From positions 186,001 to 250,000 of the forward strand of contig NZ_ACFE01000002.1 in NCBI RefSeq assembly GCF_000174015.1: a stretch of DNA of 64,000 nt. Direction: 5' to 3'. The translations under genes were made by a program, and so were the position numbers. The stretch comes from Lancefieldella rimae ATCC 49626. GTDB taxonomy: Bacteria > Actinomycetota > Coriobacteriia > Coriobacteriales > Atopobiaceae. The notes below the pieces were generated by a model, which worked only from the letters and a program-made list of their open reading frames with translations, did not search any database and was not told the origin of the DNA. This document shows, piece after piece, positions 1-64,000 of the stretch (position 1 is its first letter; the number at the start of each line of letters is the position of its first letter).

Positions 1-232
1 TATAACTTCTGAAACTAAGAAGTTTGGTACGATATATGATTTCGATTTCGTTGGTTTTACTGAAAAATATGTCTACTGGTCACAAAAAGGACCGCGTGAG
101 GTCGATCATGAAGATTTTAAGGTCGAAATGGACTCAGAGAGTGGCGGAATGTTCACCCGTATTCCTAAAGGGACAAGTTCAAATTATTCTTTCAAGCTAG
201 ACTCACTGGATTCTGGAATAGAAGTGAAGTAA
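1..232 (+). CDS. 3' end of an unidentified protein
   Basis: An open frame enters from the left edge and ends at TAA 230-232, giving about 76 C-terminal residues and ending GIEVK. It is rich in Asp, Glu, Lys, Ser and aromatic residues and has no membrane segment or motif that I recognise. A rho-independent terminator follows 28 bases after the stop, which supports this as a real gene end. The N-terminus and any diagnostic domain lie outside the window, so no function is assigned. Confidence 0.6.
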   Translation, partial: ITSETKKFGTIYDFDFVGFTEKYVYWSQKGPREVDHEDFKVEMDSESGGMFTRIPKGTSSNYSFKLDSLDSGIEVK

Positions 233-260
233 AAAAGGTCAACGGATCTATTAGTATCCT

Positions 261-300
261 AAGAAGTGATGAGTACCTTAGTACCCATCACTTCTTTTTT
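261..300 (+). terminator. Rho-independent terminator
   Basis: A long hairpin with arms AAGAAGTGATG and CATCACTTCTT is extended by GTAC/GTAC around a short loop and followed by a T run. It sits just after the stop at 232. Confidence 0.85.
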
Positions 301-313
301 AGATAGTGCAGTG

Positions 314-541
314 AGGGAGCTATGCACAAATCTACATAGAGCCGACTACCTCTAAATGTAATACAATATTAGTAGTATATTTACCGGTGAGATGCTTGTA
401 TTGGGATTTGACAGTAATTCGCGCCCAATTGAGATGTTCGTAGCGGCTCAAGAAGATGCTTGGGTTATATATCATGCTATGACACCACCAACAAAGAAAT
501 TTCTTTCAGCCATTAAGCGTGCTCCAAGAAAGGAGATCTAA
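314..541 (+). pseudogene. Truncated toxin-like gene paired with the next gene
   Basis: An intact 49-codon frame (392-541) has GFDSNSRPIEM, then VIYHAM and KKFL. This pattern resembles the C-terminal half of small toxin-like proteins of about 90 residues that read as a beta strand 'G-D--GR-LE', 'V-HAM--R-KF' and are encoded just before ribbon-helix-helix antitoxins. The same frame upstream of 392 keeps plausible sequence (ISSIFTGEM) but is interrupted by two stop codons near 353-361, so the N-terminal half is probably decayed. Its stop overlaps the start of the next gene (TAATG), which preserves a coupled pair layout. The family assignment is from memory of motifs only. A genuine short protein starting at 392 cannot be excluded. 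Confidence 0.45.
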
Positions 542-786
542 TGGGATACAAATTAGCTAACGGAAAGTATTTGTCCGATGATGAAATCGAAAAGATTGCT
601 GATGAATATGAAAATGATCTTTGGGACGGAGAGCTTGATTTTATCGTTCCCGGCCGTCCTCCTCATCCAAATCAAGAATTGAAGCCGGTGACGGTTAAAC
701 TCCCTGTGGCGATGCTTCAGGCGATTGCGGCAAAAGGAGTTAATCGCTCAGATTTTATCCGTCGCGCTATTGCAGCTGCGCTATAA
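541..786 (+). CDS. Ribbon-helix-helix antitoxin-like protein
   Basis: This 81-residue protein has an acidic N-terminus (about residues 13-35) and a C-terminal stretch VTVKLPVAMLQAIAAKG followed by NRSDFIRRAI. That is the beta strand plus two helices typical of ribbon-helix-helix DNA-binding domains. The start ATG has a good Shine-Dalgarno (AAAGGAG) and overlaps the preceding stop by one base. In such pairs the antitoxin binds its own promoter and neutralises the toxin. Here the partner appears truncated, so this may be an orphan antitoxin. The RHH call is fairly firm and the biological role is inferred from context. Confidence 0.65.
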   Translation: MGYKLANGKYLSDDEIEKIADEYENDLWDGELDFIVPGRPPHPNQELKPVTVKLPVAMLQAIAAKGVNRSDFIRRAIAAAL

Positions 787-806
787 GCGAGTGCATCGAT
801 GCCAAC

Positions 807-2672
807 TCAAGCAAACTGGCTGCGATAAAGCTCAGCGTATGTACCGTCGGCACCAAGAAGCTCGCTGTGCGTGCCCTGCTCGATAATATCTCCGTGATCC
901 ATTACAAGGATGAGGTCGGCATCTACAATCGTGGAGAGACGATGAGCAATAACAAAGCTTGTTCGGTTCTCCATGATGGCCTCCATCGCTCGAACAATCG
1001 CCTGTTCGGTGCGGGTATCGACTGATGAAGTTGCCTCATCAAGAATGAGGATTGCCGGATCGGTAAGCATGGCGCGTGCAATGGTAAGAAGCTGTCTTTG
1101 GCCTTGGCTTATGGCCTCCGCATCATTGGAGAGCTGCGTGTCGTAGCCATGGGGAAGCGTGCGTACAAAGAAGTCTACGTGGGCGGCACGGGCGGCTGCT
1201 TCTATTTCTTCTCGAGTGGCATCGGGTTTCCCGTACGCGATATTCTCGGCAATGGTGCCGTCAAAGAGCCACGTATCTTGCAAGACCATGCCAAACTGGC
1301 GTCGAAGATCGGCGCGAGCCAGATTGCGCGTGTCTATCCCGTCAAGCGTGATGCGCCCACCGTTTATCTCGTAGAAGCGCATCAGCAAGTTTATGAGGGT
1401 GGTCTTGCCGGCACCCGTTGCACCAACGATGGCTATCTTCTGTCCCGGATGAGCTACGAGGTTAACATCGTGCATCAGGGGGTTGTTATTGTCGTATCCA
1501 AAACGGACGTGCTCAAAGGTAATGCGTCCGCGTATGGGATTGGGTAAGGCGGCGGGAGTCGGTGGATCAGCCACAATTTCGGAAGTATCAAGAAGGTTGA
1601 AGACACGTTCGGCCGCGGCAAGAGCTCCCTGCAGCATATTGACCGTGAAAGAAAGCTGTGTAAGAGGCTCGGTTGCTTGGGTGAGGTATTGGAAGATAGC
1701 TTGGAATACGCCTACGCTTAGCTGGCCTGAGATGAGCATACCGCCGGCAAAGAGTCCGATGACAACCTGCGCAAGGCGGGTCAGGAAGCGAATGGCCGGA
1801 CTAATTGCGTTAGTAATGAAGTCTGCACGTTCGCTGGCGCGAGCAAGCGCTTCTGCGGCCGAGGCGATGTCTTCAAAACTTGACCTTTCATGTCCAAACG
1901 CTTTGATAACAAATCGTCCCGAATAGGCCTCCTCAACACGACCGGTAAGCTCGCCGGTGGCCGCTTGCCGCTTGGCGGCTGCATGAAGCGTCCGGTTGCT
2001 GACAATCTTGGTGAGAAGAAAGCTCATTGCGGCAAAAATACAGAAAACACCGGCCACAAAGGGGCTGTAGAGGGCGAGCATGACGGTTGCGCCGATGAGG
2101 GTAGTCGTGGAAATAATAATCTGGAGAAGACCGCGTTGGAGCACTTCGGAGACTTTATCCAGATCGTTTGTGGCACGCGAGATGGTGTCGCCGGGACGGT
2201 GTGCATCAAAGTACGAGAGCGGCAAACGCCCGATCTTCTCGGCAATTTGCTTGCGAAGCACAAGATTGAGCCGCTCGGCAAAGCTTGCCATGACAAGCGA
2301 CTGTGCCGTATAAAATGCCCACGCAAAAGTCCAGATGCTTAAGAATATGAGAATCTCTCGACCACCGGTTTCAAAGGTAACCTGGTATGTTGTGCCTAAA
2401 TCCCATGCGGCCTGGATATTCTTCCAGAGGATATCCACGAGTTTTGCGGAGTAAGCGGGGGCCGCCAACGTAAAGAAGACGTATGCCAATGCGGAGAAGG
2501 CAGCGGTTATGAGACGCCAGCGATTTCCGGCGGCAGCCTTCCAGAGGCGACGAGCTGTTTTGGCGGCGTCGGCGGGGATTTCAAGTTCTTCATCAGGCAC
2601 GCTGGTGGCTACACCTAACGTATCGGCAGCTGTATCGGCAGCTTCGGTCTTATTGCGCTTCTCGTCAGACAT
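807..2672 (-). CDS. ABC exporter half-transporter, canonical ATPase subunit
   Basis: This 621-residue ABC exporter subunit has an N-terminal transmembrane domain (about residues 50-345) and a C-terminal nucleotide-binding domain. It shows Walker A GATGAGKT (about 417-424), an unusual signature ISQGQ (about 521), Walker B ILILDE with the catalytic Glu (about 541-546) and an H-loop IAHR. The start at 2672 is chosen because GAGGTGG lies just upstream. A longer frame exists but has no ribosome site and would overlap the upstream gene by over 130 bases. The start overlaps the stop of the upstream half-transporter by 8 bases, so the two are coupled. Together they look like a heterodimeric multidrug or peptide exporter (BmrCD/LmrCD/TM287-288 type). 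The substrate is unknown. Confidence 0.9.
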   Translation of the reverse strand: MSDEKRNKTEAADTAADTLGVATSVPDEELEIPADAAKTARRLWKAAAGNRWRLITAAFSALAYVFFTLAAPAYSAKLVDILWKNIQAAWDLGTTYQVTFETGGREILIFLSIWTFAWAFYTAQSLVMASFAERLNLVLRKQIAEKIGRLPLSYFDAHRPGDTISRATNDLDKVSEVLQRGLLQIIISTTTLIGATVMLALYSPFVAGVFCIFAAMSFLLTKIVSNRTLHAAAKRQAATGELTGRVEEAYSGRFVIKAFGHERSSFEDIASAAEALARASERADFITNAISPAIRFLTRLAQVVIGLFAGGMLISGQLSVGVFQAIFQYLTQATEPLTQLSFTVNMLQGALAAAERVFNLLDTSEIVADPPTPAALPNPIRGRITFEHVRFGYDNNNPLMHDVNLVAHPGQKIAIVGATGAGKTTLINLLMRFYEINGGRITLDGIDTRNLARADLRRQFGMVLQDTWLFDGTIAENIAYGKPDATREEIEAAARAAHVDFFVRTLPHGYDTQLSNDAEAISQGQRQLLTIARAMLTDPAILILDEATSSVDTRTEQAIVRAMEAIMENRTSFVIAHRLSTIVDADLILVMDHGDIIEQGTHSELLGADGTYAELYRSQFA

Positions 2673-4461
2673 TCTGTTCACCACCTCTGGTTTGAGAATC
2701 GGATATGTCTTTGTAGGTTTGGCACGTCCGCATAAGCTCATCATGGGTTCCCAAGCCGACGATGCGACCGTCAGAAAGAACGATGATTTGGTCAGCATTG
2801 CGGATAGTGCTCACTCGTTGCGCAACGATAAGCACTGCCGCATGAGCAAGTTCGTCTTTGAGTGCGTGTCGCAGGGCGGCGTCGGTTTTATAGTCCAGCG
2901 CGGAAAATGAATCGTCAAATATATAAAGGTCGGCATGGCGCGTTAGAGCGCGGGCAATAGCCAAGCGTTGGCGCTGACCGCCGGAGAAGTTTGTGCCGCC
3001 TTGCGCAACCGGTGTATCAAGGCCGTCTTCAAGTTCATGAACAAAGGCTCCCTGAGCCACGTCAATGGCGTGCCACAGATGAGCATCGTCTGCATGCTTA
3101 TCACCAAAGCGCAGGTTTTCGGCAATGGTTCCCGAGAAGAGCCACGCTTTTTGCGGTACGTACGCAATGTGAGAGTGAAGTTCCGCCTGCGGAAGATCAC
3201 GTATGTCGGCATCACCAAAGGTAAGGCGTCCTCCTGTTACGTCGCTAAAGCGAAGCAGCATCTTTGCGATGGTGGATTTTCCGGAGCCGGTGTTGCCAAT
3301 GATTGCGGTGGTTTGACCACGCCTCAGCGAAAAACACAGGTCTTGCAGGGTATCTTCGTCGGCATCGTTGAAGCGGAGGCTTGCGTGATCAAAGCGAGCA
3401 ACCTCGTCCGTTTGGCCAAAAGATACCGTTTTAGACAACCCGTCCGTAATGGTGGGTTTCTGATCCAGGACCGCGGCCGAGCGCTCAAGACAGGCAAGAG
3501 CACGCGGAATCTCGAGCATGGCAAACTGAGCCATCATCATAAAGAACATGATCAACATGGCGTATTCAATGAGGGCCGAGATAGAACCAATCTGCATGGC
3601 ATGAATACCCACTCGATTTGCACCGGCCCACATAACAAGAGATTCAACGGCGTTCATCAAGAAGAACGTCGTGCAATCCGTTACGGCAAAAATCAAATTG
3701 ACACGAATGGCACGGCTTGCGTAGTCCTCAAACGTTTTTGTCATACGGGCTCGCTCGTATGCTTCCTTACCAAAAGCGCGGATTACGCGCACGCCGGTAA
3801 TTGATTCTCTCAGACGGGCGTTTATCTCGTCGATAAAGTTCTGCATCACAACAAAGATGGGTGCCGATATCTTTACCGCAATGGCACTCACGATTAAGGA
3901 CACCGCGATAACAGCGAGAAGAATCCATCCCATCGCGGCATCGGTTGAGAAGGCAAGAACAACAGACACGATGCAGGTAACCGGTACCGGGAACATCATG
4001 GTAAAACACATAAGAAAGGTTTGCTGAACCACGTTGGCATCGGAGAGGGTCCGAGTAATCATTGAACCTGTACCAAAGCGGTTGAAATCCGAACCCGAAA
4101 ATTCAAGAGAGTGCTTGTATACGGCCATGCGCAGATCGCGGCCAATGCGCGCAGCAAGCCGTGATGCAAGCCAGTAAGAGACGATACAACCGCCGGATCC
4201 CAAAAGCGCCGCCATAAACATACGGATACCGTGAGAGGTAAGCGCCACCATATCGTGATTGGTAACCGCCGCGTTTATAAGTGCCGACAACTCAGTAGGG
4301 ATATAGAGCATTCCCACGATATCGCAGAGAAGGGTCAGCAGGGTAAGGACGGCCAAACCCTTATATGGAGCAATCAGGGTGCCAAGAAGTTTCCAAGGAG
4401 ATGTTCCGGTGACAGCACTCGTCTTTGCGGTAGTGTTGAAATGAGTAGATTTGGTAGGCAT
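2665..4461 (-). CDS. ABC exporter half-transporter, degenerate ATPase subunit
   Basis: This 598-residue protein has six predicted helices in the N-terminal half and an ATPase domain with Walker A GNTGSGKS (about residue 389), signature FSGGQRQR (about 493) and Walker B LYIFDD. The catalytic Glu is replaced by Asp. This is the hallmark of the degenerate site in heterodimeric ABC exporters, where the partner (next gene, canonical Glu) does the productive hydrolysis. ATG 4461 is preferred over a TTG nine bases upstream because GGAG (4471-4474) is correctly spaced only for the ATG. It is the first gene of a two-gene operon. The exported substrate cannot be read from sequence. Confidence 0.9.
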   Translation of the reverse strand: MPTKSTHFNTTAKTSAVTGTSPWKLLGTLIAPYKGLAVLTLLTLLCDIVGMLYIPTELSALINAAVTNHDMVALTSHGIRMFMAALLGSGGCIVSYWLASRLAARIGRDLRMAVYKHSLEFSGSDFNRFGTGSMITRTLSDANVVQQTFLMCFTMMFPVPVTCIVSVVLAFSTDAAMGWILLAVIAVSLIVSAIAVKISAPIFVVMQNFIDEINARLRESITGVRVIRAFGKEAYERARMTKTFEDYASRAIRVNLIFAVTDCTTFFLMNAVESLVMWAGANRVGIHAMQIGSISALIEYAMLIMFFMMMAQFAMLEIPRALACLERSAAVLDQKPTITDGLSKTVSFGQTDEVARFDHASLRFNDADEDTLQDLCFSLRRGQTTAIIGNTGSGKSTIAKMLLRFSDVTGGRLTFGDADIRDLPQAELHSHIAYVPQKAWLFSGTIAENLRFGDKHADDAHLWHAIDVAQGAFVHELEDGLDTPVAQGGTNFSGGQRQRLAIARALTRHADLYIFDDSFSALDYKTDAALRHALKDELAHAAVLIVAQRVSTIRNADQIIVLSDGRIVGLGTHDELMRTCQTYKDISDSQTRGGEQNV

Positions 4462-4632
4462 CAGAAGCAACTCCTATAAAATTATCAGGTTTGCACAGGT
4501 TAGACTGAATTTGTATAAAAGTCAAAACATATGGCCGCTTCTCAAATGCTATGCTCAAAATAACAGAAATACGTAGCATAAAGCTATCCGCTACAATAAC
4601 AACAGCCACCCAAATCCTACGGAGGAGACCAT

Positions 4633-5823
4633 ATGTTGAGTGCAGTGCAAATTAAGCCTGATGTGTATGCCGTTGGTGCCATTGATTGGAACGCCCGGGA
4701 GTTCCATGGGTATACCACTGAGCAGGGCATTACCTATAATGCGTATCTTATTTTGGACGAGAAGATCACGCTTATCGATACGGTTAAGTACACCATGACA
4801 GATGAACTTATCGAGCGCATCCAAAGCATTGTTGACCCGGCGAAGATTGACGTTGTGGTATGCAACCATATTGAAATGGATCACTCCAGCTCACTGCCAG
4901 CTATTCTCAAGGTGGCACCAAATGCTGCCGTGTATGCCTCGGCTCCGCAGGGCGTTAAAGAGCTTAAAGCCTTTTATGGAGAAGATCTTGAGGTCAACGG
5001 TGTAAAAACGGGAGACACCCTGAAGATTGGTAAGCGTACCCTTCACTTTGTGCAAACACCGATGGTGCATTGGCCCGACAATATGGTTACCTACTCCGAC
5101 GTCGATAAGATTCTCTTCTCCAATGATGCGTTTGGACAGCACTATGCTTCCTCCACACGCTTTGACGATGAAAGCGATTACTGCGAGGTTATGAAACAAG
5201 CGCGTAAGTACTACGCCAACATTGTGTTGCCGTACGGCCGCCAGGCAGACTCGGCGGTAACGGCGGTCAAAAAGCTTGGTTTGGAGAACATAGATATTAT
5301 CGCTCCCGCTCACGGCGTTGCGTGGCGCTCACACGTGAAAGATATTATCGATGCGTATGAGGGGTGGACATCCGGTGCACTGAAGGAAAAGGCACTGGTT
5401 GTCTATGATTCCATGTGGGGCTCAACCGATAAGATGGCCCATGCGCTGGTGGATGGCTTTTTGGCACAGGGCATTCCCGTACAGCTTTGCGACCTTAAAG
5501 AGACGCACGTCTCCAATGTGATGTATCACTTCCTTGATTCCAAGTATGTTTGCGTTGGATCTCCTACACTTAACTCCAAGTTCTTGCCCACGGTGAGTGC
5601 ATTTTTGACATATATGACAGGCCTTTCTCCTAAAAATGAGCATCGTATTGGCTTTGCATTCGGCTCATACGGCTGGGCGCCGCTTGGCCCCAAGATGGTT
5701 GAAGAAGAGCTTGAGAAGGCCGAGTTTACTCTTCCATATGGCAAGGCATATACCATCGGTTGGCTGCCGTCTGAGGAAGATTTGAAGGACGTTCGCGCCC
5801 AGGTGGAAAAGCTCGTACAGTAA
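4633..5823 (+). CDS. fprA: A-type flavoprotein (diiron flavoprotein, FprA/ROO type)
   Basis: This 396-residue cytoplasmic enzyme has a metallo-beta-lactamase-like diiron domain (about 1-250) and a C-terminal flavodoxin domain (about 255-396). Iron ligands are visible: HIEMDH for H-x-E-x-D-H, HWPD, NDAFG and PAHG. The flavodoxin part begins with LVVYDSMWGSTDKMA, the FMN phosphate loop. Family members reduce O2 to water and/or NO to N2O using rubredoxin or F420H2, and so detoxify these gases in anaerobes. A strong ribosome site (GGAGGAG) precedes the ATG. It is a single-gene unit, divergent from the ABC exporter and closed by a terminator at 5910. Choosing between O2 and NO as the main substrate is not possible here. 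Confidence 0.92.
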   Translation: MLSAVQIKPDVYAVGAIDWNAREFHGYTTEQGITYNAYLILDEKITLIDTVKYTMTDELIERIQSIVDPAKIDVVVCNHIEMDHSSSLPAILKVAPNAAVYASAPQGVKELKAFYGEDLEVNGVKTGDTLKIGKRTLHFVQTPMVHWPDNMVTYSDVDKILFSNDAFGQHYASSTRFDDESDYCEVMKQARKYYANIVLPYGRQADSAVTAVKKLGLENIDIIAPAHGVAWRSHVKDIIDAYEGWTSGALKEKALVVYDSMWGSTDKMAHALVDGFLAQGIPVQLCDLKETHVSNVMYHFLDSKYVCVGSPTLNSKFLPTVSAFLTYMTGLSPKNEHRIGFAFGSYGWAPLGPKMVEEELEKAEFTLPYGKAYTIGWLPSEEDLKDVRAQVEKLVQ

Positions 5824-5909
5824 AAGCTTGGGGTAAAAGCCTGAAGCAAACGGCAAAGTGGAAAAGTCCGTGAATTAGTTACGCATTTATAAAGAATTGA
5901 TCAGGAAAT

Positions 5910-5944
5910 AGCCACGTAGAGTACAATACCTACGTGGCTTTTTA
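5910..5944 (+). terminator. Rho-independent terminator after fprA
   Basis: The hairpin arms AGCCACGTA and TACGTGGCT flank a 12-base loop and are followed by TTTTT. It closes the flavoprotein transcript. Confidence 0.85.
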
Positions 5945-5959
5945 ACTTCGATTAGGCAG

Positions 5960-7327
5960 GTGCCCATACCACATATGGACGTAGCGTTAAGTATTTTAGT
6001 GACACTGCTTCTGACCTTGGCAAACGGCTACTTCTCGGCTTCCGAGATGGCCGTGGTCAGTGCAAGGAGGACGTCGCTTGAGCCTGAGGCTGAGGAGGGC
6101 GATGAGCGCGCTCGCGCGGTTCTCGACCTCACCAATGACTCCGGGCCGTTTTTGGCAACGATTCAGGTGGCCATTACGCTGGTGGGTTTTGCGTCGTCTG
6201 CTTTTGCCGCAACAAGCCTTTCCACTCCGCTTGGCAGCTGGCTTGCGAGCATGGGCATACCTTCGGATTTTTCGCATCCTACTGCCGTGGTGGTTATTAC
6301 GCTGATACTCTCGTATGTTTCAACGGTTATCGGAGAGTTGGTGCCAAAACAGATTGCCCTTGCCAATGCGGAAAATGTTTCCAAGGCAGTTGTTGGCCCC
6401 ATCCGTTTCTTTATGACGCTGGCAAAACCCATTGTTATTTTGAATTCAGCTTCCGCAAATGGTATCGCAAAGCTCTTAGGCATTGACGTACATGAAGATC
6501 ACCAAGATTTTTCTGAGGAAGAGCTCCGCTATATCGTCAAAGATTCCGACGAGCTCTCCGAAGAAGAAAAGTCGATGATCCACGAGGTTATCGATATGGG
6601 CGATACGGTTGCGCGTGAGGTTATGGTGCCGCGTGTTGACCTTACTACTATGGAAGACATCTCCACGTTGTCTGAGGTCCTTACGGTCATGCGTAAGACC
6701 GGCTATTCTCGCATTCCCATCTACCACGACAACGTTGATCGTATTGTGGGAATCGCGCACATCAAAGATATTATCGAGCCCATTCTTGAAGAACACGCGG
6801 GCGAGAAGCACATCGCGCAGTATGTCCGCGCGGCAAATTACATTCCCGATACGAAAGACATCATTCCGCTTCTCTCCGAGATGCAATCTTCTCGCGATCA
6901 AATGGTGATTGTCGTTGACGAATATGGTGGTACTGCGGGTGCCATTACGGTTGAAGACATTGTCGAGGAGATTGTCGGTGAAATTGCCGATGAATTTGAT
7001 CCCGACAACAAGTACCTTACGCAGTTAAGCGATAGAGAATGGCTGGTTGACGGCCGCTTCTCGCTTGATGATGCCGTAGAGCTTGGATGGCCGGTTGAGG
7101 ACTCGGAAGAGTATGAGACCATTGCGGGGTTCGTGCTTGAGCTTGCCGACAGGCTTCCGCGGCCGGGCGACACGTTTGAGAAGGACGGTTGGCGGTTCCG
7201 CGTGCAGATGATGCGCAGGCGCAGGCTTTCGCTCTTGCGGGTGATTGCGCCGGAGCCGCAGCAAACTTTGGAGGAAAAGACCGGCACACATGAAGACACT
7301 GCGGAAAAAACGACCGCTAACGGATGA
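5960..7327 (+). CDS. CNNM/CorC-type membrane protein (DUF21-CBS-CorC_HlyC)
   Basis: This 455-residue protein (450 if it starts at ATG 5975) has a DUF21 membrane domain (residues about 8-190, with the typical NGYFSASEMAVVSARR at the first helix), a CBS pair (about 215-335) and a C-terminal CorC_HlyC domain (about 350-435). Family members are linked to Mg2+/Co2+ efflux or homeostasis and are often labelled 'hemolysin', which is usually misleading. Start choice is uncertain. GTG 5960 has little upstream signal, and ATG 5975 has AGGCAGG at rather long spacing, but MDVALSIL fits how homologues begin. An Mg2+-type carrier pair lies 3 kb downstream on the other strand. Confidence 0.85.
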   Translation: MPIPHMDVALSILVTLLLTLANGYFSASEMAVVSARRTSLEPEAEEGDERARAVLDLTNDSGPFLATIQVAITLVGFASSAFAATSLSTPLGSWLASMGIPSDFSHPTAVVVITLILSYVSTVIGELVPKQIALANAENVSKAVVGPIRFFMTLAKPIVILNSASANGIAKLLGIDVHEDHQDFSEEELRYIVKDSDELSEEEKSMIHEVIDMGDTVAREVMVPRVDLTTMEDISTLSEVLTVMRKTGYSRIPIYHDNVDRIVGIAHIKDIIEPILEEHAGEKHIAQYVRAANYIPDTKDIIPLLSEMQSSRDQMVIVVDEYGGTAGAITVEDIVEEIVGEIADEFDPDNKYLTQLSDREWLVDGRFSLDDAVELGWPVEDSEEYETIAGFVLELADRLPRPGDTFEKDGWRFRVQMMRRRRLSLLRVIAPEPQQTLEEKTGTHEDTAEKTTANG

Positions 7328-7401
7328 GCTATATATAAATTGCAGTTTTTGACTAAAATATGATGAGTAATTCTCTCATTTGAGCAGGAAGAGGACAAGA
7401 C

Positions 7402-8445
7402 ATGGCAGAGCTGATTCACATTAAAAAGGTTGTCGTAGGACCAAGAAACCTTGACGCTACGATTCAGCTTTCAGATGATGCACCACGTATGACCTCCGAT
7501 GATGCTATTGGCACGCGGCGCGTCGTGGATCTCCTTCCGGGGGTCGAGAAGCACGCGTGTCTTGGTGATACGGCGCCTCAGTTTGGCGATGTCGTTTCCG
7601 ACACGGAAGTGGCGCACCTCCTTGAGCATGTGGCGGTGGAACTTCTCGCCCTTACAAACAGGGCAGGAGACATTACGTCCGGTCGTACGACAACGCTTGA
7701 CGAGAAACTCGGTCTGTTTGAGGTAAGCCTTGCGTGCCCCGATGACGTGTTGGTGGCCGGAGCCCTTTCAAGTGCGGCGTGGATTTTGAACTGGGCCTAT
7801 GCCGATGGGGAAGATCCCAAACCAAACATCGATGCAATTACGCAAGGCCTTGTGGCGCTTGTTAAAAGCGTTGACGGTGAGGATACGTCTGAGGAAGACC
7901 TTTCGGAAGAAGATCAGCCTTCCGATGTTTTGGTCGGCGAGAAAGACGGATCTTTTGAGGGTTTCGAGAGAGATGAAGTTGCCGAGGAGTTTGCCGAGGG
8001 CGAACTTGTAGATGAAGCAGCTTATGAGGCGTCCGGTGAACATGATTATGACGTGGAAGACGTTGAGGATGCTTCCTACAATGAAGCGAATCCCAATGAG
8101 TCAACGCGCGCAACATTTTACGACGATCAATATAGAGAGGTGTCGTCTGATGCGGAAGACGGTGCCGTTGACGATGATTGGTACGATGATGAGCAGCCGG
8201 ATTCTACCTCGGAAGGTGCCGATGATCAGAGTTTCGATGAAACGTACGATCATCCATACGTGGAGGAAGATGAAGACGCGGGAACTGCGGACGCCACCGA
8301 TGCCGCTGCTTCCGATGCTGAGGATGATTCTGCGTCTGCAGAGCATGCGGATGCTGCAGATTTGCACAAAGGTACGTCGTTTGACGATGACCTGCCCGAT
8401 GACTGGAGTATGATTAACGTACCGAGGCCACGGCCTGTGAGATAG
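7402..8445 (+). CDS. Cyanophycin-synthetase-N-like domain protein with acidic tail
   Basis: This 347-residue protein has two parts. Residues 1-145 contain HLLEHVAVELLALT followed by a Gly/Thr segment and ending in LAGALSSAAWILNWAY-like helices. This resembles the N-terminal domain of cyanophycin synthetases (HxxEHxALEL pattern), but no ATP-grasp or Mur-ligase domain follows. Residues about 150-347 are a very acidic, low-complexity tail (Asp/Glu/Ser/Ala), probably disordered. There is no signal peptide or membrane helix. It sits upstream of a YtxH protein and a PRC-barrel protein on the same strand, possibly one transcript. The domain call is by motif resemblance and the role is unknown. Confidence 0.5.
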   Translation: MAELIHIKKVVVGPRNLDATIQLSDDAPRMTSDDAIGTRRVVDLLPGVEKHACLGDTAPQFGDVVSDTEVAHLLEHVAVELLALTNRAGDITSGRTTTLDEKLGLFEVSLACPDDVLVAGALSSAAWILNWAYADGEDPKPNIDAITQGLVALVKSVDGEDTSEEDLSEEDQPSDVLVGEKDGSFEGFERDEVAEEFAEGELVDEAAYEASGEHDYDVEDVEDASYNEANPNESTRATFYDDQYREVSSDAEDGAVDDDWYDDEQPDSTSEGADDQSFDETYDHPYVEEDEDAGTADATDAAASDAEDDSASAEHADAADLHKGTSFDDDLPDDWSMINVPRPRPVR

Positions 8446-8502
8446 GTGCGTGAGCGGTACGTTTCGGAAGAGCAGAACATACTGCTCTGATAGGAGGTTC
8501 CC

Positions 8503-8952
8503 ATGAGCAAGAAGTCTGCCGGATTTTTAGCCGGGGCTATTTTTGGCGCAGCAGCCGGTGCAGCTGCAGGTCTGTTTTTGGCACCGCGACCAGGTGAGGA
8601 AACCCGCGCAATGGCGGCCGACGCAGTAAATGACGCATGGGATTCCGCACTTGATTCCTATGAGCGCACTTCTCGTGTGGTAAGCGATAAGATCGACGAG
8701 GTGCGTCCGACGGTTGATGCCAAGACCGATGAGCTTCGTGCAAAGGTTGATCTGGCACGTGAGCGCATGGATCAGCTCCGCGAATCGCTTTCCGATGCGG
8801 TCGCTTCTGCTTCTGAGCAGGTACAGAACAGTGCTGAGGCTGTGGCGGATTCCGTTTCGGCTCAGGTTGCTCCAAGCCCTTCCGAAGCCGAAGGGGTAAC
8901 CATCGAAAACGTTGCCGGCGAAGAGCACGAAGCCGAGCATACTGAGTTTTAG
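8503..8952 (+). CDS. YtxH-domain small membrane protein
   Basis: This 149-residue protein has a single Gly/Ala-rich N-terminal transmembrane helix (AGAIFGAAAGAAAGLFLAP, residues about 9-27) followed by RPGEETR. That is the standard YtxH start. Then come about 110 residues of charged amphipathic helix and an acidic C-terminus. YtxH proteins are Gsp-like envelope proteins, often stress associated, without a known biochemical activity. A strong ribosome site (AGGAGG) lies upstream. A terminator at 8983 separates it from the next gene. Confidence 0.8.
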   Translation: MSKKSAGFLAGAIFGAAAGAAAGLFLAPRPGEETRAMAADAVNDAWDSALDSYERTSRVVSDKIDEVRPTVDAKTDELRAKVDLARERMDQLRESLSDAVASASEQVQNSAEAVADSVSAQVAPSPSEAEGVTIENVAGEEHEAEHTEF

Positions 8953-8982
8953 GGTTTAACCGGCTCAAGGAGTATGTATTGG

Positions 8983-9011
8983 AACGGGACGTCCATGGGC
9001 GCCCCGTTTTT
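8983..9011 (+). terminator. Rho-independent terminator after the YtxH gene
   Basis: Arms AACGGGACG and CGCCCCGTT (one mismatch) surround a short loop and are followed by TTTTT. Its position argues against translation of the PRC-barrel gene starting further upstream at 8979. Confidence 0.7.
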
Positions 9012-9026
9012 GTCGAAAGGGTTTGC

Positions 9027-10007
9027 GTGAAAACAAACGAGCTTATAGGTATTAAGGTATACCTTCCCAAAAAGCAGAATAAAAAGGACAAGGAAGCCGG
9101 ACAGCAGCGCTCGTCAAAACTTGGACGCATCCATGTGATTGTGTTTGACTCTGACCTTCCGCAGGTGGTGGGCGTAATGGTTAAACGTCCCGATATCGCA
9201 GGTATGGTAAAGCGCAATGACGTGTTTGTTGCTTTTGATGCGCTCACCACATTTGACAAGGGATTTCTGGTTGCCCGTCCTGAAGGATCGCTGGATAAAA
9301 AGGCGATAGCGCGTCTCGGGCTTGACTGGGATCGCTGCATCATGTGGCACGGTATGAAAGCCGTGACCGAATCAGGAAAAACGCTCGGTTTTGTCAGCGG
9401 TGCAAACTTCAATCCGGCTACCGGCCACGTCAATAACTTCCTAGTGGATAGCGGATCTTCTGCTGCGGCTCTTATCGGCTCGTTTGAAATTAAGCCCGAA
9501 TGGGTGTTGGGTTATCGTGACGATGCCATGATTCTTACGGCCGACGCGGAGAGCGCAGCGCTCTCGGGAGGTCTTGCCGGTAAGGCGGGCGAAGGGTATG
9601 CCGCAGCCGTTGCCAAAGGTTCCGAGCTTGCCGGAAAAGCAGGTAAGGCAATGTCTGAGGCAAGCGTCAAAGGCGGGCGCTCGCTTGGACACATGATCGG
9701 CAAAGCAAAACGAGCTCTTGAAGACGCCACCGAGCCCGAGAATGCTACCGAGCCGCGACCGGATCCGGTACCCGCCGAGGCTGTTGCGCTTGAAGAACCG
9801 AGTGCCGAGAAGAGCCTTGGCGGCACGGTGTCTCAGGAACCCGTTAAGACGTATGCACCGACATCGCAGAGGAGCTCATCGACAAAGAAGAAAGCCTCTT
9901 CCCGAGTGACATCTGACGACGCAGCAAAGAGCTTCGGCAAGCAGCTGGGGCGCATGGGCAAGATGTTCTCGTCCTTTAAGGATGAGTTTGATGAGGCAAG
10001 TAAGTAG
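9027..10007 (+). CDS. PRC-barrel domain protein
   Basis: This 326-residue protein contains two PRC-barrel-like segments: residues about 1-80 (start KTNELIGIKVYLPKK, then LGRIHVIVFD) and about 95-175 (LGFVSGANFNPATGHVNNFLV). A helical Ala/Gly-rich stretch and a Ser/Lys-rich tail follow. PRC barrels are small beta-barrel modules seen in photosynthetic reaction-centre H subunits, RimM and many uncharacterised stress proteins. GTG 9027 is chosen because GAAAGGG sits at good spacing and a terminator lies across any longer start. The MgtE-like protein at 11848 also begins with a PRC-like module. No function can be assigned. Confidence 0.7.
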   Translation: MKTNELIGIKVYLPKKQNKKDKEAGQQRSSKLGRIHVIVFDSDLPQVVGVMVKRPDIAGMVKRNDVFVAFDALTTFDKGFLVARPEGSLDKKAIARLGLDWDRCIMWHGMKAVTESGKTLGFVSGANFNPATGHVNNFLVDSGSSAAALIGSFEIKPEWVLGYRDDAMILTADAESAALSGGLAGKAGEGYAAAVAKGSELAGKAGKAMSEASVKGGRSLGHMIGKAKRALEDATEPENATEPRPDPVPAEAVALEEPSAEKSLGGTVSQEPVKTYAPTSQRSSSTKKKASSRVTSDDAAKSFGKQLGRMGKMFSSFKDEFDEASK

Positions 10008-10012
10008 CTGCA

Positions 10013-10516
10013 ATGTTTTTTGACAACGAAGTCATAGAGCTCATTCTTTTCTTCATAGTCTTTGCTGCATTTAGTCTTTGTGCCATGGCTTTTGTGTTGC
10101 AGATCTCTTCCGTGCGGAAGAGATACAAGGAGCTTAGGGGGCAGGATTGCATCAAGAAAGCCGTTGAGGAAGTCTTTTCTCAGCGGTCGATGCTTCCGCG
10201 ACTGATTAAGAATATCGCAGCCTGCTTTTTTATAGCGGCACAACTCTTTGTTTTTAAAATAATCCTTAGGAGAATGCCGCTTGTTTGGGTTATGGGCTTG
10301 GCTTTGGTATATCTTGTCGTGTTTCTTATCTACGTAACAATTTCCTCTAACGATAAACGTCGTAAGTGTTTTGTCCGGCGCATTAGGTGTCTCTTTAAAC
10401 CGGTGCAAAAAGAGAAAGAGCCAGACAAAAGGAAGCGGCCAGCCAAGGAGAAACAGGCTCAAAAGAAACCCATCCGGAAGAAACCCTCTAAAGGCAGCCT
10501 ATCTGCGAAAAAGTAA
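10013..10516 (+). CDS. Small basic-tailed membrane protein, unknown
   Basis: This 167-residue protein has three predicted membrane helices (about 8-30, 65-85 and 90-110) and a strongly basic Lys/Arg/Pro-rich C-terminal tail of about 50 residues. It begins five bases after the PRC-barrel gene stop and is probably co-transcribed with it. I do not recognise a family. The basic tail is probably cytoplasmic and could contact RNA, DNA or acidic lipid head groups, but that is speculation. Confidence 0.65.
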   Translation: MFFDNEVIELILFFIVFAAFSLCAMAFVLQISSVRKRYKELRGQDCIKKAVEEVFSQRSMLPRLIKNIAACFFIAAQLFVFKIILRRMPLVWVMGLALVYLVVFLIYVTISSNDKRRKCFVRRIRCLFKPVQKEKEPDKRKRPAKEKQAQKKPIRKKPSKGSLSAKK

Positions 10517-10519
10517 TCC

Positions 10520-11848
10520 CTAGAGTCCCATGGCCTGCAGGACAAACATGACAACGGTCAAAATGATAACGGTGACGATAGTGAACCACGTGAGTAAGTT
10601 CCACGCACGTCCGTTAGCAAACGTTCCCATGATGTGCCTATCGGCTGCAATAACTACCATAAAGATGAGTAGGACGGGTAGCAGGATGCCGTTTATGACC
10701 TGGGCAACAAGCATGATTCCAAAGAGGCTTACACCTGGTATCAAAATGACTATAGCCGAGATAACCAAGACTAATGTGATAATGCCATGGTAGAGTGGGG
10801 CTTCGGACCAGGTCCGATCTGCACCGCGTTCCCAACCAAATGCTTCGCAGATGGCGCTTGCCGTAATACCGGGCAAAACGCATGCGGCAAGAAACGATGC
10901 GCCTACCATGCCCAAGGCAAAGAGTGTAGAGGCATATTGACCTGCAAGTGGCACTAAAGCAGATGCAGCTTCGGCGGCGGAATCTACGCGAATTCCCGCG
11001 GGAAAGAGAACCGTTCCCGTGGTGAGCATGATAAACCAGGTGATAATCTCCGCCAGAACAGCTCCGGCAACATTGTCGGCACGTTGCGCGGGAATGTCGC
11101 TGGTATCGAGGTTCTTCTCGACAACGTTTGATGCAACAAGAAACATCATGTATGGGCTGATGGTGGTACCGATATTCGCAACCAAAAGCGAGATATACGA
11201 AGGGTCGGTGGACATCTGCGGGATGGCGGTGACGCGGAGCGCTTCGAGCCAGTCGGGTTTTGCGAGGATGCCCGCCACTACATACGTAACAAAAATGCAG
11301 CTGATGGCCAAGAGGATCTTTTCGATACGGCGATACGATCCGCCTACGGTAAGAATCCAGACGAGAAGAGCGCTGATGGGTACCGAAACATAGGTTGGGA
11401 TACCAAAAAGATCCATACTTGAAGCGATACCTGCGAACTCCGAGAATGTTACTGCAATATTTGATATCAAAAGTGCAAACATTGCGAGGGTTGAGAGACG
11501 GATGCCAAAGCGCTCGCGTATGAGGGAAGCGAGGCCTTTGCCGGTGACGCAGCCCATGCGCGCCGAGGTTTCCTGTACTACGATGAGCAAAAAGCACATG
11601 ATAGGCACGGTCCAGAGCTGCGTATAACCAAACGACGCACCGGCGCTGGAATACGTTGCAATACCGCCGGCGTCGTTGCCCGCAAATGCCGCGAGCAGCC
11701 CCGGTCCCATGGCCATGAGGATATACTTCCAGCTGTTCTTGTTGACCTTTTTAGGTTCGGCTGAGGCGGGAGAAAGGTCTTGGGTCAGCGGTTTATGTTC
11801 GGCAGAGGCAGACGGAGTAATGTTCTTCTTGTTGTTCTCGCCATACAT
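10520..11848 (-). CDS. NRAMP-related transporter, magnesium (NRMT) type
   Basis: This 442-residue SLC11/NRAMP-fold carrier has about 11 helices after a 40-residue polar N-terminus. The first helix reads GPGLLAAFAGNDAGG, where Mn/Fe carriers have DPGN, and the sixth helix reads TTISPYMMF, where they have the MPH motif with its metal-binding Met. Loss of both transition-metal motifs is the signature of NRAMP-related magnesium transporters, a class characterised in a coriobacterial relative (Eggerthella). The start ATG overlaps the stop of the upstream MgtE/CBS gene by one base (TAATG), so the two are translationally coupled, which supports a joint role in Mg2+ handling. The family fold is sure. 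Mg2+ specificity is inferred from the missing motifs and context. Confidence 0.85.
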   Translation of the reverse strand: MYGENNKKNITPSASAEHKPLTQDLSPASAEPKKVNKNSWKYILMAMGPGLLAAFAGNDAGGIATYSSAGASFGYTQLWTVPIMCFLLIVVQETSARMGCVTGKGLASLIRERFGIRLSTLAMFALLISNIAVTFSEFAGIASSMDLFGIPTYVSVPISALLVWILTVGGSYRRIEKILLAISCIFVTYVVAGILAKPDWLEALRVTAIPQMSTDPSYISLLVANIGTTISPYMMFLVASNVVEKNLDTSDIPAQRADNVAGAVLAEIITWFIMLTTGTVLFPAGIRVDSAAEAASALVPLAGQYASTLFALGMVGASFLAACVLPGITASAICEAFGWERGADRTWSEAPLYHGIITLVLVISAIVILIPGVSLFGIMLVAQVINGILLPVLLIFMVVIAADRHIMGTFANGRAWNLLTWFTIVTVIILTVVMFVLQAMGL

Positions 11849-13728
11849 TAGAAGACCAGCCCGACAGAGGTTTGCAGAACAAAAAGACCACCGGCGGCTG
11901 CCAGGTAAGTTACCACGGCAATGGCCATTGAGATAAGAGAGAGGGCGAAGCCTGAGGTTTCCTGGTTCTTCTCGTCACGGTGTCGAAGAATGGCAAGGTA
12001 TGCCGGGGTCAGGATGAATGAAATCAAGGCCGAGAGAGCGGCGGCGCCGAATGCCGAGACCACAATGTGATGGATGATTGATCCCGCAGGCACCTCCATC
12101 AGCCAATTCATAATAACCGCGTCGAGACCGGCTCCAAGTGCGGCGGTCACGCCCGAAACCAGAAGGCCCAAGAGCAGTGAGCGGAAACCAAAGCCCAGAA
12201 TGGAGGGGGAGTCTTCGCTTCCGGGATCGTCCTCGAGGAAGAAGTTGGTGACGTAGCTGATGGTGTCGTCGGCGAGGATAAGCGCCACCGGCATGGCAAG
12301 GCAGGCGAGAAACACCAGCGTTGGAGCAATGTTTGTATTGAAGACGAGCGAGCTTGCAGCCGATGCGGCGCCCGTTGCAATAATCCAGAAGAAGATCCAG
12401 ATGTTGCGATGGAAAAACCAAATGACGTCGCGGCTTCGCTCGCCGCCGTCGCCATCGGAGCTGCCGCCGGCAATCTGCAGGTCTTCGGCGTGCTCCTCTT
12501 CGAGGACGTCCAGTGCATCATCGACCGTGACGATGCCAAGCAGGCGCTGGTCATCCGAGACAACCGGCATGGCAAGCAAGTTGTATTTGGCGATGTTACG
12601 CGCAACGTCTTCCTGGTCGTCTTCGGGCGATGCGGTAACGAGGTTCTTGTTGGCGATCTCTTCGAGTTTCTGGGTTTGGTCGGAGACGATAAGCTGATTC
12701 AAGGTAACAATGCCTGAAAGACGGCCGTCGGAATCCGTGAGGTAAAGATAACGAACCGTCTCAAAGTCCTCGTCAAGAGCGCGTAGTCGCTCAAACGCAT
12801 ACGCAACCGTTTGGTCTTCCGGCAGCGAGAGTGCTTCCGAGGTCATGATACGGCCGGCGGTGTCCTCACGATATCCCAGCAACTGACGGATGGCGCGCTG
12901 TTCTTTAACGCCCATCAAGCGCAGGAGCTTCTCGGCACGGTCGTAACTCAACTCGGAAACCAGCTCGGCTGCGTCATCCGGATCCATTTCTGACAGGATG
13001 CGCGACGCCTCTTTTTCGTTCATGCCGCCGATGAGCTCAACGGCCATGGCGTCGTCGTTAAATTCCGCCATTGCACCGGCGCGCTGCTCGTCATCGAGCT
13101 GGGCAAAGACTTGGCTCCGCAGACGGGAGTCCAGGCGTTCGATGATGTCTGCGACATCAGCGGGGTGCAGCTCATCGAGGGTTTTGTGTGAGACGGACAG
13201 CTTGACGTTGGAAAGATCGCGTTCCACTAAGTCCATGTAGCTCCATGCGATGATGCGCTCCGGTATGGGGCGACCCATGGCGCGAGCAGCGCGGGTTACG
13301 ATGGTTTCGAGCTTTGGCGACAAGCTGCGCAAAAGCCCTCGCACACCCACCTCGGCGCCCAGCAGGCGAAGCTGCGTTGAGCTGGTGTCGGAGAGTTTGA
13401 GGTCATTAACGCGGACAACACGGATGCCGCGTGTATCAACGATTTGCTTATTAAGGATGTCGCGGGCGAGAAGGACCTCATTAGGTTGCAGGTACGAGAA
13501 GCGAATCTCAGTGGAAGGTACCTTCAGCGTAATGGTGTCTTCATCGTAGGATTCCACGTATTTGCGCCAGGATATCATGAGAGGTGTGCGACCGGGCCCC
13601 ATAAAAGCAAGAGACGTGATGCGAGGAAAAACCTCGCCGGTGGCAATGCCAAGATCGGAAACAACGCCGATCTTCTCGCCCTGTGAATCCATTACGGGAT
13701 TTCCAAGAAGTTGGGATAGGTAAATCAT
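11848..13728 (-). CDS. MgtE-N/CBS protein with atypical membrane domain
   Basis: The protein is 626 residues. Order of domains: PRC-like beta module (about 1-110), MgtE intracellular N domain (about 186-288, HPADVADIIERL and DPDDAAELVSEL repeats), a CBS pair (about 296-415) and four or five membrane helices (about 436-626). The membrane part lacks the GGNAGSQ-like pore motif of true MgtE channels, so it may sense Mg2+ and gate or regulate the coupled NRAMP-related carrier rather than conduct ions itself. ATG 13728 has a good GGAG site; the longer frame starting at 13776 does not. The leader upstream is structured (see 13741-13850). Confidence 0.85.
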   Translation of the reverse strand: MIYLSQLLGNPVMDSQGEKIGVVSDLGIATGEVFPRITSLAFMGPGRTPLMISWRKYVESYDEDTITLKVPSTEIRFSYLQPNEVLLARDILNKQIVDTRGIRVVRVNDLKLSDTSSTQLRLLGAEVGVRGLLRSLSPKLETIVTRAARAMGRPIPERIIAWSYMDLVERDLSNVKLSVSHKTLDELHPADVADIIERLDSRLRSQVFAQLDDEQRAGAMAEFNDDAMAVELIGGMNEKEASRILSEMDPDDAAELVSELSYDRAEKLLRLMGVKEQRAIRQLLGYREDTAGRIMTSEALSLPEDQTVAYAFERLRALDEDFETVRYLYLTDSDGRLSGIVTLNQLIVSDQTQKLEEIANKNLVTASPEDDQEDVARNIAKYNLLAMPVVSDDQRLLGIVTVDDALDVLEEEHAEDLQIAGGSSDGDGGERSRDVIWFFHRNIWIFFWIIATGAASAASSLVFNTNIAPTLVFLACLAMPVALILADDTISYVTNFFLEDDPGSEDSPSILGFGFRSLLLGLLVSGVTAALGAGLDAVIMNWLMEVPAGSIIHHIVVSAFGAAALSALISFILTPAYLAILRHRDEKNQETSGFALSLISMAIAVVTYLAAAGGLFVLQTSVGLVF

Positions 13729-13740
13729 GTGTGCTCCTTT

Positions 13741-13850
13741 GTGCAGCTTGCACGTGCGCAAGCAGCGAGTTTGCAATTACACCCCTGACGGTGTAATTGA
13801 GCACACCGCGAGGGGTCAGCGACTGTGAGGTCGGGGTTTCATGCTGACCT
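13741..13850 (-). promoter_or_regulatory. Structured leader of the mgtE-like/NRMT operon
   Basis: Read on the minus strand, GGTCAGC (13842-13850 region) can pair with GCTGACC about 20 bases later, enclosing a short uORF. The same segment's ACCCCT can instead pair with AGGGGT further down. A perfect 10-bp hairpin (13774-13799, arms CAATTACACC/GGTGTAATTG) and a smaller one (about 13746-13763) lie before the mgtE ribosome site. Mutually exclusive pairing upstream of Mg2+ genes suggests attenuation or riboswitch-like control. It does not match the M-box or yybP motifs as I know them. Confidence 0.45.
13816..13842 (-). CDS. Possible leader peptide MKPRPHSR
   Basis: This eight-codon frame is preceded by AAAGG at five-base spacing. 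It encodes Lys-Pro-Arg-Pro-His-Ser-Arg inside the structured leader, ending about 90 bases before the mgtE-like start. Proline-containing leader peptides sense low Mg2+ through ribosome behaviour in enterobacterial mgtA (MgtL). A parallel here is inference only, and the frame is short enough to be chance. Confidence 0.35.
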   Translation of the reverse strand: MKPRPHSR

Positions 13851-13991
13851 TTCTCCTTGTCTCTTTGGGTAGCGAAAGCCACTCATACCAAGAGCATTGT
13901 AGCAGCTAGAGGTTTCGTGAGAGGCGAGAAACTTTTGCGACTCTAAGTTTTTGACAGGTTTTAATGGCTTTCCATCTGTAGCCTTGGATAA

Positions 13992-14024
13992 ATAAAACTG
14001 CACCCGGTCAGTAACCGGGTGCAG
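13992..14024 (-). terminator. Rho-independent terminator after lemA
   Basis: A near-perfect hairpin with arms CTGCACCCGG and CCGGGTGCAG is followed on the minus strand by TTTTATTT. It lies 30 bases beyond the lemA stop. Confidence 0.85.
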
Positions 14025-14054
14025 CAGGCGGACAGATGTAACAAAACAAAGCGT

Positions 14055-14609
14055 TTAGAACTGCACCTTTGGAGCCTGACGAACTGCATCGTTTTCAACG
14101 GTGAAGCCCTGGCGAGGCTTAAAGCGTGAACCGGCGATGAGGGAGTTGGGGAAGACAGCGATGACATTGTTGTAATCCATGACCACATCGTTGTAGCTCA
14201 TGCGTGCATAGCTAATGCGATTCTCAGTATCGGTGAGCTCGGACTGAAGCTGCTGGAAATTCTCGTTTGCCTTAAGTTCAGGATAGCTTTCGGCAACCGC
14301 AAAAAGCGAGGTCAACGCATTGGAAAGCGTACCCGAAGCCTCCATCTTTTCCTGAGGCGTGCGAGCGGATGCGACGGCTCCGCGAGCTGCGATTACCGCC
14401 TCAAGTGTGCCGGACTCATGCTTTGCATAGCCTTTGACGGTCTCAACAAGGTTTGGAATGAGGTCATTTCGACGCTGGAGCTGTGTGTCGATGGTCTGCC
14501 ATGCGTTATCGACCTTATTGTTGGCTCGAATAATTTTGTTGTAGACCGAGATACCCCAGAGTACCAGCAAGACCACAAGAACGACGACAACAATTATTGC
14601 GATTTCCAT
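14055..14609 (-). CDS. lemA: LemA family protein
   Basis: This 184-residue protein has one N-terminal membrane helix (IAIIVVVVLVVLLVLWGI) followed by the LemA four-helix region: NKIIRANNKVDNAW, then RRNDLIPNLVETVKGYA and a C-terminal YARMSYNDVVMDYN. These are the conserved LemA segments. LemA proteins have an extracytoplasmic or periplasmic-side helical bundle of poorly known function and often pair with HtpX or TPM proteins, neither of which is adjacent here. ATG 14609 is chosen because AAAGGA lies six bases upstream; a GTG at 14624 has no such site. It is a single-gene transcript with its own terminator. Confidence 0.9.
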   Translation of the reverse strand: MEIAIIVVVVLVVLLVLWGISVYNKIIRANNKVDNAWQTIDTQLQRRNDLIPNLVETVKGYAKHESGTLEAVIAARGAVASARTPQEKMEASGTLSNALTSLFAVAESYPELKANENFQQLQSELTDTENRISYARMSYNDVVMDYNNVIAVFPNSLIAGSRFKPRQGFTVENDAVRQAPKVQF

Positions 14610-14718
14610 ATCCAGTCCTTTCACGTGCGGCGGTGTACTAGGTCAATCGCAGTACTAATTGATGTAAGTGTACCCAAAACGTATGGATGATACAAATATG
14701 AGCTAAAATTGAGACGGA

Positions 14719-14811
<93 letters not shown>

Positions 14812-14859
14812 AAAGCGGTATTATCCTACCTCATAACGCAACTTTTTACGAGGAGACTG

Positions 14860-15456
14860 ATGGATTATTTTACAAATACAGAGAGTTCTCAAGATTTTGG
14901 TGCCAATAGCGAGAAAGACGGCGACAAGAATGGCGAGAAAAAAAGTGAGAAGATTATCGTAAAGAGTGAGCAAAACAGTGCTGCACGTGACGAGAAGTAC
15001 ATGCGGCTTGCGCTTTCGGAGGCGGCCGCTGCCGCAGCCGAGGGAGAAGTACCCATCGGAGCCGTTGTGGTGTGCGACGGAGAGGTGATTGCAAGTGCCC
15101 ATAATCGACGTGAGGTTGATAATAGCCCGTCGGCACACGCAGAGTTTCTCGCCATGGAAGAAGCATCTCGCGTGCTGAAACGCTGGCGACTCACAGGCTG
15201 CACGGTGTACGTGACGCTTGAGCCGTGCCTTATGTGTGCAGGTCTGATGGTTAATTCACGCATAGACCGATGTGTATTTGGTGCCTGCGATCCTAAAGGT
15301 GGAGCTCTCGGTACGCTTTATGACGTAAGCTGCGATTCAAGATTGAATCATGAGTTTCAGGTAACATCGGGCGTGCTTGCCAATGAGGCAGCGGCACAGC
15401 TCAAAGCCTTTTTCCGGGAACGTCGCCAGCGGTCAAGTAGTATTGGGCACAACTGA
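14860..15456 (+). CDS. tadA: tRNA-specific adenosine deaminase TadA
   Basis: This 198-residue enzyme converts A34 to inosine in tRNA-Arg(ACG). Zinc-site motifs are AHAEFLAM (His and catalytic Glu) and PCLMC (two Cys), with GAVVV and the C-terminal helix AAAQLKAFFRERR. The family usually has about 150-160 residues. The extra 40 N-terminal residues (DYFTNTE..., Glu/Lys/Asp rich) look disordered and carry no recognised domain. Start ATG 14860 has AGGAG at good spacing; the open frame extends back through the tRNA gene, which is not credible as coding. Confidence 0.92.
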   Translation: MDYFTNTESSQDFGANSEKDGDKNGEKKSEKIIVKSEQNSAARDEKYMRLALSEAAAAAAEGEVPIGAVVVCDGEVIASAHNRREVDNSPSAHAEFLAMEEASRVLKRWRLTGCTVYVTLEPCLMCAGLMVNSRIDRCVFGACDPKGGALGTLYDVSCDSRLNHEFQVTSGVLANEAAAQLKAFFRERRQRSSSIGHN

Positions 15457-15478
15457 GAGTTGTAGCCTGTCAAATAAG

Positions 15479-15862
15479 TTACAGCATTAAAGCGTAGATA
15501 AGGCAGATAAGCGCCAGTAACGGAAACATTCCCTGCTTGGCGGCTGCACTACGTTTGTCGGGTGAGGTAATGAAAAGGAGAAGTGCTGCAGCGAACATAG
15601 AACCGGTGCCAAAAAGTACCAATGCGATTCCAGTTATGTTCCCCATGAGCTGGAGTACGCAGCCAAAAAGAACTTCGATTGCCAAAAACAGATTATAAAA
15701 TCCTTGGTTAAATGCCATCTCGCGAGTATTTTCTACCTCGTCCTGTGTGAGACCAAAAACAGTGCGGCTCTTCTCTCCTGTCCATGCAAAGGATTCCATA
15801 TAGAAGATAAAGATATGTAAAAGCGCTGACAAAATACTAAAAATCAAACCTGCAACAAACAT
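15479..15862 (-). CDS. DUF1304 membrane protein
   Basis: This 127-residue protein has four hydrophobic helices. The first contains HIFIFYMESFAW, and NQGFYNLFLA and a C-terminal ALICLIYALML complete the DUF1304 pattern. The function of the family is unknown. A good ribosome site (AAGGAG) precedes ATG 15862. It lies between convergent tadA and the helicase gene, and is probably a single unit. Confidence 0.85.
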   Translation of the reverse strand: MFVAGLIFSILSALLHIFIFYMESFAWTGEKSRTVFGLTQDEVENTREMAFNQGFYNLFLAIEVLFGCVLQLMGNITGIALVLFGTGSMFAAALLLFITSPDKRSAAAKQGMFPLLALICLIYALML

Positions 15863-15903
15863 GGAACTCCTTATATCTTGACTATGTTACGTGTGTGCCG
15901 TAT

Positions 15904-15920
15904 GCCGATACGATATCGGC
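15904..15920. repeat. Short perfect inverted repeat near the helicase 3' end
   Basis: Arms GCCGATA/TATCGGC surround a three-base loop directly after the helicase stop. It could act as a weak terminator, but no clear T run follows. Confidence 0.4.
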
Positions 15921-15923
15921 AAG

Positions 15924-17297
15924 CTAAAAGTGCCTTCCGTAACGACCTCCAAAGCCGCGTCCGCGTGCCTTCGAGCCTGAAAACATGGGACGTATGGGTT
16001 TTGTGGCAGGTCGGTTTTGTGGCAATACGATACGACCCTCCTGATACCCAAAATTGGGGAGATCCCACGTCGAAATAAGCGATTTCGTAAAGTACTCAAT
16101 CTCGCGGAGCGGAGCAATTTCATCCGGAGCCATAAACGTAAACGCTTGACCTGCGCTTCCCGCGCGTCCGGTGCGTCCGATACGATGGACGTAATCCTCA
16201 GGATCCAGCGGTACGTCAAAATTGACCACGGCGTCTATGCCCTGCACGTCAATGCCTCGGCTCATGACATCGGTTGCAACCAGAATTTGAATGGTGCCGT
16301 TACGAAACTTGGTTAGCGCGCGAGTGCGAGCACCTTGAGGCCGATCGGCATGCATGACGTCAACCTTGAAACCGGCGTTGTTGAGCGCCGCATAAACACT
16401 GTCCACGCGGAGCTTCGTGCGACAAAAGACCAGGATTCGCTCGGGTGCAGGACGAAAAGAACGTATCAAAGATTCAAGTAATTCTACCTTTTGCCCCTGC
16501 ACGACGGGGCACAGATGTTCCTCAACGGTGTCGGCAGTTTGCCCGGTTCGCGCAATTTCAATCATCGTGGGGTCGTGGAGCATATTGTCGATGGTTGAGA
16601 TGATTGACGGCGGTAGTGTTGCCGAGAAGAGCAACGTTTGACGCTTAGGCGGCAGTGTGTCCATAATGCGGCGAACGCTGGGCCAAAATCCCATATCAAG
16701 CATGCGGTCTGCCTCGTCTAAAATAAAAACTTTGATGTTTTTCAGGTTGACCTGATGATGTTCAATCAGGTCCAGAAGGCGCCCGGGAGTAGCAACTAAA
16801 AGGTCGCAACCTGCTTGCACGGCGGAAATCTGTCGTTTAAGCTTTGCGCCGCCGGTAATAATAACCGCACGTTGACCGGTGCTTTTGCATATTGTGGTGG
16901 CAACGCGTTCAATTTGCGTGGCAAGTTCTCGGGTAGGCGTGACGATAAGCGCCTGCGGATCGCGAGTTCTGTTTCGCCTACGTTTGCCCCCACGTTGACG
17001 TCGGCGTTGGCTCTCCTGCTGCTGCGAGCTTTGTTGCTGCCCATCCTGCGGCTGGCATTGGACCTCGGGGCGATCGGTCTTCTCGTCCCCAAAGCCTGTA
17101 TCGATAACCTGTAGCGCCGGAAAAACGAAGGCAGCGGTCTTGCCCGTGCCGGTTTGTGCGGAGGCAACCACGTCTTTTCCTGCCAAAACGGCGGGGATTG
17201 CCGCAGCCTGTATGGGGGTCGGCGTGTTGAAACCAAGTGTCTCAACGCCCGTAAGAATGTGCTCGTTTAGCCCGAGCTCGGCAAAAGTAGTATCCAT
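15924..17297 (-). CDS. DEAD-box RNA helicase
   Basis: This 457-residue ATP-dependent RNA helicase has a Q motif TPTPIQ (about 25), motif I AQTGTGKT (47-54), DEAD (194-197), SAT within LLFSATLP, and motif VI HRIGRTGRAG. Between motif I and Ia there is an unusual insertion of about 45 residues (69-114), Gln/Ser-rich then Arg/Lys-rich. The C-terminus is a short RGRGFGGRYGR tail. Both are candidate RNA-binding, phase-separating segments. ATG 17297 has no Shine-Dalgarno, and a -10-like TATACT ends only about ten bases upstream, so the message may be leaderless. It is probably a stress or cold-response helicase (CsdA/RhlE class), but the exact subfamily is unresolved. Confidence 0.9.
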   Translation of the reverse strand: MDTTFAELGLNEHILTGVETLGFNTPTPIQAAAIPAVLAGKDVVASAQTGTGKTAAFVFPALQVIDTGFGDEKTDRPEVQCQPQDGQQQSSQQQESQRRRQRGGKRRRNRTRDPQALIVTPTRELATQIERVATTICKSTGQRAVIITGGAKLKRQISAVQAGCDLLVATPGRLLDLIEHHQVNLKNIKVFILDEADRMLDMGFWPSVRRIMDTLPPKRQTLLFSATLPPSIISTIDNMLHDPTMIEIARTGQTADTVEEHLCPVVQGQKVELLESLIRSFRPAPERILVFCRTKLRVDSVYAALNNAGFKVDVMHADRPQGARTRALTKFRNGTIQILVATDVMSRGIDVQGIDAVVNFDVPLDPEDYVHRIGRTGRAGSAGQAFTFMAPDEIAPLREIEYFTKSLISTWDLPNFGYQEGRIVLPQNRPATKPIRPMFSGSKARGRGFGGRYGRHF

Positions 17298-17300
17298 GCA

Positions 17301-17330
17301 TATAAGTATACTGTCTATACGTATACTGTC
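17301..17330 (-). promoter_or_regulatory. Tandem 15-bp repeat in the helicase promoter
   Basis: Two adjacent copies of TATANGTATACTGTC on the plus strand (one mismatch) each contain the palindrome GTATAC. On the minus strand this places TATACT where a -10 box would be and TTAACA upstream. It could be duplicated -10 elements or a repressor site. Confidence 0.45.
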
Positions 17331-17503
17331 TGTTAAATTTTTGTAGCGCGAGACGCACAATCAACCGGCTGGTCTAAGATTATGCGGAATCGTTATGGAT
17401 TTGACTGTTAAACTGCTCGTGGCAGATGTTTTTTAGGCGAGAAGTTCACTGGGCAAGGAGTCTTGCAGCTGATCTTGCCGCTGAGGAAGAAAGTAGGGTA
17501 GGC

Positions 17504-18487
17504 GTGCCGATTAATATTCCGGATGGTTTGCCGGCTAAACACACACTTCATCAGGAGCGGATTTTTGCGCTGGAAGAAGAGGTCGCTGAGCATCAGCAAA
17601 TTCGCCCGCTTAAGATTGCCATCCTCAACCTTATGCCTACAAAGATTCAGACGGAAACGCAGATTTTGCGGCTCATCTCGAAATCTCCCATACAGGTGAG
17701 CTGCGATTTTATGCGCATCTCAAGCCATGTTTCTAAACACACGCCCGAAGATCATTTGGTAACGTTCTACGATACGTTCGAGTCGTTTGAGCATAAAAAC
17801 TACGACGGGCTGATTGTCACGGGAGCACCTCTCGAAGACATGCGCTACGAGGACGTTGACTATTGGGACGAGTTTTGTCGGATTGTCGATTGGTCGCAGG
17901 AGCACTGTTTTTCAACGATGTATCTTTGCTGGGGCGCGCTTGCGGGTTTGTATTATCTTTACGGCATCCCTAAGAAACAGCTGGGCTCTAAGCTCTTTGG
18001 CATCTTTCCGCAGCGTCTCTGCGATGAATACTCGTTTTTAACCAACGGTTTCGACGAAGTGCACAACATGCCTCATTCCCGGCACGCTGCCATTGATACG
18101 GGAGAGCTCTCCAAGCATTCTGAGCTTGCCGTGCTTTCCGAGGGATTTGATTCCGGCCCGGCACTTCTCGCCACACGAGACTTCCACGAGATTTACGTTA
18201 CCGGGCACTTTGAGTATGGTCGCGACACTCTTGCGGAGGAATACTGGCGAGACTTTCACAAGGGACTGCCCATTCGGATTCCCGAGAACTATTTCCCCGA
18301 GGATGATCCTGAGCGCCAGCCGCTTTTTACGTGGCGCGCGCACGCCAATTTGCTGTATCGCAACTGGATTAACTGGGTGTATCAGATGACGCCGTATGAG
18401 GTGGAAAAAATCCCAGAGGCCATTTCTGAGCTGCGCAAACGCATTGCCGCGGCGGATCCTGAGTCGAGAATGACCGGTCGGTTCTAA
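17504..18487 (+). CDS. metA: Homoserine O-acetyltransferase, MetA family
   Basis: This 327-residue enzyme starts methionine synthesis by acylating homoserine. Counting from GTG 17504 (start V-P-I-N-I-P, AGGG five bases upstream) the family landmarks fall exactly at their usual numbers: Glu111 in GAPLE, Cys142 in LCWG, and His235/Glu237 in TGHFEY. This supports that start over ATG 17426. Glu rather than Gly at 111 is known to specify acetyl-CoA over succinyl-CoA in this family, so the product is predicted to be O-acetylhomoserine. It stands alone; no riboswitch is visible in the short upstream gap, which is taken up by the helicase promoter. Confidence 0.92.
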   Translation: MPINIPDGLPAKHTLHQERIFALEEEVAEHQQIRPLKIAILNLMPTKIQTETQILRLISKSPIQVSCDFMRISSHVSKHTPEDHLVTFYDTFESFEHKNYDGLIVTGAPLEDMRYEDVDYWDEFCRIVDWSQEHCFSTMYLCWGALAGLYYLYGIPKKQLGSKLFGIFPQRLCDEYSFLTNGFDEVHNMPHSRHAAIDTGELSKHSELAVLSEGFDSGPALLATRDFHEIYVTGHFEYGRDTLAEEYWRDFHKGLPIRIPENYFPEDDPERQPLFTWRAHANLLYRNWINWVYQMTPYEVEKIPEAISELRKRIAAADPESRMTGRF

Positions 18488-18504
18488 GGCCTTTTTCGTA
18501 TACG

Positions 18505-19872
18505 TTACTGTTTGTCCAGGTAGTCGGTATTCCATGAGGGGCTGTCGGAACTTACGGCAATATGTTTGCCTCCGTTTGAAGAGGTAATGGTAAACGGCTC
18601 GCTGGCAGAACTGACCTGACCGCCAAATGAAATCTGGGCGCTATTCTCGTCACCCGTCCAGCTTCCGTTTGTAACCTTTGTACCACCTTCGCGGTACACC
18701 ACGCTGCCGTCACTGCCGAGTACAATTTCCAACGAAAGCCCATCGGTACCCATTCCGGAATACGTACCAACCCACTTGTCCTGCGCTTTCTTACTTGGCT
18801 GCCCGCTCTTCTCGGCATTATGGGCAGAGGCCTGGTTCTTCTTCTGCAGCTCCTTTGAGAGTTTGTTGCCGCGAGCAATCTGTTCGGTAATGCGATTAAC
18901 GTAGCTGGAGTAATCGGAGCCCTTGCCGGTGTTTCCTCCCCAGATGACCCGTTCATTTTCAATGTCAGTCTGAAGGTTTTTGAGCGCACTGATTCTGGAG
19001 TCGATGGTTGTCTGGTCAAGCGTATCGGCGGAATCGGCTTCGTCAAAACTGCTGGCGGTGAGCCGCTTTTTATAGTCCGAAGAAAACCAGTCAACAATCT
19101 TCTTCTGCTTGTCAGAAATCGAACTGGTTACAGCCACAAGATCGGGATCGTCGCTACCATCGGAGAGTTTGAATTTTCCGGCCGCTTGGTCGCCGTCAAT
19201 TTTGCTTTGAATGTCGGCAAGATCTTGATACGTGGCGAGAAGGTCCGTGCGACTGCTGTCCTCCGTTAGCGACACATCGATACCATCTACCTGAGATCGA
19301 TAGGACTCTTCGAGTTTTTGCACCTCGGACTTTGTTGCGCTGCTCTGCTGAGAGGTCACTAAAAACCAAATGCCGCCTGCGAGCGCAACGCAAAGCGCAA
19401 CGGCCAATACCGCAATGCCGACAACCTTAATTGCCTTGCTTGATCGTGGTTTTTTGAGAGTCGTTGGGATGTCTGCGCCGTCTGCTACGGCACCGTCCGT
19501 TACTACGTTGAACTGTGAATAGTCGATGTCCGACAAAAGACTCGGCTGGAAGATGGAGCCATCGGCGTCATCCCCAACGAACGGCGACATGGTCGGTGGC
19601 GAGAAGACCTGTGGGTCATCAGGCACAGCCGTTGAGGAGTCGGTTTGCTCGTTGGGTTTGTCGCTATTGCCGGGTTTAACTTCACTGCCGGAGTCTTTAT
19701 CTTCGTCGTGCTTCGTCTCACTGTCAGGGCTGTCAGTGCCATCTGTACTATCGATGTTGTCAGCGTCGTCGGTGCTGTCAGGGCTGTCTGAACTATCAGA
19801 CAGAGACTCGCTACAGTTTGAGCATATCGTTGATGTGCCAGGGTTTTCTGTTCCACAGTGAGGACAGAGCAT
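18505..19872 (-). CDS. Zinc-ribbon membrane protein, lipocalin-like C-terminus
   Basis: This 455-residue protein has an N-terminal cytoplasmic zinc ribbon (CPHCGTENPG, then CSNC; residues 3-22) and an Asp/Ser-rich acidic linker to about 95. One membrane helix follows (about 145-170), then an extracytoplasmic helical region (about 180-350) and a C-terminal beta domain with WVGTYSGMGTDG, LEIVLGSDGSV and ISFGG. It is a paralogue of the protein at 20871, nearly collinear after the membrane helix. Topology resembles TcaA-type zinc-ribbon proteins. It is the last gene of the minus-strand cluster. Function is unknown; an extracytoplasmic sensor or binding role is inferred. Confidence 0.8.
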   Translation of the reverse strand: MLCPHCGTENPGTSTICSNCSESLSDSSDSPDSTDDADNIDSTDGTDSPDSETKHDEDKDSGSEVKPGNSDKPNEQTDSSTAVPDDPQVFSPPTMSPFVGDDADGSIFQPSLLSDIDYSQFNVVTDGAVADGADIPTTLKKPRSSKAIKVVGIAVLAVALCVALAGGIWFLVTSQQSSATKSEVQKLEESYRSQVDGIDVSLTEDSSRTDLLATYQDLADIQSKIDGDQAAGKFKLSDGSDDPDLVAVTSSISDKQKKIVDWFSSDYKKRLTASSFDEADSADTLDQTTIDSRISALKNLQTDIENERVIWGGNTGKGSDYSSYVNRITEQIARGNKLSKELQKKNQASAHNAEKSGQPSKKAQDKWVGTYSGMGTDGLSLEIVLGSDGSVVYREGGTKVTNGSWTGDENSAQISFGGQVSSASEPFTITSSNGGKHIAVSSDSPSWNTDYLDKQ

Positions 19873-19901
19873 AAGGACTTCTCCTTAATTCATGCGTAGG
19901 A

Positions 19902-20765
19902 CTATTCGTTCGAGGGAGCTCCCGGAATCGGTGGCTGAGGACTGACGTGCAAGTCAGGACTTGGGGTTGGCATTGGGGCCCCTATTTGCGATTGTGTAGG
20001 AGTCGAGACCGGCATTGGAGCTCCCGTTTGCGCCGTTTGCGGTTGTGCGGTGGTTATGGTTGGAGCCACAGGGACTACGGGTGTTGCTGGCGTTGTCACG
20101 GGAGCCGTGGCCTGCATCGGTGCCCCCGGAACAGTTACAGGAACGCTTCCGACAACCCTTCCGGTTGTTGGGTCAACAAGAACCTGCACTGCTACGGGCT
20201 TCTCGCGCTTTATAAAGAGGACAATACTGACTACGACGGAAGCAAGGCACAAAAGAACATAGAGATATCCGTACGGAGCCATACTGAACATGTAAGAGTA
20301 GCCGCTGCGTTGGTATGAATTCATCGAGTAAAATCCGCTCATCTGGGCGTTGAAGGCCGAGATATTTGAGTCAATCTGGTGATAGAACACGGAAAAACAT
20401 ACTAAGCATATAAGGGCTACTACTCCCGTAAGCCAAGAAACTTTTATAGTGCGTGGGAGTAAAGAAAGAAGAATACCCACAAGCGGCAGAATAAGGAAGA
20501 GGATAAGCATATAGAGTTCTTTAGCCGCATTCGCAAAAAGAATAAGCGACTGGTCATTTAGTGACTGGGTAGCGTTGTAGGACTTCATAAAATCCTCTAT
20601 AAGCTGTGCAAATCCAAAGAATTGTCCGATTGAGAAGTGGATCAGATACTCACCATTGGGCTGTACGATATCAAGCTTCATAACAGGAAGGATGAAAAGA
20701 ATCGCTAAAAGACAGCATAAACCTACGTTAATATAGCGAAGAATGGTGTTTGTTTTGGTGTTCAT
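19902..20765 (-). CDS. Four-helix membrane protein with Pro/Thr-rich tail
   Basis: This 287-residue protein has four predicted membrane helices (about 9-30, 85-105, 112-132 and 172-192) and a long Pro/Thr/Val/Gln-rich C-terminal tail (about 205-287). It resembles the protein at 24439 in overall plan, but the tail does not end in a zinc ribbon. ATG 20765 has AGGAG at good spacing; the longer frame does not. It lies 29 bases upstream of the next minus-strand gene, so an operon is likely. No function is recognised. Confidence 0.7.
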   Translation of the reverse strand: MNTKTNTILRYINVGLCCLLAILFILPVMKLDIVQPNGEYLIHFSIGQFFGFAQLIEDFMKSYNATQSLNDQSLILFANAAKELYMLILFLILPLVGILLSLLPRTIKVSWLTGVVALICLVCFSVFYHQIDSNISAFNAQMSGFYSMNSYQRSGYSYMFSMAPYGYLYVLLCLASVVVSIVLFIKREKPVAVQVLVDPTTGRVVGSVPVTVPGAPMQATAPVTTPATPVVPVAPTITTAQPQTAQTGAPMPVSTPTQSQIGAPMPTPSPDLHVSPQPPIPGAPSNE

Positions 20766-20870
20766 ACTGTCTCCTAACGTGATACTGCGTACTGTTGGAA
20801 CAATGCGTGCAGATACTGCGTATTGCGGTGGCGTAGCGGATAGAGGCACATCAAACTAAGAATTCCGTGC

Positions 20871-22157
20871 TTATCGCTTGGTCAGATAGTCGGTTTGCCA
20901 TGTACCGCTGTCAGAGCTGACTGCGATGGTGCGGCCACCGTCTTTTGAGGTAATGGTAAACGGTTCGCTTCGTGTGCTTATCTTGCCGCCGAAGCTGATC
21001 TTGATGGTATTCTCGTCACCGCTCCACGTTCCTTCGGTTACCTTAGTGTCGCCTTCTCGATACGTAACGCTGCCGTCACTCTTCAGAACGATTTCAAGTT
21101 TTTTGTTATCGGTGCCCATACCGGAATACGTACCGACCCATTTTTGCGTAGCAGTTTCGCTTGACCTTTTCTCTTTCTCGGCGTCTTGCTTGTCTTTATC
21201 GGCCTTCTTTTTCAGATCCTTTTTGAGCGAGTTGCCCTTTGTGAGCTGCTCTTTAACCTTGTTTACGTATGAGTCATAATCCGAGTCTTTGCTGGGGTTA
21301 TTCGTCCAGATAATCTTCTCGTCATCAAGATCGCTCTTGAGTTTGTTGAGCGCGTCAAGCTGGTTGTTGAGGGTTGTTTCGTCGATGGAATCCGCGGAAG
21401 CACTCTCGTCAAAGCTGTTTGCCTTCAGTCGAGTCTTGTAATCGTTGTTGAACCAATCAAAAATCTTCTTCTGCTTGTCGGAAATCGAGCTGGTTACAGC
21501 TTCAAGACCGCTGTCATCGGAGCCGTCAGCAAGTTTGAACTTTCCGCTCTCTTGGTCTTTGGTGATCTTGTCTTGAAGATCGGCAAGCTGTTTGTATGAG
21601 TCGAGAAGCGCGGAACGGTCGCTTTCGCTGGTGGGATTGACTTCGATGGCATCAACCTGCGATTTGTAGGAATCTTCAAGTTTGACAACTTCGTCTTTGC
21701 GAGCGTTGTTCTTTTGGTTGGCGTTCCACGCCCACGCACCTATTCCGATACCTGCTCCAAGGACGATTGTGAGAAGGATAATTGCCACAATCTTAAATGC
21801 CTTGTGTGAAGAGCGTTTTTTATGCGGTGTAGGGGAGGCTGCACCTTCTGATACTACTTGGAATTGTGTAGGATCGGCGTAAGTTTGTCGTGATTGCGGA
21901 GCCGTATCGTCGATGGGAGCGGTGGCAGTACTTGTTGGGGCAGGTATGACGGGCGGCATATACATGGTAGGTTCAGCGGGCTGCTGAGGTTCCGGTTCAG
22001 GAGCGGACTGGTTCATGGTTTGCTCAGAAGTTTCATCATAGGTTGTTGCAGAAAAATCAGTTGTCTCGGTTTGAGAGGGCTCAAAAAGTTTTTTTCCGCA
22101 GCTTGTGCAGAATTTTGAACCATCGGGGTTTTCTGCGCCACAGTCGGGGCATTGCAT
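20871..22157 (-). CDS. Zinc-ribbon membrane protein, paralogue of the 18505 protein
   Basis: This 428-residue protein begins MQCPDCGAENPDG then FCTSCGKK (zinc ribbon), followed by a Pro/Thr/Gln-rich linker. A membrane helix lies at about 125-148, then a helical extracytoplasmic part (SYKSQVDAIEV, SSISDKQKKI) and a C-terminal beta domain WVGTYSGMGTDNKK with YREGDTKVTEG. The extracytoplasmic two-thirds align by eye with the 18505 protein almost without gaps, so this is a tandem duplication around the 19902 gene. Strong AAGGAG site. No enzymatic motif is visible. Confidence 0.8.
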   Translation of the reverse strand: MQCPDCGAENPDGSKFCTSCGKKLFEPSQTETTDFSATTYDETSEQTMNQSAPEPEPQQPAEPTMYMPPVIPAPTSTATAPIDDTAPQSRQTYADPTQFQVVSEGAASPTPHKKRSSHKAFKIVAIILLTIVLGAGIGIGAWAWNANQKNNARKDEVVKLEDSYKSQVDAIEVNPTSESDRSALLDSYKQLADLQDKITKDQESGKFKLADGSDDSGLEAVTSSISDKQKKIFDWFNNDYKTRLKANSFDESASADSIDETTLNNQLDALNKLKSDLDDEKIIWTNNPSKDSDYDSYVNKVKEQLTKGNSLKKDLKKKADKDKQDAEKEKRSSETATQKWVGTYSGMGTDNKKLEIVLKSDGSVTYREGDTKVTEGTWSGDENTIKISFGGKISTRSEPFTITSKDGGRTIAVSSDSGTWQTDYLTKR

Positions 22158-22226
22158 GAGAATCTCCTTAATTTTGCAAATTAATATAGTGCTTTGAAAC
22201 CATTATATAGCAACGGAATAAACGTT

Positions 22227-22258
22227 ATCGGGGTCAGAGCGACTGCTCTAACCCCGAT
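22227..22258. terminator. Hairpin downstream of the 22284 gene
   Basis: Arms ATCGGGGT(c)AGAGC and GCTCT(a)ACCCCGAT surround a four-base loop. It lies 26 bases after the stop of the minus-strand gene. The T run is clearer on the plus strand, so it may act in both directions. Confidence 0.6.
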
Positions 22259-22283
22259 TTTGTAAAGAAGAGCGAATTCTTTT

Positions 22284-22667
22284 CTAGTGGAACATGGTAG
22301 CAAGAGCCCCGGCGACACTAATCAAAAGGATAAGATCAAAGAAGGAAATAATCGTGCCCGTAATGGCTAGACCACGCGGCTTTTTAAAACATCCGATAAC
22401 AGAGAGAAGGGCACCGAGGAACCAAACAAACCAACCTACACCGGGCATCCAAGAAAAAAGAAAGCTAATGAGGGCAAGAACAAACCCTGCAGTACCGGCG
22501 CCATTAGATTTAGCTTGCTGAATGTTGTTGACAACTGTTACTTGATGGTTATTTGCTGGCTGATGATTTTGAGGGTGGCTTGCCTGCGTCTGCTGTTCTT
22601 TCGGAGCTGCCGTAGTGGGCTGTTTCTTTGTTGTGGGTACAAACTCACCGGTGTTCTGATCGTACAT
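22284..22667 (-). CDS. Small two-helix membrane protein under the ECF-like promoter
   Basis: This 127-residue protein has an N-terminal Thr/Gln/Asn-rich polar region (1-65) and two hydrophobic hairpins (GTAGFVLALISFLFSWMPG and LAITGTIISFFDLILLI). It resembles small DUF4190-like actinobacterial membrane proteins. ATG 22667 has AAAGGAAG upstream. Its upstream region shares an extended block with that of the transmembrane sigma factor gene (see 22751-22776), so it is a candidate target of that sigma factor. No zinc ribbon is present. Confidence 0.7.
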   Translation of the reverse strand: MYDQNTGEFVPTTKKQPTTAAPKEQQTQASHPQNHQPANNHQVTVVNNIQQAKSNGAGTAGFVLALISFLFSWMPGVGWFVWFLGALLSVIGCFKKPRGLAITGTIISFFDLILLISVAGALATMFH

Positions 22668-22750
22668 ACGTACTTCCTTTCTTTTCTGCGAGTGCACTCG
22701 CATTTTGCTCAATGAGCTTCTTTCTGGTTTCTTTTCCAGCTACCTATAAG

Positions 22751-22776
22751 GACGAAGGGTTGTTGCGAAGTGTTGC
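22751..22776 (-). promoter_or_regulatory. Predicted ECF-type promoter (target gene)
   Basis: On the minus strand GCAAC (22772-22776), 17 bases, CGTC (22751-22754). ECF promoters typically have an AAC-containing -35 and CGTC-like -10 with this spacing. Flanking bases (TTGCAACACTT, the AACC before the -10, and CGTCCTT) match the block at 28565-28590 upstream of the sigma gene. The 5' leader would be about 75 bases. Confidence 0.6.
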
Positions 22777-22807
22777 AATGTTTTGAAAGTTTTTTCAAAT
22801 TCTTGAA

Positions 22808-22845
22808 AATAAAAAATCTCCCAGCTATGAAAGGCTGGGAGATTT
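22808..22845 (-). terminator. Rho-independent terminator
   Basis: Hairpin arms AAATCTCCCAGC/GCTGGGAGATTT with a T-rich tract on the minus strand, 51 bases after the stop at 22896. Confidence 0.85.
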
Positions 22846-22895
22846 CAGCAGATGTACCAGTGCTGAAGCGATAGTAGATTCAGTACGCTTTTGCG

Positions 22896-24047
22896 TTAGC
22901 TTAGGTTGTCTATCTCATACGTTATAGCAACTGGTTTTATTGTGTATGTGCGAGCTTCAGGAGCCATTACATACGGTGCATTGCCTCTAAAATCCTCACT
23001 TTTACCTGGCTTTAAGAAGTTTATATTTTTATGCTGTCCATTTGACCTGAGGAGGTAGTGCCCATTGCACTCAGTATAGTAATAGATTCGCGCAGTTCTC
23101 CACGCATCTTCCGTAGTATTAGTGATATTTCCAACAACACTAGCCTCATACGAATCAAAACTATAAGAGATAGTAAGATTGACGTCGTCTGGGGAAAGGG
23201 CTTTCATAGTGGTAATTGGAGTGAGAGAGCATTCTTTTGTTCGAATCTCTACAGAGGTAACCGTTATGGTGTTTTCTGTTGGGGAAAGTTTAATGAGATT
23301 ATCCGAGCTCTTCTCGGTAACGATTTGAAATCTTGCATTTGGGATGTCTTGATCGTCAAGGTTTTCTTTAGGGGCAAATTCATTTACATAATAAGTAAAC
23401 TGCTTCTTTTCGTGAGGAGCGAGAAAAATTCCTGAGTCTTCTTTTGGGCCGGGTATTTGGATGCAATCTGGAGCGTCTAGAGATGATTTCAAAATCGCAT
23501 CGCCGTCTTTTTTATTCCCCTGTGCATCTGTGTAACTGACCTTAAAGAGAAAGGCAGGAGACGTTACGATATATTGGTCAGAGAGATTTTCGATTGTTCC
23601 GGTAATAGCATAAACATCAGAAAGATCTCCTTTGTAAGTAGTGGCTACTTTAGCCATTCCAAACGAGAGCTCATTTACTTCTACCTTAGGCTTCTCTTTA
23701 GTATCTTTCTCGTTCTTTTTTGTATCTGATGTGGACGAGCTGTCTGAGTCGGATTTAGAAGAATCTTTTGAGTTGGATTTGGATGAGCTGTCGGCTTGCC
23801 TGGTTTCCTCTTTCTTGTCGAGAAGACCAAAACCATGAGTGAAGTATGTAGCAGCACCAATCCCGCTGAGGATGAGGACGACGATAATGATGACAATAAT
23901 CTTTCGTTTATTGCGCTTGAAAGGTGTTTGAGGGTTCGTGGGCATAGAGGACCGCTCTGCCTGTTCAGCTGGTTGAAACGCCGCACCGCAATTAATGCAG
24001 AACTTCTGGTTATCTGGAACTTGCGAACCACAATTTGTGCAAATCAT
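22896..24047 (-). CDS. Zinc-ribbon membrane protein, paralogue of the 25360 protein
   Basis: This 383-residue protein has a zinc ribbon MICTNCGSQVPDNQKFC-x2-CG at residues 1-22, a membrane helix (IIVIIIVVLILSGIGAATYF, about 50-70) and a Ser/Lys/Asp-rich linker. The extracytoplasmic part consists of two beta-rich segments containing YAITGTIENLSDQY and VVGNITNTTEDAWRTARIYYYTE, which resemble repeated Ig-like or DUF5067-like folds. ATG 24047 is chosen because AAGAGG is correctly spaced; an ATG six bases earlier abuts that site. It is closed by a terminator at 22808. Function unknown. Confidence 0.8.
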   Translation of the reverse strand: MICTNCGSQVPDNQKFCINCGAAFQPAEQAERSSMPTNPQTPFKRNKRKIIVIIIVVLILSGIGAATYFTHGFGLLDKKEETRQADSSSKSNSKDSSKSDSDSSSTSDTKKNEKDTKEKPKVEVNELSFGMAKVATTYKGDLSDVYAITGTIENLSDQYIVTSPAFLFKVSYTDAQGNKKDGDAILKSSLDAPDCIQIPGPKEDSGIFLAPHEKKQFTYYVNEFAPKENLDDQDIPNARFQIVTEKSSDNLIKLSPTENTITVTSVEIRTKECSLTPITTMKALSPDDVNLTISYSFDSYEASVVGNITNTTEDAWRTARIYYYTECNGHYLLRSNGQHKNINFLKPGKSEDFRGNAPYVMAPEARTYTIKPVAITYEIDNLS

Positions 24048-24113
24048 TTTCATCCTCTTGTAATAGTAATCCTAAAAGTTTGTCATTCTTTTTGGCAAAC
24101 GACGTAACTACCG

Positions 24114-24262
24114 TTACGGATTGCTTATCTCGGTAAATGATGAAAGATCACCAGAATCGCGCCAGTCGAGCTCAACTGCATCCGGGTATGCTGTATAGAC
24201 TGTAGAATAACTGTCTATAGATGTGCGACGTTTTTCTTCTTGGCTTCGCTTAGCTGATTGTT
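24114..24262 (-). pseudogene. Relic of a cluster paralogue (C-terminal tail only)
   Basis: A frame ending at TAA 24114-24116 reads ...YPDAVELDWRDSGDLSSFTEI then SNP and stop. This matches the C-terminal tails of the sigma factor (IDIDWHEATD...LEQIA) and the 28639 protein (KIEWHNTDDLKPLEDLA). Upstream the frame runs into stops near 24263 and 24277 and no start or ribosome site is seen. It is most simply the remaining end of a third family member. The palindrome CGTAAC-ggta-GTTACG (24102-24117) overlaps its stop. Confidence 0.6.
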
Positions 24263-24438
24263 ACCAAGAGTATATCTAGTTACACTCGATCGACTTTCGT
24301 TACTAGGAGAAAATTAGAATTTACAAGGGTTATTTCAATCAGTAGTTCTTCTAGAACGTTGTCATCCAATATAAAGAATCTCCCGATCAAAAAGGTCGGG
24401 AGATTCCGACAAGACAAGCATTGAAGCTGATGCGAAAC
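24263..24438. other. Gene-free stretch between the relic and the 24439 gene
   Basis: This stretch contains stop codons in the relic's frame and a terminator-like hairpin near its right end. No open frame with a ribosome site is seen. Confidence 0.5.
24377..24405 (-). terminator. Terminator hairpin after the 24439 gene
   Basis: Arms AATCTCCCGA/TCGGGAGATT with a nine-base loop, 33 bases downstream of the minus-strand stop. The arms share ATCTCCC with the terminator at 22808. The T tract is weak. Confidence 0.7.
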
Positions 24439-25284
24439 CTATTCGATCGTGGCTCCACAATTACCACAGAACTTAGTTCCAGGTTCAATCTGATTACCAC
24501 AGCTTGGGCAGAACTGAGGCTGCGATTCAGCCTGAGGTTGATTTTCTGCTGCCTGTGGCTGGTTTGATGTGGGTACGGCAGGTGTGGGGTTTACGGTTGG
24601 ATACTGTGGAGTGTTTGTTGGCTGCACGGGAACCTGATATGCATTCATAGGTATAGCCATACCCATACCCGCAGCAGCTTTCTTTGCTTCATTGTTACGG
24701 TACAGAATAAGGGCACCGATGAGAATTGCGGCAATCTGTCCAATAGCGTAGATGTAGCCAAAGAAGTTGATAGAAACAAAGATACTACTGCTTCCAAAAA
24801 TAGCAGAAGAGCTGGAATTGGGGTTGCTGGGGGAGAAAGCATTATAGGTCATAAGGAAAATGATGCAGTTTATCAGTGCGGGAATGCATGCAAATCCAGC
24901 GTATTTCTTAGTCTGTTTGATTAGAGGAAGCAGAGTTATAGCAAGTGAGAAGATCAAAGAAAAAGCAATGTATCCAATATTGGCGCTAGCATTTGCACCT
25001 GAGCTAGAGCTAGATTGATATATTGTTTTAGCCAGTGATCCGAATGCTGCGAGAGCAGAAAGCGATAGACCTATTGGTCTTTGCATAATATTTAAGTCAA
25101 AGAGAGGGACTATATAAAAGATACATGAGATGACACCAATCACAACGAGAATCGTAGCAAGAAGGGTGTTGTTGTACTTATCGAACTTTGAAAGCGCTCC
25201 TTTAACGTCAAAGTTCTGTTCCGGTTGTATCTGGCCTTGAGGCTGTGTTTGCACTTGTGGCTGCATTTGATTTTGGGTTTCCAT
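24439..25284 (-). CDS. Multi-helix membrane protein with C-terminal zinc ribbon
   Basis: This 281-residue protein has a Gln/Pro-rich N-terminus and four or five membrane helices (about 40-60, 70-90, 105-125, 130-150 and 175-195). A Pro/Thr/Gln-rich linker leads to a zinc ribbon at the extreme C-terminus (FCPSCGNQIEPGTKFC-x2-CG). All other zinc-ribbon proteins of the cluster carry the ribbon at the N-terminus, so the order is inverted here while the ribbon is still probably cytoplasmic. The ATG is preceded by GAAAGGA. It resembles the 19902 protein in plan. Function unknown. Confidence 0.75.
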   Translation of the reverse strand: METQNQMQPQVQTQPQGQIQPEQNFDVKGALSKFDKYNNTLLATILVVIGVISCIFYIVPLFDLNIMQRPIGLSLSALAAFGSLAKTIYQSSSSSGANASANIGYIAFSLIFSLAITLLPLIKQTKKYAGFACIPALINCIIFLMTYNAFSPSNPNSSSSAIFGSSSIFVSINFFGYIYAIGQIAAILIGALILYRNNEAKKAAAGMGMAIPMNAYQVPVQPTNTPQYPTVNPTPAVPTSNQPQAAENQPQAESQPQFCPSCGNQIEPGTKFCGNCGATIE

Positions 25285-25359
25285 ATCGATCCTTTCTAAT
25301 CAATAACCTGGGACATATACTTTTTGCCTCAGGGGATTACCCGTATACGTGAGATCTGG

Positions 25360-26571
25360 TTAGTTTTTATCAACCTGATAAGTAACGGCGATTGGTTTTG
25401 CTTCATAGGTATGGCCGTCTTGGTTAGAACCAAAAATTGAGCCTCCCTTAATATCTGCGCTTGCGTCAGGCTTTACAAAGGTTACATCTTGGCGACCGCT
25501 GGTTGAGCCAAAAGCATAGTAACCGTCCATTTCAGTGTAATAGTAAATCGTTGCAGATGACCATTTGTCTTTAGTGGTGTTAGTGACGGTTCCTGTGACG
25601 GTAGAGCCAAATTGTTCAAAGTTATAGGAGAGGCTCACCTTTGCATCATCTGGAGTAAGAGCTTTTTTATCAGTGAATGATTTGAAAGGACATTCTTTGA
25701 GTTCTACGGAATCAACAGTTATATCGCCCTCGGCCAAAGAAAGATTATTGAGTGTGCTATTAGATTGTTTTGTGGTAACGATATTAAATTTTGCGTCTGC
25801 CTCTTTTTTGTGAGAGTTCTCATTATAAGAATAATCGCTGATATAGTAGGTAAACTCTTTCTTTTCATGAGGGGCGAGAAATATTGTCTCATTTTCAAAT
25901 CCATCTGGAGTTTCCATTTGAGACTGAAGAATCGCGTCACCGTTTTGCTCGTCGCCATAGTTGTCTTTATAACTTACTTTAAAGATAAAAGAAGGTGATG
26001 CCTCTACATACTTATCGGTGGTATTTTCGATAGTGCCTTTAATACTATAGACATCGCGTATTTCTCTATTACTTACAGCTTGCGTCGTATCAAACGAGAT
26101 GTCACTTACTTTAACCGTAGGCTTTTCATCGGCGTCTTTCTTTGTCTTTTTTGTGTCTGATGAGGAAGAATTGCTTGAGCCAGATGTAGTATCAGCGGTT
26201 TGTCCGGCTTCACCCTGTTTGTCTAAAAGACCAAAACCATTAGTGAAATAAGTGGCGGCACCAACTCCACCAACAACAAGAATCAAAACAAGTGCAATAA
26301 CAGCAATCATCTTCTTGTTGTGTTTATGAGACTTCTGAGAGTCATTAGGTTTGGTAGAATTGTTGTGTGTCTGTGTAGCTGGCTGCGATGTTGATGCTTT
26401 CTGAGTTTTCGCTTCCGTTACCTGAGTAGGCTTGGGAGTTATTTGGCCAGTGTTGGAAGCTTCAGCCTGAGATGGCTGGCTTACCTGTTCAGTTGGCTGA
26501 AGTGCTGCACCACAATTCGTGCAGAACTTCTGACCGTCTGGCATTTGCGTACCGCAGTTAGTACAAAACAT
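25360..26571 (-). CDS. Zinc-ribbon membrane protein, paralogue of the 22896 protein
   Basis: This 403-residue protein has a zinc ribbon MFCTNCGTQMPDGQKFC (residues 1-22), a Thr/Gln/Ser linker and a membrane helix (about 88-112). The extracytoplasmic part contains YSIKGTIENTTDKYVEAS, FLAPHEKKEFTYYISDY and VTGTVTNTTKDKWSSATIYY, matching the 22896 protein segment by segment. It starts 46 bases after the sigma gene stop with an AAGGAGG site and is probably in its operon. A binding or sensing role at the cell surface is inferred only from topology. Confidence 0.8.
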   Translation of the reverse strand: MFCTNCGTQMPDGQKFCTNCGAALQPTEQVSQPSQAEASNTGQITPKPTQVTEAKTQKASTSQPATQTHNNSTKPNDSQKSHKHNKKMIAVIALVLILVVGGVGAATYFTNGFGLLDKQGEAGQTADTTSGSSNSSSSDTKKTKKDADEKPTVKVSDISFDTTQAVSNREIRDVYSIKGTIENTTDKYVEASPSFIFKVSYKDNYGDEQNGDAILQSQMETPDGFENETIFLAPHEKKEFTYYISDYSYNENSHKKEADAKFNIVTTKQSNSTLNNLSLAEGDITVDSVELKECPFKSFTDKKALTPDDAKVSLSYNFEQFGSTVTGTVTNTTKDKWSSATIYYYTEMDGYYAFGSTSGRQDVTFVKPDASADIKGGSIFGSNQDGHTYEAKPIAVTYQVDKN

Positions 26572-26617
26572 CTTACTTCCTCCTTAGATCATAAACACGC
26601 GTTCTATTTCATATCAA

Positions 26618-28486
26618 TTAATTGTTACTCGGGGCAATTTGTTCAAGACCACTCTTGTCCGTTGCTTCATGCCAGTCAATATCAATTTCTGAAGGATCTT
26701 CGGGACGCTGATCTATTCTTCCTTTCCACTCGGTAGTAGATGAGAGTTCATGCCCAGAAACTACATACCGTCTGGTCCCAGCTTCTCCTGATCCAGAATA
26801 CCATTCTGTCGACAGCAGCCCGCTTCCATCACTTGTTGCTTGTAAAGATGCTCTAGAACCGCCGGCGTGTGCAACACCTTCGGAAAGTACTTGTGTTTGG
26901 ATTACAAACGCTTGGTTGTCGTTTTTATCAAAGCTAAATATAGAAATGCGATCCATTTCGCCAGTATATTTTTGTTTTAAGAGCAGTTGTGGAATTTGAG
27001 GATTGTCAGGATCCATATATACCAATGAATATTCATACTGGGCAGACATACCCGGAATTTCTAATTCAGGGATATAGCTTGATGCGTTATCAATAATCTC
27101 TGAATACTGATCATACATAGCTTGCTTCATCTGATCTTCTTCTGATACAGATTTTGGTTCATTGGAACTGTTTTGAGCATCAGTTTGAGAAGGAGAATCG
27201 TCTGCCTGTTGCTGTGTCTGAGCCGTTTGTTCGTATGGTTTTGGAATAAACGGTATAAGTCCGTTAGTACCTGCAAAGTACACCCCGCCAGCAGTGGCTC
27301 CCGCAATGGCGACAGTAGCAACACCGGCGGCAATCTTGCCACCTATGCTCATCTTGGCAACAGTTCCTGCTGCTTGCGTAGCCTTTGCTGTGGTAGAAGC
27401 AACCTTTGTGGCTGTAGATGCTCCTTTTGCACCGGCAGATGCACTGCCGGTACTGGCGGCTGTGGCTCCAGTACTGCCCGCAGAAGTTCCAGCACTCCCC
27501 GCTGCTTGTGTGGCGCTTGTCTGTGCTGCCTGAGAGGTATGAGCAGCCGTGCTTTTGGCAAACTCCTCAATGAAAGGATTTGTATAGGGAGCTCCTTGCG
27601 CTGAGAGGCCCTTCTCGCCAAGAGCTTTAGTGACATCACCAAGGCCTTGCATAGCCTCTTGGATAGTCGAGAAGAGCGACGGTGCATTGAGCGCAAGCGG
27701 GATGGGAGCAAGATCGGTGTTGGCAAGAAGTGCAAAGACCGGCACGCTGCTGTAGGATGCCAGCTTGACGCCGGTGCGCTCGGAGTAGGCAAGGATGCTC
27801 TCCTGAAGCGTCTTGCGTGCGCGGCTGAGCTGGCTGCGAACCGTGCCTGCAGGAATACCGAACGTCTCGGCAATCTGGGCTGCATTCATTTCGGCAAAAT
27901 AGCGCGCAACAAGAAACTTCTGTTGATCTTTGGGGAGCTCTTGGATAAATCCGCGAATAATCTGCTGTGTAGAGGTGTTTTCTACAACGTCTTCGGGAAG
28001 CTCAAGCGTATCGTCTGCAAGAGACTCAATGTAGTCTGAGCTGTCGCTGGTATCGTTTGTATAATCTGTGTTGAGTATGGGGGCATTGTCTGATTTTCGC
28101 ATATGGTCGATGGCTTTATTGGTGGCCGTTCGTTTAAACCACGCAAACGCCGCGCGGTTATCTTCCAGCGAGTCAAGCTTTTGGTAGGCTGTAAGATATA
28201 CCTGCTGTACCACGTCTTCAACGTCGCGACCGTCCACACCCTGGTCACAGATTGCCTTAGTTACGATACCCTTGGTCTGCTCAAAGAGTGAAGAAAACGT
28301 GCTCTGGTCGTGGGTTTCTTTAAAAGCCACAATCGTCTTGGCAAGAGTGTCGATGTTTTTCTCGTAAGCCGCCTTGATGTCAGTCTCACGTGAAGGCGCT
28401 GTCTTAAGCAGAGCAAGCTTGCACCCGCAGTATTTACAAAAGCGAGCTGACTGAGGCACTTCATTTCCGCAGTTAGGACAAAACAT
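26618..28486 (-). CDS. Transmembrane zinc-ribbon ECF-like sigma factor
   Basis: This 622-residue protein combines five parts. Residues 1-22 are a zinc ribbon (CPNCGNEVPQSARFCKYCG). About 64-131 is sigma70 region 2 (VEDVVQQVYLTAYQKL, FKRTATNKAIDHMRK). About 175-230 is sigma region 4 (LPKDQQKFLVARYF, AAQIAETFGIPAGTVRSQLS). About 310-375 is an Ala/Ser/Thr-rich linker. About 380-406 is one membrane helix, followed by a 215-residue extracytoplasmic domain. No anti-sigma gene is adjacent, so sensor and sigma factor appear fused. The C-terminal tail motif is shared with the 28639 protein and the 24114 relic. ATG 28486 has AAGGAG; a predicted ECF promoter lies at 28565. Release from the membrane by proteolysis is inferred, not seen. 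Confidence 0.85.
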   Translation of the reverse strand: MFCPNCGNEVPQSARFCKYCGCKLALLKTAPSRETDIKAAYEKNIDTLAKTIVAFKETHDQSTFSSLFEQTKGIVTKAICDQGVDGRDVEDVVQQVYLTAYQKLDSLEDNRAAFAWFKRTATNKAIDHMRKSDNAPILNTDYTNDTSDSSDYIESLADDTLELPEDVVENTSTQQIIRGFIQELPKDQQKFLVARYFAEMNAAQIAETFGIPAGTVRSQLSRARKTLQESILAYSERTGVKLASYSSVPVFALLANTDLAPIPLALNAPSLFSTIQEAMQGLGDVTKALGEKGLSAQGAPYTNPFIEEFAKSTAAHTSQAAQTSATQAAGSAGTSAGSTGATAASTGSASAGAKGASTATKVASTTAKATQAAGTVAKMSIGGKIAAGVATVAIAGATAGGVYFAGTNGLIPFIPKPYEQTAQTQQQADDSPSQTDAQNSSNEPKSVSEEDQMKQAMYDQYSEIIDNASSYIPELEIPGMSAQYEYSLVYMDPDNPQIPQLLLKQKYTGEMDRISIFSFDKNDNQAFVIQTQVLSEGVAHAGGSRASLQATSDGSGLLSTEWYSGSGEAGTRRYVVSGHELSSTTEWKGRIDQRPEDPSEIDIDWHEATDKSGLEQIAPSNN

Positions 28487-28564
28487 CAAGGGCTCCTTAC
28501 GTGTGTCGTCCAAAGACGTAGAGGCAAGAAGAACTTCTCGCCATTTTGTGTGTACGTCCTAAAG

Positions 28565-28590
28565 GACGAGCGGTTCTCGTCAAGTGTTGC
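28565..28590 (-). promoter_or_regulatory. Predicted ECF-type promoter of the sigma factor gene
   Basis: On the minus strand GCAAC (28586-28590), 17 bases, CGTC (28565-28568), giving a leader of about 75 bases to ATG 28486. The same -35/-10 pair, spacing and many flanking bases occur at 22751-22776. This suggests autoregulation by the sigma factor it precedes. Confidence 0.6.
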
Positions 28591-28638
28591 AATATTTGTG
28601 GAACTTTTTTATTGCAACGTTTGAGCGAGAAGAACGCA

Positions 28639-30186
28639 CTATTTTGAGTTGGCCAGATCCTCAAGAGGTTTGAGGTCGTCTGTGTTGTGCCACTCAATTT
28701 TTTCGGCACCCGAAATCTGAGCCATAACATCGTCCTCGCTGGCGGAGGTGGTAAGGCTCATCTTTGTGGGATTTTTGTCGTTGTGAGCGACTTTGCCGTT
28801 CTTTGCGGTAATTGCGTAAAACTCGAGCGTTGAGCTGTTTTTCTGTGGTTGTGCACGGAGAAGACCGCTGCCATTTTTATTCTTGAAGAAGTAGTGCGAG
28901 GTTGGAGAGTTCCAAACCAGCGGTTGTGTAAACGGAGCCGCATAGGAACCCTTGCCTGCCGAATACGCAACGTATGTATAGTAGTCGGTTCCTGTCTTGA
29001 TTTTGCCTCTCTCGGCACCAAACTGGGTTTGGACTTTGAGGATAAGGTCATCGACACCGTCGCCGTTTGCATCAAAGAGTGCGTATTGGACGGTGCCAAA
29101 GGTTGGCTGGAATACGGTGTAGGAGGGGTCGTAAGAATAGACGAGGCTTGCTGCGTCAAAGTTTTTGAGCCGGTCCGTATAGAGCATCGAGAGCTTTTGA
29201 CCTTGCGAGGCGCCTTTAAGACCCTTTGTGAGCTCGGCGTTATAGCCCTTGAAGTCGGCAAAGGTGTCTACGGCTTTGGTGTCATTTACCTGGTGCCATT
29301 CTAGGCCGCCAGGCATGGTAAGGTCGTTTGGCTTGTTGCTGACAAAAGACATTGCTTTACCGTCGGCGTCGCACGTGTAAGCGTATGCGTAGTCGCCGCT
29401 ATTAGTGGGAACGCTGACAATGAGATCGGTGATGCCGTCTCCGTTGACATCTCCCAGTGCGTATTGGGCTGTTCCCTTTGACTTTACGCCGTCAGTGGTG
29501 CTGGCAAGCAGCCAATCCGCATTGAAGTTGCCAAGGTAGTTCTTGTAGAACTGGCCGATTTTAAGGTTTGCGGTTTGATCCGGGATGGTCGGCTCGGAGT
29601 TTTTGTCATCTTTTTCAGCAGGCTCTTGAGTGTCTTTGGATTCTTCAGCGTCCTCAGCGGGTGTTTCTTCCGGCTGTTCAGCTGGAGCTTCCTCGTGTTT
29701 TTCCCATGGGAGGTGGATGTAGCCTTGGGCTATGGCAAAGGCTGTACCGCCGATAAGAAGGCCGGCGAGAATGGCAACAATAGCGAGAATCGCAATCTTC
29801 GCCCCCGTCTTCATAGGCTTTTTGGTACGAGGCTGCTTTTGGTGCTGGGGATGTACTTGGGTTTGAGGTTGGGTTTCGTCTGCGGTTTTGAATGATGGCG
29901 CTATAGGTTGCAGAAGCGTTGTAGCCTCTGGTGTTGGTATGGGCTGCTGTGTTGACGCCGCTTGTTGTGTTGGCTCGGAGGCGGGTTGCTGTGCCAGCTG
30001 GGAATCAGGTTGCTGTTCTGGTGTTGGCTTGGGGGTGGGCCGCTGTTCTGGTGTTGGCTTGGGGGCGACCTGCTGTTCTGATGTCGTGGATTGGTTGGTG
30101 AGCTGCGGCTTTTTTAAAGGAGTGCCGCAATACTTACAAAATAAGTCTGTGTCTTTATTTTCTTTTCCACAGTTGGTACAGAACAT
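28639..30186 (-). CDS. Zinc-ribbon membrane protein with VCBS/FG-GAP-like segments
   Basis: This 515-residue protein starts with a zinc ribbon MFCTNCGKENKDTDLFCKYC (1-20). A Pro/Thr/Gln-rich linker leads to a membrane helix (about 130-152) and an acidic Glu/Lys linker. The large extracytoplasmic domain has two Ca-binding-like repeats, YALGDVNGDGITDLIV and YALFDANGDGVDDLIL, which are typical of FG-GAP/VCBS or dockerin-like loops. The end KIEWHNTDDLKPLEDLA matches the sigma factor's tail, and GSGLL upstream is also shared, so the distal parts may be homologous. It is the first gene of the minus-strand cluster, 152 bases upstream of the sigma gene. Ligand unknown. Confidence 0.8.
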   Translation of the reverse strand: MFCTNCGKENKDTDLFCKYCGTPLKKPQLTNQSTTSEQQVAPKPTPEQRPTPKPTPEQQPDSQLAQQPASEPTQQAASTQQPIPTPEATTLLQPIAPSFKTADETQPQTQVHPQHQKQPRTKKPMKTGAKIAILAIVAILAGLLIGGTAFAIAQGYIHLPWEKHEEAPAEQPEETPAEDAEESKDTQEPAEKDDKNSEPTIPDQTANLKIGQFYKNYLGNFNADWLLASTTDGVKSKGTAQYALGDVNGDGITDLIVSVPTNSGDYAYAYTCDADGKAMSFVSNKPNDLTMPGGLEWHQVNDTKAVDTFADFKGYNAELTKGLKGASQGQKLSMLYTDRLKNFDAASLVYSYDPSYTVFQPTFGTVQYALFDANGDGVDDLILKVQTQFGAERGKIKTGTDYYTYVAYSAGKGSYAAPFTQPLVWNSPTSHYFFKNKNGSGLLRAQPQKNSSTLEFYAITAKNGKVAHNDKNPTKMSLTTSASEDDVMAQISGAEKIEWHNTDDLKPLEDLANSK

Positions 30187-30330
30187 GACACTCCCCAGTA
30201 GCCAATAGTCAATAATTCTCGCCCATCTGTACCATGATAAATATTAATAAATGTTTGCAACAAAACTTATGGTAAATACATCGTTTCTGCACATTTGATG
30301 TACTGAAGGACAAAAATATAACAAATTGAA

Positions 30331-30408
30331 GTAATAAGGTTGGACAGTTGTCATACGGTGGAGTAATAGGGTTGGACAGTTGTCGCACAATCTAAAGTTG
30401 TCACACGG
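30331..30408. repeat. Imperfect direct repeats upstream of the yfcE-like gene
   Basis: GTAATARGGTTGGACAGTTG recurs at 30331 and 30363 (period 32), and a third partial copy GTTGTCACACGG lies at 30397-30408. The spacing and position in the 308-base gap between divergent genes suggest operator sites, or a small remnant repeat. The rest of the gap (30187-30330) shows no gene. Confidence 0.5.
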
Positions 30409-30494
30409 CTAAAATGATAGGACTCAAATAAAACAAACGGAGACTCATTTCGCAAGATGTGTGCTAGATAAGTGCTTTTCGAGAGAGGTTGCAT

Positions 30495-31046
30495 ATGAAA
30501 CTTGTTATTGCTTCTGATATACACGGTGCTGCCGGTTGGGCGCGCAAACTTATGGATCGCATTGAGGTAGAACAGCCCGACCGCGTGCTTCTTCTCGGCG
30601 ACCTTCTCTACCATGGGCCGCGCAACAATCTTCCTGAGGGCTATGCTCCAAAACAGGTTATCGAGATGCTCAATAGCATTGCCGATCAGGTGATTGCCGT
30701 GCGCGGCAACTGCGAGGCCGAGGTGGATCAAATGGTCCTTGATTTCCCGTGTATGGCTGACTACAACATTTTGGTTGATCCTTCCTGCCCGTCTGGCGAG
30801 AAGACCCTCTTTTTAACCCATGGACATATATATGGCCCGGGGCTGCATAACAGCGTTGACAGATGGCCAAAGTTTCCCGAAAACTCAGCTTTTCTTTACG
30901 GACACACGCACAAGAAAGTTAATGAGGTGCTTGCTGGTCATCCTGGCGTAGTCGTATTTAATCCGGGATCTGTCGGGATTCCAAAGGATGATACTCATAG
31001 CTTCGGTATTTACGAGAACGGTGAGTTTAGGCACGTGCTTCTCTAA
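30495..31046 (+). CDS. yfcE: YfcE-type metallophosphoesterase
   Basis: This 183-residue phosphodiesterase has calcineurin-like metal-site motifs in order: SDIHG (10-14), GDLLYHGPRN, GNCE, THGH and YGHTHKK. Length and motifs match the YfcE family (E. coli YfcE 184 residues), manganese-dependent enzymes acting on simple phosphodiesters in vitro; the physiological substrate is not known. ATG 30495 is chosen because GAGAGG lies six bases upstream, whereas the TTG at 30489 is too close to it. Monocistronic, and followed by a repeat-rich region. Confidence 0.9.
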   Translation: MKLVIASDIHGAAGWARKLMDRIEVEQPDRVLLLGDLLYHGPRNNLPEGYAPKQVIEMLNSIADQVIAVRGNCEAEVDQMVLDFPCMADYNILVDPSCPSGEKTLFLTHGHIYGPGLHNSVDRWPKFPENSAFLYGHTHKKVNEVLAGHPGVVVFNPGSVGIPKDDTHSFGIYENGEFRHVLL

Positions 31047-31130
31047 TGCGGTTGTAGGACTAACGGCCTCAACAGTCCCAACAGCCCAAACAGCCTAGAA
31101 AGCTCAAACAGGGCTTATTCCGCCGATATG

Positions 31131-31188
31131 CACAAAATTCAACCGAAAAATGTGCTTAGATTGTACAAAATTCGGCCGAAAAAGGGAC
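31131..31188. repeat. Two 25-bp direct repeats before the ATPase relic
   Basis: ACAAAATTCAACCGAAAAA and ACAAAATTCGGCCGAAAAA occur 33-34 bases apart. The second contains the palindrome TTCGGCCGAA. They sit just upstream of and within the beginning of the recognisable ATPase remnant. Confidence 0.55.
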
Positions 31189-31189
31189 A

Positions 31190-31660
31190 ATATTCTCCGA
31201 GCGGTTTGAGGATCTGCTTCGCACGTATTATTTTGTAGGAGGTATGTCTGAGGCCGTTTCTCTTTTTTCGCAAAATTCCGATTTTGTGCAAGTTCGTCGA
31301 GTCCAAGAGGATATTTTGTCTGCGTATCGGAGAGATTTTGCTAAACATGCAGGCAACGTGGTAGGAGAGCGCTGTAGGATGGTGTTTGAATCTCTACCGC
31401 GTCATCTTGCCAAAGAGAATAAAAGTTTGTATACGGAGCGGTCAAGAAGGGTTTTCGTGGACGCGAGCTCGACGACGCGCTGCAATTTCTGCAGGACACA
31501 CGGTCTTACAAATGCCGTGCGCTTCTCGCTTTCAGGATATCGCGAGGAGTCGTGGATGACAAACGTACCCTTGTACGCAGTTCATTGTCTTGCTGCTTTG
31601 CGTCCATAGGCTCTACTTGGAAGGAGCATCACTATCTGAGCCGGGCAACCCCTCACCTGT
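31190..31660 (+). pseudogene. Remnant of an AAA ATPase (DUF4143 type), frameshifted
   Basis: Frame 2 reads ERFEDLLRTYYFVGGM, SEAV, then VRRVQEDILSAYRRDFAKHA and PRHLAKENK, the internal-to-C-terminal part of DUF4143-type AAA ATPases. At the A run 31421-31424 the match continues in another frame: FVYGAVKKGFRGRELDDALQFL. A single lost A explains this. The N-terminal ATPase core is absent and the end degenerates, so this is a pseudogene fragment. A 121-codon frame with AGGAGG at 31236-31243 exists, but its second half is out-of-frame nonsense. Confidence 0.7.
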
Positions 31661-31768
31661 GATGCACTTTTCCGCACCTGTGATGTACTTTAATGTATCG
31701 AAAAGAGCAGTTTTCTCGCCAAATGTGCATCACAGCCTAGGATTTTGGAGCAGAAATGTACATCACAG
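31657..31768. repeat. Four copies of a 14-15-bp word, two per orientation
   Basis: CTGTGATGYACTTT occurs at 31657-31670 and 31678-31691, and its complement AAATGTRCATCACAG at 31721-31735 and 31754-31768. The two pairs can fold into long stems. The surrounding stretch to 32079 holds no convincing gene, only the promoter region of the phosphonate cluster. Confidence 0.65.
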
Positions 31769-32079
31769 CTTTCAGAATCTACCCCACAGGTTTACACCGC
31801 TTGGATGGGAGCCTTCTCGTACACGCGCGATTCTCACTGTCCATATAGGAATCAAAGTGTGAACTATCTCGTTGCATTTATGCAGGTAATTCAATATCAG
31901 ATATTGCTACAATACGCTTTGGTGAGAAGATCGATACGATTGATAGAGTCACGATGAGTCCTCGGCTCTGAGGGGCATTACTATACTGAGCTGGGGAATT
32001 ATCCCTTACGCTCAGATGGCATGAAAGTGTGCGTGCTATCATAGACAACATATCATTCCGCACCATTTGGAGGAATCTC

Positions 32080-33216
32080 ATGCAAGAAAGCGTAAAGAGA
32101 AACGTTCTGCTTAATCCCGGTCCATCTACGACGACTGATTCGGTCAAGTATGCACAGGTTGTTCCCGATATCTGTCCGCGTGAGAAAGAATTTGCGTCCA
32201 TTATGGCACCGATGCGCGATGATCTGGTGCGGATTGTGCACGGAGATCCCAAAGAATATACGGCAGTGCTGTTCTGCGGTTCAGGAACCATTTGTATTGA
32301 TGTTGTTTTGAACTCGCTGCTTGCAGAGGGCAAAAAGGCGCTTGTTGTGAATAACGGTTCTTATAGCCAGCGTGCCTGCGATGTACTCACGGCGTACCAC
32401 ATGCCGTTTGTTGAGGTGAAGCAGCCGGTTGATACTACGCCTGACCTCGACGTTATTGAAGCAGTGCTTAAAGATAATCCTGATGTGGGATATGTGTATA
32501 TGACCTTCCATGAGACGGGCTCAGGTCTTTTGAATCCTGTCCGCGAGGTAGGCGCGCTTGCGCACAAGTACGGTGCGTTCTTTATTACGGATTCTACCTC
32601 GGCGTATGCGATGATTCCCATTAACGTGTACGAGGACAACATCGACTTTTGCATGGCGTCGGCGCAAAAGGGAATTCAGGCCATGACGGGCTTGTCGTAT
32701 GTTATTGGCCGTCGCGACATCGTTGAAGCTTCTAAAGACTTCCCCGTACGGTCGTATTATTGCAATTTGTATCTGCAGTACGAATACTTTGAGACTACCG
32801 GTGAGATGCACTTTACACCTCCCGTTCAGACCATTTATGCGGCACGTCAGGGAATCAAAGAGTACTTTGAAGAAGGCGAGTCTGCAAAGTGGGCTCGTCA
32901 TCAGCGTGTGATGGCTGCCATCAGGCAAGGTATTGACCGTTTGGGCTTGAAAGAGGCTTTGAAGCGAGAAGTGCAGTCAGGTTTGGTGGCTGCGGTGCGT
33001 TACCCCGATGATCCTGCCTGGGACTTTGAGAAGGTTCACGACTATTGCTATGAGCGAGGGTTTACCATCTATCCCGGTAAGATGCAAGGAGCCGGCACGT
33101 TTAGACTCTGTGCTCTTGGCGCTCTCGACGAAGAAGACATCGTTGCGTTTTGGGAAGTCTTTGAGCAGGCGCTTGTCGCAATCGGCGTTTCTGCACCGGT
33201 AACCTATACAGAGTAG
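32080..33216 (+). CDS. phnW: 2-aminoethylphosphonate transaminase
   Basis: This 378-residue class V PLP aminotransferase starts VLLNPGPSTTTDSVK and has the PLP lysine in SAQKGIQ and the glycine-rich LFCGSGT. In degradative settings PhnW makes phosphonoacetaldehyde from 2-AEP. Here it heads a cluster with PEP mutase, phosphonopyruvate decarboxylase and a cytidylyltransferase, so it most likely runs in the biosynthetic direction, making 2-AEP. ATG 32080 has GGAGG at good spacing. A 37-base gap to the next gene suggests one operon. Confidence 0.9.
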   Translation: MQESVKRNVLLNPGPSTTTDSVKYAQVVPDICPREKEFASIMAPMRDDLVRIVHGDPKEYTAVLFCGSGTICIDVVLNSLLAEGKKALVVNNGSYSQRACDVLTAYHMPFVEVKQPVDTTPDLDVIEAVLKDNPDVGYVYMTFHETGSGLLNPVREVGALAHKYGAFFITDSTSAYAMIPINVYEDNIDFCMASAQKGIQAMTGLSYVIGRRDIVEASKDFPVRSYYCNLYLQYEYFETTGEMHFTPPVQTIYAARQGIKEYFEEGESAKWARHQRVMAAIRQGIDRLGLKEALKREVQSGLVAAVRYPDDPAWDFEKVHDYCYERGFTIYPGKMQGAGTFRLCALGALDEEDIVAFWEVFEQALVAIGVSAPVTYTE

Positions 33217-33253
33217 AGCACGTCAGAATAGAGCACGTTCTAAAGGAGTTGTT

Positions 33254-34549
33254 ATGCCAGTTGTCTATACCGCCCTTGGTACCGACGTTATTCATGAGGG
33301 GCATCTGAACATTCTCAAGTGCGCGCAAGAATACGGAACCGTGGTTGTAGGAGCCTTGAGTGACAAAGCTCTCATTCGATACAGTCGGTTTCCGACGGTT
33401 TCCCAAGAAGAACGCGTTAAGCTCTACGAGTCCCTTGAAGGTGTGAGTCGCGTCATTATCCAGGATGACTATCTTTACGACGACGTGATTGCAACACTCA
33501 AGCCCGATTACGTAGTACATGGCGACAACTGGCAAAACGGTCCCGAACGCGCCATCCGTAACAACATTGAGGGGCTTCTCGCCACATACGGCGGAACGCT
33601 CATAGAGGTGCCATATACCAGAAGCGAGCAGGCGCGCAAAGTTGACCAGCAGCTCCGTGAGAAACTGGCCATGCCGGAATACCGCCGCCGTCGCTTGAGG
33701 CAGCTTTTGGCCATTTCACCGACGGTTAAGGTCATTGAGGCTCACGACGGACTTACCGGCCTTATTGCCGAGAAGACCGTTGTGGATCACAACGGTCGCC
33801 TTGATCAGTTTGACGGCATGTGGGTCAGCTCGCTTTGCGACAGTACGGAGCGCGGCAAGCCCGACATTGAGCTTGTGGATATGTCCGCCCGCCTGCGTAC
33901 CGTTGACGACATTATGGAAGTCACCACCAAACCCATCATTCTTGACGGGGATACCGGAGGCTTGACGGAACACTTTGTCTACAACGTGCGTACGCTGGAG
34001 CGCATGGGCGTTTCTGCCGTCATTATTGAGGATAAGACCGGCCTTAAGAAGAATTCCCTGTTCGGCACTGAGGTTAAACAAACGCAGGCACCCATTGAGG
34101 ATTTTTGCGCAAAGATTTCCGCAGGTAAAAAAGTTCAACTGACCGATGACTTTATGATTATCGCGCGCATCGAGAGCCTCATTCTTGAGCGCGGTATGGA
34201 GGACGCCCTTACCAGAGCATTTGCCTTTAGAGACGCCGGCGCCGACGGCATTATGATTCACAGTCGCAAAAAAGATCCTGCCGAGATTTATGAGTTCTGT
34301 GATCGTTTCCGCGAGAAAGACGCCACAACGCCGATTGTTGTTGTACCCACGTCGTTTAACGGCGCAACGGAGGAAGAGCTTGCGTCTCATGGCATCAACA
34401 TCGTTATCTACGCCAACCAGCTGATTCGCGCAGCGTTTCCCGCCATGCAAGAGACGGCTCGCGGTATCCTGAGGGCACACCGCGCACTTGAGGTTGACGA
34501 GCAGCTCCTTCCGTTTAAGGACATCATCCGCCTTATTGACGAGCTGTAG
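33254..34549 (+). CDS. aepX: Phosphoenolpyruvate mutase with N-terminal nucleotidyltransferase domain
   Basis: The protein is 431 residues. Residues 1-135 form a cytidylyltransferase-like domain with HEGH (14-17), but the usual C-terminal ISTT-type motif is replaced by PYTRSEQARKV, so its activity is doubtful. Residues about 150-431 are a PEP mutase/isocitrate-lyase-fold domain with LDGDTGG, EDKTGLKKNSLFG and RIESL, the residues binding Mg2+ and substrate. It rearranges PEP to phosphonopyruvate, the entry step of phosphonate synthesis; the thermodynamically favourable partner is the decarboxylase at 35319. AAAGGAG ribosome site. Confidence 0.93.
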   Translation: MPVVYTALGTDVIHEGHLNILKCAQEYGTVVVGALSDKALIRYSRFPTVSQEERVKLYESLEGVSRVIIQDDYLYDDVIATLKPDYVVHGDNWQNGPERAIRNNIEGLLATYGGTLIEVPYTRSEQARKVDQQLREKLAMPEYRRRRLRQLLAISPTVKVIEAHDGLTGLIAEKTVVDHNGRLDQFDGMWVSSLCDSTERGKPDIELVDMSARLRTVDDIMEVTTKPIILDGDTGGLTEHFVYNVRTLERMGVSAVIIEDKTGLKKNSLFGTEVKQTQAPIEDFCAKISAGKKVQLTDDFMIIARIESLILERGMEDALTRAFAFRDAGADGIMIHSRKKDPAEIYEFCDRFREKDATTPIVVVPTSFNGATEEELASHGINIVIYANQLIRAAFPAMQETARGILRAHRALEVDEQLLPFKDIIRLIDEL

Positions 34550-34558
34550 GTGACGGGA

Positions 34559-35299
34559 ATGGCTTGTGTAAAAGGTTCAAATGCCGAGAAGACCAATGCG
34601 ATTATAATGGCGGCGGGATTGGGAACGCGCATGGCACCTCTCACCAAAACCACACCTAAGCCGTTGATTTCGGTCAACGGAACGCCGATGATTGAAACGG
34701 TCATCAATGCGCTGGTTACGGCCGGCGTTGAGAGGATCTCTGTGGTTGTCGGGTATCTCAAAGAGCAGTTTTGCTATCTTGAGGAGCGCTATCCGGCCGT
34801 AGTGCTTGTTGAGAACACGGAGTATTTGGAGAAGAATAACATCTCATCAATATATGCCGCCGTTGACGTTCTTGAGCAGGGGGCTACGTTTATTTGCGAG
34901 GCTGACCTGGTTATTTCAGATGAGCATATTTTCCAACCACGGCCTTCTCGGTCGTGCTATTTTGGCCGTAAGTTTTCCGGCCATACGGGCGACTGGGTGT
35001 TTGACCTTGACGATTCGGGAAAGATTGTCCGAATCGGCAAAGGCGGCAGCGATACGTATGCCATGGTGGGACTGTCGTACTTCTCGGCACCGGATGCAAA
35101 GCGTTTGGCACGGTTTATGCATGATGCCTACAAAGAGACCGGCCACGAGCAGCTCTTTTGGGATGATGTGGTGAATAACCATATTGCCGAATTAGATCTT
35201 TCAATTCACCCCGTTGAGGCACAGCAAATTGCGGAGCTTGATAGCGTTGCGGAATTGGCGGCGTTTGACCATGGCTACGTATATCTTTTGAGGAGTTAG
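34559..35299 (+). CDS. pntC: 2-AEP cytidylyltransferase (PntC/LicC-like)
   Basis: This 246-residue sugar-nucleotidyltransferase-fold protein has the signature IIMAAGLGTRMAPLT near the N-terminus, KPLISVNGTPMIE, and a mid-protein CEADLVI metal site. LicC relatives activate phosphocholine with CTP. In a PEP mutase/decarboxylase/transaminase cluster the substrate is most likely 2-aminoethylphosphonate, giving CMP-AEP (PntC activity). ATG 34559 has AGGTGA just upstream and is preferred over GTG 34550, which abuts the previous stop. The stop lies inside a 15-bp duplicated ribosome-site segment. Confidence 0.85.
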   Translation: MACVKGSNAEKTNAIIMAAGLGTRMAPLTKTTPKPLISVNGTPMIETVINALVTAGVERISVVVGYLKEQFCYLEERYPAVVLVENTEYLEKNNISSIYAAVDVLEQGATFICEADLVISDEHIFQPRPSRSCYFGRKFSGHTGDWVFDLDDSGKIVRIGKGGSDTYAMVGLSYFSAPDAKRLARFMHDAYKETGHEQLFWDDVVNNHIAELDLSIHPVEAQQIAELDSVAELAAFDHGYVYLLRS

Positions 35300-35319
35300 A
35301 TTTAGAGGAGTTAGATTTA
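35290..35319 (+). repeat. Tandem 15-bp duplication carrying the ribosome-binding site
   Basis: GAGGAGTTAGATTTA is repeated twice head to tail. The first copy contains the pntC stop, and the second supplies the GAGGAG for the decarboxylase start at 35319. Only the second copy is well placed for initiation. Confidence 0.9.
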
Positions 35320-36440
35320 TGCAGGTAAAAACATTTGTCGATACGCTTGGCGCTGATTTTTATACCGGTGTACCGGACTCCCAGCTTAAAGCGCTGTGCA
35401 ATTACCTTATGAGCGTGTATGGCATTGATTCCGCGCATCACATTATTGCCGCCAATGAGGGAAACTGTACGGCTCTTGCCGCCGGATATTACTTGGCAAC
35501 CGGTAAGGTTCCGGTGGTTTACCTGCAGAATAGTGGAGAGGGCAATATTATCAATCCTGTGGCTTCTCTTCTGAACGAGAAGGTCTATGCCATTCCGATG
35601 ATATTTGTCGTTGGCTGGCGTGGAGAGCCGGGCGTTCATGACGAACCCCAGCATATCTATCAGGGAGAAGTAACGCTGCGCTTGCTTGAGGATATGGGGA
35701 TTCGCTCCTTTGTGGTGAGCCCGGAGACAACTGCAGACGACCTGACGGCTGCTATGAGGGAGTTCCGCGAGCTGCTTAAGCAGGGGCATGACGTAGCATT
35801 TGTCATCAGAAAAGGCGCGCTGACCTTTGACGGTACGGTTGCGTACAAAAACAACAACGCAATGGTGCGAGAGGATATCGTGAGCCATATTGCGTGTGCT
35901 GCCGGAGATGATCCCATCGTGTCAACGACCGGCAAGGCAAGTCGAGAGCTCTTTGAGATCCGCGAAGCTGCCGGTCAGAATCATGAGCGTGATTTTTTGA
36001 CCGTGGGCTCCATGGGGCATGCGTCTTCCATTGCTCTGGGAGTGGCGCTGAACAAGCCGGAGCAAAAAGTGTGGTGCATTGACGGTGACGGTGCCGCTCT
36101 CATGCACATGGGGGCTATGGCAGTCATCGGTGCGCAAAAGCCTGCCAACCTCGTGCACATTGTCATCAATAATGCCGCTCACGAGACGGTTGGCGGTATG
36201 CCAACGGTTGCCGGTACGGCTGATTTGGTGGGCGTTGCCAAGGCCTGCGGATATCTCCATGCAGTACGGGTGAATACCTTTGAAGATTTAGACGCTGAGC
36301 TCACAAAGGCACGTGGGCGAGAAGAGCTGACGTTCATTGAAGTGCCTTGCTCTATTGGATCTCGCGATGATCTGGGACGTCCCACAACGACCGCTCTTGA
36401 AAACAAGCAGAATTTTATGAGGTATCTAAAGACGTTATAA
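35319..36440 (+). CDS. aepY: Phosphonopyruvate decarboxylase
   Basis: This 373-residue thiamine-diphosphate enzyme has an N-terminal pyrimidine-binding half (FYTGVPDSQLK, catalytic Glu in ANEGNCTALAAGY, and the WRGEPGVHDEPQH loop). The C-terminal pyrophosphate half contains GDGAALMHMGAMAVIG and NNAAHETVGG (the GDG-x(22-26)-NN motif). It decarboxylates phosphonopyruvate to phosphonoacetaldehyde, pulling the unfavourable PEP mutase reaction forward; PhnW then aminates the product. It is the last gene of the cluster and is followed by an unrelated lipoprotein gene. Confidence 0.93.
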   Translation: MQVKTFVDTLGADFYTGVPDSQLKALCNYLMSVYGIDSAHHIIAANEGNCTALAAGYYLATGKVPVVYLQNSGEGNIINPVASLLNEKVYAIPMIFVVGWRGEPGVHDEPQHIYQGEVTLRLLEDMGIRSFVVSPETTADDLTAAMREFRELLKQGHDVAFVIRKGALTFDGTVAYKNNNAMVREDIVSHIACAAGDDPIVSTTGKASRELFEIREAAGQNHERDFLTVGSMGHASSIALGVALNKPEQKVWCIDGDGAALMHMGAMAVIGAQKPANLVHIVINNAAHETVGGMPTVAGTADLVGVAKACGYLHAVRVNTFEDLDAELTKARGREELTFIEVPCSIGSRDDLGRPTTTALENKQNFMRYLKTL

Positions 36441-36472
36441 GTCATCGACAATCTGTGAAAGGAACGATTTTT

Positions 36473-36985
36473 ATGAAATTGAGTCGTCGTGAATTTACAT
36501 ACATTTCAGGTCTAAGCTTATGTTCCTTTCTTTTGGGTGGATGTAAAGCGTCTGAGCCTGAGGAAAAACCAAGTGAAAATAAAGACGAAAAAGTAGAAGA
36601 GCAATCAGAAAAGAAGACGCAAGAACGGGATTTTCCTTACAAAGCGACAGTTAATGGAGCTGAGGTAATTACAGATGAACTTGACAGGAGACTCTTGTCG
36701 GTGAGTATTTCTTTTACAAATAACTCAGATGAGGCTAGTAGTTTTATGAGCACTTACTATCTTGAAGCATTCCAAGATAGTAAGGAAATTTCCTATTCGA
36801 TACCCTATTTTAAAGATCATACTGATTCAACTATGATGGATCGCGTTAAACCTGGTCGTACGATTGAGGTTAAAGTTTATTTTGAGTTGAAGTCATCGTC
36901 TGATGTAGAAGTTGAGCTTCATTACGGAAATTCAGATAAATACGGTAATAAGGCACTTTTTGAGGCAACATATCCAGTAGCTTAG
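36473..36985 (+). CDS. Tat-type DUF5067-like lipoprotein
   Basis: This 170-residue protein has a signal peptide with a twin-arginine motif (SRREF) and lipobox LGGC (Cys about 24). An acidic Lys/Glu linker leads to a beta-rich domain with LSVSISFTNNSDEASSF, as in DUF5067 lipoproteins. ATG 36473 is chosen with AAAGGA nine bases upstream; a GTG at 36455 would overlap that site. Export through Tat and anchoring on the outer face of the membrane are inferred. Function unknown. Base composition is more AT-rich than its neighbours. Confidence 0.8.
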   Translation: MKLSRREFTYISGLSLCSFLLGGCKASEPEEKPSENKDEKVEEQSEKKTQERDFPYKATVNGAEVITDELDRRLLSVSISFTNNSDEASSFMSTYYLEAFQDSKEISYSIPYFKDHTDSTMMDRVKPGRTIEVKVYFELKSSSDVEVELHYGNSDKYGNKALFEATYPVA

Positions 36986-37048
36986 CTGCTACATGATTAT
37001 TAAATCTATGATGCCAGATAAACAGATCAAATCGGAGTTGGTGCAATT

Positions 37049-38371
37049 ATGCAAACAGATACATTAATTTTGATCGTAGCTGCCGGAGCTGCTCTTGTCG
37101 CTGCTATTTTTGCAGGTATGTCATGGAGCCGCACAAAAGACATTTCAGGTTCAGAGGTGGCCATCAATCAAAAAATCGACTCTGAGATGAGGCACACAAG
37201 AGAGCAATCGCAGGTGGCGGTTGACGGGCTTGACCGACGCCTTGTTACTATGACCAACAAGGTGGATAGTCTGGAGCGCGCAATGGCCGACTTTCAGGCG
37301 AAGACATCAAAGGAGCTTGGAGACGTTCGCGTGGCCCAAGAAAAGGGTCGTGCCGATATGCAGGCCGGCATTAGTACTACGCTGAAGGGCGTTCAGGACA
37401 GCGTTTCTCAGCAGCTTATTGCCATTCGACAAGATAACGGAAAGAGTCTTGAGCAGATTCGTGCCACGGTTGACGATAAGCTCCAAAAGACCTTAAACGA
37501 CCGTATCAGCAAGTCGTTTGAGATGGTGAACAATCAGCTCGACGCCGTTTCCAAAGGCCTAGGAGAGATGCGCGGGATGGCGGAAAGTGTCGGCGACCTG
37601 CGAAAAGTTCTTTCAAACGTTAAGACCAGAGGTATCGTGGGCGAAGTCCAGCTTGGAGCAATTCTTGAGGAAGTACTTTCTCCCGAGCAATATGATACCA
37701 ACGTTGCCACCGTTCCTGACAGCTCAAACAGGGTTGAGTTTGCCGTCAAGATTCCCGGTAAAGACGATGAGTTTGTGTATCTGCCCATTGATGCAAAGTT
37801 TCCCGGTGAAACCTATGGGCGCTTGGAAGATGCAAAAGACACAGGAGATGCCGCGTCCGTTGAGACTGCTTGGAAAGAGCTTGAGACCCGCCTAAAGAGC
37901 GAGGCAAAAGATATTCACGAGAAGTACGTTGCTCCGCCGGCCACTACCTCGTTTGCTATTCTGTTCCTTCCGTTTGAGGGCCTGTATGCCGAGGTGGTCA
38001 ATCGCACGGGACTGGTTGAGCAGATCCAGCGCGAATGGCACGTTAACGTCGCGGGGCCATCTACTGTGGCAGCGCTGCTCAACGCCGTGCAAATGGGCTT
38101 TCAGACCGTGGCAATCCAAAAGCGGGCAGACGAGATACAGAAGGTACTTTCTGCAGTTAAAGCAGAGCTTCCCAAGTACCGCAGGGAGCTTGAGAAGGCA
38201 CAAAAGCAGCTTAGCACGGCTTCAAAGACCATCGACGGACTTGTTGGCACGCGTACGCGAGCAATGGAGCGTACTCTCAAGGGTGTGACGGCAATAGGCT
38301 CATTGAGTGAAGCCGACGAACTTCTCGGCATTGACGATGATGGCGATGAAGTTGAGTCCAAAGACGAATAA
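37049..38371 (+). CDS. rmuC: DNA recombination protein RmuC
   Basis: This 440-residue protein has an N-terminal membrane helix (residues about 4-24), a long coiled coil (about 40-190) and the RmuC nuclease-like core. The core has TRGIVGEVQLGAILEEVL, YLPIDAKFPGETY (the PD-(D/E)xK-like DAKFP element) and FLPFEGLYAEVV. RmuC limits recombination at inverted repeats. The last 20 residues are acidic. A terminator follows at 38377. It appears to be a single-gene unit. Confidence 0.92.
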   Translation: MQTDTLILIVAAGAALVAAIFAGMSWSRTKDISGSEVAINQKIDSEMRHTREQSQVAVDGLDRRLVTMTNKVDSLERAMADFQAKTSKELGDVRVAQEKGRADMQAGISTTLKGVQDSVSQQLIAIRQDNGKSLEQIRATVDDKLQKTLNDRISKSFEMVNNQLDAVSKGLGEMRGMAESVGDLRKVLSNVKTRGIVGEVQLGAILEEVLSPEQYDTNVATVPDSSNRVEFAVKIPGKDDEFVYLPIDAKFPGETYGRLEDAKDTGDAASVETAWKELETRLKSEAKDIHEKYVAPPATTSFAILFLPFEGLYAEVVNRTGLVEQIQREWHVNVAGPSTVAALLNAVQMGFQTVAIQKRADEIQKVLSAVKAELPKYRRELEKAQKQLSTASKTIDGLVGTRTRAMERTLKGVTAIGSLSEADELLGIDDDGDEVESKDE

Positions 38372-38376
38372 AACAA

Positions 38377-38406
38377 AGCCGTCGGGCGTGTGACCGGCGG
38401 CTTTTA
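38377..38406 (+). terminator. Terminator after rmuC
   Basis: Arms GCCGTCGG/CCGGCGGC followed by TTTTA, six bases past the rmuC stop. Confidence 0.75.
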
Positions 38407-38414
38407 TCGTCATA

Positions 38415-38489
38415 TGGTGCCCCCAGCGAGAATCGAACTCGCATTGCCGCCTTGAAAGGGCGATGTCCTAACCTTTAGACGATGGGGAC
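38415..38489 (-). tRNA. tRNA-Glu (anticodon TTC)
   Basis: This 75-base gene includes an encoded CCA. Acceptor GTCCCCA pairs with TGGGGGC (one G-T wobble), the anticodon stem-loop CGCCCTTTCAAGGCG shows anticodon TTC, and the T arm contains GAGTTCGATTCTC. Confidence 0.95.
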
Positions 38490-38538
38490 GCAAAGAAAGA
38501 GTATAGCAAACGTAAGCCTCAATCGGGAGCAATTTTAT

Positions 38539-39543
38539 TTATTCATCCAAATCAAATCCATTTGCAGCGGCGTATGCATCGGATGCAGCGGCAAATTCCG
38601 GGATGTTACCTGCCCATTCAACAAAATCTGGAACGTCAACAATGACAGGCTCTGCTTCATGAATGGCGAGAAGTGCTTCGTTAAAACTGCCGGTTTTTAC
38701 TTCCGGCCTATCGGGGATGTATATATCAACAAAGGTGGGGTGAAGAAGGGCAAACGCTCCGCCCTCAGTGTTCATCTGGTAGCTCTTGAGCGCTCTTCTC
38801 GCGGAGCTGATACGTGAGAGCTTAAAGAGTAGGATGGCGCGGGCAAGCTCAATCCATGCATTGCTGTGGTGGTTGAATCTGTCGTCAAGCCTGTTGAGCG
38901 CTACCTCATCTTCAAGGCGCGCATACGTGAGAGCCAGCGTAAAGCGAGCTCCGACTGCATCAGAGGGAGATTCTTCCAAAAGTTGCTCGCAGGTCGTGGC
39001 GGCAAGCTTGAATCGAGCGGTGTCCGCATACGTCCGGCCAATTGCTGCCTGTAGTCGTAATCGAGGCCGCACAAAGACATCGGTCCACATGTCGTGGGGG
39101 ACTGTTTCGAGGGTCTTTGAGTCTTCAAGATTGGTAGTACGTTTTGCCTCTTTTTCCGCCTGGTTTTGGATTGCGAGCAGTGCCTGGAGCAGGCTTTCGG
39201 GGTCTGATGCATGAACGAGTGCATTCATACGTAAAAGATCGGTGTTTTCACCGTACTTTTTGCGAATGTTTTCGAGTGCATGCAAAAACGTCTGGAGCCG
39301 CGTGATGCGAGCCTGCACGAACTCCTCATCGGTATAGGAATCGTCATTGAGCTGGGAGTCTTGGTATCGCTTAACCGCTTGCGCAAGGTGATACATGGGA
39401 AGCTCATCGGTTTCGGAAGCATAGGACTTGAGGTCGGATTGAACCGCCAAAAGAAGCTCTTCATAGGCAGCATCTGACATTGAGCCGATAGCAGCGTGTC
39501 GTTTGAGAGCGCATCTCTGAACCAGTTCCTCGGTGAGATTCAT
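38539..39543 (-). CDS. TPR-like protein, second gene of a coupled pair
   Basis: This 334-residue all-helical protein has tetratricopeptide-like spacing. ARFTLALTYARLEDEVALNRL closely matches DIRFTLALAYAKLEDADGL of the upstream gene, so the two are paralogues. There is no membrane helix or signal peptide. The start overlaps the upstream stop by four bases (ATGA). TPR proteins are scaffolds for protein contacts; the partner is unknown. The C-terminus is acidic (ANGFDLDE). Confidence 0.7.
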   Translation of the reverse strand: MNLTEELVQRCALKRHAAIGSMSDAAYEELLLAVQSDLKSYASETDELPMYHLAQAVKRYQDSQLNDDSYTDEEFVQARITRLQTFLHALENIRKKYGENTDLLRMNALVHASDPESLLQALLAIQNQAEKEAKRTTNLEDSKTLETVPHDMWTDVFVRPRLRLQAAIGRTYADTARFKLAATTCEQLLEESPSDAVGARFTLALTYARLEDEVALNRLDDRFNHHSNAWIELARAILLFKLSRISSARRALKSYQMNTEGGAFALLHPTFVDIYIPDRPEVKTGSFNEALLAIHEAEPVIVDVPDFVEWAGNIPEFAAASDAYAAANGFDLDE

Positions 39544-40844
39544 GAAAGACCCCCTCCGCCCTTTTCGAAGGTAAGACCGTCTCCAAAATCAAAACCATTT
39601 CCGAAATCAAAACCTTCTCCGAAGTCCGTTATGTCGCGCAAATCGTCTATGGTATGCAAAAAGTCTGCTTGAAAGTCTTTAATGCGTGCGGGATAGCGTC
39701 GCTCAATCTCGCCGCCAAGCCAGCGTCCAAAAATGCCGCGACCTGTGAAATCATTGCCTTCCTGCAAGAGAACGGCTGCCTCAGAGACCGCAAGAATCAA
39801 CTCATCCTCCGAATATGGCTCGACATTCAGTCGGGCGTACTCACCCTCCGGGAGCTCCCGTTGCATAAAGAGCGTAAGTGCACCGGTTTTGTAGCGTGCA
39901 AGCAGTTTGTCTAGCAGGTCATTTGCACACTCACGGTTGTTTGTTTTAAACGCAAGTGCCATCCGCGCCAGCATCATCCACGCATCATCCGGAGGTCGGG
40001 GAGGGAAAACGGTTGCATACTGTTTTTCCAACTTTGCTAAACCATCGGCATCCTCAAGTTTTGCATACGCAAGTGCAAGCGTAAAACGAATGTCGCCAAA
40101 GTCGGTTGGATCAAGCGAGAAGAGCTTCTGACCATAGGAAATGGCGGCCTTATTGCGACCTGAAATAAGCGCCCTGGTTGCAAGAGCTGCAAGCCAGCGA
40201 TAATAGGGGCGCATTGCGAGCTCAACGACAGCCTCCGCGAACTCTTCGGAGACACCCTTTGTGGCGGCAGTGCCCTTTTCGATACAGATCTGATGGACTT
40301 CCTCCTCTTGTTCAACGAGGTATTGGAAGTGATCCTCAAGTGCAGTACAAGCCATTGCTTGATGCATGCGGAGCGCGTCAAAGCAATGGGGGTCGAGCTC
40401 ACAGGCACGCTCAAGGAGCTTTTGGCCGTCGAGTACAAGAGGCTTGCCCTCCGATTCATTTACAGTTGGCAGAAGATAGTCGATCTTCTCGACAGCTTGT
40501 GCCATAAGGTGAAACGCCCGGTCTTCATCCGTGGCTATCAGTGTGTCAGGATTGTCTGAGAAGTGCGCAACATAGGAGTTGAACTGCTGAGGATTGGGCG
40601 GTTCGATAGCGCCTGTCTCTATCAAATGATGGATAAACAGGCGATCAAAGTCTTCCTTTTTTGGATCGAACGCCAAAGGCTCTCCTGTCGGTTGCAACTG
40701 TTTCGGATCAAGCGTCAGGCCATTTCTATTTAAGATCGTGTTGGCAAGACCATACCGGCGGCATTGTTTGCATACCGTTGGCGTATTAACGTTATCAGTT
40801 TTTGCATATTTGTGATAGATTACGGAATGGTGTCTTGTATACAT
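39540..40844 (-). CDS. TPR-like protein with GFDFG repeats at the C-terminus
   Basis: This 434-residue protein is helical through residues about 95-380 with TPR-like repeats (LERACELDPHCFDALRMHQA, ISYGQKLFSLDPTDFGDIRF). Near the N-terminus is a CxxC pair (VCKQCRRYG, about 25-33) that could bind metal. The C-terminus ends with tandem FGEGFDFGNGFDFGDG and a Gly-rich tail. ATG 40844 lacks a clear ribosome site and the true start may be internal. A hairpin with a minus-strand T run lies just upstream (40863-40888). It is coupled to the 38539 gene. Function unknown. Confidence 0.65.
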   Translation of the reverse strand: MYTRHHSVIYHKYAKTDNVNTPTVCKQCRRYGLANTILNRNGLTLDPKQLQPTGEPLAFDPKKEDFDRLFIHHLIETGAIEPPNPQQFNSYVAHFSDNPDTLIATDEDRAFHLMAQAVEKIDYLLPTVNESEGKPLVLDGQKLLERACELDPHCFDALRMHQAMACTALEDHFQYLVEQEEEVHQICIEKGTAATKGVSEEFAEAVVELAMRPYYRWLAALATRALISGRNKAAISYGQKLFSLDPTDFGDIRFTLALAYAKLEDADGLAKLEKQYATVFPPRPPDDAWMMLARMALAFKTNNRECANDLLDKLLARYKTGALTLFMQRELPEGEYARLNVEPYSEDELILAVSEAAVLLQEGNDFTGRGIFGRWLGGEIERRYPARIKDFQADFLHTIDDLRDITDFGEGFDFGNGFDFGDGLTFEKGGGGLS

Positions 40845-40862
40845 AAACGAGAAATTGTGTAC

Positions 40863-40888
40863 AAAAAACGAGGAACTGAGTCCTCGTT
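40863..40888 (-). terminator. Hairpin in the gap between divergent genes, possible attenuator
   Basis: Arms AACGAGGA/TCCTCGTT with a six-base loop and, on the minus strand, a TTTTTT tail. A terminator here would lie in the leader of the 40844 gene, so attenuation is possible. On the plus strand it would be in the leader of the dehydrogenase gene. Confidence 0.5.
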
Positions 40889-40936
40889 TGTCCGCTATAT
40901 ATGGGATATGGTGGAAAAATAGAGAGAGGAAATGAT

Positions 40937-42151
40937 ATGGGACGTTTTACGAACCCGCGCGACCTGTACTTCGGTGAGGGCGCACGCCACGAGGTCAAGA
41001 ACCTTGCAGGCAAGAGGGCAATTATCGTCTCCGGTGGCAGCTCGATGCGTCGTGGCGGCTTCCTGGATGACGTCGAGAACGACCTGAAGTCCGCAGGCTT
41101 TGAGGTTGCTCACATTGAGGGCGTCGAGTCTGACCCGTCCGTTGAGACGGTTATGAAGGGCGCTGCTCAGATGTCTGAGTTCCAGCCTGACTGGATTATT
41201 GCTATCGGCGGTGGCTCACCAATCGATGCCGCGAAGGCAATGTGGATCAAGTATGAGTATCCTGAGACAACCTTTGAGGATATGTGCAAGGTCTTTGGTC
41301 TTCCTGAGCTCCGCACCAAGGCTCACTTCTGCGCAATTTCCTCTACTTCTGGCACCGCAACCGAGGTCACGGCCTTCTCGATTATTACCGATTACCAGAA
41401 GGGCGTTAAGTACCCAATCGCTGACTTCCAGATTACCCCTGACGTTGCCATCGTTGACCCTGAGCTCACCTATGGCATGCCTGTGAAGCTCGTTGCTCAT
41501 ACCGGTATGGACGCACTGACCCATGCTATTGAGGCCTACGTCTCCACTGCAGCTTCCATGTTTACCGATGCAGACGCCCTGCACGCAATTCGCGAGATTG
41601 TCGAGTGGCTTCCAAAGTCCTACAAGGGCGACAAAGAGGCACGTCAGCACATGCATGAAGCACAGTGCATCGCCGGTATTGCATTCTCCTCAGGCCTTTT
41701 GGGCATCGTTCACTCCATGGCTCACAAGACCGGCGCCGCATTTTCCGGCGGACATATCATCCATGGTTGCGCCAATGCCATGTATCTTGGCAAGGTTATC
41801 CAGTTCAACGCTCGCGATGCCCGCGCTAAGACTCGTTATGCTTACATTGCCAAGGAGATTTTGCATCTTGAGGGCGAGACCGAGGACGAGCTCGTAGCTG
41901 CATTGGTTCAGAAGATTCGCGACATCAACGATTCTCTGGACGTTCCACAGGGCATCAAGAATTACGGTGAGGGCGGCACTAAGTCCGAGACCTCTATCAT
42001 TGATGAGAAGGAGTTCTTCGAGAAGGCTCCCGAGGTTGCACGCCTTGCTATCGAGGACGCTTGCACCCTTTCCAACCCGCGTAAGCCTACGCAGGAAGAG
42101 ATGGAGCAGCTGCTCAAGTGCGTCTACTATGACCTGCCTGTTGAGTTCTAA
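40937..42151 (+). CDS. Iron-containing alcohol dehydrogenase
   Basis: This 404-residue type III dehydrogenase has a nucleotide-binding half with AIGGGSPIDAAKAMW (GGGS motif) and a metal half with GMDALTHAIEAYVS, HSMAHKTGAAF and HGCANAM, which supply the iron-ligand histidines. It resembles butanol/1,3-propanediol dehydrogenases, reducing aldehydes with NAD(P)H. Its codons look strongly biased (GGC, CGC, GAG, AAG), suggesting high expression. Upstream of deoC, it could remove acetaldehyde released by the aldolase, which is inference. ATG 40937 has GAGAGG at good spacing. Confidence 0.9.
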   Translation: MGRFTNPRDLYFGEGARHEVKNLAGKRAIIVSGGSSMRRGGFLDDVENDLKSAGFEVAHIEGVESDPSVETVMKGAAQMSEFQPDWIIAIGGGSPIDAAKAMWIKYEYPETTFEDMCKVFGLPELRTKAHFCAISSTSGTATEVTAFSIITDYQKGVKYPIADFQITPDVAIVDPELTYGMPVKLVAHTGMDALTHAIEAYVSTAASMFTDADALHAIREIVEWLPKSYKGDKEARQHMHEAQCIAGIAFSSGLLGIVHSMAHKTGAAFSGGHIIHGCANAMYLGKVIQFNARDARAKTRYAYIAKEILHLEGETEDELVAALVQKIRDINDSLDVPQGIKNYGEGGTKSETSIIDEKEFFEKAPEVARLAIEDACTLSNPRKPTQEEMEQLLKCVYYDLPVEF

Positions 42152-42179
42152 GATTCATTCATTTGAATGATGTAGATGC

Positions 42180-42213
42180 TGGCCCGGGTCGCGTTGTGCG
42201 GCCCGGGCTTTTT
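42180..42213 (+). terminator. Rho-independent terminator after the dehydrogenase
   Basis: GC-rich arms GCCCGGGTCGC/GCGGCCCGGGC (one bulge) followed by TTTTT. Confidence 0.9.
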
Positions 42214-42474
42214 GATATAAAACGTTTTCCGTAAACGGCCAAAAAGATTCGTTCGCCGAAGAGTTAGCTGCTTTTTGCCTGCGAGACGTACAATATATGT
42301 TTGTGTTTGTAAGGCACAGTGTTTATGCATTATGTTGGATACGCCGAGAAAACGAGGATACGACTTCGTAATGTCACTGAGCGCGTTGAGGTGCAGCACG
42401 GCTAGACACAACGCAACGAGGCCAATCAAGATCTAGGTAAGGTGTACATCAAAGTCGTACGTACAGGAGGAAAC
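42214..42474. other. Upstream region of deoC
   Basis: No gene is seen. A -10-like TACAAT is present near 42288, and the end holds AGGAGG for deoC. No convincing operator palindrome was found. Confidence 0.4.
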
Positions 42475-43116
42475 ATGGAGCTCAATGGTCTTATCGATCA
42501 CACAAATCTCAAGCAAAATGCAACAGCTGAGGACATCAAGAAACTTTGCGCAGAGGCTCGCGAGTACCACTTTAAGACGGTGGCAATAAATAGCTGCTGG
42601 ACAACACTTGCCCACAAGGAGCTTGAAGGGTCCGGTGTTGGCATCACAACGTGTATCGGCTTTCCTTTGGGAGCCTGCTCAACAGCGGCAAAGGTAGCGG
42701 AAGCCAAGCAGGCCGTTGTGGACAAGACAACCGAGATTGACATGGTCATTAACGGCGGTCACCTCGTTGCCGGCGACGACGACTATGTTATCGCCGACAT
42801 AAAAGCCGTTGTTGAAGCTGCTGGTACCATTCCCGTTAAGGTCATTCTTGAGTGCTGCCTTTTGAATGACGAGCAGATCGTGCGTGCCTGTAAGGATTGT
42901 CTTGCAGCCGGCGCTGCATTCGTAAAGACAAGTACGGGATTTAGCACAGGCGGTGCAACCGTCCATGACGTTCAACTTATGCGCGAGACCGTAGGCAACG
43001 CGTGTCAGGTGAAGGCTGCCGGCGGTATTCATACCAAAGACGAGGCGCTTGCAATGGTTGAGGCCGGAGCCGATCGCCTTGGTGTTTCAAGTGGTATTGC
43101 AATCGTTTCTGAGTAG
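42475..43116 (+). CDS. deoC: Deoxyribose-phosphate aldolase
   Basis: This 213-residue class I aldolase cleaves 2-deoxyribose-5-phosphate to glyceraldehyde-3-phosphate and acetaldehyde. It shows LIDHTNLKQNATAEDI at the start, EIDMVING (catalytic Asp), VKVILECC (Lys) and the Schiff-base lysine in VKTSTGFSTGGAT, with KAAGGIHT near the end. AGGAGG precedes ATG 42475; the longer frame from 42442 lacks a site. It acts downstream of DeoB in the same region. A bidirectional terminator follows. Confidence 0.95.
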   Translation: MELNGLIDHTNLKQNATAEDIKKLCAEAREYHFKTVAINSCWTTLAHKELEGSGVGITTCIGFPLGACSTAAKVAEAKQAVVDKTTEIDMVINGGHLVAGDDDYVIADIKAVVEAAGTIPVKVILECCLLNDEQIVRACKDCLAAGAAFVKTSTGFSTGGATVHDVQLMRETVGNACQVKAAGGIHTKDEALAMVEAGADRLGVSSGIAIVSE

Positions 43117-43173
43117 CTTCTGAGTAAGGTTTCGCCAAAAACCACTGTTTCACCTTAGGTTTAAGACAAGATA

Positions 43174-43207
43174 AAAACACCGTCACCCACAAGGGTGACG
43201 GTGTTTT
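43174..43207. terminator. Bidirectional terminator between deoC and psuG
   Basis: Perfect arms AAAACACCGTCACCC/GGGTGACGGTGTTTT around a four-base loop. It serves both converging genes. Confidence 0.92.
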
Positions 43208-43325
43208 GTCCTATACGTGGATATTTTTCGGGACGCTATGCAGAACTTTGTACAGAACCATATCTCAGACCTTCTCGCTATGTAGATCTCCGTCTGCACA
43301 GATTTTGCATTGATCCCTGCCGTTA

Positions 43326-44276
43326 TTACGCCTGCTTAAGCTTGCAAAGCTCAGCTGCGGTCTTTGCACCAAGGGCAACATTGTTGAAGACGAGCTGGAT
43401 GTTTGCTTCAAGTGAATCGTTGCCGGTGATCTCGGCAACTTTTGCCAAGAGGAACGGGGTTGTTTCTTTGCCGTGGATGCCCTGTGCGGCTGCGTCCGTA
43501 AGTGCTTGCTCTATAGCGGCATCAATGACGGTCTTGTCCATCGAATATTCTTCGGGAATGGGATTTCCTACCAGCATTCCGCCGGTAAGCCCCAGCTCAC
43601 GCTTGACGTGGAAAATCTCAGCCAGCTCACGCGGCGAGTCAGCCCTGCGATCAACGCCAAAGCCACTCTTTCGCGTATAGAATGCAGGAAGTTCATTGGT
43701 CTGGTATCCAAGAACGGGGACGCCCTTGGTCTCAAGATATTCAAGCGTTAATCCAAGGTCAAGAATGGATTTCGCACCAGCGCAGATAACCATAACGGGA
43801 GTCTGTGCAAGCTCTTCCAGGTCTGCGGAGATGTCCATCGTTGTTTCCGCTCCACGATGAACGCCTCCGACGCCGCCGGTGGCAAAAACATCGATACCGG
43901 CCATATGGGCAATAATCATGGTAGTGGTAACGGTTGTTGCTCCGTCGCCCTTCTCGGCGACAATAACCGGTAAGTCACGACGGCTTACCTTGGCAACCTC
44001 GCGCCCCTTCTTGCCCAGATAGTCAATCTCATCCGCAGAAAGCCCGGCGCGCAGACGTCCATTGATGATTGCGATTGTTGCGGGCACGGCACCGTTGTCG
44101 CGAATGATCTGCTCAACCTTGAGCGCGGTTTCCACGTTTTGCGGGTATGGCATTCCGTGAGAAATAATGGTTGACTCAAGCGCAACGACCGGCTTATGAG
44201 CGGCAAGCGCCTCGGCTACTTCAGGAGAGATTTCGAGAAATTCATTTATGGTTTCATTCATTTTTGGTGTGTCCAT
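43326..44276 (-). CDS. psuG: Pseudouridine-5'-phosphate glycosidase
   Basis: This 316-residue enzyme splits pseudouridine 5'-phosphate into uracil and ribose-5-phosphate. Family motifs: PVVALESTIISHGMPYP, VFATGGVGGVHRGAE, VCAGAKSILDLGLTLEYLET and NPIPEEYSM. It starts ten bases after the psuK stop. An internal ATG at 44261 (MNETINEF) is also possible, as neither start has an ideal ribosome site. It forms an operon with the kinase, and its product feeds the pentose-phosphate/phosphoketolase route encoded nearby. Confidence 0.95.
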   Translation of the reverse strand: MDTPKMNETINEFLEISPEVAEALAAHKPVVALESTIISHGMPYPQNVETALKVEQIIRDNGAVPATIAIINGRLRAGLSADEIDYLGKKGREVAKVSRRDLPVIVAEKGDGATTVTTTMIIAHMAGIDVFATGGVGGVHRGAETTMDISADLEELAQTPVMVICAGAKSILDLGLTLEYLETKGVPVLGYQTNELPAFYTRKSGFGVDRRADSPRELAEIFHVKRELGLTGGMLVGNPIPEEYSMDKTVIDAAIEQALTDAAAQGIHGKETTPFLLAKVAEITGNDSLEANIQLVFNNVALGAKTAAELCKLKQA

Positions 44277-44285
44277 CCTATCGTC

Positions 44286-45368
44286 TTAATTTTTAATGCG
44301 GTGCAGTACGGCAGAACTGGTGAGTGCCGAATTGATAGTAGAAGTGCTTTCCGTTGCAATTTCAGCTGCAGCCAGGCCAATGCAACCCGTGCGCTTAAGT
44401 GAAGCTTTTTTGGTAAATGCCCATGCAATTCCGGCAACCATGGCATCTCCGGCTCCGGTCATGTTAACGACCTTCGTCTCATGAAGCGGAAGCTTGAAGG
44501 CTTCGTTTGCGTCGGCGCAATAAAGTCCCTCGGAGCCGAGAGAAATAAAGACGCGCTTAAGGCCTGTATCAAGGAGTTCCTTGGCTGCGCGCTCAAGAGA
44601 TGCGTCATCGTGAATGGTAACTCCAGAAAGCAATTCAGCCTCAAGACGGTTGGGCTTCAGCGTATGGAAACGACCAATAAGGTGGCGGATTTTCTTGGCT
44701 TTTGTGGTGGAGACAGGATCGCAAATGATGGGAGCACTGACGTGATCAGCGAGATAGCGGAGCGTTTCCTGGGGCAGGTTTGTATCGATTACAACTGCGG
44801 CGGCATGGTCGATAAGATCCATGCGCTCCTCCATGCGCTCAGGTGTGAGGTACCTATAGATGTCCATATCTGCGATGGCAAGCTGCATCTCACCATGCTC
44901 ATTCATGATAAAGAGGTACGTAGACGTGGGCTCGCCGGGAATGGTCATCGAAGGATCAATGTCGACATGAACAGCGCAGCAGCCGTCTTTGAGTTCCTGA
45001 GCGTTTGCGTCTTGTCCGAATGCGGTAAGAAGACGGACCTTACTGCCGAGAAGGGCAAGGTTATGGGCAATGTTTCTACCAACGCCACCGGCGGACATTC
45101 GTACCGTGCCGGGGTTTGAGTCAGAAGCGATGAGCTTTCCATCAGGACTTCCGGCAATATCCATATTGGCAGCACCGATTACCATGACATAAGGGCTATC
45201 ACACAAGATATAACGACGTCCGAGGACGGCTCCCTTACTGGTGAGATTGCTGATGTGCACGGATACCGATGAGCGAGAAATGCCTGCTCGTTCGGCAATT
45301 TCTTTCTGGGTAATGGAAGGCTGCTCTTTAATCCAGTTGAAGATCTGCTGTTCTCTTTCTGTAAGCAT
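44286..45368 (-). CDS. psuK: Pseudouridine kinase with N-terminal helix-turn-helix
   Basis: The protein is 360 residues. Residues 1-55 are a winged-helix domain (EREQQIFNWIKEQPSITQKE, ERAGISRSSVSVHISNL), and residues 60-360 are a PfkB-family kinase with MVIGAANMDIAG, SAGGVGRNIAHNLALLG and the ATP/anion-hole motif NMTGAGDAMVAG. It phosphorylates pseudouridine to supply PsuG. The fused DNA-binding domain suggests that it also regulates its own operon, possibly through the palindrome at 45524. The HTH-kinase fusion is known in this family. Confidence 0.9.
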   Translation of the reverse strand: MLTEREQQIFNWIKEQPSITQKEIAERAGISRSSVSVHISNLTSKGAVLGRRYILCDSPYVMVIGAANMDIAGSPDGKLIASDSNPGTVRMSAGGVGRNIAHNLALLGSKVRLLTAFGQDANAQELKDGCCAVHVDIDPSMTIPGEPTSTYLFIMNEHGEMQLAIADMDIYRYLTPERMEERMDLIDHAAAVVIDTNLPQETLRYLADHVSAPIICDPVSTTKAKKIRHLIGRFHTLKPNRLEAELLSGVTIHDDASLERAAKELLDTGLKRVFISLGSEGLYCADANEAFKLPLHETKVVNMTGAGDAMVAGIAWAFTKKASLKRTGCIGLAAAEIATESTSTINSALTSSAVLHRIKN

Positions 45369-45523
45369 ACTATGATATCGCTTTCTTCTAGTCTGAACAA
45401 AATCTACATGATTTAGTGTACTGCAAGAATGCCGGTTTTATATAGAAAAATTAAGACAAATAGCGATTTCTTCTTCTCTCATCTTGAAAATCTTCGATGC
45501 GTGCGTGTTGTTGATTTCTATTT

Positions 45524-45549
45524 CGGTAGTAAGCAATTGCTTACTACCG
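45524..45549. promoter_or_regulatory. Perfect 26-bp palindrome between psuK and deoB
   Basis: Each arm is CGGTAGTAAGCAA and its exact complement. It lies about 155 bases from psuK and 145 from deoB in a 326-base gap between divergent operons that holds no other gene. It is probably an operator, perhaps for the HTH domain of PsuK. It could also fold as a hairpin with a short T tail. Confidence 0.6.
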
Positions 45550-45694
45550 TTTGCAGAATTAATTAAACGGTGACCGGTAAACCAAGCATGTCTGAGCCCA
45601 AGAGAAAAAAGAGTGTAATAAAATATAGTCTTGTACATTTGTGTGGTTGCTTTTGGATTTGTCCAAGGAAGCATCTGCAGAACAGGAGGTATCT

Positions 45695-46885
45695 ATGGCA
45701 AAACGTGTGTTTGTCGTTGTACTTGATAGTTTTGGTATTGGAGAAGAGCCTGACGCTCCCGCATATGGAGATGAAGGCAGCAATACGCTGTGCGCCTGTG
45801 GCACAAGTCCTTGCTTGCATATTCCTCATATGACAGAGCTTGGTCTTCTGAATATTGATGGCGCGCTTGACTCGGTGTATAAAACAAATTTGACCCCTAT
45901 CGAGCACCCCACCGGTGCGTTTGCGCGTATGCAAGAGCGCTCGGCAGGCAAAGACACAACGGTAGGACATTGGGAGATGGCAGGTGTTATATCACCCGAG
46001 CGTTTTCCAACGTACCCCGAGGGCTTTCCAAAAGAAATCATCGAGGAGTTTGAGCGGCAGACCGGACGCAAGGTTCTTTGCAATAAGCCCTATTCGGGAA
46101 CTGAAGTCATAAAAGACTTCGGTAAAGAGATGGTCGATACCGGAGCTCTTATCGTCTATACCTCGGCCGATTCTGTGTTCCAAATTGCCGCTCACGAGGA
46201 CGTTGTCCCCGTTGAGACGCTCTATGAGTATTGTCGCATTGCACGCAAGATTCTTCAGGGTAAGCATGGCGTTGCTCGCGTGATTGCTCGTCCGTTTGAG
46301 GGTGAGTGGCCATATGCACGCACGTCTCGCCGCCATGATTTCTCACTTGAACCAACAGGCACCACCATGTTGGATCAGCTGAAGGACCACGGTTTTGACG
46401 TGCTTTCCATCGGTAAGATTTACGACATCTTTGCGCATCGCGGAACCACCGATCACGTATTTACCTCAGGTAACCCTGAGGGTATTGAAAAAACCATTGA
46501 GGCAACGCATAAAGATTTCCACGGTCTGTGTTTCACCAATCTGGTGGATACGGACATGATTTATGGTCACCGCAATGATGTGGACGGATACGCAAAGGCG
46601 CTTTCGTATTTTGACGAGAAGCTCCCTGAGATTATGGCAGGTCTTGGCGAGGATGATTTGCTTATGATTACCGCCGACCACGGCTGTGATCCCGTAACGC
46701 CTTCGACCGATCATTCGCGTGAGTATGTGCCATGGCTGATATGTGGTCCACGGGTGAAGGCTGGTGCAAACCTGCACACGCTCCCCACATTTGCCGATCT
46801 TGCGGAGACGGTCCTCGCGTATCTTGGCGCTCCTCAGCTGGGCGTGGGCACGTCTCATGTTTCTGAAATCTTGAAGGAGGATTAA
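45695..46885 (+). CDS. deoB: Phosphopentomutase
   Basis: This 396-residue alkaline-phosphatase-superfamily enzyme interconverts (deoxy)ribose-1-phosphate and -5-phosphate. Metal-site motifs: VVLDSFGIGEEPDA at the start, SAGKDTTVGHWEM (phosphorylated Thr), FTNLVDTDMIYGHRND and ITADHGCDP with HSREYVP. AGGAGG precedes ATG 45695. Its stop is adjacent to the deoD start, so the two are coupled. It links the phosphorylases (DeoD, Pdp) to DeoC and the pentose-phosphate pool. Confidence 0.95.
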   Translation: MAKRVFVVVLDSFGIGEEPDAPAYGDEGSNTLCACGTSPCLHIPHMTELGLLNIDGALDSVYKTNLTPIEHPTGAFARMQERSAGKDTTVGHWEMAGVISPERFPTYPEGFPKEIIEEFERQTGRKVLCNKPYSGTEVIKDFGKEMVDTGALIVYTSADSVFQIAAHEDVVPVETLYEYCRIARKILQGKHGVARVIARPFEGEWPYARTSRRHDFSLEPTGTTMLDQLKDHGFDVLSIGKIYDIFAHRGTTDHVFTSGNPEGIEKTIEATHKDFHGLCFTNLVDTDMIYGHRNDVDGYAKALSYFDEKLPEIMAGLGEDDLLMITADHGCDPVTPSTDHSREYVPWLICGPRVKAGANLHTLPTFADLAETVLAYLGAPQLGVGTSHVSEILKED

Positions 46886-47611
46886 ATGTCTGCAACTCCC
46901 ACCCCGCATAACGCGGCCGTTGAAGGCCAGATTGCAAAGACCGTGCTTATGCCGGGAGACCCACTTCGCGCAAAGCTGCTTGCCGAGAAGTATCTCGAGA
47001 ATGTTGAGCAGTTCAATATCGTGCGCAATATGTTTGGATATACCGGTACGTATCAGGGTCATCCTATTTCCGTTATGGGCTCGGGTATGGGCATGCCTTC
47101 CATCGGTATCTACTCATACGAGCTCTTCAATTTCTATGATGTTGACAACATCATTCGCATTGGTTCTGCCGGCGGCTTAGCCGATGGCGTTAAGCTGCGC
47201 GACATCGTGGTAGGCATGGGCGCCTGCACCGATTCAAACTACGCGGCTCAGTTCAACCTGCCGGGAACGTATGCGCCAATCGCTGATTACGATTTGCTTC
47301 GCCGGGCGGTGAGCGGTGCAGAGAAACTCGGATATCCGGTGCGCGTGGGCAATGTTCTTTCCAGTGATACGTTCTACGGTGCGGATGAAACGGCTCTTTC
47401 CCGCTGGGCATCCATGGGTGTACTTGCGGTTGAGATGGAATCCGCAGCACTCTATCTCAATGCTGTGCATGCAAAGAAGCATGCGCTGTGCCTTTTGACC
47501 ATATCAGACCTTCCGCTGGCAGGAGAGTCCCTTTCGGCTGAAGAACGTCAGACAAGCTTTACACAGATGATGGAAGTGGCGCTTTCACTTGCCCTTCCCG
47601 AATCGCAGTAA
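46886..47611 (+). CDS. deoD: Purine-nucleoside phosphorylase, DeoD type
   Basis: This 241-residue hexameric-type PNP has [20 protein letters not shown] near the start, [23 protein letters not shown], the specificity loop [11 protein letters not shown] and [11 protein letters not shown]. It releases purine bases and makes (deoxy)ribose-1-phosphate. It begins directly after deoB with AAGGAGG in the end of that gene. The residues fit the bacterial DeoD rather than the trimeric class. Confidence 0.93.
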
Positions 47612-47721
47612 GTTTTCAACGAGAATCACCGTATGCCCCAAGGTATTTGGAAAAAAGTGCTTCTCGCCGTGTAGTTTAAACCATGTGAAGGATGCTTTTA
47701 AGGCAACTTCTCAGGTGATAG

Positions 47722-47744
47722 TAAAGGGGAAATGGTCCCCTTTA
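47722..47744. promoter_or_regulatory. Perfect inverted repeat upstream of the nucleoside-binding lipoprotein gene
   Basis: Arms TAAAGGGGA/TCCCCTTTA with a five-base spacer, about 47 bases before ATG 47791. It could be an operator or part of the 5' leader. It has no T run of terminator length. Confidence 0.5.
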
Positions 47745-47790
47745 AGAGATCCCGGCACATGCGGGGATGGACAAAGGTAAGGAGAGTCCG

Positions 47791-48882
47791 ATGAGCAATT
47801 CTGTTTCACGTCGTGGCTTTGTCGCTGGTGCTGCCGGTGCCGGTGCAATGGCTGTTCTTGCAGGTCTTACGGCTTGCGGCGGCTCAAAGAAAGACGACAC
47901 CAAGAAGGATGCAGGCGACGACAGCAAGGCTACGACCAAGGCAAAGCTTGAGATGGTTACCGATACCGGCGGTGTCAATGACCAGTCATTCAACCAGCTT
48001 GCATGGGAAGGTATGCAGCAGCTTCAGAAAGAAGAGGGTTGGGACGTCAGCTATCTTGAGTCAAAGCAGGAGTCTGACTACGCTACCAACCTTGACAAGG
48101 CTGTTGACGATAAGTCCCAGCTTGTTTGGGGTGTAGGCTTTGCCATGGCAGACGCTATTGTCGAGGCTGCAAAGAAGAACTCCGACGTTCAGTTTGCCAT
48201 TATCGACTACGGCAACAACGACGGCTCAATTTCCAACCTTACGGGTGTTACCTTCCGCGCTCAGGAGCCTTCATTCCTCGTTGGTTACATTGCAGCTCGC
48301 ACCACTAAGACGGGTAAGGTCGGCTTTGTTGGCGGCCAGACATCTGACATCATCGATCAGTTTGAGTATGGCTACAGGGCCGGTGTTCTCTTTGCAAACA
48401 AAGAGCAGAGCCTGAACGTTGAGATTCAGTCCCAGTATGCCGAATCCTTCACCGATGCAGCAAAGGGCAAGTCCATCGCCGCAAAGATGTTCTCCGACGG
48501 CTGCGACGTTGTCTTCCACGCTGCCGGCGGTGTTGGTACCGGTGTTATCGAAGCCGCTAAGGATGCAGGTAAGTTTGCCATTGGCGTTGACAAGGATCAG
48601 GCGTATCTGGCACCCGAGAACGTCCTTACCTCTGCACTTAAGAAGGTTAACGTGGCCGTTGTTGACGTCTCCAAGAAGATTCTGAAAGACGGAGACAAGG
48701 GCGGCAAGACCGTTGAGCTGGGCTTTACTGATGACGCTGTCGGTATTCCTGAGGATCACAAGCTCATGGGCGATGAGGTCTACAAGGGTGCCATGGAAGC
48801 AGCCGACAAGATTAAGGCCGGCTCAATTGTGCCTCCTGCCAATAAGGACGATCTTGCAAAATACGAGAAGAGCCTCGCATAA
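47791..48882 (+). CDS. BMP-family nucleoside-binding lipoprotein
   Basis: This 363-residue substrate-binding protein has a twin-arginine signal (VSRRGFVAG) and lipobox LTAC (Cys about 31). An acidic Lys/Asp linker precedes the BMP/PnrA-like domain: EMVTDTGGVNDQSFNQLAW, GVGFAMADA, FLVGYIAA, GKVGFVGG and VFHAAGGVGTG. Family members bind purine or pyrimidine nucleosides for ABC import. ATG 47791 has AAGGAGAG. It is followed by a stable intercistronic hairpin and the ATPase and permease genes, as in BmpA-NupABC systems. Export by Tat is inferred. Confidence 0.92.
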   Translation: MSNSVSRRGFVAGAAGAGAMAVLAGLTACGGSKKDDTKKDAGDDSKATTKAKLEMVTDTGGVNDQSFNQLAWEGMQQLQKEEGWDVSYLESKQESDYATNLDKAVDDKSQLVWGVGFAMADAIVEAAKKNSDVQFAIIDYGNNDGSISNLTGVTFRAQEPSFLVGYIAARTTKTGKVGFVGGQTSDIIDQFEYGYRAGVLFANKEQSLNVEIQSQYAESFTDAAKGKSIAAKMFSDGCDVVFHAAGGVGTGVIEAAKDAGKFAIGVDKDQAYLAPENVLTSALKKVNVAVVDVSKKILKDGDKGGKTVELGFTDDAVGIPEDHKLMGDEVYKGAMEAADKIKAGSIVPPANKDDLAKYEKSLA

Positions 48883-48954
48883 GGCGAGTAAGTATGTGGT
48901 GAGAGGCACCTAAGGCTTACGGCTTCTCACTTCGTGTAGTGAATGGTTTTACAG

Positions 48955-48980
48955 CCAAGGGGCCCTTTTGGGTCCCTTGG
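48955..48980 (+). promoter_or_regulatory. Intercistronic stem-loop after the binding-protein gene
   Basis: Arms CCAAGGG-CCC/GGG-CCCTTGG close a TTTT loop and no T run follows. Such hairpins often stabilise the binding-protein message relative to the downstream transporter genes. Confidence 0.65.
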
Positions 48981-49011
48981 TGGTAAAGCGTGAGGGAAAA
49001 GGAGGTGGCTC

Positions 49012-50541
49012 GTGGAAGCTAACTCGGAATATGCCGTCCAAATGCATGGCATTACGAAAGTGTTTGGCACGTTCAAGGCGCTTGATGGCGTTGACTTGGA
49101 TGTACGTAAACAATCCGTCCATGCCATCCTGGGTGAAAACGGCGCAGGTAAGAGTACCTTGATGAACGTGCTCTACGGCCTCTATTCTGCGGACGAGGGA
49201 GAAGTCTTCCTCAATGGCAAGCATGTAGACATCTCAAATCCAAATGATGCCATTGCACAGGGTATTGGCATGGTTCATCAGCACTTTATGCTGGTTGATA
49301 ACTTTACGGTAACCGAGAATATCGTACTCGGCGATGAGGTCACGTCATTTGCGGGAGTTCTCGATCCAAAGAAGGCACGTGAGAAGGTTCTTGAGATCGT
49401 TAACGAGTACGGTTTTGACGTTGATCCGGATGCAAAGATTGAAGACATCACGGTTGGTATGCAGCAGCGTGTTGAGATTCTAAAAGCGCTCTACCGTGGT
49501 GCCGATACGCTGATTCTTGATGAGCCAACTGCGGTGCTGACTCCGCAAGAGATTGAGAAGCTCATTCAGATCATGCGAGATTTGGTGAGCAAAGGCAAAA
49601 CCATCATTATTATTACGCACAAGCTGAAAGAGATTATGTCTTCGGCGGACGAGTGCACCATTATTCGTCGCGGTAAATACATGGGCACCGTTGACGTTTC
49701 AAAGACCAATGAAACGGAACTGGCGAATAAGATGGTCGGCCGCAATGTTAATTTGCACGTTGACAAGAAGCCCGCAAAGCCGGGGGAGGTACTGCTTTCC
49801 ATCCGTGATCTTCACGTAAAGGATGAGCGTGGTATCGAGCAGGTCAACGGCCTTAATTTGGAAGTTCGCGCCGGTGAGATTGTAGGTCTTGCTGGTATTG
49901 ACGGCAACGGTCAGCGTGAGCTTGCCGATGCCATAAACGCTCTAGTAAAACCCGAGTCGGGCACCATTGCCATCCGCGGTGAAGAAATACAGGCTACAAC
50001 GCCGCGCAATGTTATCAACCATTCGGTAGCAACAATCCCTTCGGATCGTCAGCGCTGGGGCTTGGTGCTGCCCTTCTCGGTAGCTGAAAATATGGTGCTT
50101 GAACGTCATGGCGAAGAGCGGTTTGGCAAAGGAATTTCTTTGGATTACGCCAAGGTGAATGAGTTTGCCAAAGAGCTTGTTGAAGAGTTTGACATTAGGC
50201 CGGCAGGTTGTTTTGATCACGCTGCAGGAGGTCTTTCCGGAGGCAATCAGCAGAAGGTTATTATTGCGCGTGAGGTGTCCGGTGAACCTGATGTACTCAT
50301 TGCCATTCAGCCAACACGAGGCCTTGACGTGGGCGCCATCGAGTTTGTTCACAAGGCGCTTATTCGCGAGCGTGACCGCGGTGCAGCCATTTTGCTCATC
50401 TCGCTTGAACTTGATGAGGTTATGGACGTGTCGGATCGCATCGCCGTTATTTATGCGGGTCAGATTGTCGGAGAGTTTGAACAAGGTGCTATCACTGAGG
50501 AGCAGGCAGGCCTCCTCATGGCGGGAGGTGGTGCAGAGTGA
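49012..50541 (+). CDS. Nucleoside ABC transporter, tandem ATPase
   Basis: This 509-residue protein has two fused nucleotide-binding domains. The first (about 8-240) has Walker A GENGAGKST and Walker B ILDEPT. The second (about 260-500) has a degenerate Walker A GIDGNGQRE, a signature LSGGNQQK and IQPTRGLD. This is the RbsA/NupA layout of nucleoside and sugar importers. GTG 49012 is the start, with AAAGGAGG upstream. Its end overlaps the first permease gene by four bases (GTGA). Confidence 0.92.
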   Translation: MEANSEYAVQMHGITKVFGTFKALDGVDLDVRKQSVHAILGENGAGKSTLMNVLYGLYSADEGEVFLNGKHVDISNPNDAIAQGIGMVHQHFMLVDNFTVTENIVLGDEVTSFAGVLDPKKAREKVLEIVNEYGFDVDPDAKIEDITVGMQQRVEILKALYRGADTLILDEPTAVLTPQEIEKLIQIMRDLVSKGKTIIIITHKLKEIMSSADECTIIRRGKYMGTVDVSKTNETELANKMVGRNVNLHVDKKPAKPGEVLLSIRDLHVKDERGIEQVNGLNLEVRAGEIVGLAGIDGNGQRELADAINALVKPESGTIAIRGEEIQATTPRNVINHSVATIPSDRQRWGLVLPFSVAENMVLERHGEERFGKGISLDYAKVNEFAKELVEEFDIRPAGCFDHAAGGLSGGNQQKVIIAREVSGEPDVLIAIQPTRGLDVGAIEFVHKALIRERDRGAAILLISLELDEVMDVSDRIAVIYAGQIVGEFEQGAITEEQAGLLMAGGGAE

Positions 50542-51731
50542 CTACTCTCACCAAAATAATGAGGAAGCCTATTACCTCAGCAATTGTGGCCATTTTATTT
50601 GGCTTCTTTGTGGCGACCATTGTTCTTGCGTCTGCAGGCTATGATCCGATTGAAGCTTTTGGTGCGCTTATCGACGGAATGATCGGTAAGCCAAAGTACA
50701 TCGCAAACGTTATCATCAAGGCAACTCCGCTGCTCTTTACCGGTGTGGCTGTCGCCTTTGCATTTCGCGTGGGTCTGTTTAACATCGGTGCCGAGGGTCA
50801 ATATGTTTTTGGTACCGTTTTTGCCACAATCGTAGGCGTTCTTCTCGACCTTCCGCCGGTATTACAGATTCCCGTAGTACTTTTGGTTGGTATGCTTGCA
50901 GGAGCTGCTGCAGGTGCACTTGTGGGCTGGTTGAAAGCCAAATTTGGTATTCATGAGGTTATTACCAGCATCATGCTTAACTGGATCAGCCTTTACTTCA
51001 ACAACTTTGTGGTGAACTCAGAGGCATTCCATAAGGCCAATTCCACCAAATCGCTTCCCATTAACCCATCCGGCTACACGATGCTCTTTACGGACATGAA
51101 ATCAAGCTCGGATGGTCTTGCGGCGCTCAAAGACATTCCGGTAGTGGGAGATGCCATAGCGCGAACCGATGCCAACGTTGGTATTATCGTCGCCATAATC
51201 GCAGCTATTTTTATCGGATGGCTGCTCATGCGCACAAAAGTTGGCTATGAGATGCGCGCCGTTGGCTTTAACCGCGATGCCGCTCAGTTTACCGGTATCA
51301 ACGTTAAGCGCAATTTGGTGCTTTGTATGGCCATCTCCGGAGCGCTGTGCGGTGTTGCGGGCGCTCTGAATATCACAGGCCTGAACCCGCATAGCATTTC
51401 AGTGCTTGCGGCATTTGAAAATTACGGCTTTAACGGTCTGTCCGTTGCGTTTATTGCAGGTTGTTCGCCGGTTGGCTGCATCCCGGCATCTCTGCTCTTT
51501 GCAGGTCTTTTGTACGGAGGACAGTCGGTACAGCAGGTTGTGGGTGCTCCGTCCGAAATCATCAGTATTATCATCGGCACCATCGTCTTCTTTATGGCAC
51601 TTGGCGGCGTCATTCCGATGCTTGCCGAGTATCTTGACCGTCGCCGTGCTAAACAGGCAAAGCTTGCCGAAGGAACCGTTGGGGTCAATGCGGCAACCAA
51701 TGATTCGGCTCAGGGGAAGGAGGCGAAGTAG
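50538..51731 (+). CDS. Nucleoside ABC transporter permease 1
   Basis: This 397-residue BPD_transp_2 permease has about ten membrane helices, including the conserved FNIGAEGQYVFG and FGIHEVITSIMLNWI near the coupling region. It corresponds to NupB/YufP-type permeases. The start GTG overlaps the ATPase stop (GTGA). A charged Lys/Glu tail ends the protein. It pairs with the following permease to form the membrane channel. Confidence 0.92.
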   Translation: MTTLTKIMRKPITSAIVAILFGFFVATIVLASAGYDPIEAFGALIDGMIGKPKYIANVIIKATPLLFTGVAVAFAFRVGLFNIGAEGQYVFGTVFATIVGVLLDLPPVLQIPVVLLVGMLAGAAAGALVGWLKAKFGIHEVITSIMLNWISLYFNNFVVNSEAFHKANSTKSLPINPSGYTMLFTDMKSSSDGLAALKDIPVVGDAIARTDANVGIIVAIIAAIFIGWLLMRTKVGYEMRAVGFNRDAAQFTGINVKRNLVLCMAISGALCGVAGALNITGLNPHSISVLAAFENYGFNGLSVAFIAGCSPVGCIPASLLFAGLLYGGQSVQQVVGAPSEIISIIIGTIVFFMALGGVIPMLAEYLDRRRAKQAKLAEGTVGVNAATNDSAQGKEAK

Positions 51732-51733
51732 AG

Positions 51734-52669
51734 ATGGATATGACTGCTTTAATTAAGATCCTCGTGCTGCTGGTTGGCGGCACGCTCATGTACTCTACTC
51801 CGCTGGTATTCGGTGCGTTAGGTGGAGTTCTTTCCGAGCGTTCGGGCGTCGTGAACATTGGTATTGAAGGCATGATGAACGTTGGTGCCTTTGCCGGTGT
51901 TGCTGGCAGCTACCTTACGGGAAGCCCATGGGTGGGCCTCCTCTGCGCGGGTATTGCCGGTGGCTTGGTTGCCCTGTTGCATGCGATTGCTTCCATTACC
52001 TTTAATGCGGACCAGACGGTTTCCGGCGTTGCCATCAACCTGTTGGCTCCCGGTATTGCGCTGTTTGCCTGTGGCCATCTGTTTGAAGGTGCAAAGCAAA
52101 CGCCGGCCGTAAATACGCTTCCCAAGTTGTTTGGTAACGGTGCCTTTAATGACACGCTCTTCTCGGCCTTGAATGTGGACATTACGGTACTTCTCGCGCT
52201 TATTACCTCGGCTGTCGTATGGTTTGTGCTGTACCGTACCAAATGGGGCCTGCGCATTCGTTCCGTTGGCGAGCATCCTCATGCGTCCGAGACGCTTGGC
52301 ATTGGCGTTCGCCGCACACGCTACGTCTGCGTAATCATCTCTGGTATTCTTGCCGGTTTTGGTGGCGCATCCGTAACGCTGGCAATTATTTCCCAGTACA
52401 CACAGACGGCCATTTCCGGCCAGGGCTTTATCGCGCTTGCCGCGGTTATCTTTGGTAAGTGGAAGCCGCAGGGAGCTTACGGCGCATGCCTGCTCTTTGG
52501 CTTTACGCAGGAGCTGGCTATTCTTCTGGGAGGAGGAGCTACGCCCATTCCGTCCGAGATCATCTCGATGCTTCCGTACATCATTACGATCATCACGCTC
52601 ATACTCTTTGTGGGCAGGTCGGTAGCTCCAAAGGCTGACGGCGTTCCGTATGTTAAGGGAAGCCGATAA
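51734..52669 (+). CDS. Nucleoside ABC transporter permease 2
   Basis: This 311-residue BPD_transp_2 permease (NupC/YufQ type) has FGALGGVLSERSGVVNIGIEG near the N-terminus, the family signature, and about eight helices. It starts two bases after permease 1 with AGGAGG inside that gene. It ends one base before the cytidine deaminase start, so the transporter and salvage enzymes are translated from one message. Confidence 0.92.
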   Translation: MDMTALIKILVLLVGGTLMYSTPLVFGALGGVLSERSGVVNIGIEGMMNVGAFAGVAGSYLTGSPWVGLLCAGIAGGLVALLHAIASITFNADQTVSGVAINLLAPGIALFACGHLFEGAKQTPAVNTLPKLFGNGAFNDTLFSALNVDITVLLALITSAVVWFVLYRTKWGLRIRSVGEHPHASETLGIGVRRTRYVCVIISGILAGFGGASVTLAIISQYTQTAISGQGFIALAAVIFGKWKPQGAYGACLLFGFTQELAILLGGGATPIPSEIISMLPYIITIITLILFVGRSVAPKADGVPYVKGSR

Positions 52670-52670
52670 G

Positions 52671-53189
52671 ATGGCTGCTGATTTTACGTTTAACGAGATG
52701 CCGGAGGCTCAGGTTCTCGTAGAGCTTGCAGTGAAAGCTCGCGAGAAGGCCTATGTGCCGTATTCTCATTTTGCAGTGGGAGCCGCTCTGCTCTGTGCCG
52801 ACGGCTCCGTCTACGGTGGTGCAAACCTTGAAAATGCCGCATACACACCGACAAACTGTGCCGAAAGAACCGCGTTTTTCCGAGCCGTTTTTGAGGGCCA
52901 GAGGAATTTCTCTGCGATTGCCGTGGTTGGTGGACCTGAAGGACGTCCGGTGAGTGAGTGGTGCACACCGTGCGGTGTGTGCCGCCAGGTAATTCGTGAG
53001 TGGTGTGCCCCTGATACGTTCCGGGTGATTTTGGGTCGTGTTGGTTCAAAGCCACGCGAGTTTTTGCTTCGTGAGATTTTGCCCATGGGATTTGGTCCTG
53101 AAGATTTAGGAGAAAGCGGTCCTTCGGGTAAGGCGGGTGGCGACTTCGTTGAGCGTGGAGACGCTCCAAGCGGTAAGTGTAACCATTAG
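52671..53189 (+). CDS. cdd: Cytidine deaminase, tetrameric type
   Basis: This 172-residue zinc enzyme deaminates (deoxy)cytidine to (deoxy)uridine. Motifs: VPYSHFAVGAAL, NLENAAYTPTNCAERTAFF (Cys and catalytic Glu) and EWCTPCGVCRQV (two Cys), the three-cysteine homotetramer class. A C-terminal extension of about 35 residues (GESGPSGKAGGDFVERGD) is unusual, as typical lengths are 130-140. It starts one base after the permease stop. Its uridine product goes to the pyrimidine phosphorylase downstream. Confidence 0.93.
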   Translation: MAADFTFNEMPEAQVLVELAVKAREKAYVPYSHFAVGAALLCADGSVYGGANLENAAYTPTNCAERTAFFRAVFEGQRNFSAIAVVGGPEGRPVSEWCTPCGVCRQVIREWCAPDTFRVILGRVGSKPREFLLREILPMGFGPEDLGESGPSGKAGGDFVERGDAPSGKCNH

Positions 53190-53211
53190 CGAATGTAGGT
53201 ACGAGTGAACG

Positions 53212-53243
53212 CACCCACTGGTGGACGCAACCACCGGTGGGTG
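53212..53243 (+). promoter_or_regulatory. Intercistronic hairpin between cdd and pdp
   Basis: Arms CACCCACTGGTGG/CCACCGGTGGGTG (one mismatch) with a six-base loop and no T run. It is probably an mRNA-stability or processing element. Confidence 0.65.
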
Positions 53244-53267
53244 TCGTTAGTAGAAAGGACACATCTT

Positions 53268-54593
53268 ATGCGCATGTATGACGTAATTGAGAAGAAACGT
53301 GACGGTGGCGAGCTTACCGATGAAGAGATTGATTTTTTCATCTCCGGGTACGTATCCGGTGAGATTCCCGACTATCAGGCATCCGCGCTGGCAATGGCCA
53401 TCTTTTATGAGGGTATGACGCCGCGTGAGACCGCCAAGCTTACCATGGCCATGGCCGAGTCGGGCGATATGATGGATCTCTCGGCCATTCCCGGCATCAA
53501 AGTCGACAAGCATTCAACCGGCGGTGTTGGCGATAAGACCACGCTGGTCGTTGCTCCGATCGTGGCATCACTTGGTGTAAAAGTTGCCAAGATGAGCGGT
53601 CGCGGTTTGGGTCATACGGGCGGAACGCTGGACAAACTTGAGTCCATCCCCGGGCTTTCCGTTGAGATTTCCGAACCTGATTTCTTCAAACAGGTCAGTG
53701 AGATCGGTGTTGCGGTAGCCGGACAAACAGGAAATCTGGTACCGGCGGACAAAAAACTGTACGCACTGCGTGACGTAACTGCCACGGTTGACAGTGTCCC
53801 CCTCATTGCATCATCCATCATGTCGAAGAAAATTGCCTCAGGTTCAAATTGCATTCTTTTGGATGTTAAATGCGGTTCCGGTGCCTTTATGAAGACGGTG
53901 GACTCGGCTGTCGAGCTTGCTCAGGCCATGGTTTCCATCGGCGAGCATGTAGGCCGTACAACTGCCGCTTTGATTACCGGTATGGATCGTCCGCTGGGCA
54001 AAAATATTGGCAATGCGTTGGAGGTTGCTGAGGCTGTAGCCACCCTTCGCGGTGAAGGTCCCGAGGATTTGACCGCTGTCTGTGTTGAGCTTGCTGCCAA
54101 TATGTTGAACCTTGCGGGTAAGGGAAGCGTTGAGGAATGCCGAGACTTGGCCCGTGGCCAGATTGCCAACGGTGAGGGTTTGGCCAAGCTTGCAGACATG
54201 GTCGCTGCCCAAGGCGGAGACGCCGCGGTTATCCGGGATACTTCAAAGTTTGATACGGCTCCGTTCCGTCGTGAGGTTTTGGCGGAAGAGTCCGGATACA
54301 TGAGCGCCATGAATGCTGAGCGCGTGGGCATTGCATCCGTAGCACTTGGTGCCGGCCGTGAGAAAAAGGGCGATCCCATTGATATGGCAGCCGGTATTAT
54401 CCTTGAGCGCAAGACCGGGGATTATGTCGAGAAGGGAGAAGTGCTTGCAACGCTTCTGACTTCTGACGAGAAGCGCTTGGATGACGGTGAGCGTATTTTC
54501 CGCGAAGCGCTTTCGTTTGGACCAGAGCAGCCTTCACTTGAGCCTCTCTTCTTTGCTCGGGTTTCTCGCGACGGTGTGGAGAAGCTGGGATAA
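53268..54593 (+). CDS. pdp: Pyrimidine-nucleoside phosphorylase
   Basis: This 441-residue enzyme of the thymidine phosphorylase family has the N-terminal helical domain RMYDVIEKKRDGGELTDEEI, the phosphate loop KHSTGGVGDKTTL, KMSGRGLGHTGGTLDKLE and LDVKCGSGAFM. It cleaves uridine and thymidine to base plus pentose-1-phosphate. ATG 53268 has AAAGGA at good spacing; a longer frame would run back through the hairpin at 53212. It is the last gene of the nucleoside transport and salvage operon. Confidence 0.94.
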   Translation: MRMYDVIEKKRDGGELTDEEIDFFISGYVSGEIPDYQASALAMAIFYEGMTPRETAKLTMAMAESGDMMDLSAIPGIKVDKHSTGGVGDKTTLVVAPIVASLGVKVAKMSGRGLGHTGGTLDKLESIPGLSVEISEPDFFKQVSEIGVAVAGQTGNLVPADKKLYALRDVTATVDSVPLIASSIMSKKIASGSNCILLDVKCGSGAFMKTVDSAVELAQAMVSIGEHVGRTTAALITGMDRPLGKNIGNALEVAEAVATLRGEGPEDLTAVCVELAANMLNLAGKGSVEECRDLARGQIANGEGLAKLADMVAAQGGDAAVIRDTSKFDTAPFRREVLAEESGYMSAMNAERVGIASVALGAGREKKGDPIDMAAGIILERKTGDYVEKGEVLATLLTSDEKRLDDGERIFREALSFGPEQPSLEPLFFARVSRDGVEKLG

Positions 54594-54640
54594 ATTTTTT
54601 ATATATGCATGATTCCATGCTGTGAAATTGCATCGATATG

Positions 54641-54675
54641 AGCGGCATCTCTTACCGGAGGGGTGCCGTTTTTGA
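54641..54675 (+). terminator. Terminator after pdp
   Basis: Interrupted stem CGGCA-CTC/GAG-TGCCG followed by TTTTT, about 50 bases past the pdp stop. Confidence 0.7.
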
Positions 54676-54789
54676 TGAAAACCCGTTACATTAAGCGGTC
54701 AAAAACGGTCAAATTACTTTGGTACGCTCAAAGTGGTTATCGGAGTCAGCCTGTGCCGGCAGCATCTCCTGAGGAAGGAGGTGAAGTCC

Positions 54790-54882
54790 ATGGAAATACT
54801 CTTCTTGCTTTTGGAGCTGGCAGCAAAGCTGGCAACTATAGATGATACGACGCAGCTTGGAAAGCAAGCCTTTTCTTCATGA
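54790..54882 (+). CDS. Possible 30-residue hydrophobic peptide
   Basis: This short frame is preceded by an excellent ribosome site (GGAAGGAGGTG). It encodes MEILFLLLELAAKLATIDD followed by a polar end, TTQLGKQAFSS. The hydrophobic first half is like small type I or holin-like toxic peptides, but there is no clear antisense RNA or family match. It lies alone in the 509-base gap between pdp and phosphoketolase. It may be a real small protein or a chance frame. Confidence 0.35.
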   Translation: MEILFLLLELAAKLATIDDTTQLGKQAFSS

Positions 54883-54988
54883 GATTTCGATACATTATAA
54901 AAACTGACAGATAGATGCTATATAAAGTATGCGGCAAATGAGACATACCTTCCGGCGTGAGCAAAACTTTGGAATCAAGCAAGAATTC

Positions 54989-55026
54989 TTGAGAAAACCA
55001 AAATTCTCAAAATGATAAAACGTTTT
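54989..55026 (+). promoter_or_regulatory. Inverted repeats in the phosphoketolase promoter
   Basis: TTGAGAA/TTCTCAA (54989-55010) is followed by the palindrome AAAACGTTTT (55017-55026). TTGAGA and TGATAA could be -35/-10 boxes. The CG-centred palindrome resembles a LacI/CcpA-class operator but is not a perfect cre site. Confidence 0.4.
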
Positions 55027-55102
55027 ACCACTTACACTGGGAGAAGAACATAAAAGAGGAGCGTTTGTGTTGCGTCATGCAGCACTACGTAAAGGAGGAA
55101 TA

Positions 55103-57577
55103 ATGGCTCAGCCTGTTATCGGTACACCTTGGCAAAGGCTCAATCAGCCTGTCTCTGAGGATGAACTTTCCGGTGTCGACAAGTACTGGCGCACGGCAAA
55201 CTATCTTTCCATTGGCCAGATTTATCTACGCAGCAACCCTCTCATGAAGGAAGGATTTAACCGGGAAGACGTCAAGCACCGACTGGTAGGACACTGGGGA
55301 ACGACACCTGGCTTGAATTTCCTGTTTGGCCACGTTAATCGCTTTATCCACGATCACAATCAGAACACCATTTTTCTTATGGGACCCGGTCATGGCGGAC
55401 CGGCCGGCACGGCTCAGTCGCTGCTTGATGGCACGTATCGCGAAACCTATCCGTTCATCACCAACGATGAGGCGGGTCTCCAGAAGTTCTTCCGCCGTTT
55501 CTCTTATCCCGGCGGCATTCCTTCTCACTACGCCCCCGAAACTCCCGGATCCATCCATGAGGGCGGCGAGCTTGGCTATACGCTGTCTCATGCCTATGGT
55601 GCGGTTCTCGACAATCCGTCGCTTTTGGCCGTTGCTGTAGTGGGCGACGGTGAGTCTGAGACAGGACCTCTTGCCACCAGTTGGCAGACGAACAAGTTTA
55701 TGGATCCGCTTACCGATGGTATTGTGTTGCCGATTCTTCACCTGAACGGTTATAAGATTGCCAATCCAACCATTCTTTCACGCATTTCCGACGGAGAGCG
55801 TGACGAGTTCTTCCGCGGTATGGGATATCATCCCTATACCTTTGTTGCCGGGTTCGATAACGAGGATCATGCGTCCATCCATCGCCGTTTTGCCGCACTT
55901 TTCGAGGCGGTCTTTGACGAGATTTGCTCCATCAAAAGTCGCGCCGCTGCAGGCGATGCGTCCCGCCCGTACTATCCGATGATCATTTTCCGTACGCCCA
56001 AGGGTTGGACGTGTCCGCCTTATATCGATGGCAAGAAGACCGAGGGCTCATGGCGTGCGCACCAGGTGCCTCTGGCGTCTGCCCGTGATACCGAGGCTCA
56101 CTTCCAGATTCTGCGCGATTGGCTTGAGTCATACAGGCCTGAACAGCTCTTTGACGAGGACGGCGCCATTCGTCCTGAGGTTACGTCCTTCATGCCTGCC
56201 GGTGAGCTTCGCCTGGGCGCCAATCCCAACGCCAATGGCGGCCTTCTTCGCCAGTCGCTTGACCTGCCCGATGCTCGCGAGTATGAGATCCCCGTGGGCG
56301 AGAAGGGCCACGGCTTTGGAGCTACCGAGGCAACCCGCGTACTTGGTGAGTACACGGCCGATCTTATCAACAAGAACCGCTCTGACTTCCGCATTTTTGG
56401 TCCGGACGAGACGGCATCAAACCGCCTGCAGCCCTCTTTCCAAGTGACGGACAAGCAGTGGTTTGGCGGCTTTAACGATGACTTTGAAAATGACGAGCAC
56501 ATTTCGCCTGTAGGCAACGTCATCGAACAGCTTTCCGAGCATCAATGCGAAGGTCTGCTCGAAGGCTACGTGCTGACCGGTCGTTATGGTATCTGGTCCA
56601 GCTACGAGTCATTCGTACACATTGTGGACTCCATGATTAACCAGCACGCAAAGTGGCTTGAGGCAACGGTCCGCCATATCCCTTGGCGCAAACCCATCTC
56701 AGCCGTCAACGTATTGCTTTCCAGCCACGTGTGGCGACAGGATCACAACGGTTTCTCTCACCAGGATCCGGGCTTTGTCGATGTTTTGCTCAACAAGTGC
56801 TACAACAATGACCACGTGGTAAACATCTATTACCCAGCCGACGCCAATCTTCTGTTGGCCGTGGGCGAGAAGGCTTACACCTCCACTAACTGCATCAACG
56901 CTATTTTCGCAGGCAAGCAGCCCGCGCCAACATGGGTTACCCTTGATGAGGCGCGAGAAGAACTCAAGCGCGGAGCCGTTGAGTGGAAATGGGCTTCTAA
57001 TGTATCTGAAGGGGAAGACTACGATATCGTCCTTGCATCCTGCGGCGACGTGCCTACCATGGAGCTCCTTGCAGCCCTTGATATGCTGAGCAAACTGGGC
57101 ATTAAGGCTCGCTTTGTCAATGTGCTTGAACTTCTCAAGATCCAGAATGCGGAGGAGAACGACCAAGCGCTTTCCGATGAGGAGTTCACCAAGCTCTTCT
57201 CGGCAGATAAGCCTGTACTCTTTGCATTCCATGCGTATGCAGGCACCATCCATCGTTTGATTTGGAACCGTCCGAACCACGACAACTTCAAGGTTCACGG
57301 ATATGAAGAGCAGGGTTCTACGACTACGCCGTATGACATGCTCCGCCTGAACCATATGGATCGCTGGGCGCTGGCAGCCGATGCGCTGCGCATGATTGAT
57401 GCGGACAAGTGGTCCGAGCAGATTGTTGAGTGGGAACAGTTCCGTACCGACGCATTTAACTTTGCCGTCGAGAAGGGCTACGATCACCCGGCGTTTACCG
57501 ATTGGGTGTGGCCGGATGCGTCGGATGCCGGCGAATCGCTTTCGGCAACCAAGGCAACGGGCGGCGACAACGAGTAG
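55103..57577 (+). CDS. xfp: Phosphoketolase (xylulose-5-P/fructose-6-P)
   Basis: This 824-residue thiamine-diphosphate enzyme is the same length as bifidobacterial Xfp. Motifs: [38 protein letters not shown], the cofactor loop [14 protein letters not shown], and DGYKIAN-like [10 protein letters not shown]. It converts xylulose-5-phosphate (and likely fructose-6-phosphate) to acetyl phosphate plus glyceraldehyde-3-phosphate or erythrose-4-phosphate. AAAGGAGG precedes ATG 55103. It follows the pentose-yielding nucleoside cluster, so salvaged ribose can generate ATP via acetyl phosphate. Codon bias suggests high expression. Confidence 0.95.
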
Positions 57578-57613
57578 TGACGGATAGATAAGTAAACCAA
57601 AGAATTGCTATAG

Positions 57614-57652
57614 AAAAATAGCATGCTCCTAAGATGGAACATGCTATTTTTT
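57614..57652 (+). terminator. Rho-independent terminator after phosphoketolase
   Basis: Arms AAAAATAGCATG/CATGCTATTTTTT with a 14-base loop and T run. Confidence 0.9.
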
Positions 57653-57705
57653 GATTTTTGTGTGAGATGCTGAGGCTCTTTGATTACTTTAGTGCTGGTA
57701 AGACA

Positions 57706-57908
57706 GTGCTGCCGAAAAAACGCCAAGTTGGATCGTCATAATGGCGCTGCCAAAAATGCGCCAAGTTGGAAATGCCGGAACAGCGCTGCCAAACTTGCAG
57801 CAAATTGGGCACGATTAACCATACTTGCAGCAAGTATGGTTAATATATACCAAACTTGCAGTAAGTATGGCAATCCAAGCCATACTTGGCGCATTTCTGG
57901 CAGCGCTA
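57706..57908. repeat. Nested repeat element of about 200 bp
   Basis: Three direct copies of a unit like GCGCTGCCAAAAATGCGCC followed by AAGTTGG start near 57706, 57743 and 57782 (period about 38). An inverted copy lies at 57875-57906 (CCATACTTGGCGCATTT then TGGCAGCGC). Between them are palindromes such as CCATACTTGC...AAGTATGG. The gap to 58150 holds no gene. Likely a mobile miniature or strongly structured intergenic repeat. Confidence 0.75.
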
Positions 57909-58150
57909 GGCAGTATGATTATGCCCGCAAGACCTTCTCGCTTTATTGTCGGATCGTTGAAATTGCGTATCAACGGCTGTCTGCAAATCCGCAGGCAGTT
58001 GTTCTGCTTCAAGGCTTTATCCTGTTAAGCGCGAGCAACACGCGAAACATAAAAACTACCTGTTATGCAAGTAGTGTCGGTTTCCGTATGCAATATTTCT
58101 CAGAGTGTGCAATAATGCTCACCGTGTGAAATAACGAGTGAAAGGCACGT

Positions 58151-58879
58151 ATGACGCAGTCCAGTATGACGCAGCCCATGGAATTGGAAGTCGTTCGTCC
58201 GGCGACGCTCCTGCAGCTTGATCGCCGCTCTCTGCGAACACGACTTGCACTCAGACGCGCGCTTGCGGAAGAGATTGACGCAGTCGGCGATCTTTCTCAA
58301 GTAACCGTTACGGCAGTTACCGACCGTGCGGGAGTGACGCGCCGTACGTTCTACTCCCATTTTAAAGATATCCCCAATCTGGTTGACCGGGTTGAACAAG
58401 ATGCGCTTCAAGAGCTTATGCCCTATCTATCAGCGCTTTCCGAGGTCAATCTTGAGCAACTGAAAGATGCACTTGACTCATATAAGCCCTGTCCCGGCTC
58501 TGCCGAGCTTCTCGGCGCCATCCGTAAACGCGGCTTCTACCTGCGGCCGCTTCTTGGCAAAGGTGGTGACCCTGCATTTGCCGAGCGTCTTAAGCGGACG
58601 GCTCATGAAGCCATCGCAAAGCGCGCCCTTCACGATTTGAACCCGCGCGCCGTTGGGCCGTTCTTTGACTACTACCTGACTTTTGCCATTTCCGCCGAAG
58701 TCGGCGTTTTGGTGCGCTGGCTTGTCAGCGGCATGCATGAAAGCGATGAACAGATGGCTGGCCTTATGACCGCACTCATGTTTGTGGCACCGGGCGATCT
58801 TTACGGTAAACCAATCAAGTTGGATATCCCCCGTTTTGCTTTAGCAACGTTGGTTCTTGGAGAGAGTAATAATGAATAA
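58151..58879 (+). CDS. TetR-family transcriptional regulator
   Basis: This 242-residue protein has a helix-turn-helix (VTVTAVTDRAGVTRRTFYSHF, residues about 50-70) in the TetR N-terminal domain and a C-terminal ligand domain of about 140 residues ending near the membrane-like VLVRWLVSGMHESD. AAAGG lies before ATG 58151. Its end overlaps the start of the large activase gene by eight bases, so the two are coupled, and it probably controls that gene. The ligand is unknown. Confidence 0.88.
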   Translation: MTQSSMTQPMELEVVRPATLLQLDRRSLRTRLALRRALAEEIDAVGDLSQVTVTAVTDRAGVTRRTFYSHFKDIPNLVDRVEQDALQELMPYLSALSEVNLEQLKDALDSYKPCPGSAELLGAIRKRGFYLRPLLGKGGDPAFAERLKRTAHEAIAKRALHDLNPRAVGPFFDYYLTFAISAEVGVLVRWLVSGMHESDEQMAGLMTALMFVAPGDLYGKPIKLDIPRFALATLVLGESNNE

Positions 58880-61800
58880 CGAGAAGATCGAGCTCATACA
58901 CAATGGAGCGGAGCTTGCTCCTGCGCAACCTGTTGACCTGACTGATGCCCACCTTATGCTTGGCATTGACGTTGGTTCCACTACCGTCAAACTTTCCATC
59001 ATTGATGAAAACGGCACGTTGCTCTATGCCAACTACGAGCGCCATCACACTGACGTCCGGGCTACGGCTCGAGAGCTTTTTGAAAAGGCTCAACGTGTTA
59101 TCGGGGATGCCCCTCTATATGCGGCCATTACCGGATCGGGCGGTATGTTGCTTGCCCAATGGCTTGACCTGGAGTTTGTTCAGGAAGTTATCGCGTCAAA
59201 GCGTGCGGTTGAGGCTCTTATCCCCAAGACCGACGTGGCCATTGAGCTTGGCGGCGAGGACGCAAAGATCATCTACTTTGACAACGGCATCGAGCAGCGC
59301 ATGAATGGTACATGCGCCGGTGGTACCGGTGCATTTATCGACCAGATGGCATCTTTGCTCAAAACCGATGCTACCGGTCTGAACGACCTTGCCAAGGATG
59401 CAAAGCAGATTTATCCAATAGCGTCTCGTTGCGGCGTGTTTGCAAAATCCGATGTGCAGCCCCTGTTGAACGAGGGTGCGGCACCCGCCGACGTTGCGGC
59501 TTCCATCTTTCAGGCCGTCGCAAACCAGACGGTCTCCGGTCTTGCCTGCGGCCATCCCATCCGCGGATACGTTGCCTTCCTTGGCGGTCCTCTGCAATAT
59601 CTCTCTGAGCTGCGTCGCCGTTTCTATATTACGCTCAACTTGGACGACGAACATATCATCGTGCCCGAGAACGCCCACCTCTTTGTTGCCACGGGAGCAG
59701 CCCTTGCCGGAGAGACCGAGCGCTCAACCACGCTTGCCGAGCTTATCGAAGCCCTCGATAACCTTAAGGGAGCCCAGGGATCGGAGGTTGCCCGTCTTGA
59801 TCCCCTGTTTGCAACGGAGGCCGATTACCGGACCTTTAAGGAGCGGCACAACAAAGAGGTCGTTCCCAAAGGAGATCTCTCCGGCTACCATGGCCGCGTG
59901 TTTATCGGCATAGATGCCGGATCCACCACCATGAAAGCCGCAGTTGTGGGCGAGAAGGGCGAGCTGCTCTATACCTGGTACGACAATAACAACGGCGACA
60001 TCCTCGGCACTGCCCGCAAGATCATGGACTCCATCTACGACGCCATGCCTAAGGATTGCATCATCGGCCACGTGACTACGACGGGATACGGTGAAGGTAT
60101 CCTGATTGAAGCACTCCGTGCGGATTCCGGCGAGATTGAGACGGTGGCTCATCTGCGTGGTGCCAAAGCGTTCGTGCCCGACGTTGACTTCATTCTTGAC
60201 ATCGGCGGCCAGGACATGAAGTGTTTGCAGGTAAAAGACGGTGTCATTGAGCATATCATGCTAAATGAAGCCTGCTCGGCGGGATGCGGTTCGTTCATCG
60301 CGTCCTTTGCGGATTCCATGAAGATGGACGTTCGAGAATTTGCGCAGGTGGCAACCAAGGCGCACATGCCGGTCGACCTTGGATCGCGCTGTACCGTCTT
60401 CATGAATTCCCGTGTCAAGCAGGCGCAAAAAGAAGGGGCGACCATCGGCGACGTGGCTGCCGGCCTTTCCTACTCCGTCATCAAAAACGCCCTGTTCAAA
60501 GTTATTAAACTCCGCGATTTCAACGAAATCGGCGATCACTGCATCGTACAGGGCGGCACCTTTATGTCAGACGCAACGCTGCGTGCGTTTGAGCTGCTTA
60601 CCGGCCGCGACGTCATTCGTCCGGACATTGCCGGCACGATGGGTGCGTACGGCGCAGCGCTTCTCGCCCGCGACCGTGCGGGAGCCACGGGAGTCTCAAC
60701 GCTTTTGGATAAAGAGGCAATCGACAACCTTGAGGTTAAGCTCACCAATACGCACTGTCGCATCTGCCCCAATAGCTGCCTTTTGACGATCAATGATTTT
60801 GGCGGCGGACATCGCTTTATTACTGGCAACCGCTGCGAGAAGGGCGCGGGCAGGAAACGCGGCAAGAAAAACGAAGCTCCCAACCTCTTTGCATTCAAGA
60901 ACAAGCTGCTCTTTGACCGTGGATCGCTGCCAAAGGAGACGGCTCCGCGCGGCACCGTTGGCATTCCGCGTGCGCTCAACATGTACGAGAATTATCCGTT
61001 CTGGCATACGTTCTTCACTCAGCTGGGCTTCTCGGTCATTTTGTCGGACCAGACCACCGCAAAGACGTACGACAAGGGCATTGAGTCCATGCCATCGGAG
61101 TCGGCGTGCTATCCGGCCAAGCTTTCCCACGGGCACATCATGAACCTGCTGGAAAAAGACCCCGACTTCATCTGGATGCCCTGTATTCGCTGGGAGCGCA
61201 AGGAAGACGAGTCCGCGACCAACCATTACAACTGTCCGATTGTCATGAGTTATCCGCAGGCACTCGGCCTCAATGTGGATGAGCTGTCCGCACCGAACGT
61301 CGAATACCTGGCACCTTTTATTCCCTACGACAAGAAGTCCGAGCTTAAGCGCCGCTTGTACGAGCTTATTTCCGAACAGCGCGAGAAGGACGCGGCGGCC
61401 GGCAAGGGACGTTTCCGCGGAAATCACATTACGCGCGCCGAAATTGATGCGGCGGTTGACGCAGCATGGCAGGCCGACATCGAATTCAAGGACGCTATGC
61501 ACCGCGCCGGCGACGAGGCTCTTGCGTGGATTGAAGCGCATGACGCACATGGCATCGTGCTTGCAGGCCGTCCGTACCACAACGATCCCGAGATAAACCA
61601 TGCCATTCCCGAACTCGTGCACTCGTTTGGGTTTGCCGTGCTTACCGAGGACTCGGTGGCGCACAAAATGTTGCCGGAGCGCCCGATTCGTGTGGTTGAC
61701 CAGTGGATGTTCCACTCACGTCTGTACCGTGCGGCTCGCTTTGTGGCATCCCGCAACGATCTTGACCTCATCCAGCTCTTCTCCTTCGGTTGCGGTCTTG

Positions 61801-63641
61801 ACGCACTGACGACCGACCAGGTTCAGGAGATTTTGGAGGCTTCCGGCAAGATTTACACCATGCTCAAGGTTGACCAGGTCTCCAATCTTGGCGCGGCGCG
61901 TATCCGCATCCGTTCGCTCATGGCTGCCCTGAAAGAGCAGCAAGCAGAACTTGAACGTGCTACAGCCGCGGGAGAGATCGAAGAGGTTGCACCCGTCGGT
62001 GTGCGTATGGCCGACGGTTCGCTGGAAAAGCTGCGGGATACGGGTTCTTCTCGCTGGAGTGCCTCCGAGGACACGACCGGCGTTGCCGCTGCCTTTGACG
62101 GACGGAGTCGCAGGCGAGTACCGGTGTATCGCGACGCAAAGAGCGCTGCGTATGAGAAGGTGCGCTATACCAAAGAAATGCAGGAGAAAGGCTATACCAT
62201 TCTGGCTCCGCAGATGGCCCCGATTCACTTTGAGCTGGTGGAGGAGCTGCTCAAGGGCGCGGGATATAACGTGGTGCTGCTGCCTTCGGTTGACCAAGGT
62301 GCCGTTGACACGGGTCTGCGCTATGTCAACAATGACATCTGCTATCCGTCAATCTTGGTGACCGGTCAGATCATGGAGGCGGTGCTTTCGGGCACATACG
62401 ATTTGACGCGTACGGCCGTGCTGATTTCCCAAACGGGCGGCGGCTGCCGAGCAACAAACTACATCGCGCTCATCCGTAAGGCGCTGAAGGACGCCGGCCA
62501 TCCGGAGGTCCCGGTCATTTCCGTCTCCGCGGCCTCAGGCCTTGACGAAGACAATCCTGGCTTCAGACTTTTCAAACCCGAACTTTTGATTCGCGCCGTG
62601 TACAGTCTTTTATATGGCGACCTCATCATGCAGCTTTTGTACCGCGTGCGTCCGTATGAAGCCGTGGCAGGGTCGGCAAACGAGCTTTATGACCAGCTCA
62701 TGGTTGACGCACGCTCACGCATTTGTACCATTAACCGCAAAGGTTTCTATAAGATGTGCCAGCACACCGTGGACGCCTTTGATGCGCTTCCGCTTACGCA
62801 TGATCGAGAAAAGCCGCGCGTAGGCGTGGTGGGCGAGATTCTGGTCAAATTTCACCCGACCGCCAACAACGAGCTGGTCAAGGTCATTGAAGCAGAAGGA
62901 TGCGAGGCCAATGTACCGGGGCTTGTGGACTTTTTCCTGTTTGGCATGACCAACGCCATTAATACGAACAAGGAACTTGGCACCAAGCTTAAGAGTCGCA
63001 TCTCGCATATGGCCGGCATCAAGCTGGTTCAGGGGCTCCGCGGTCCCATCAATACGATGCTGGAAAAGAGCGACCGCTTTGAGCCGTATCCCGACATCTT
63101 TGAGCTGGCCAAGAAGGCTGAGCAGATTCTCTCCCTCTGCAATACCATGGGCGAAGGCTGGCTGCTTACAGCCGAGATGTGCGATCTTATCGATACCGGC
63201 ACGCCCAATATCGTATGCGCACAACCCTTTGCGTGCCTGCCGAACCACGTGGTCGGTAAGGCCGTTATCAAGCGCCTGCGACAAATGCACCCCGAGAGCA
63301 ACATCGTGGCCGTTGACTATGACCCCGGCGCATCCGAGGTCAACCAGCTCAACCGCATCAAACTTATGATTTCGGTTGCCAAGGAAAACTACAAAAACGG
63401 AATTTCCTCAGGCACCGCTTCCAGTCCTGCCGATTTCAGGCTTGAAAACGAGTTTGATCCGGTGACTCATGAGGCAGCCATGCCGTATACGGGTCGCGAC
63501 CGCTATGGCATGGATTCAATCGTGAATGAAGGCGCAGATCGCTCGAGTTGTGGAGTCGGCCACGGCGCAGGAGCCATTCATCTTTCCGACGAGCAGCTTG
63601 CCGCCATTGAACGTGCCAAAGAAAAGGCAGGGGTAAAGTAA
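58872..63641 (+). CDS. Giant BadF/HgdC-type activase with DUF2229 and HgdB-like regions
   Basis: The protein is 1589 residues. Two ASKHA ATPase domains come first: about 28-300 (LMLGIDVGSTTVKLSI, NGTCAGGTGAFIDQM) and about 340-600 (VFIGIDAGSTTMKAAVV, CSAGCGSFIASF). Then follow a DUF2229-like region with cysteines (CRICPNSC, about 650; GIPRALNMYENYP) and C-terminal HgdB/CoA-dehydratase-like sections (GRPYHNDPEINH, QTGGGCRATNY, GEILVKFHPTANN). Archetypes use ATP to inject an electron into 2-hydroxyacyl-CoA dehydratases via a [4Fe-4S] cluster. No dehydratase subunits are adjacent, so the substrate is unknown. ATG 58872 has GGAGAG upstream. Coupled to the TetR gene. Confidence 0.88.
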   Translation: MNNEKIELIHNGAELAPAQPVDLTDAHLMLGIDVGSTTVKLSIIDENGTLLYANYERHHTDVRATARELFEKAQRVIGDAPLYAAITGSGGMLLAQWLDLEFVQEVIASKRAVEALIPKTDVAIELGGEDAKIIYFDNGIEQRMNGTCAGGTGAFIDQMASLLKTDATGLNDLAKDAKQIYPIASRCGVFAKSDVQPLLNEGAAPADVAASIFQAVANQTVSGLACGHPIRGYVAFLGGPLQYLSELRRRFYITLNLDDEHIIVPENAHLFVATGAALAGETERSTTLAELIEALDNLKGAQGSEVARLDPLFATEADYRTFKERHNKEVVPKGDLSGYHGRVFIGIDAGSTTMKAAVVGEKGELLYTWYDNNNGDILGTARKIMDSIYDAMPKDCIIGHVTTTGYGEGILIEALRADSGEIETVAHLRGAKAFVPDVDFILDIGGQDMKCLQVKDGVIEHIMLNEACSAGCGSFIASFADSMKMDVREFAQVATKAHMPVDLGSRCTVFMNSRVKQAQKEGATIGDVAAGLSYSVIKNALFKVIKLRDFNEIGDHCIVQGGTFMSDATLRAFELLTGRDVIRPDIAGTMGAYGAALLARDRAGATGVSTLLDKEAIDNLEVKLTNTHCRICPNSCLLTINDFGGGHRFITGNRCEKGAGRKRGKKNEAPNLFAFKNKLLFDRGSLPKETAPRGTVGIPRALNMYENYPFWHTFFTQLGFSVILSDQTTAKTYDKGIESMPSESACYPAKLSHGHIMNLLEKDPDFIWMPCIRWERKEDESATNHYNCPIVMSYPQALGLNVDELSAPNVEYLAPFIPYDKKSELKRRLYELISEQREKDAAAGKGRFRGNHITRAEIDAAVDAAWQADIEFKDAMHRAGDEALAWIEAHDAHGIVLAGRPYHNDPEINHAIPELVHSFGFAVLTEDSVAHKMLPERPIRVVDQWMFHSRLYRAARFVASRNDLDLIQLFSFGCGLDALTTDQVQEILEASGKIYTMLKVDQVSNLGAARIRIRSLMAALKEQQAELERATAAGEIEEVAPVGVRMADGSLEKLRDTGSSRWSASEDTTGVAAAFDGRSRRRVPVYRDAKSAAYEKVRYTKEMQEKGYTILAPQMAPIHFELVEELLKGAGYNVVLLPSVDQGAVDTGLRYVNNDICYPSILVTGQIMEAVLSGTYDLTRTAVLISQTGGGCRATNYIALIRKALKDAGHPEVPVISVSAASGLDEDNPGFRLFKPELLIRAVYSLLYGDLIMQLLYRVRPYEAVAGSANELYDQLMVDARSRICTINRKGFYKMCQHTVDAFDALPLTHDREKPRVGVVGEILVKFHPTANNELVKVIEAEGCEANVPGLVDFFLFGMTNAINTNKELGTKLKSRISHMAGIKLVQGLRGPINTMLEKSDRFEPYPDIFELAKKAEQILSLCNTMGEGWLLTAEMCDLIDTGTPNIVCAQPFACLPNHVVGKAVIKRLRQMHPESNIVAVDYDPGASEVNQLNRIKLMISVAKENYKNGISSGTASSPADFRLENEFDPVTHEAAMPYTGRDRYGMDSIVNEGADRSSCGVGHGAGAIHLSDEQLAAIERAKEKAGVK

Positions 63642-63679
63642 GCGTATTACCTGCGCGGACAGAGACATACGGATGGTTT

Positions 63680-63877
63680 TGAACTGCGTCCCAAAACTTG
63701 GACGAATTTAATAAAGAGCTAGGCCACCAAGGACTGATTTCGGAACTCCTCCGGGGTCAGTCCTTTTAGTTTAACCTGACGCCTTTGTGTGTTCCAGTAT
63801 GTAACATATGCGTCCAAATCTACTTTGAAAGACTCAAAGTTAGGCCACGTTCTTCCTCGGAAGAACTCATCTCTCAT
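63680..63877 (-). mobile_element. 3' end of an IS3-family element (transposase C-terminus)
   Basis: The frame 63719-63877 reads MRDEFFRGRTWPNFESFK, AYVTYWNTQRRQVKLKGL and TPEEFRNQSL, the end of an IS3/IS150-type OrfB transposase. Beyond the stop lies TGAACTGCGTCCCAAAACTT, which looks like the terminal inverted repeat. The DDE catalytic part is missing: upstream the sequence switches to an AbrB-like gene, so only the last 200 bases of the element remain. Relic. Confidence 0.8.
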
Positions 63878-64000
63878 TTCATCTTCATCGCTGAATTCAG
63901 CATTTCCAAAATTCCTTTTTCCTTGATCAAAGCAATGCCCTGTTCTTCGTCTCCCAGCACAATAATACTGTCCCCGGGATTAATATCAAATATCTGACGG
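63874..64000 (-). CDS. AbrB/MazE-like DNA-binding protein, partial
   Basis: A frame enters from the right edge on the minus strand and ends at TGA 63874. It reads RQIFDINPGDSIIVLGDEEQ, GIALIKEKGILEML and ends in MKMK. This is the swapped-hairpin AbrB/MazE/SpoVT type, where 'R-IFDI-PGD-I-VLGDE--G' is the standard second half. Such proteins are small repressors or antitoxins; the neighbour that would show which is outside the window. The stop overlaps the transposase fragment's ATG (ATGA), a chance result of the IS junction. Confidence 0.7.
   Translation of the reverse strand, partial: RQIFDINPGDSIIVLGDEEQGIALIKEKGILEMLNSAMKMK

Follow-up and report, generated by a model that had tools for sequence, protein, structure and literature searches.

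Activation of sigma factors by signals from outside the cell is usually studied in systems with a separate anti-sigma factor. Sigma factors of the ECF group that are fused to membrane parts have also been described. An excerpt of a review (PMC8999054) covers ECF48, ECF52 and ECF53, which carry C-terminal helices and a zinc finger; IutY (ECF243) of Pseudomonas putida, in which the sigma factor is fused to a membrane-bound regulator and is cleaved by Prc and RseP; and ECF262 (SFB89493.1 of Ruminococcus albus), which is listed under 'others' with an unexplained regulatory extension. In an excerpt of PMC5826349, SCO4117 (ECF52, Streptomyces coelicolor) is described with a sigma factor, pfam13490, a helix and a carbohydrate-binding module in the chain, and a truncated form is reported to activate its own gene. 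For ECF52, ECF48 and ECF53, proteolytic release has been proposed together with positive autoregulation, according to excerpts of PMC5826349 and PMC8999054. For N-terminal extensions of ECF sigma factors, an excerpt of PMC8103513 states that no mechanistic information was obtained.

The protein studied here is encoded in the window, that is, the whole stretch of 64,000 nucleotides that was analysed. Its gene occupies 26618..28486 on the minus strand, with ATG at 28486 and the stop codon at 26618-26620, and specifies 622 residues plus stop; a ribosome-binding site, AAGGAG, lies directly 5' of the ATG. The first-pass annotation had read a zinc ribbon and sigma70 regions 2 and 4 in this one 622-residue frame and had called for a profile search. 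Translation, Pfam and NCBIfam bear this reading out, and all three Pfam models match over their curated cut-offs: Zn_Ribbon_1 at residues 2-24 (28415..28483, minus strand, E 3.9e-7), Sigma70_r2 at residues 85-133 (28088..28234, minus strand, E 2e-8) and Sigma70_r4_2 at residues 175-227 (27806..27964, minus strand, E 2.9e-13). The NCBIfam sigma70-ECF model TIGR02937 also matches over cut-off (E 3.8e-24), and sigma2 and sigma4 are the only sigma regions over cut-off in Pfam and NCBIfam, which identifies an ECF sigma factor. In the AlphaFold2 model, the zinc ribbon has pLDDT block means of 84 and 89 (residues 1-20), and the helices of sigma region 2 cover residues 31-131. Both sigma regions are further supported by the model and by a profile of the N-terminal part, built from 42 related sequences with the window protein among them, which matched solved ECF sigma factors (best SigW, 5wuq, E 2.8e-42); a Foldseek search with the model matched sigmaE and SigW as well. 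An artefact of the frame was rejected as the origin of the protein, given its 622 open codons, the ribosome-binding site and homologues with the same plan. We confirmed that the protein holds a zinc ribbon, an ECF sigma factor, a linker, a borderline helix and a putative outside domain in one chain.

The sigma part could in principle have lost the ability to initiate transcription and act purely as a scaffold or DNA-binding module at the membrane. One of the relatives, L114, has a poorly scoring region 2 (Sigma70_r2 at E 0.017, below cut-off), as might be seen in such a module. In the window protein, however, regions 2 and 4 both pass the curated cut-offs, 14 ribbon fusions share 18 invariant columns, of which four are at the ribbon end and the rest are in or just after sigma, and an ECF-type element lies 5' of the gene. 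We therefore regard such a scaffold as very improbable.

Like ECF52, ECF48 and ECF53, as described in the excerpts, the window protein combines an ECF sigma factor, a metal-binding domain, a putative membrane helix and a probably exported domain in one chain. The zinc domain of SCO4117 is pfam13490 and is part of the C-terminal extension, whereas Zn_Ribbon_1 precedes sigma in the window protein; the exported part of SCO4117 is proline-rich with a carbohydrate-binding module, whereas the window ectodomain belongs to another family (the comparison follows the excerpted description of SCO4117). A Pfam search of the window protein up to E 1 gave no match to pfam13490. We take the fused anti-sigma part of IutY to be of the FecR type and to serve iron surface signalling; the window protein has no FecR match up to E 1, although one relative of its ectodomain (L257) is joined to a FecR domain. 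As for ECF262, Ruminococcus albus AR67 (L064) has three ribbon-less fusions with frames of 574, 649 and 694 residues, and these may be of the same kind. A likeness in layout is found at the locus itself and in other genomes, where sigma-free proteins with zinc ribbon, helix and ectodomain share the ribbon family and the layout of the window protein; L264-L268 also carry the window ectodomain family without sigma domains. With its N-terminal Zn_Ribbon_1, borderline helix and ectodomain, the window protein is built as a membrane protein of this cluster, and the sigma domains are the addition. The principle is thus shared with known fused sigma factors, and the N-terminal ribbon, the lack of a pfam13490 match and the ectodomain family set the window protein apart. 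Since membrane-fused ECF sigma factors are already in print (excerpt of PMC8999054), the first-pass framing of the protein as exceptional was too strong. Among the papers listed by our literature searches, partly with narrow queries, we found none on a zinc-ribbon/sigma/membrane fusion, which is weak evidence of absence. What is new here is a paired ECF-promoter-like element in the protein's own cluster, which suggests autoregulation.

The putative membrane helix comprises residues 385-403 (27278..27334, minus strand). Its mean Kyte-Doolittle hydropathy of 1.57 is borderline by itself, and AlphaFold2 built no helix there and had low confidence in this stretch. The corresponding segment in 54 other proteins has hydropathy values of 1.61-3.02, although all 54 were pre-selected for a segment of at least 1.5, so that the helix itself is a selection criterion. 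The charge bias is not part of that selection: when the 20 residues before the helix are compared with the 40 after it, 52 of 55 proteins (57 fusions minus two truncated duplicates) are more positive before the helix, as for an inside N terminus. The single helix claimed at first pass therefore stands on the homologues and the charge bias; it is borderline in hydropathy and missing from the AlphaFold2 model. The claimed extracytoplasmic part of about 215 residues agrees with the approximately 219 residues counted beyond the helix. Judged from these sequence features, the C-terminal extension is probably exported, with a putative membrane helix.

A second hydrophobic stretch, at residues 248-266, follows sigma4 directly and has a hydropathy of 1.55; it was absent from the first-pass description. 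It overlaps a segment that is conserved in the family alignment (residues 239-262, 27701..27772, minus strand) with a pattern of about G-x-K-L-Y-S-x-A-P-x-P-F-L-L-L-L. The alignment comprises 42 sequences, 41 of them fusions and one truncated at the end of its contig; G239 is kept in 37, L242 in 34, L254 in 29 and P249 in 24. This conservation would fit a different way of working, in which the sigma factor acts while tethered: the long linker would let it reach polymerase and nearby promoters, and a conformational switch, perhaps undocking of the segment after sigma4, would unlock it. An Ala/Ser/Thr/Gly-rich linker (27335..27568, minus strand; translation and family alignment) is indeed long, as the Ala/Gly/Ser/Thr-rich distance from the end of the sigma profile to the helix is 113 residues here and 60 in the family median, and both promoter-like sites described below lie within the sigma gene's own cluster. 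On the other hand, AlphaFold did not predict a confident docking of the segment on sigma (residues 245-266 have pLDDT below 50), and IutY, the sole fused ECF sigma factor with an experimentally characterised mechanism in the excerpt of PMC8999054, uses proteolysis. We consider a sigma factor that works while tethered rather unlikely, and prefer release of the sigma part.

The same plan is found in other bacteria. One protein of the Lachnospiraceae set (L164, genome G446) is collinear with the window protein along its full length (27% in 626 columns, E 8e-44), with ribbon, sigma, linker, helix and ectodomain arranged alike. Among 120 unique sigma ORFs, taken from loci gathered by searches for the window protein, 57 have at least 300 residues and a hydrophobic segment of at least 1.5 after sigma, and 13 of these 57 carry a ribbon, with one gene counted twice. 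The domains, the collinear homologue and the many fusions of the same plan support the earlier proposal of sensor and sigma factor in one chain. The phyletic search that had been suggested shows that the fusion recurs in Lachnospiraceae and Coriobacteriia, with counts that are lower bounds because at most 6 to 9 candidates were scored per genome. In the class-level search of 396 genomes, matches reached the ribbon end at E 1e-20 in at least three (G000, G121 and G409); a fourth ribbon fusion of the class (L084, genome G139), which is cut by a contig end, came from the family search. The 299 genomes of the family of Lachnospiraceae bacterium P6B14 (G425, L002) contain at least 13 places that match up to the ribbon end, in at least 10 genomes. 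For the phylum (296 genomes), among the matches listed, the own genome alone starts at profile position 1, and three others begin between positions 5 and 8, of which two contain internal stops. Within the own genus, the fusion is present in one of five genomes, that of the window, and the other hit is a 228-residue frame with neither ribbon nor helix. Fusions without ribbon are the commoner kind (45, compared to 17 with ribbon; the 17 include L084 and also L083, whose ribbon has an incomplete first Cys pair). A scan of contigs for relatives mostly returned loci matching the ribbon alone, and L002 was the only one listed as matching residues 1-444 (both among the best 80 of 104 loci). The plasmid search gave 102 records, all below 60% identity. 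Their coverage of the query stayed under 80% throughout, and the five best of the 102 rows match the sigma part.

A quick tree of 90 sigma domains requires seven changes of the ribbon label, at least four of which are forced by well-supported branches. At first pass the ribbon was tentatively assigned the binding of a partner, DNA or redox signals. Because the ribbon state changed at least four times, the tree argues against an essential role of the ribbon in sigma function. The sister of L084, a sequence from the window's own family, is L161 from the Lachnospiraceae set (support 99). The window protein itself joins L083 and L114 (support 94), and next to this group on the tree are two fusions of the Lachnospiraceae set that lack the ribbon (support 97). 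The simplest reading of these groupings would be transfer between the Lachnospiraceae and Coriobacteriia groups. We note that L084 is a contig of 5.9 kb from a genome with 73% completeness and 3% contamination and may be misplaced.

The ectodomain (residues 449-622, 26621..27142, minus strand) is well defined in the model, with a mean pLDDT of 89 and a pTM of 0.87, and has homologues; direct comparison shows clear kinship to L164 and to the ectodomain of L168 (the latter 32% over 167 columns, E 6e-21). A profile made from three sequences found the module in 7 of 299 genomes of the Lachnospiraceae set at E 0.001 and in 6 of 140 genomes of the own family, the own genome included, at E 0.01. The proteins that carry it are of several kinds: sigma fusions (L259 and L261), the zinc-ribbon/helix proteins L264-L268 without sigma, the FecR protein L257 (FecR E 7.1e-8), which matches the profile strongly (E 8.6e-47), and L258, where only an N-terminal hydrophobic stretch precedes the module. 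Most profile matches are weak, with E values of 4e-9 to 2e-3. The upstream neighbour at 28639-30186 matches the profile weakly (E 0.0014 in a small set), and plain pairwise comparison of the window ectodomain with this neighbour and with L083 gave no significant match (E 0.22 and 0.15). Against solved structures, Foldseek found nothing in the PDB at E 0.001 or below (best row 5.3e-3), VIA-align reached Z 5.8 at most, and the best E value from the sequence profile was no lower than 0.15. From its sequence relatives, the putative sensor domain is a module common to sigma fusions and sigma-free proteins.

The fusion gene is one of nine genes on the same strand at 18505-30186, and seven of the nine, the fusion included, have a zinc-ribbon-type match over a cut-off. 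The upstream neighbour (28639..30186, minus strand) encodes a zinc ribbon, one helix and an FG-GAP-type ectodomain by Pfam. The downstream neighbour (25360..26571, minus strand; Pfam and NCBIfam) encodes a zinc ribbon, one helix and an ectodomain with FxLYD below cut-off. Further along the minus strand are a member with a C-terminal zinc ribbon (24439..25284, Pfam), a member with zinc ribbon and helix that is a diverged duplicate of 25360-26571 (22896..24053, Pfam and repeat comparison), a small protein (22284..22667), a member with zinc ribbon, one helix and ectodomain (20871..22157, Pfam), a member at 19902..20849 and a member whose N terminus is of zinc-ribbon type, with a helix, and which is a partial duplicate of 20871-22157 (18505..19872, family match). 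The genes 22284-22667 and 19902-20849 have no zinc-ribbon match and no Pfam match over cut-off. For the former, ATG 22667 is the chosen start, and the mechanical frame begins at TTG 22712. The cluster is an accessory insertion, because sister species lack the interval and the GC content dips to 41-43% at 22-26 kb, compared to 46-57% elsewhere in the window: in G001 and G004 the flanking genes 17426-18487 and 30489-31046 are about 115 bp apart, and in G002 and G003 about 1.06 kb replaces 19.9-30.5 kb. The ribbon family of the fusion also heads the sigma-free neighbouring membrane proteins by Pfam.

These neighbours raise the question of where the regulator of the sigma factor is encoded. The statement at first pass that no anti-sigma gene is adjacent agrees with our scan, in which none of the eight neighbouring genes matched an anti-sigma family at cut-off. 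Among plain ECF loci, 12 of 14 have a single-helix gene within 250 bp downstream, with the helix starting at residue 43-68. By layout alone these read as anti-sigma factor genes, as the family models are mostly silent (one DUF4179 match in Pfam and none in NCBIfam for the 14 scanned). A helix start at 40-110, a range that was set with the data already in view, occurs in the downstream gene of 4 of 15 ribbon fusions and 0 of 15 other fusions. Three of these four genes encode ribbon proteins. When a single helix anywhere in the downstream gene is counted, the numbers are 12 of 14 for plain ECFs, 8 of 15 for ribbon fusions and 5 of 15 for other fusions. The helices added by this looser criterion are mostly N-terminal and signal-peptide-like. 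As genes of anti-sigma layout are fewer after fusions, the fusion plausibly takes the place of a separate anti-sigma factor.

A neighbouring zinc-ribbon/single-helix protein could instead be the true regulator, as an anti-sigma factor or co-sensor that contacts the fusion ribbon to ribbon, and the ectodomain would then be mainly an anchor. Both adjacent genes have this layout, which resembles that of membrane anti-sigma factors, and 25360-26571 has a sub-threshold match to DUF4179 (E 0.048; 14.5 bits, where the cut-off is 30.1), the family found once behind a plain ECF. Moreover, sigma-free zinc-ribbon genes are found near ribbon fusions (7 of 15 loci) more often than near other fusions (2 of 15) or plain ECFs (2 of 14); the counts are 6, 1 and 1 when a helix is required, and some stretches are short. 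However, 8 of the 15 ribbon-fusion loci have no such gene, at least two of these stretches being shorter than 10 kb, the neighbours match no anti-sigma family over cut-off in Pfam or NCBIfam, and most fusions have no ribbon that could make the contact. Regulation by a neighbour is in our view improbable, and we favor control through the fusion's own ectodomain.

An ECF-promoter-like element, TTGCAAC-N17-CGTCC, was found by pattern searches 77 nt before the fusion ATG (28564..28592, minus strand), and a second copy lies upstream of the gene 22284-22667 (22750..22778, minus strand), at 82 nt from its presumed start codon, ATG 22667. The pattern TTGCAACACTT-N12-TCGTCC (equal to TGCAAC-N17-CGTC) has exactly two mismatch-free sites in the 1.63-Mb genome, and both are inside the cluster, pointing at its genes from a similar distance. 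With three mismatches, the genome has six further matches, compared to four for a reversed control pattern. In the 64-kb window, these two are the only sites with up to three mismatches; 0.15 are expected, and just one of 100 shuffles gave as many as two. For the shorter core TTGCAAC-N17-CGTC, the window contains one further exact site, which lies outside the cluster (11634-11661, minus strand). Among the 36 pairs of the nine upstream regions in the cluster, the two regions with the element share 29 of 36 bases, the next best pair shares 22, and 60 resampled controls reach 23 at most. Gene duplication is unlikely to be the cause of this likeness, because it fades outside the element and no recognised domain is common to the proteins encoded by the two genes.

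We presume that the shape TGCAAC-N17-CGTC is that of an ECF promoter. At 28576, an alternative site of the form GAAC-N16-CGTA overlaps the fusion gene's copy of the element, and this pattern has two matches in the window; we prefer the shared element as the promoter-like site. The simple motif AAC-N16/17-CGT is found upstream of 2 of 16 ribbon fusions (0.6 expected), 5 of 28 other fusions (0.74 expected) and 7 of 28 plain ECFs (1.19 expected); because plain ECFs carry it too, the counts do not single out autoregulation through such a motif as a feature of fusions. A repeat search in the cluster of L002 found no pair like that in the window, and the repeats there are shared ribbon-coding stretches with their ribosome sites. 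The putative element pair suggests that the fused sigma factor may regulate its local cluster, its own gene included. With two sites being few, the element could instead be the operator of another regulator.

With moderate confidence, we propose that the window protein is a one-chain transmembrane ECF sigma factor that is held at the membrane and, once freed or unlocked by an envelope signal, activates its own gene and another operon in the cluster. The zinc ribbon and sigma2/sigma4 would be cytoplasmic, followed by the long flexible linker, one helix and a sensor domain outside the cell. At rest, the sigma part would be kept at the membrane and, we infer, silent while tethered, although the AlphaFold2 model contains no confidently predicted sigma-silencing contact within the chain. 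A signal in the envelope, read by the ectodomain, would free or unlock it, most likely by cleavage in two steps with an M50 intramembrane protease acting last; the own genome has two M50 matches, and an M50 protease is also present in all 14 control genomes. The freed fragment of zinc ribbon and sigma would then join RNA polymerase and transcribe its own gene and the second cluster operon from the two copies of the ECF-type promoter. As the genome offers two candidate target promoters, the pathway is directly testable.

Sensor and sigma factor thus occur in one chain in many anaerobes, with sensor domains that appear exchangeable. More tentatively, and with less confidence than in the mechanism above, the window protein may belong to a class of one-component transmembrane sigma factors, mobile and mix-and-match in character, that spans Lachnospiraceae and Coriobacteriia. 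Ribbon and ectodomain modules would be swapped between these sensors and membrane proteins that lack sigma, and every sensor would drive a small, self-contained regulon of membrane proteins with the same modules. If such a class exists, its sensor and its output would share parts.

The zinc-ribbon cluster at window positions 18505-30350 is, judging from its absence in sister species, its GC content and its duplicates, an accessory insertion. Four sister species have the same place wholly or mostly without the cluster, and the cluster itself shows lowered GC and contains duplicates.

A dispersed repeat lies at 31655-31792 (up to 137 bp), of which 12 more copies were found elsewhere in the same genome, with lengths of 113-137 bp and identities of 74-84%. 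The ends of copies also give three short matches in the reverse orientation, which suggests that the repeat has inverted ends. The repeat is possibly a small mobile element. Based on the domain content of their products, candidate phosphonate genes were located at 32029-36440. These products include a class-V aminotransferase, an NTP transferase, a TPP enzyme, and a PEP mutase fused to a cytidylyltransferase-like domain, a gene set that we take to be a likely phosphonate pathway. The 31988-34500 portion of this region is kept in two sister species of the genus, G002 and G003.

Among relatives of the window's sigma fusion, the fusion gene of genome G121 (L083:803-2628) is interrupted by a frame change that falls after the helix and before the ectodomain and may be either an assembly error or a true break. 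Three genomes of the class, G157, G146, and G149 (family code f13), have at least 6, at least 6, and at least 4 sigma matches, respectively, at E 1e-20 or better, mostly in frames of about 450-620 residues. A membrane helix follows the sigma domain in L115 and L119, the two loci examined among these matches. We interpret these genomes as a local expansion of fused sigmas.

Loci L114, L168, L257, and L260 share an extra C-terminal stretch, with a pattern of about Y-W-P-S/G-D-x-S-L/I-P-L/V-G-Q/E-P; no Pfam name was found for it in L114 or L257. L257:718-2502, from a genome of the Lachnospiraceae set, encodes a FecR-domain protein whose ectodomain is the one also found in the sigma fusion of the window; this ties the module to a second sigma-regulator family.
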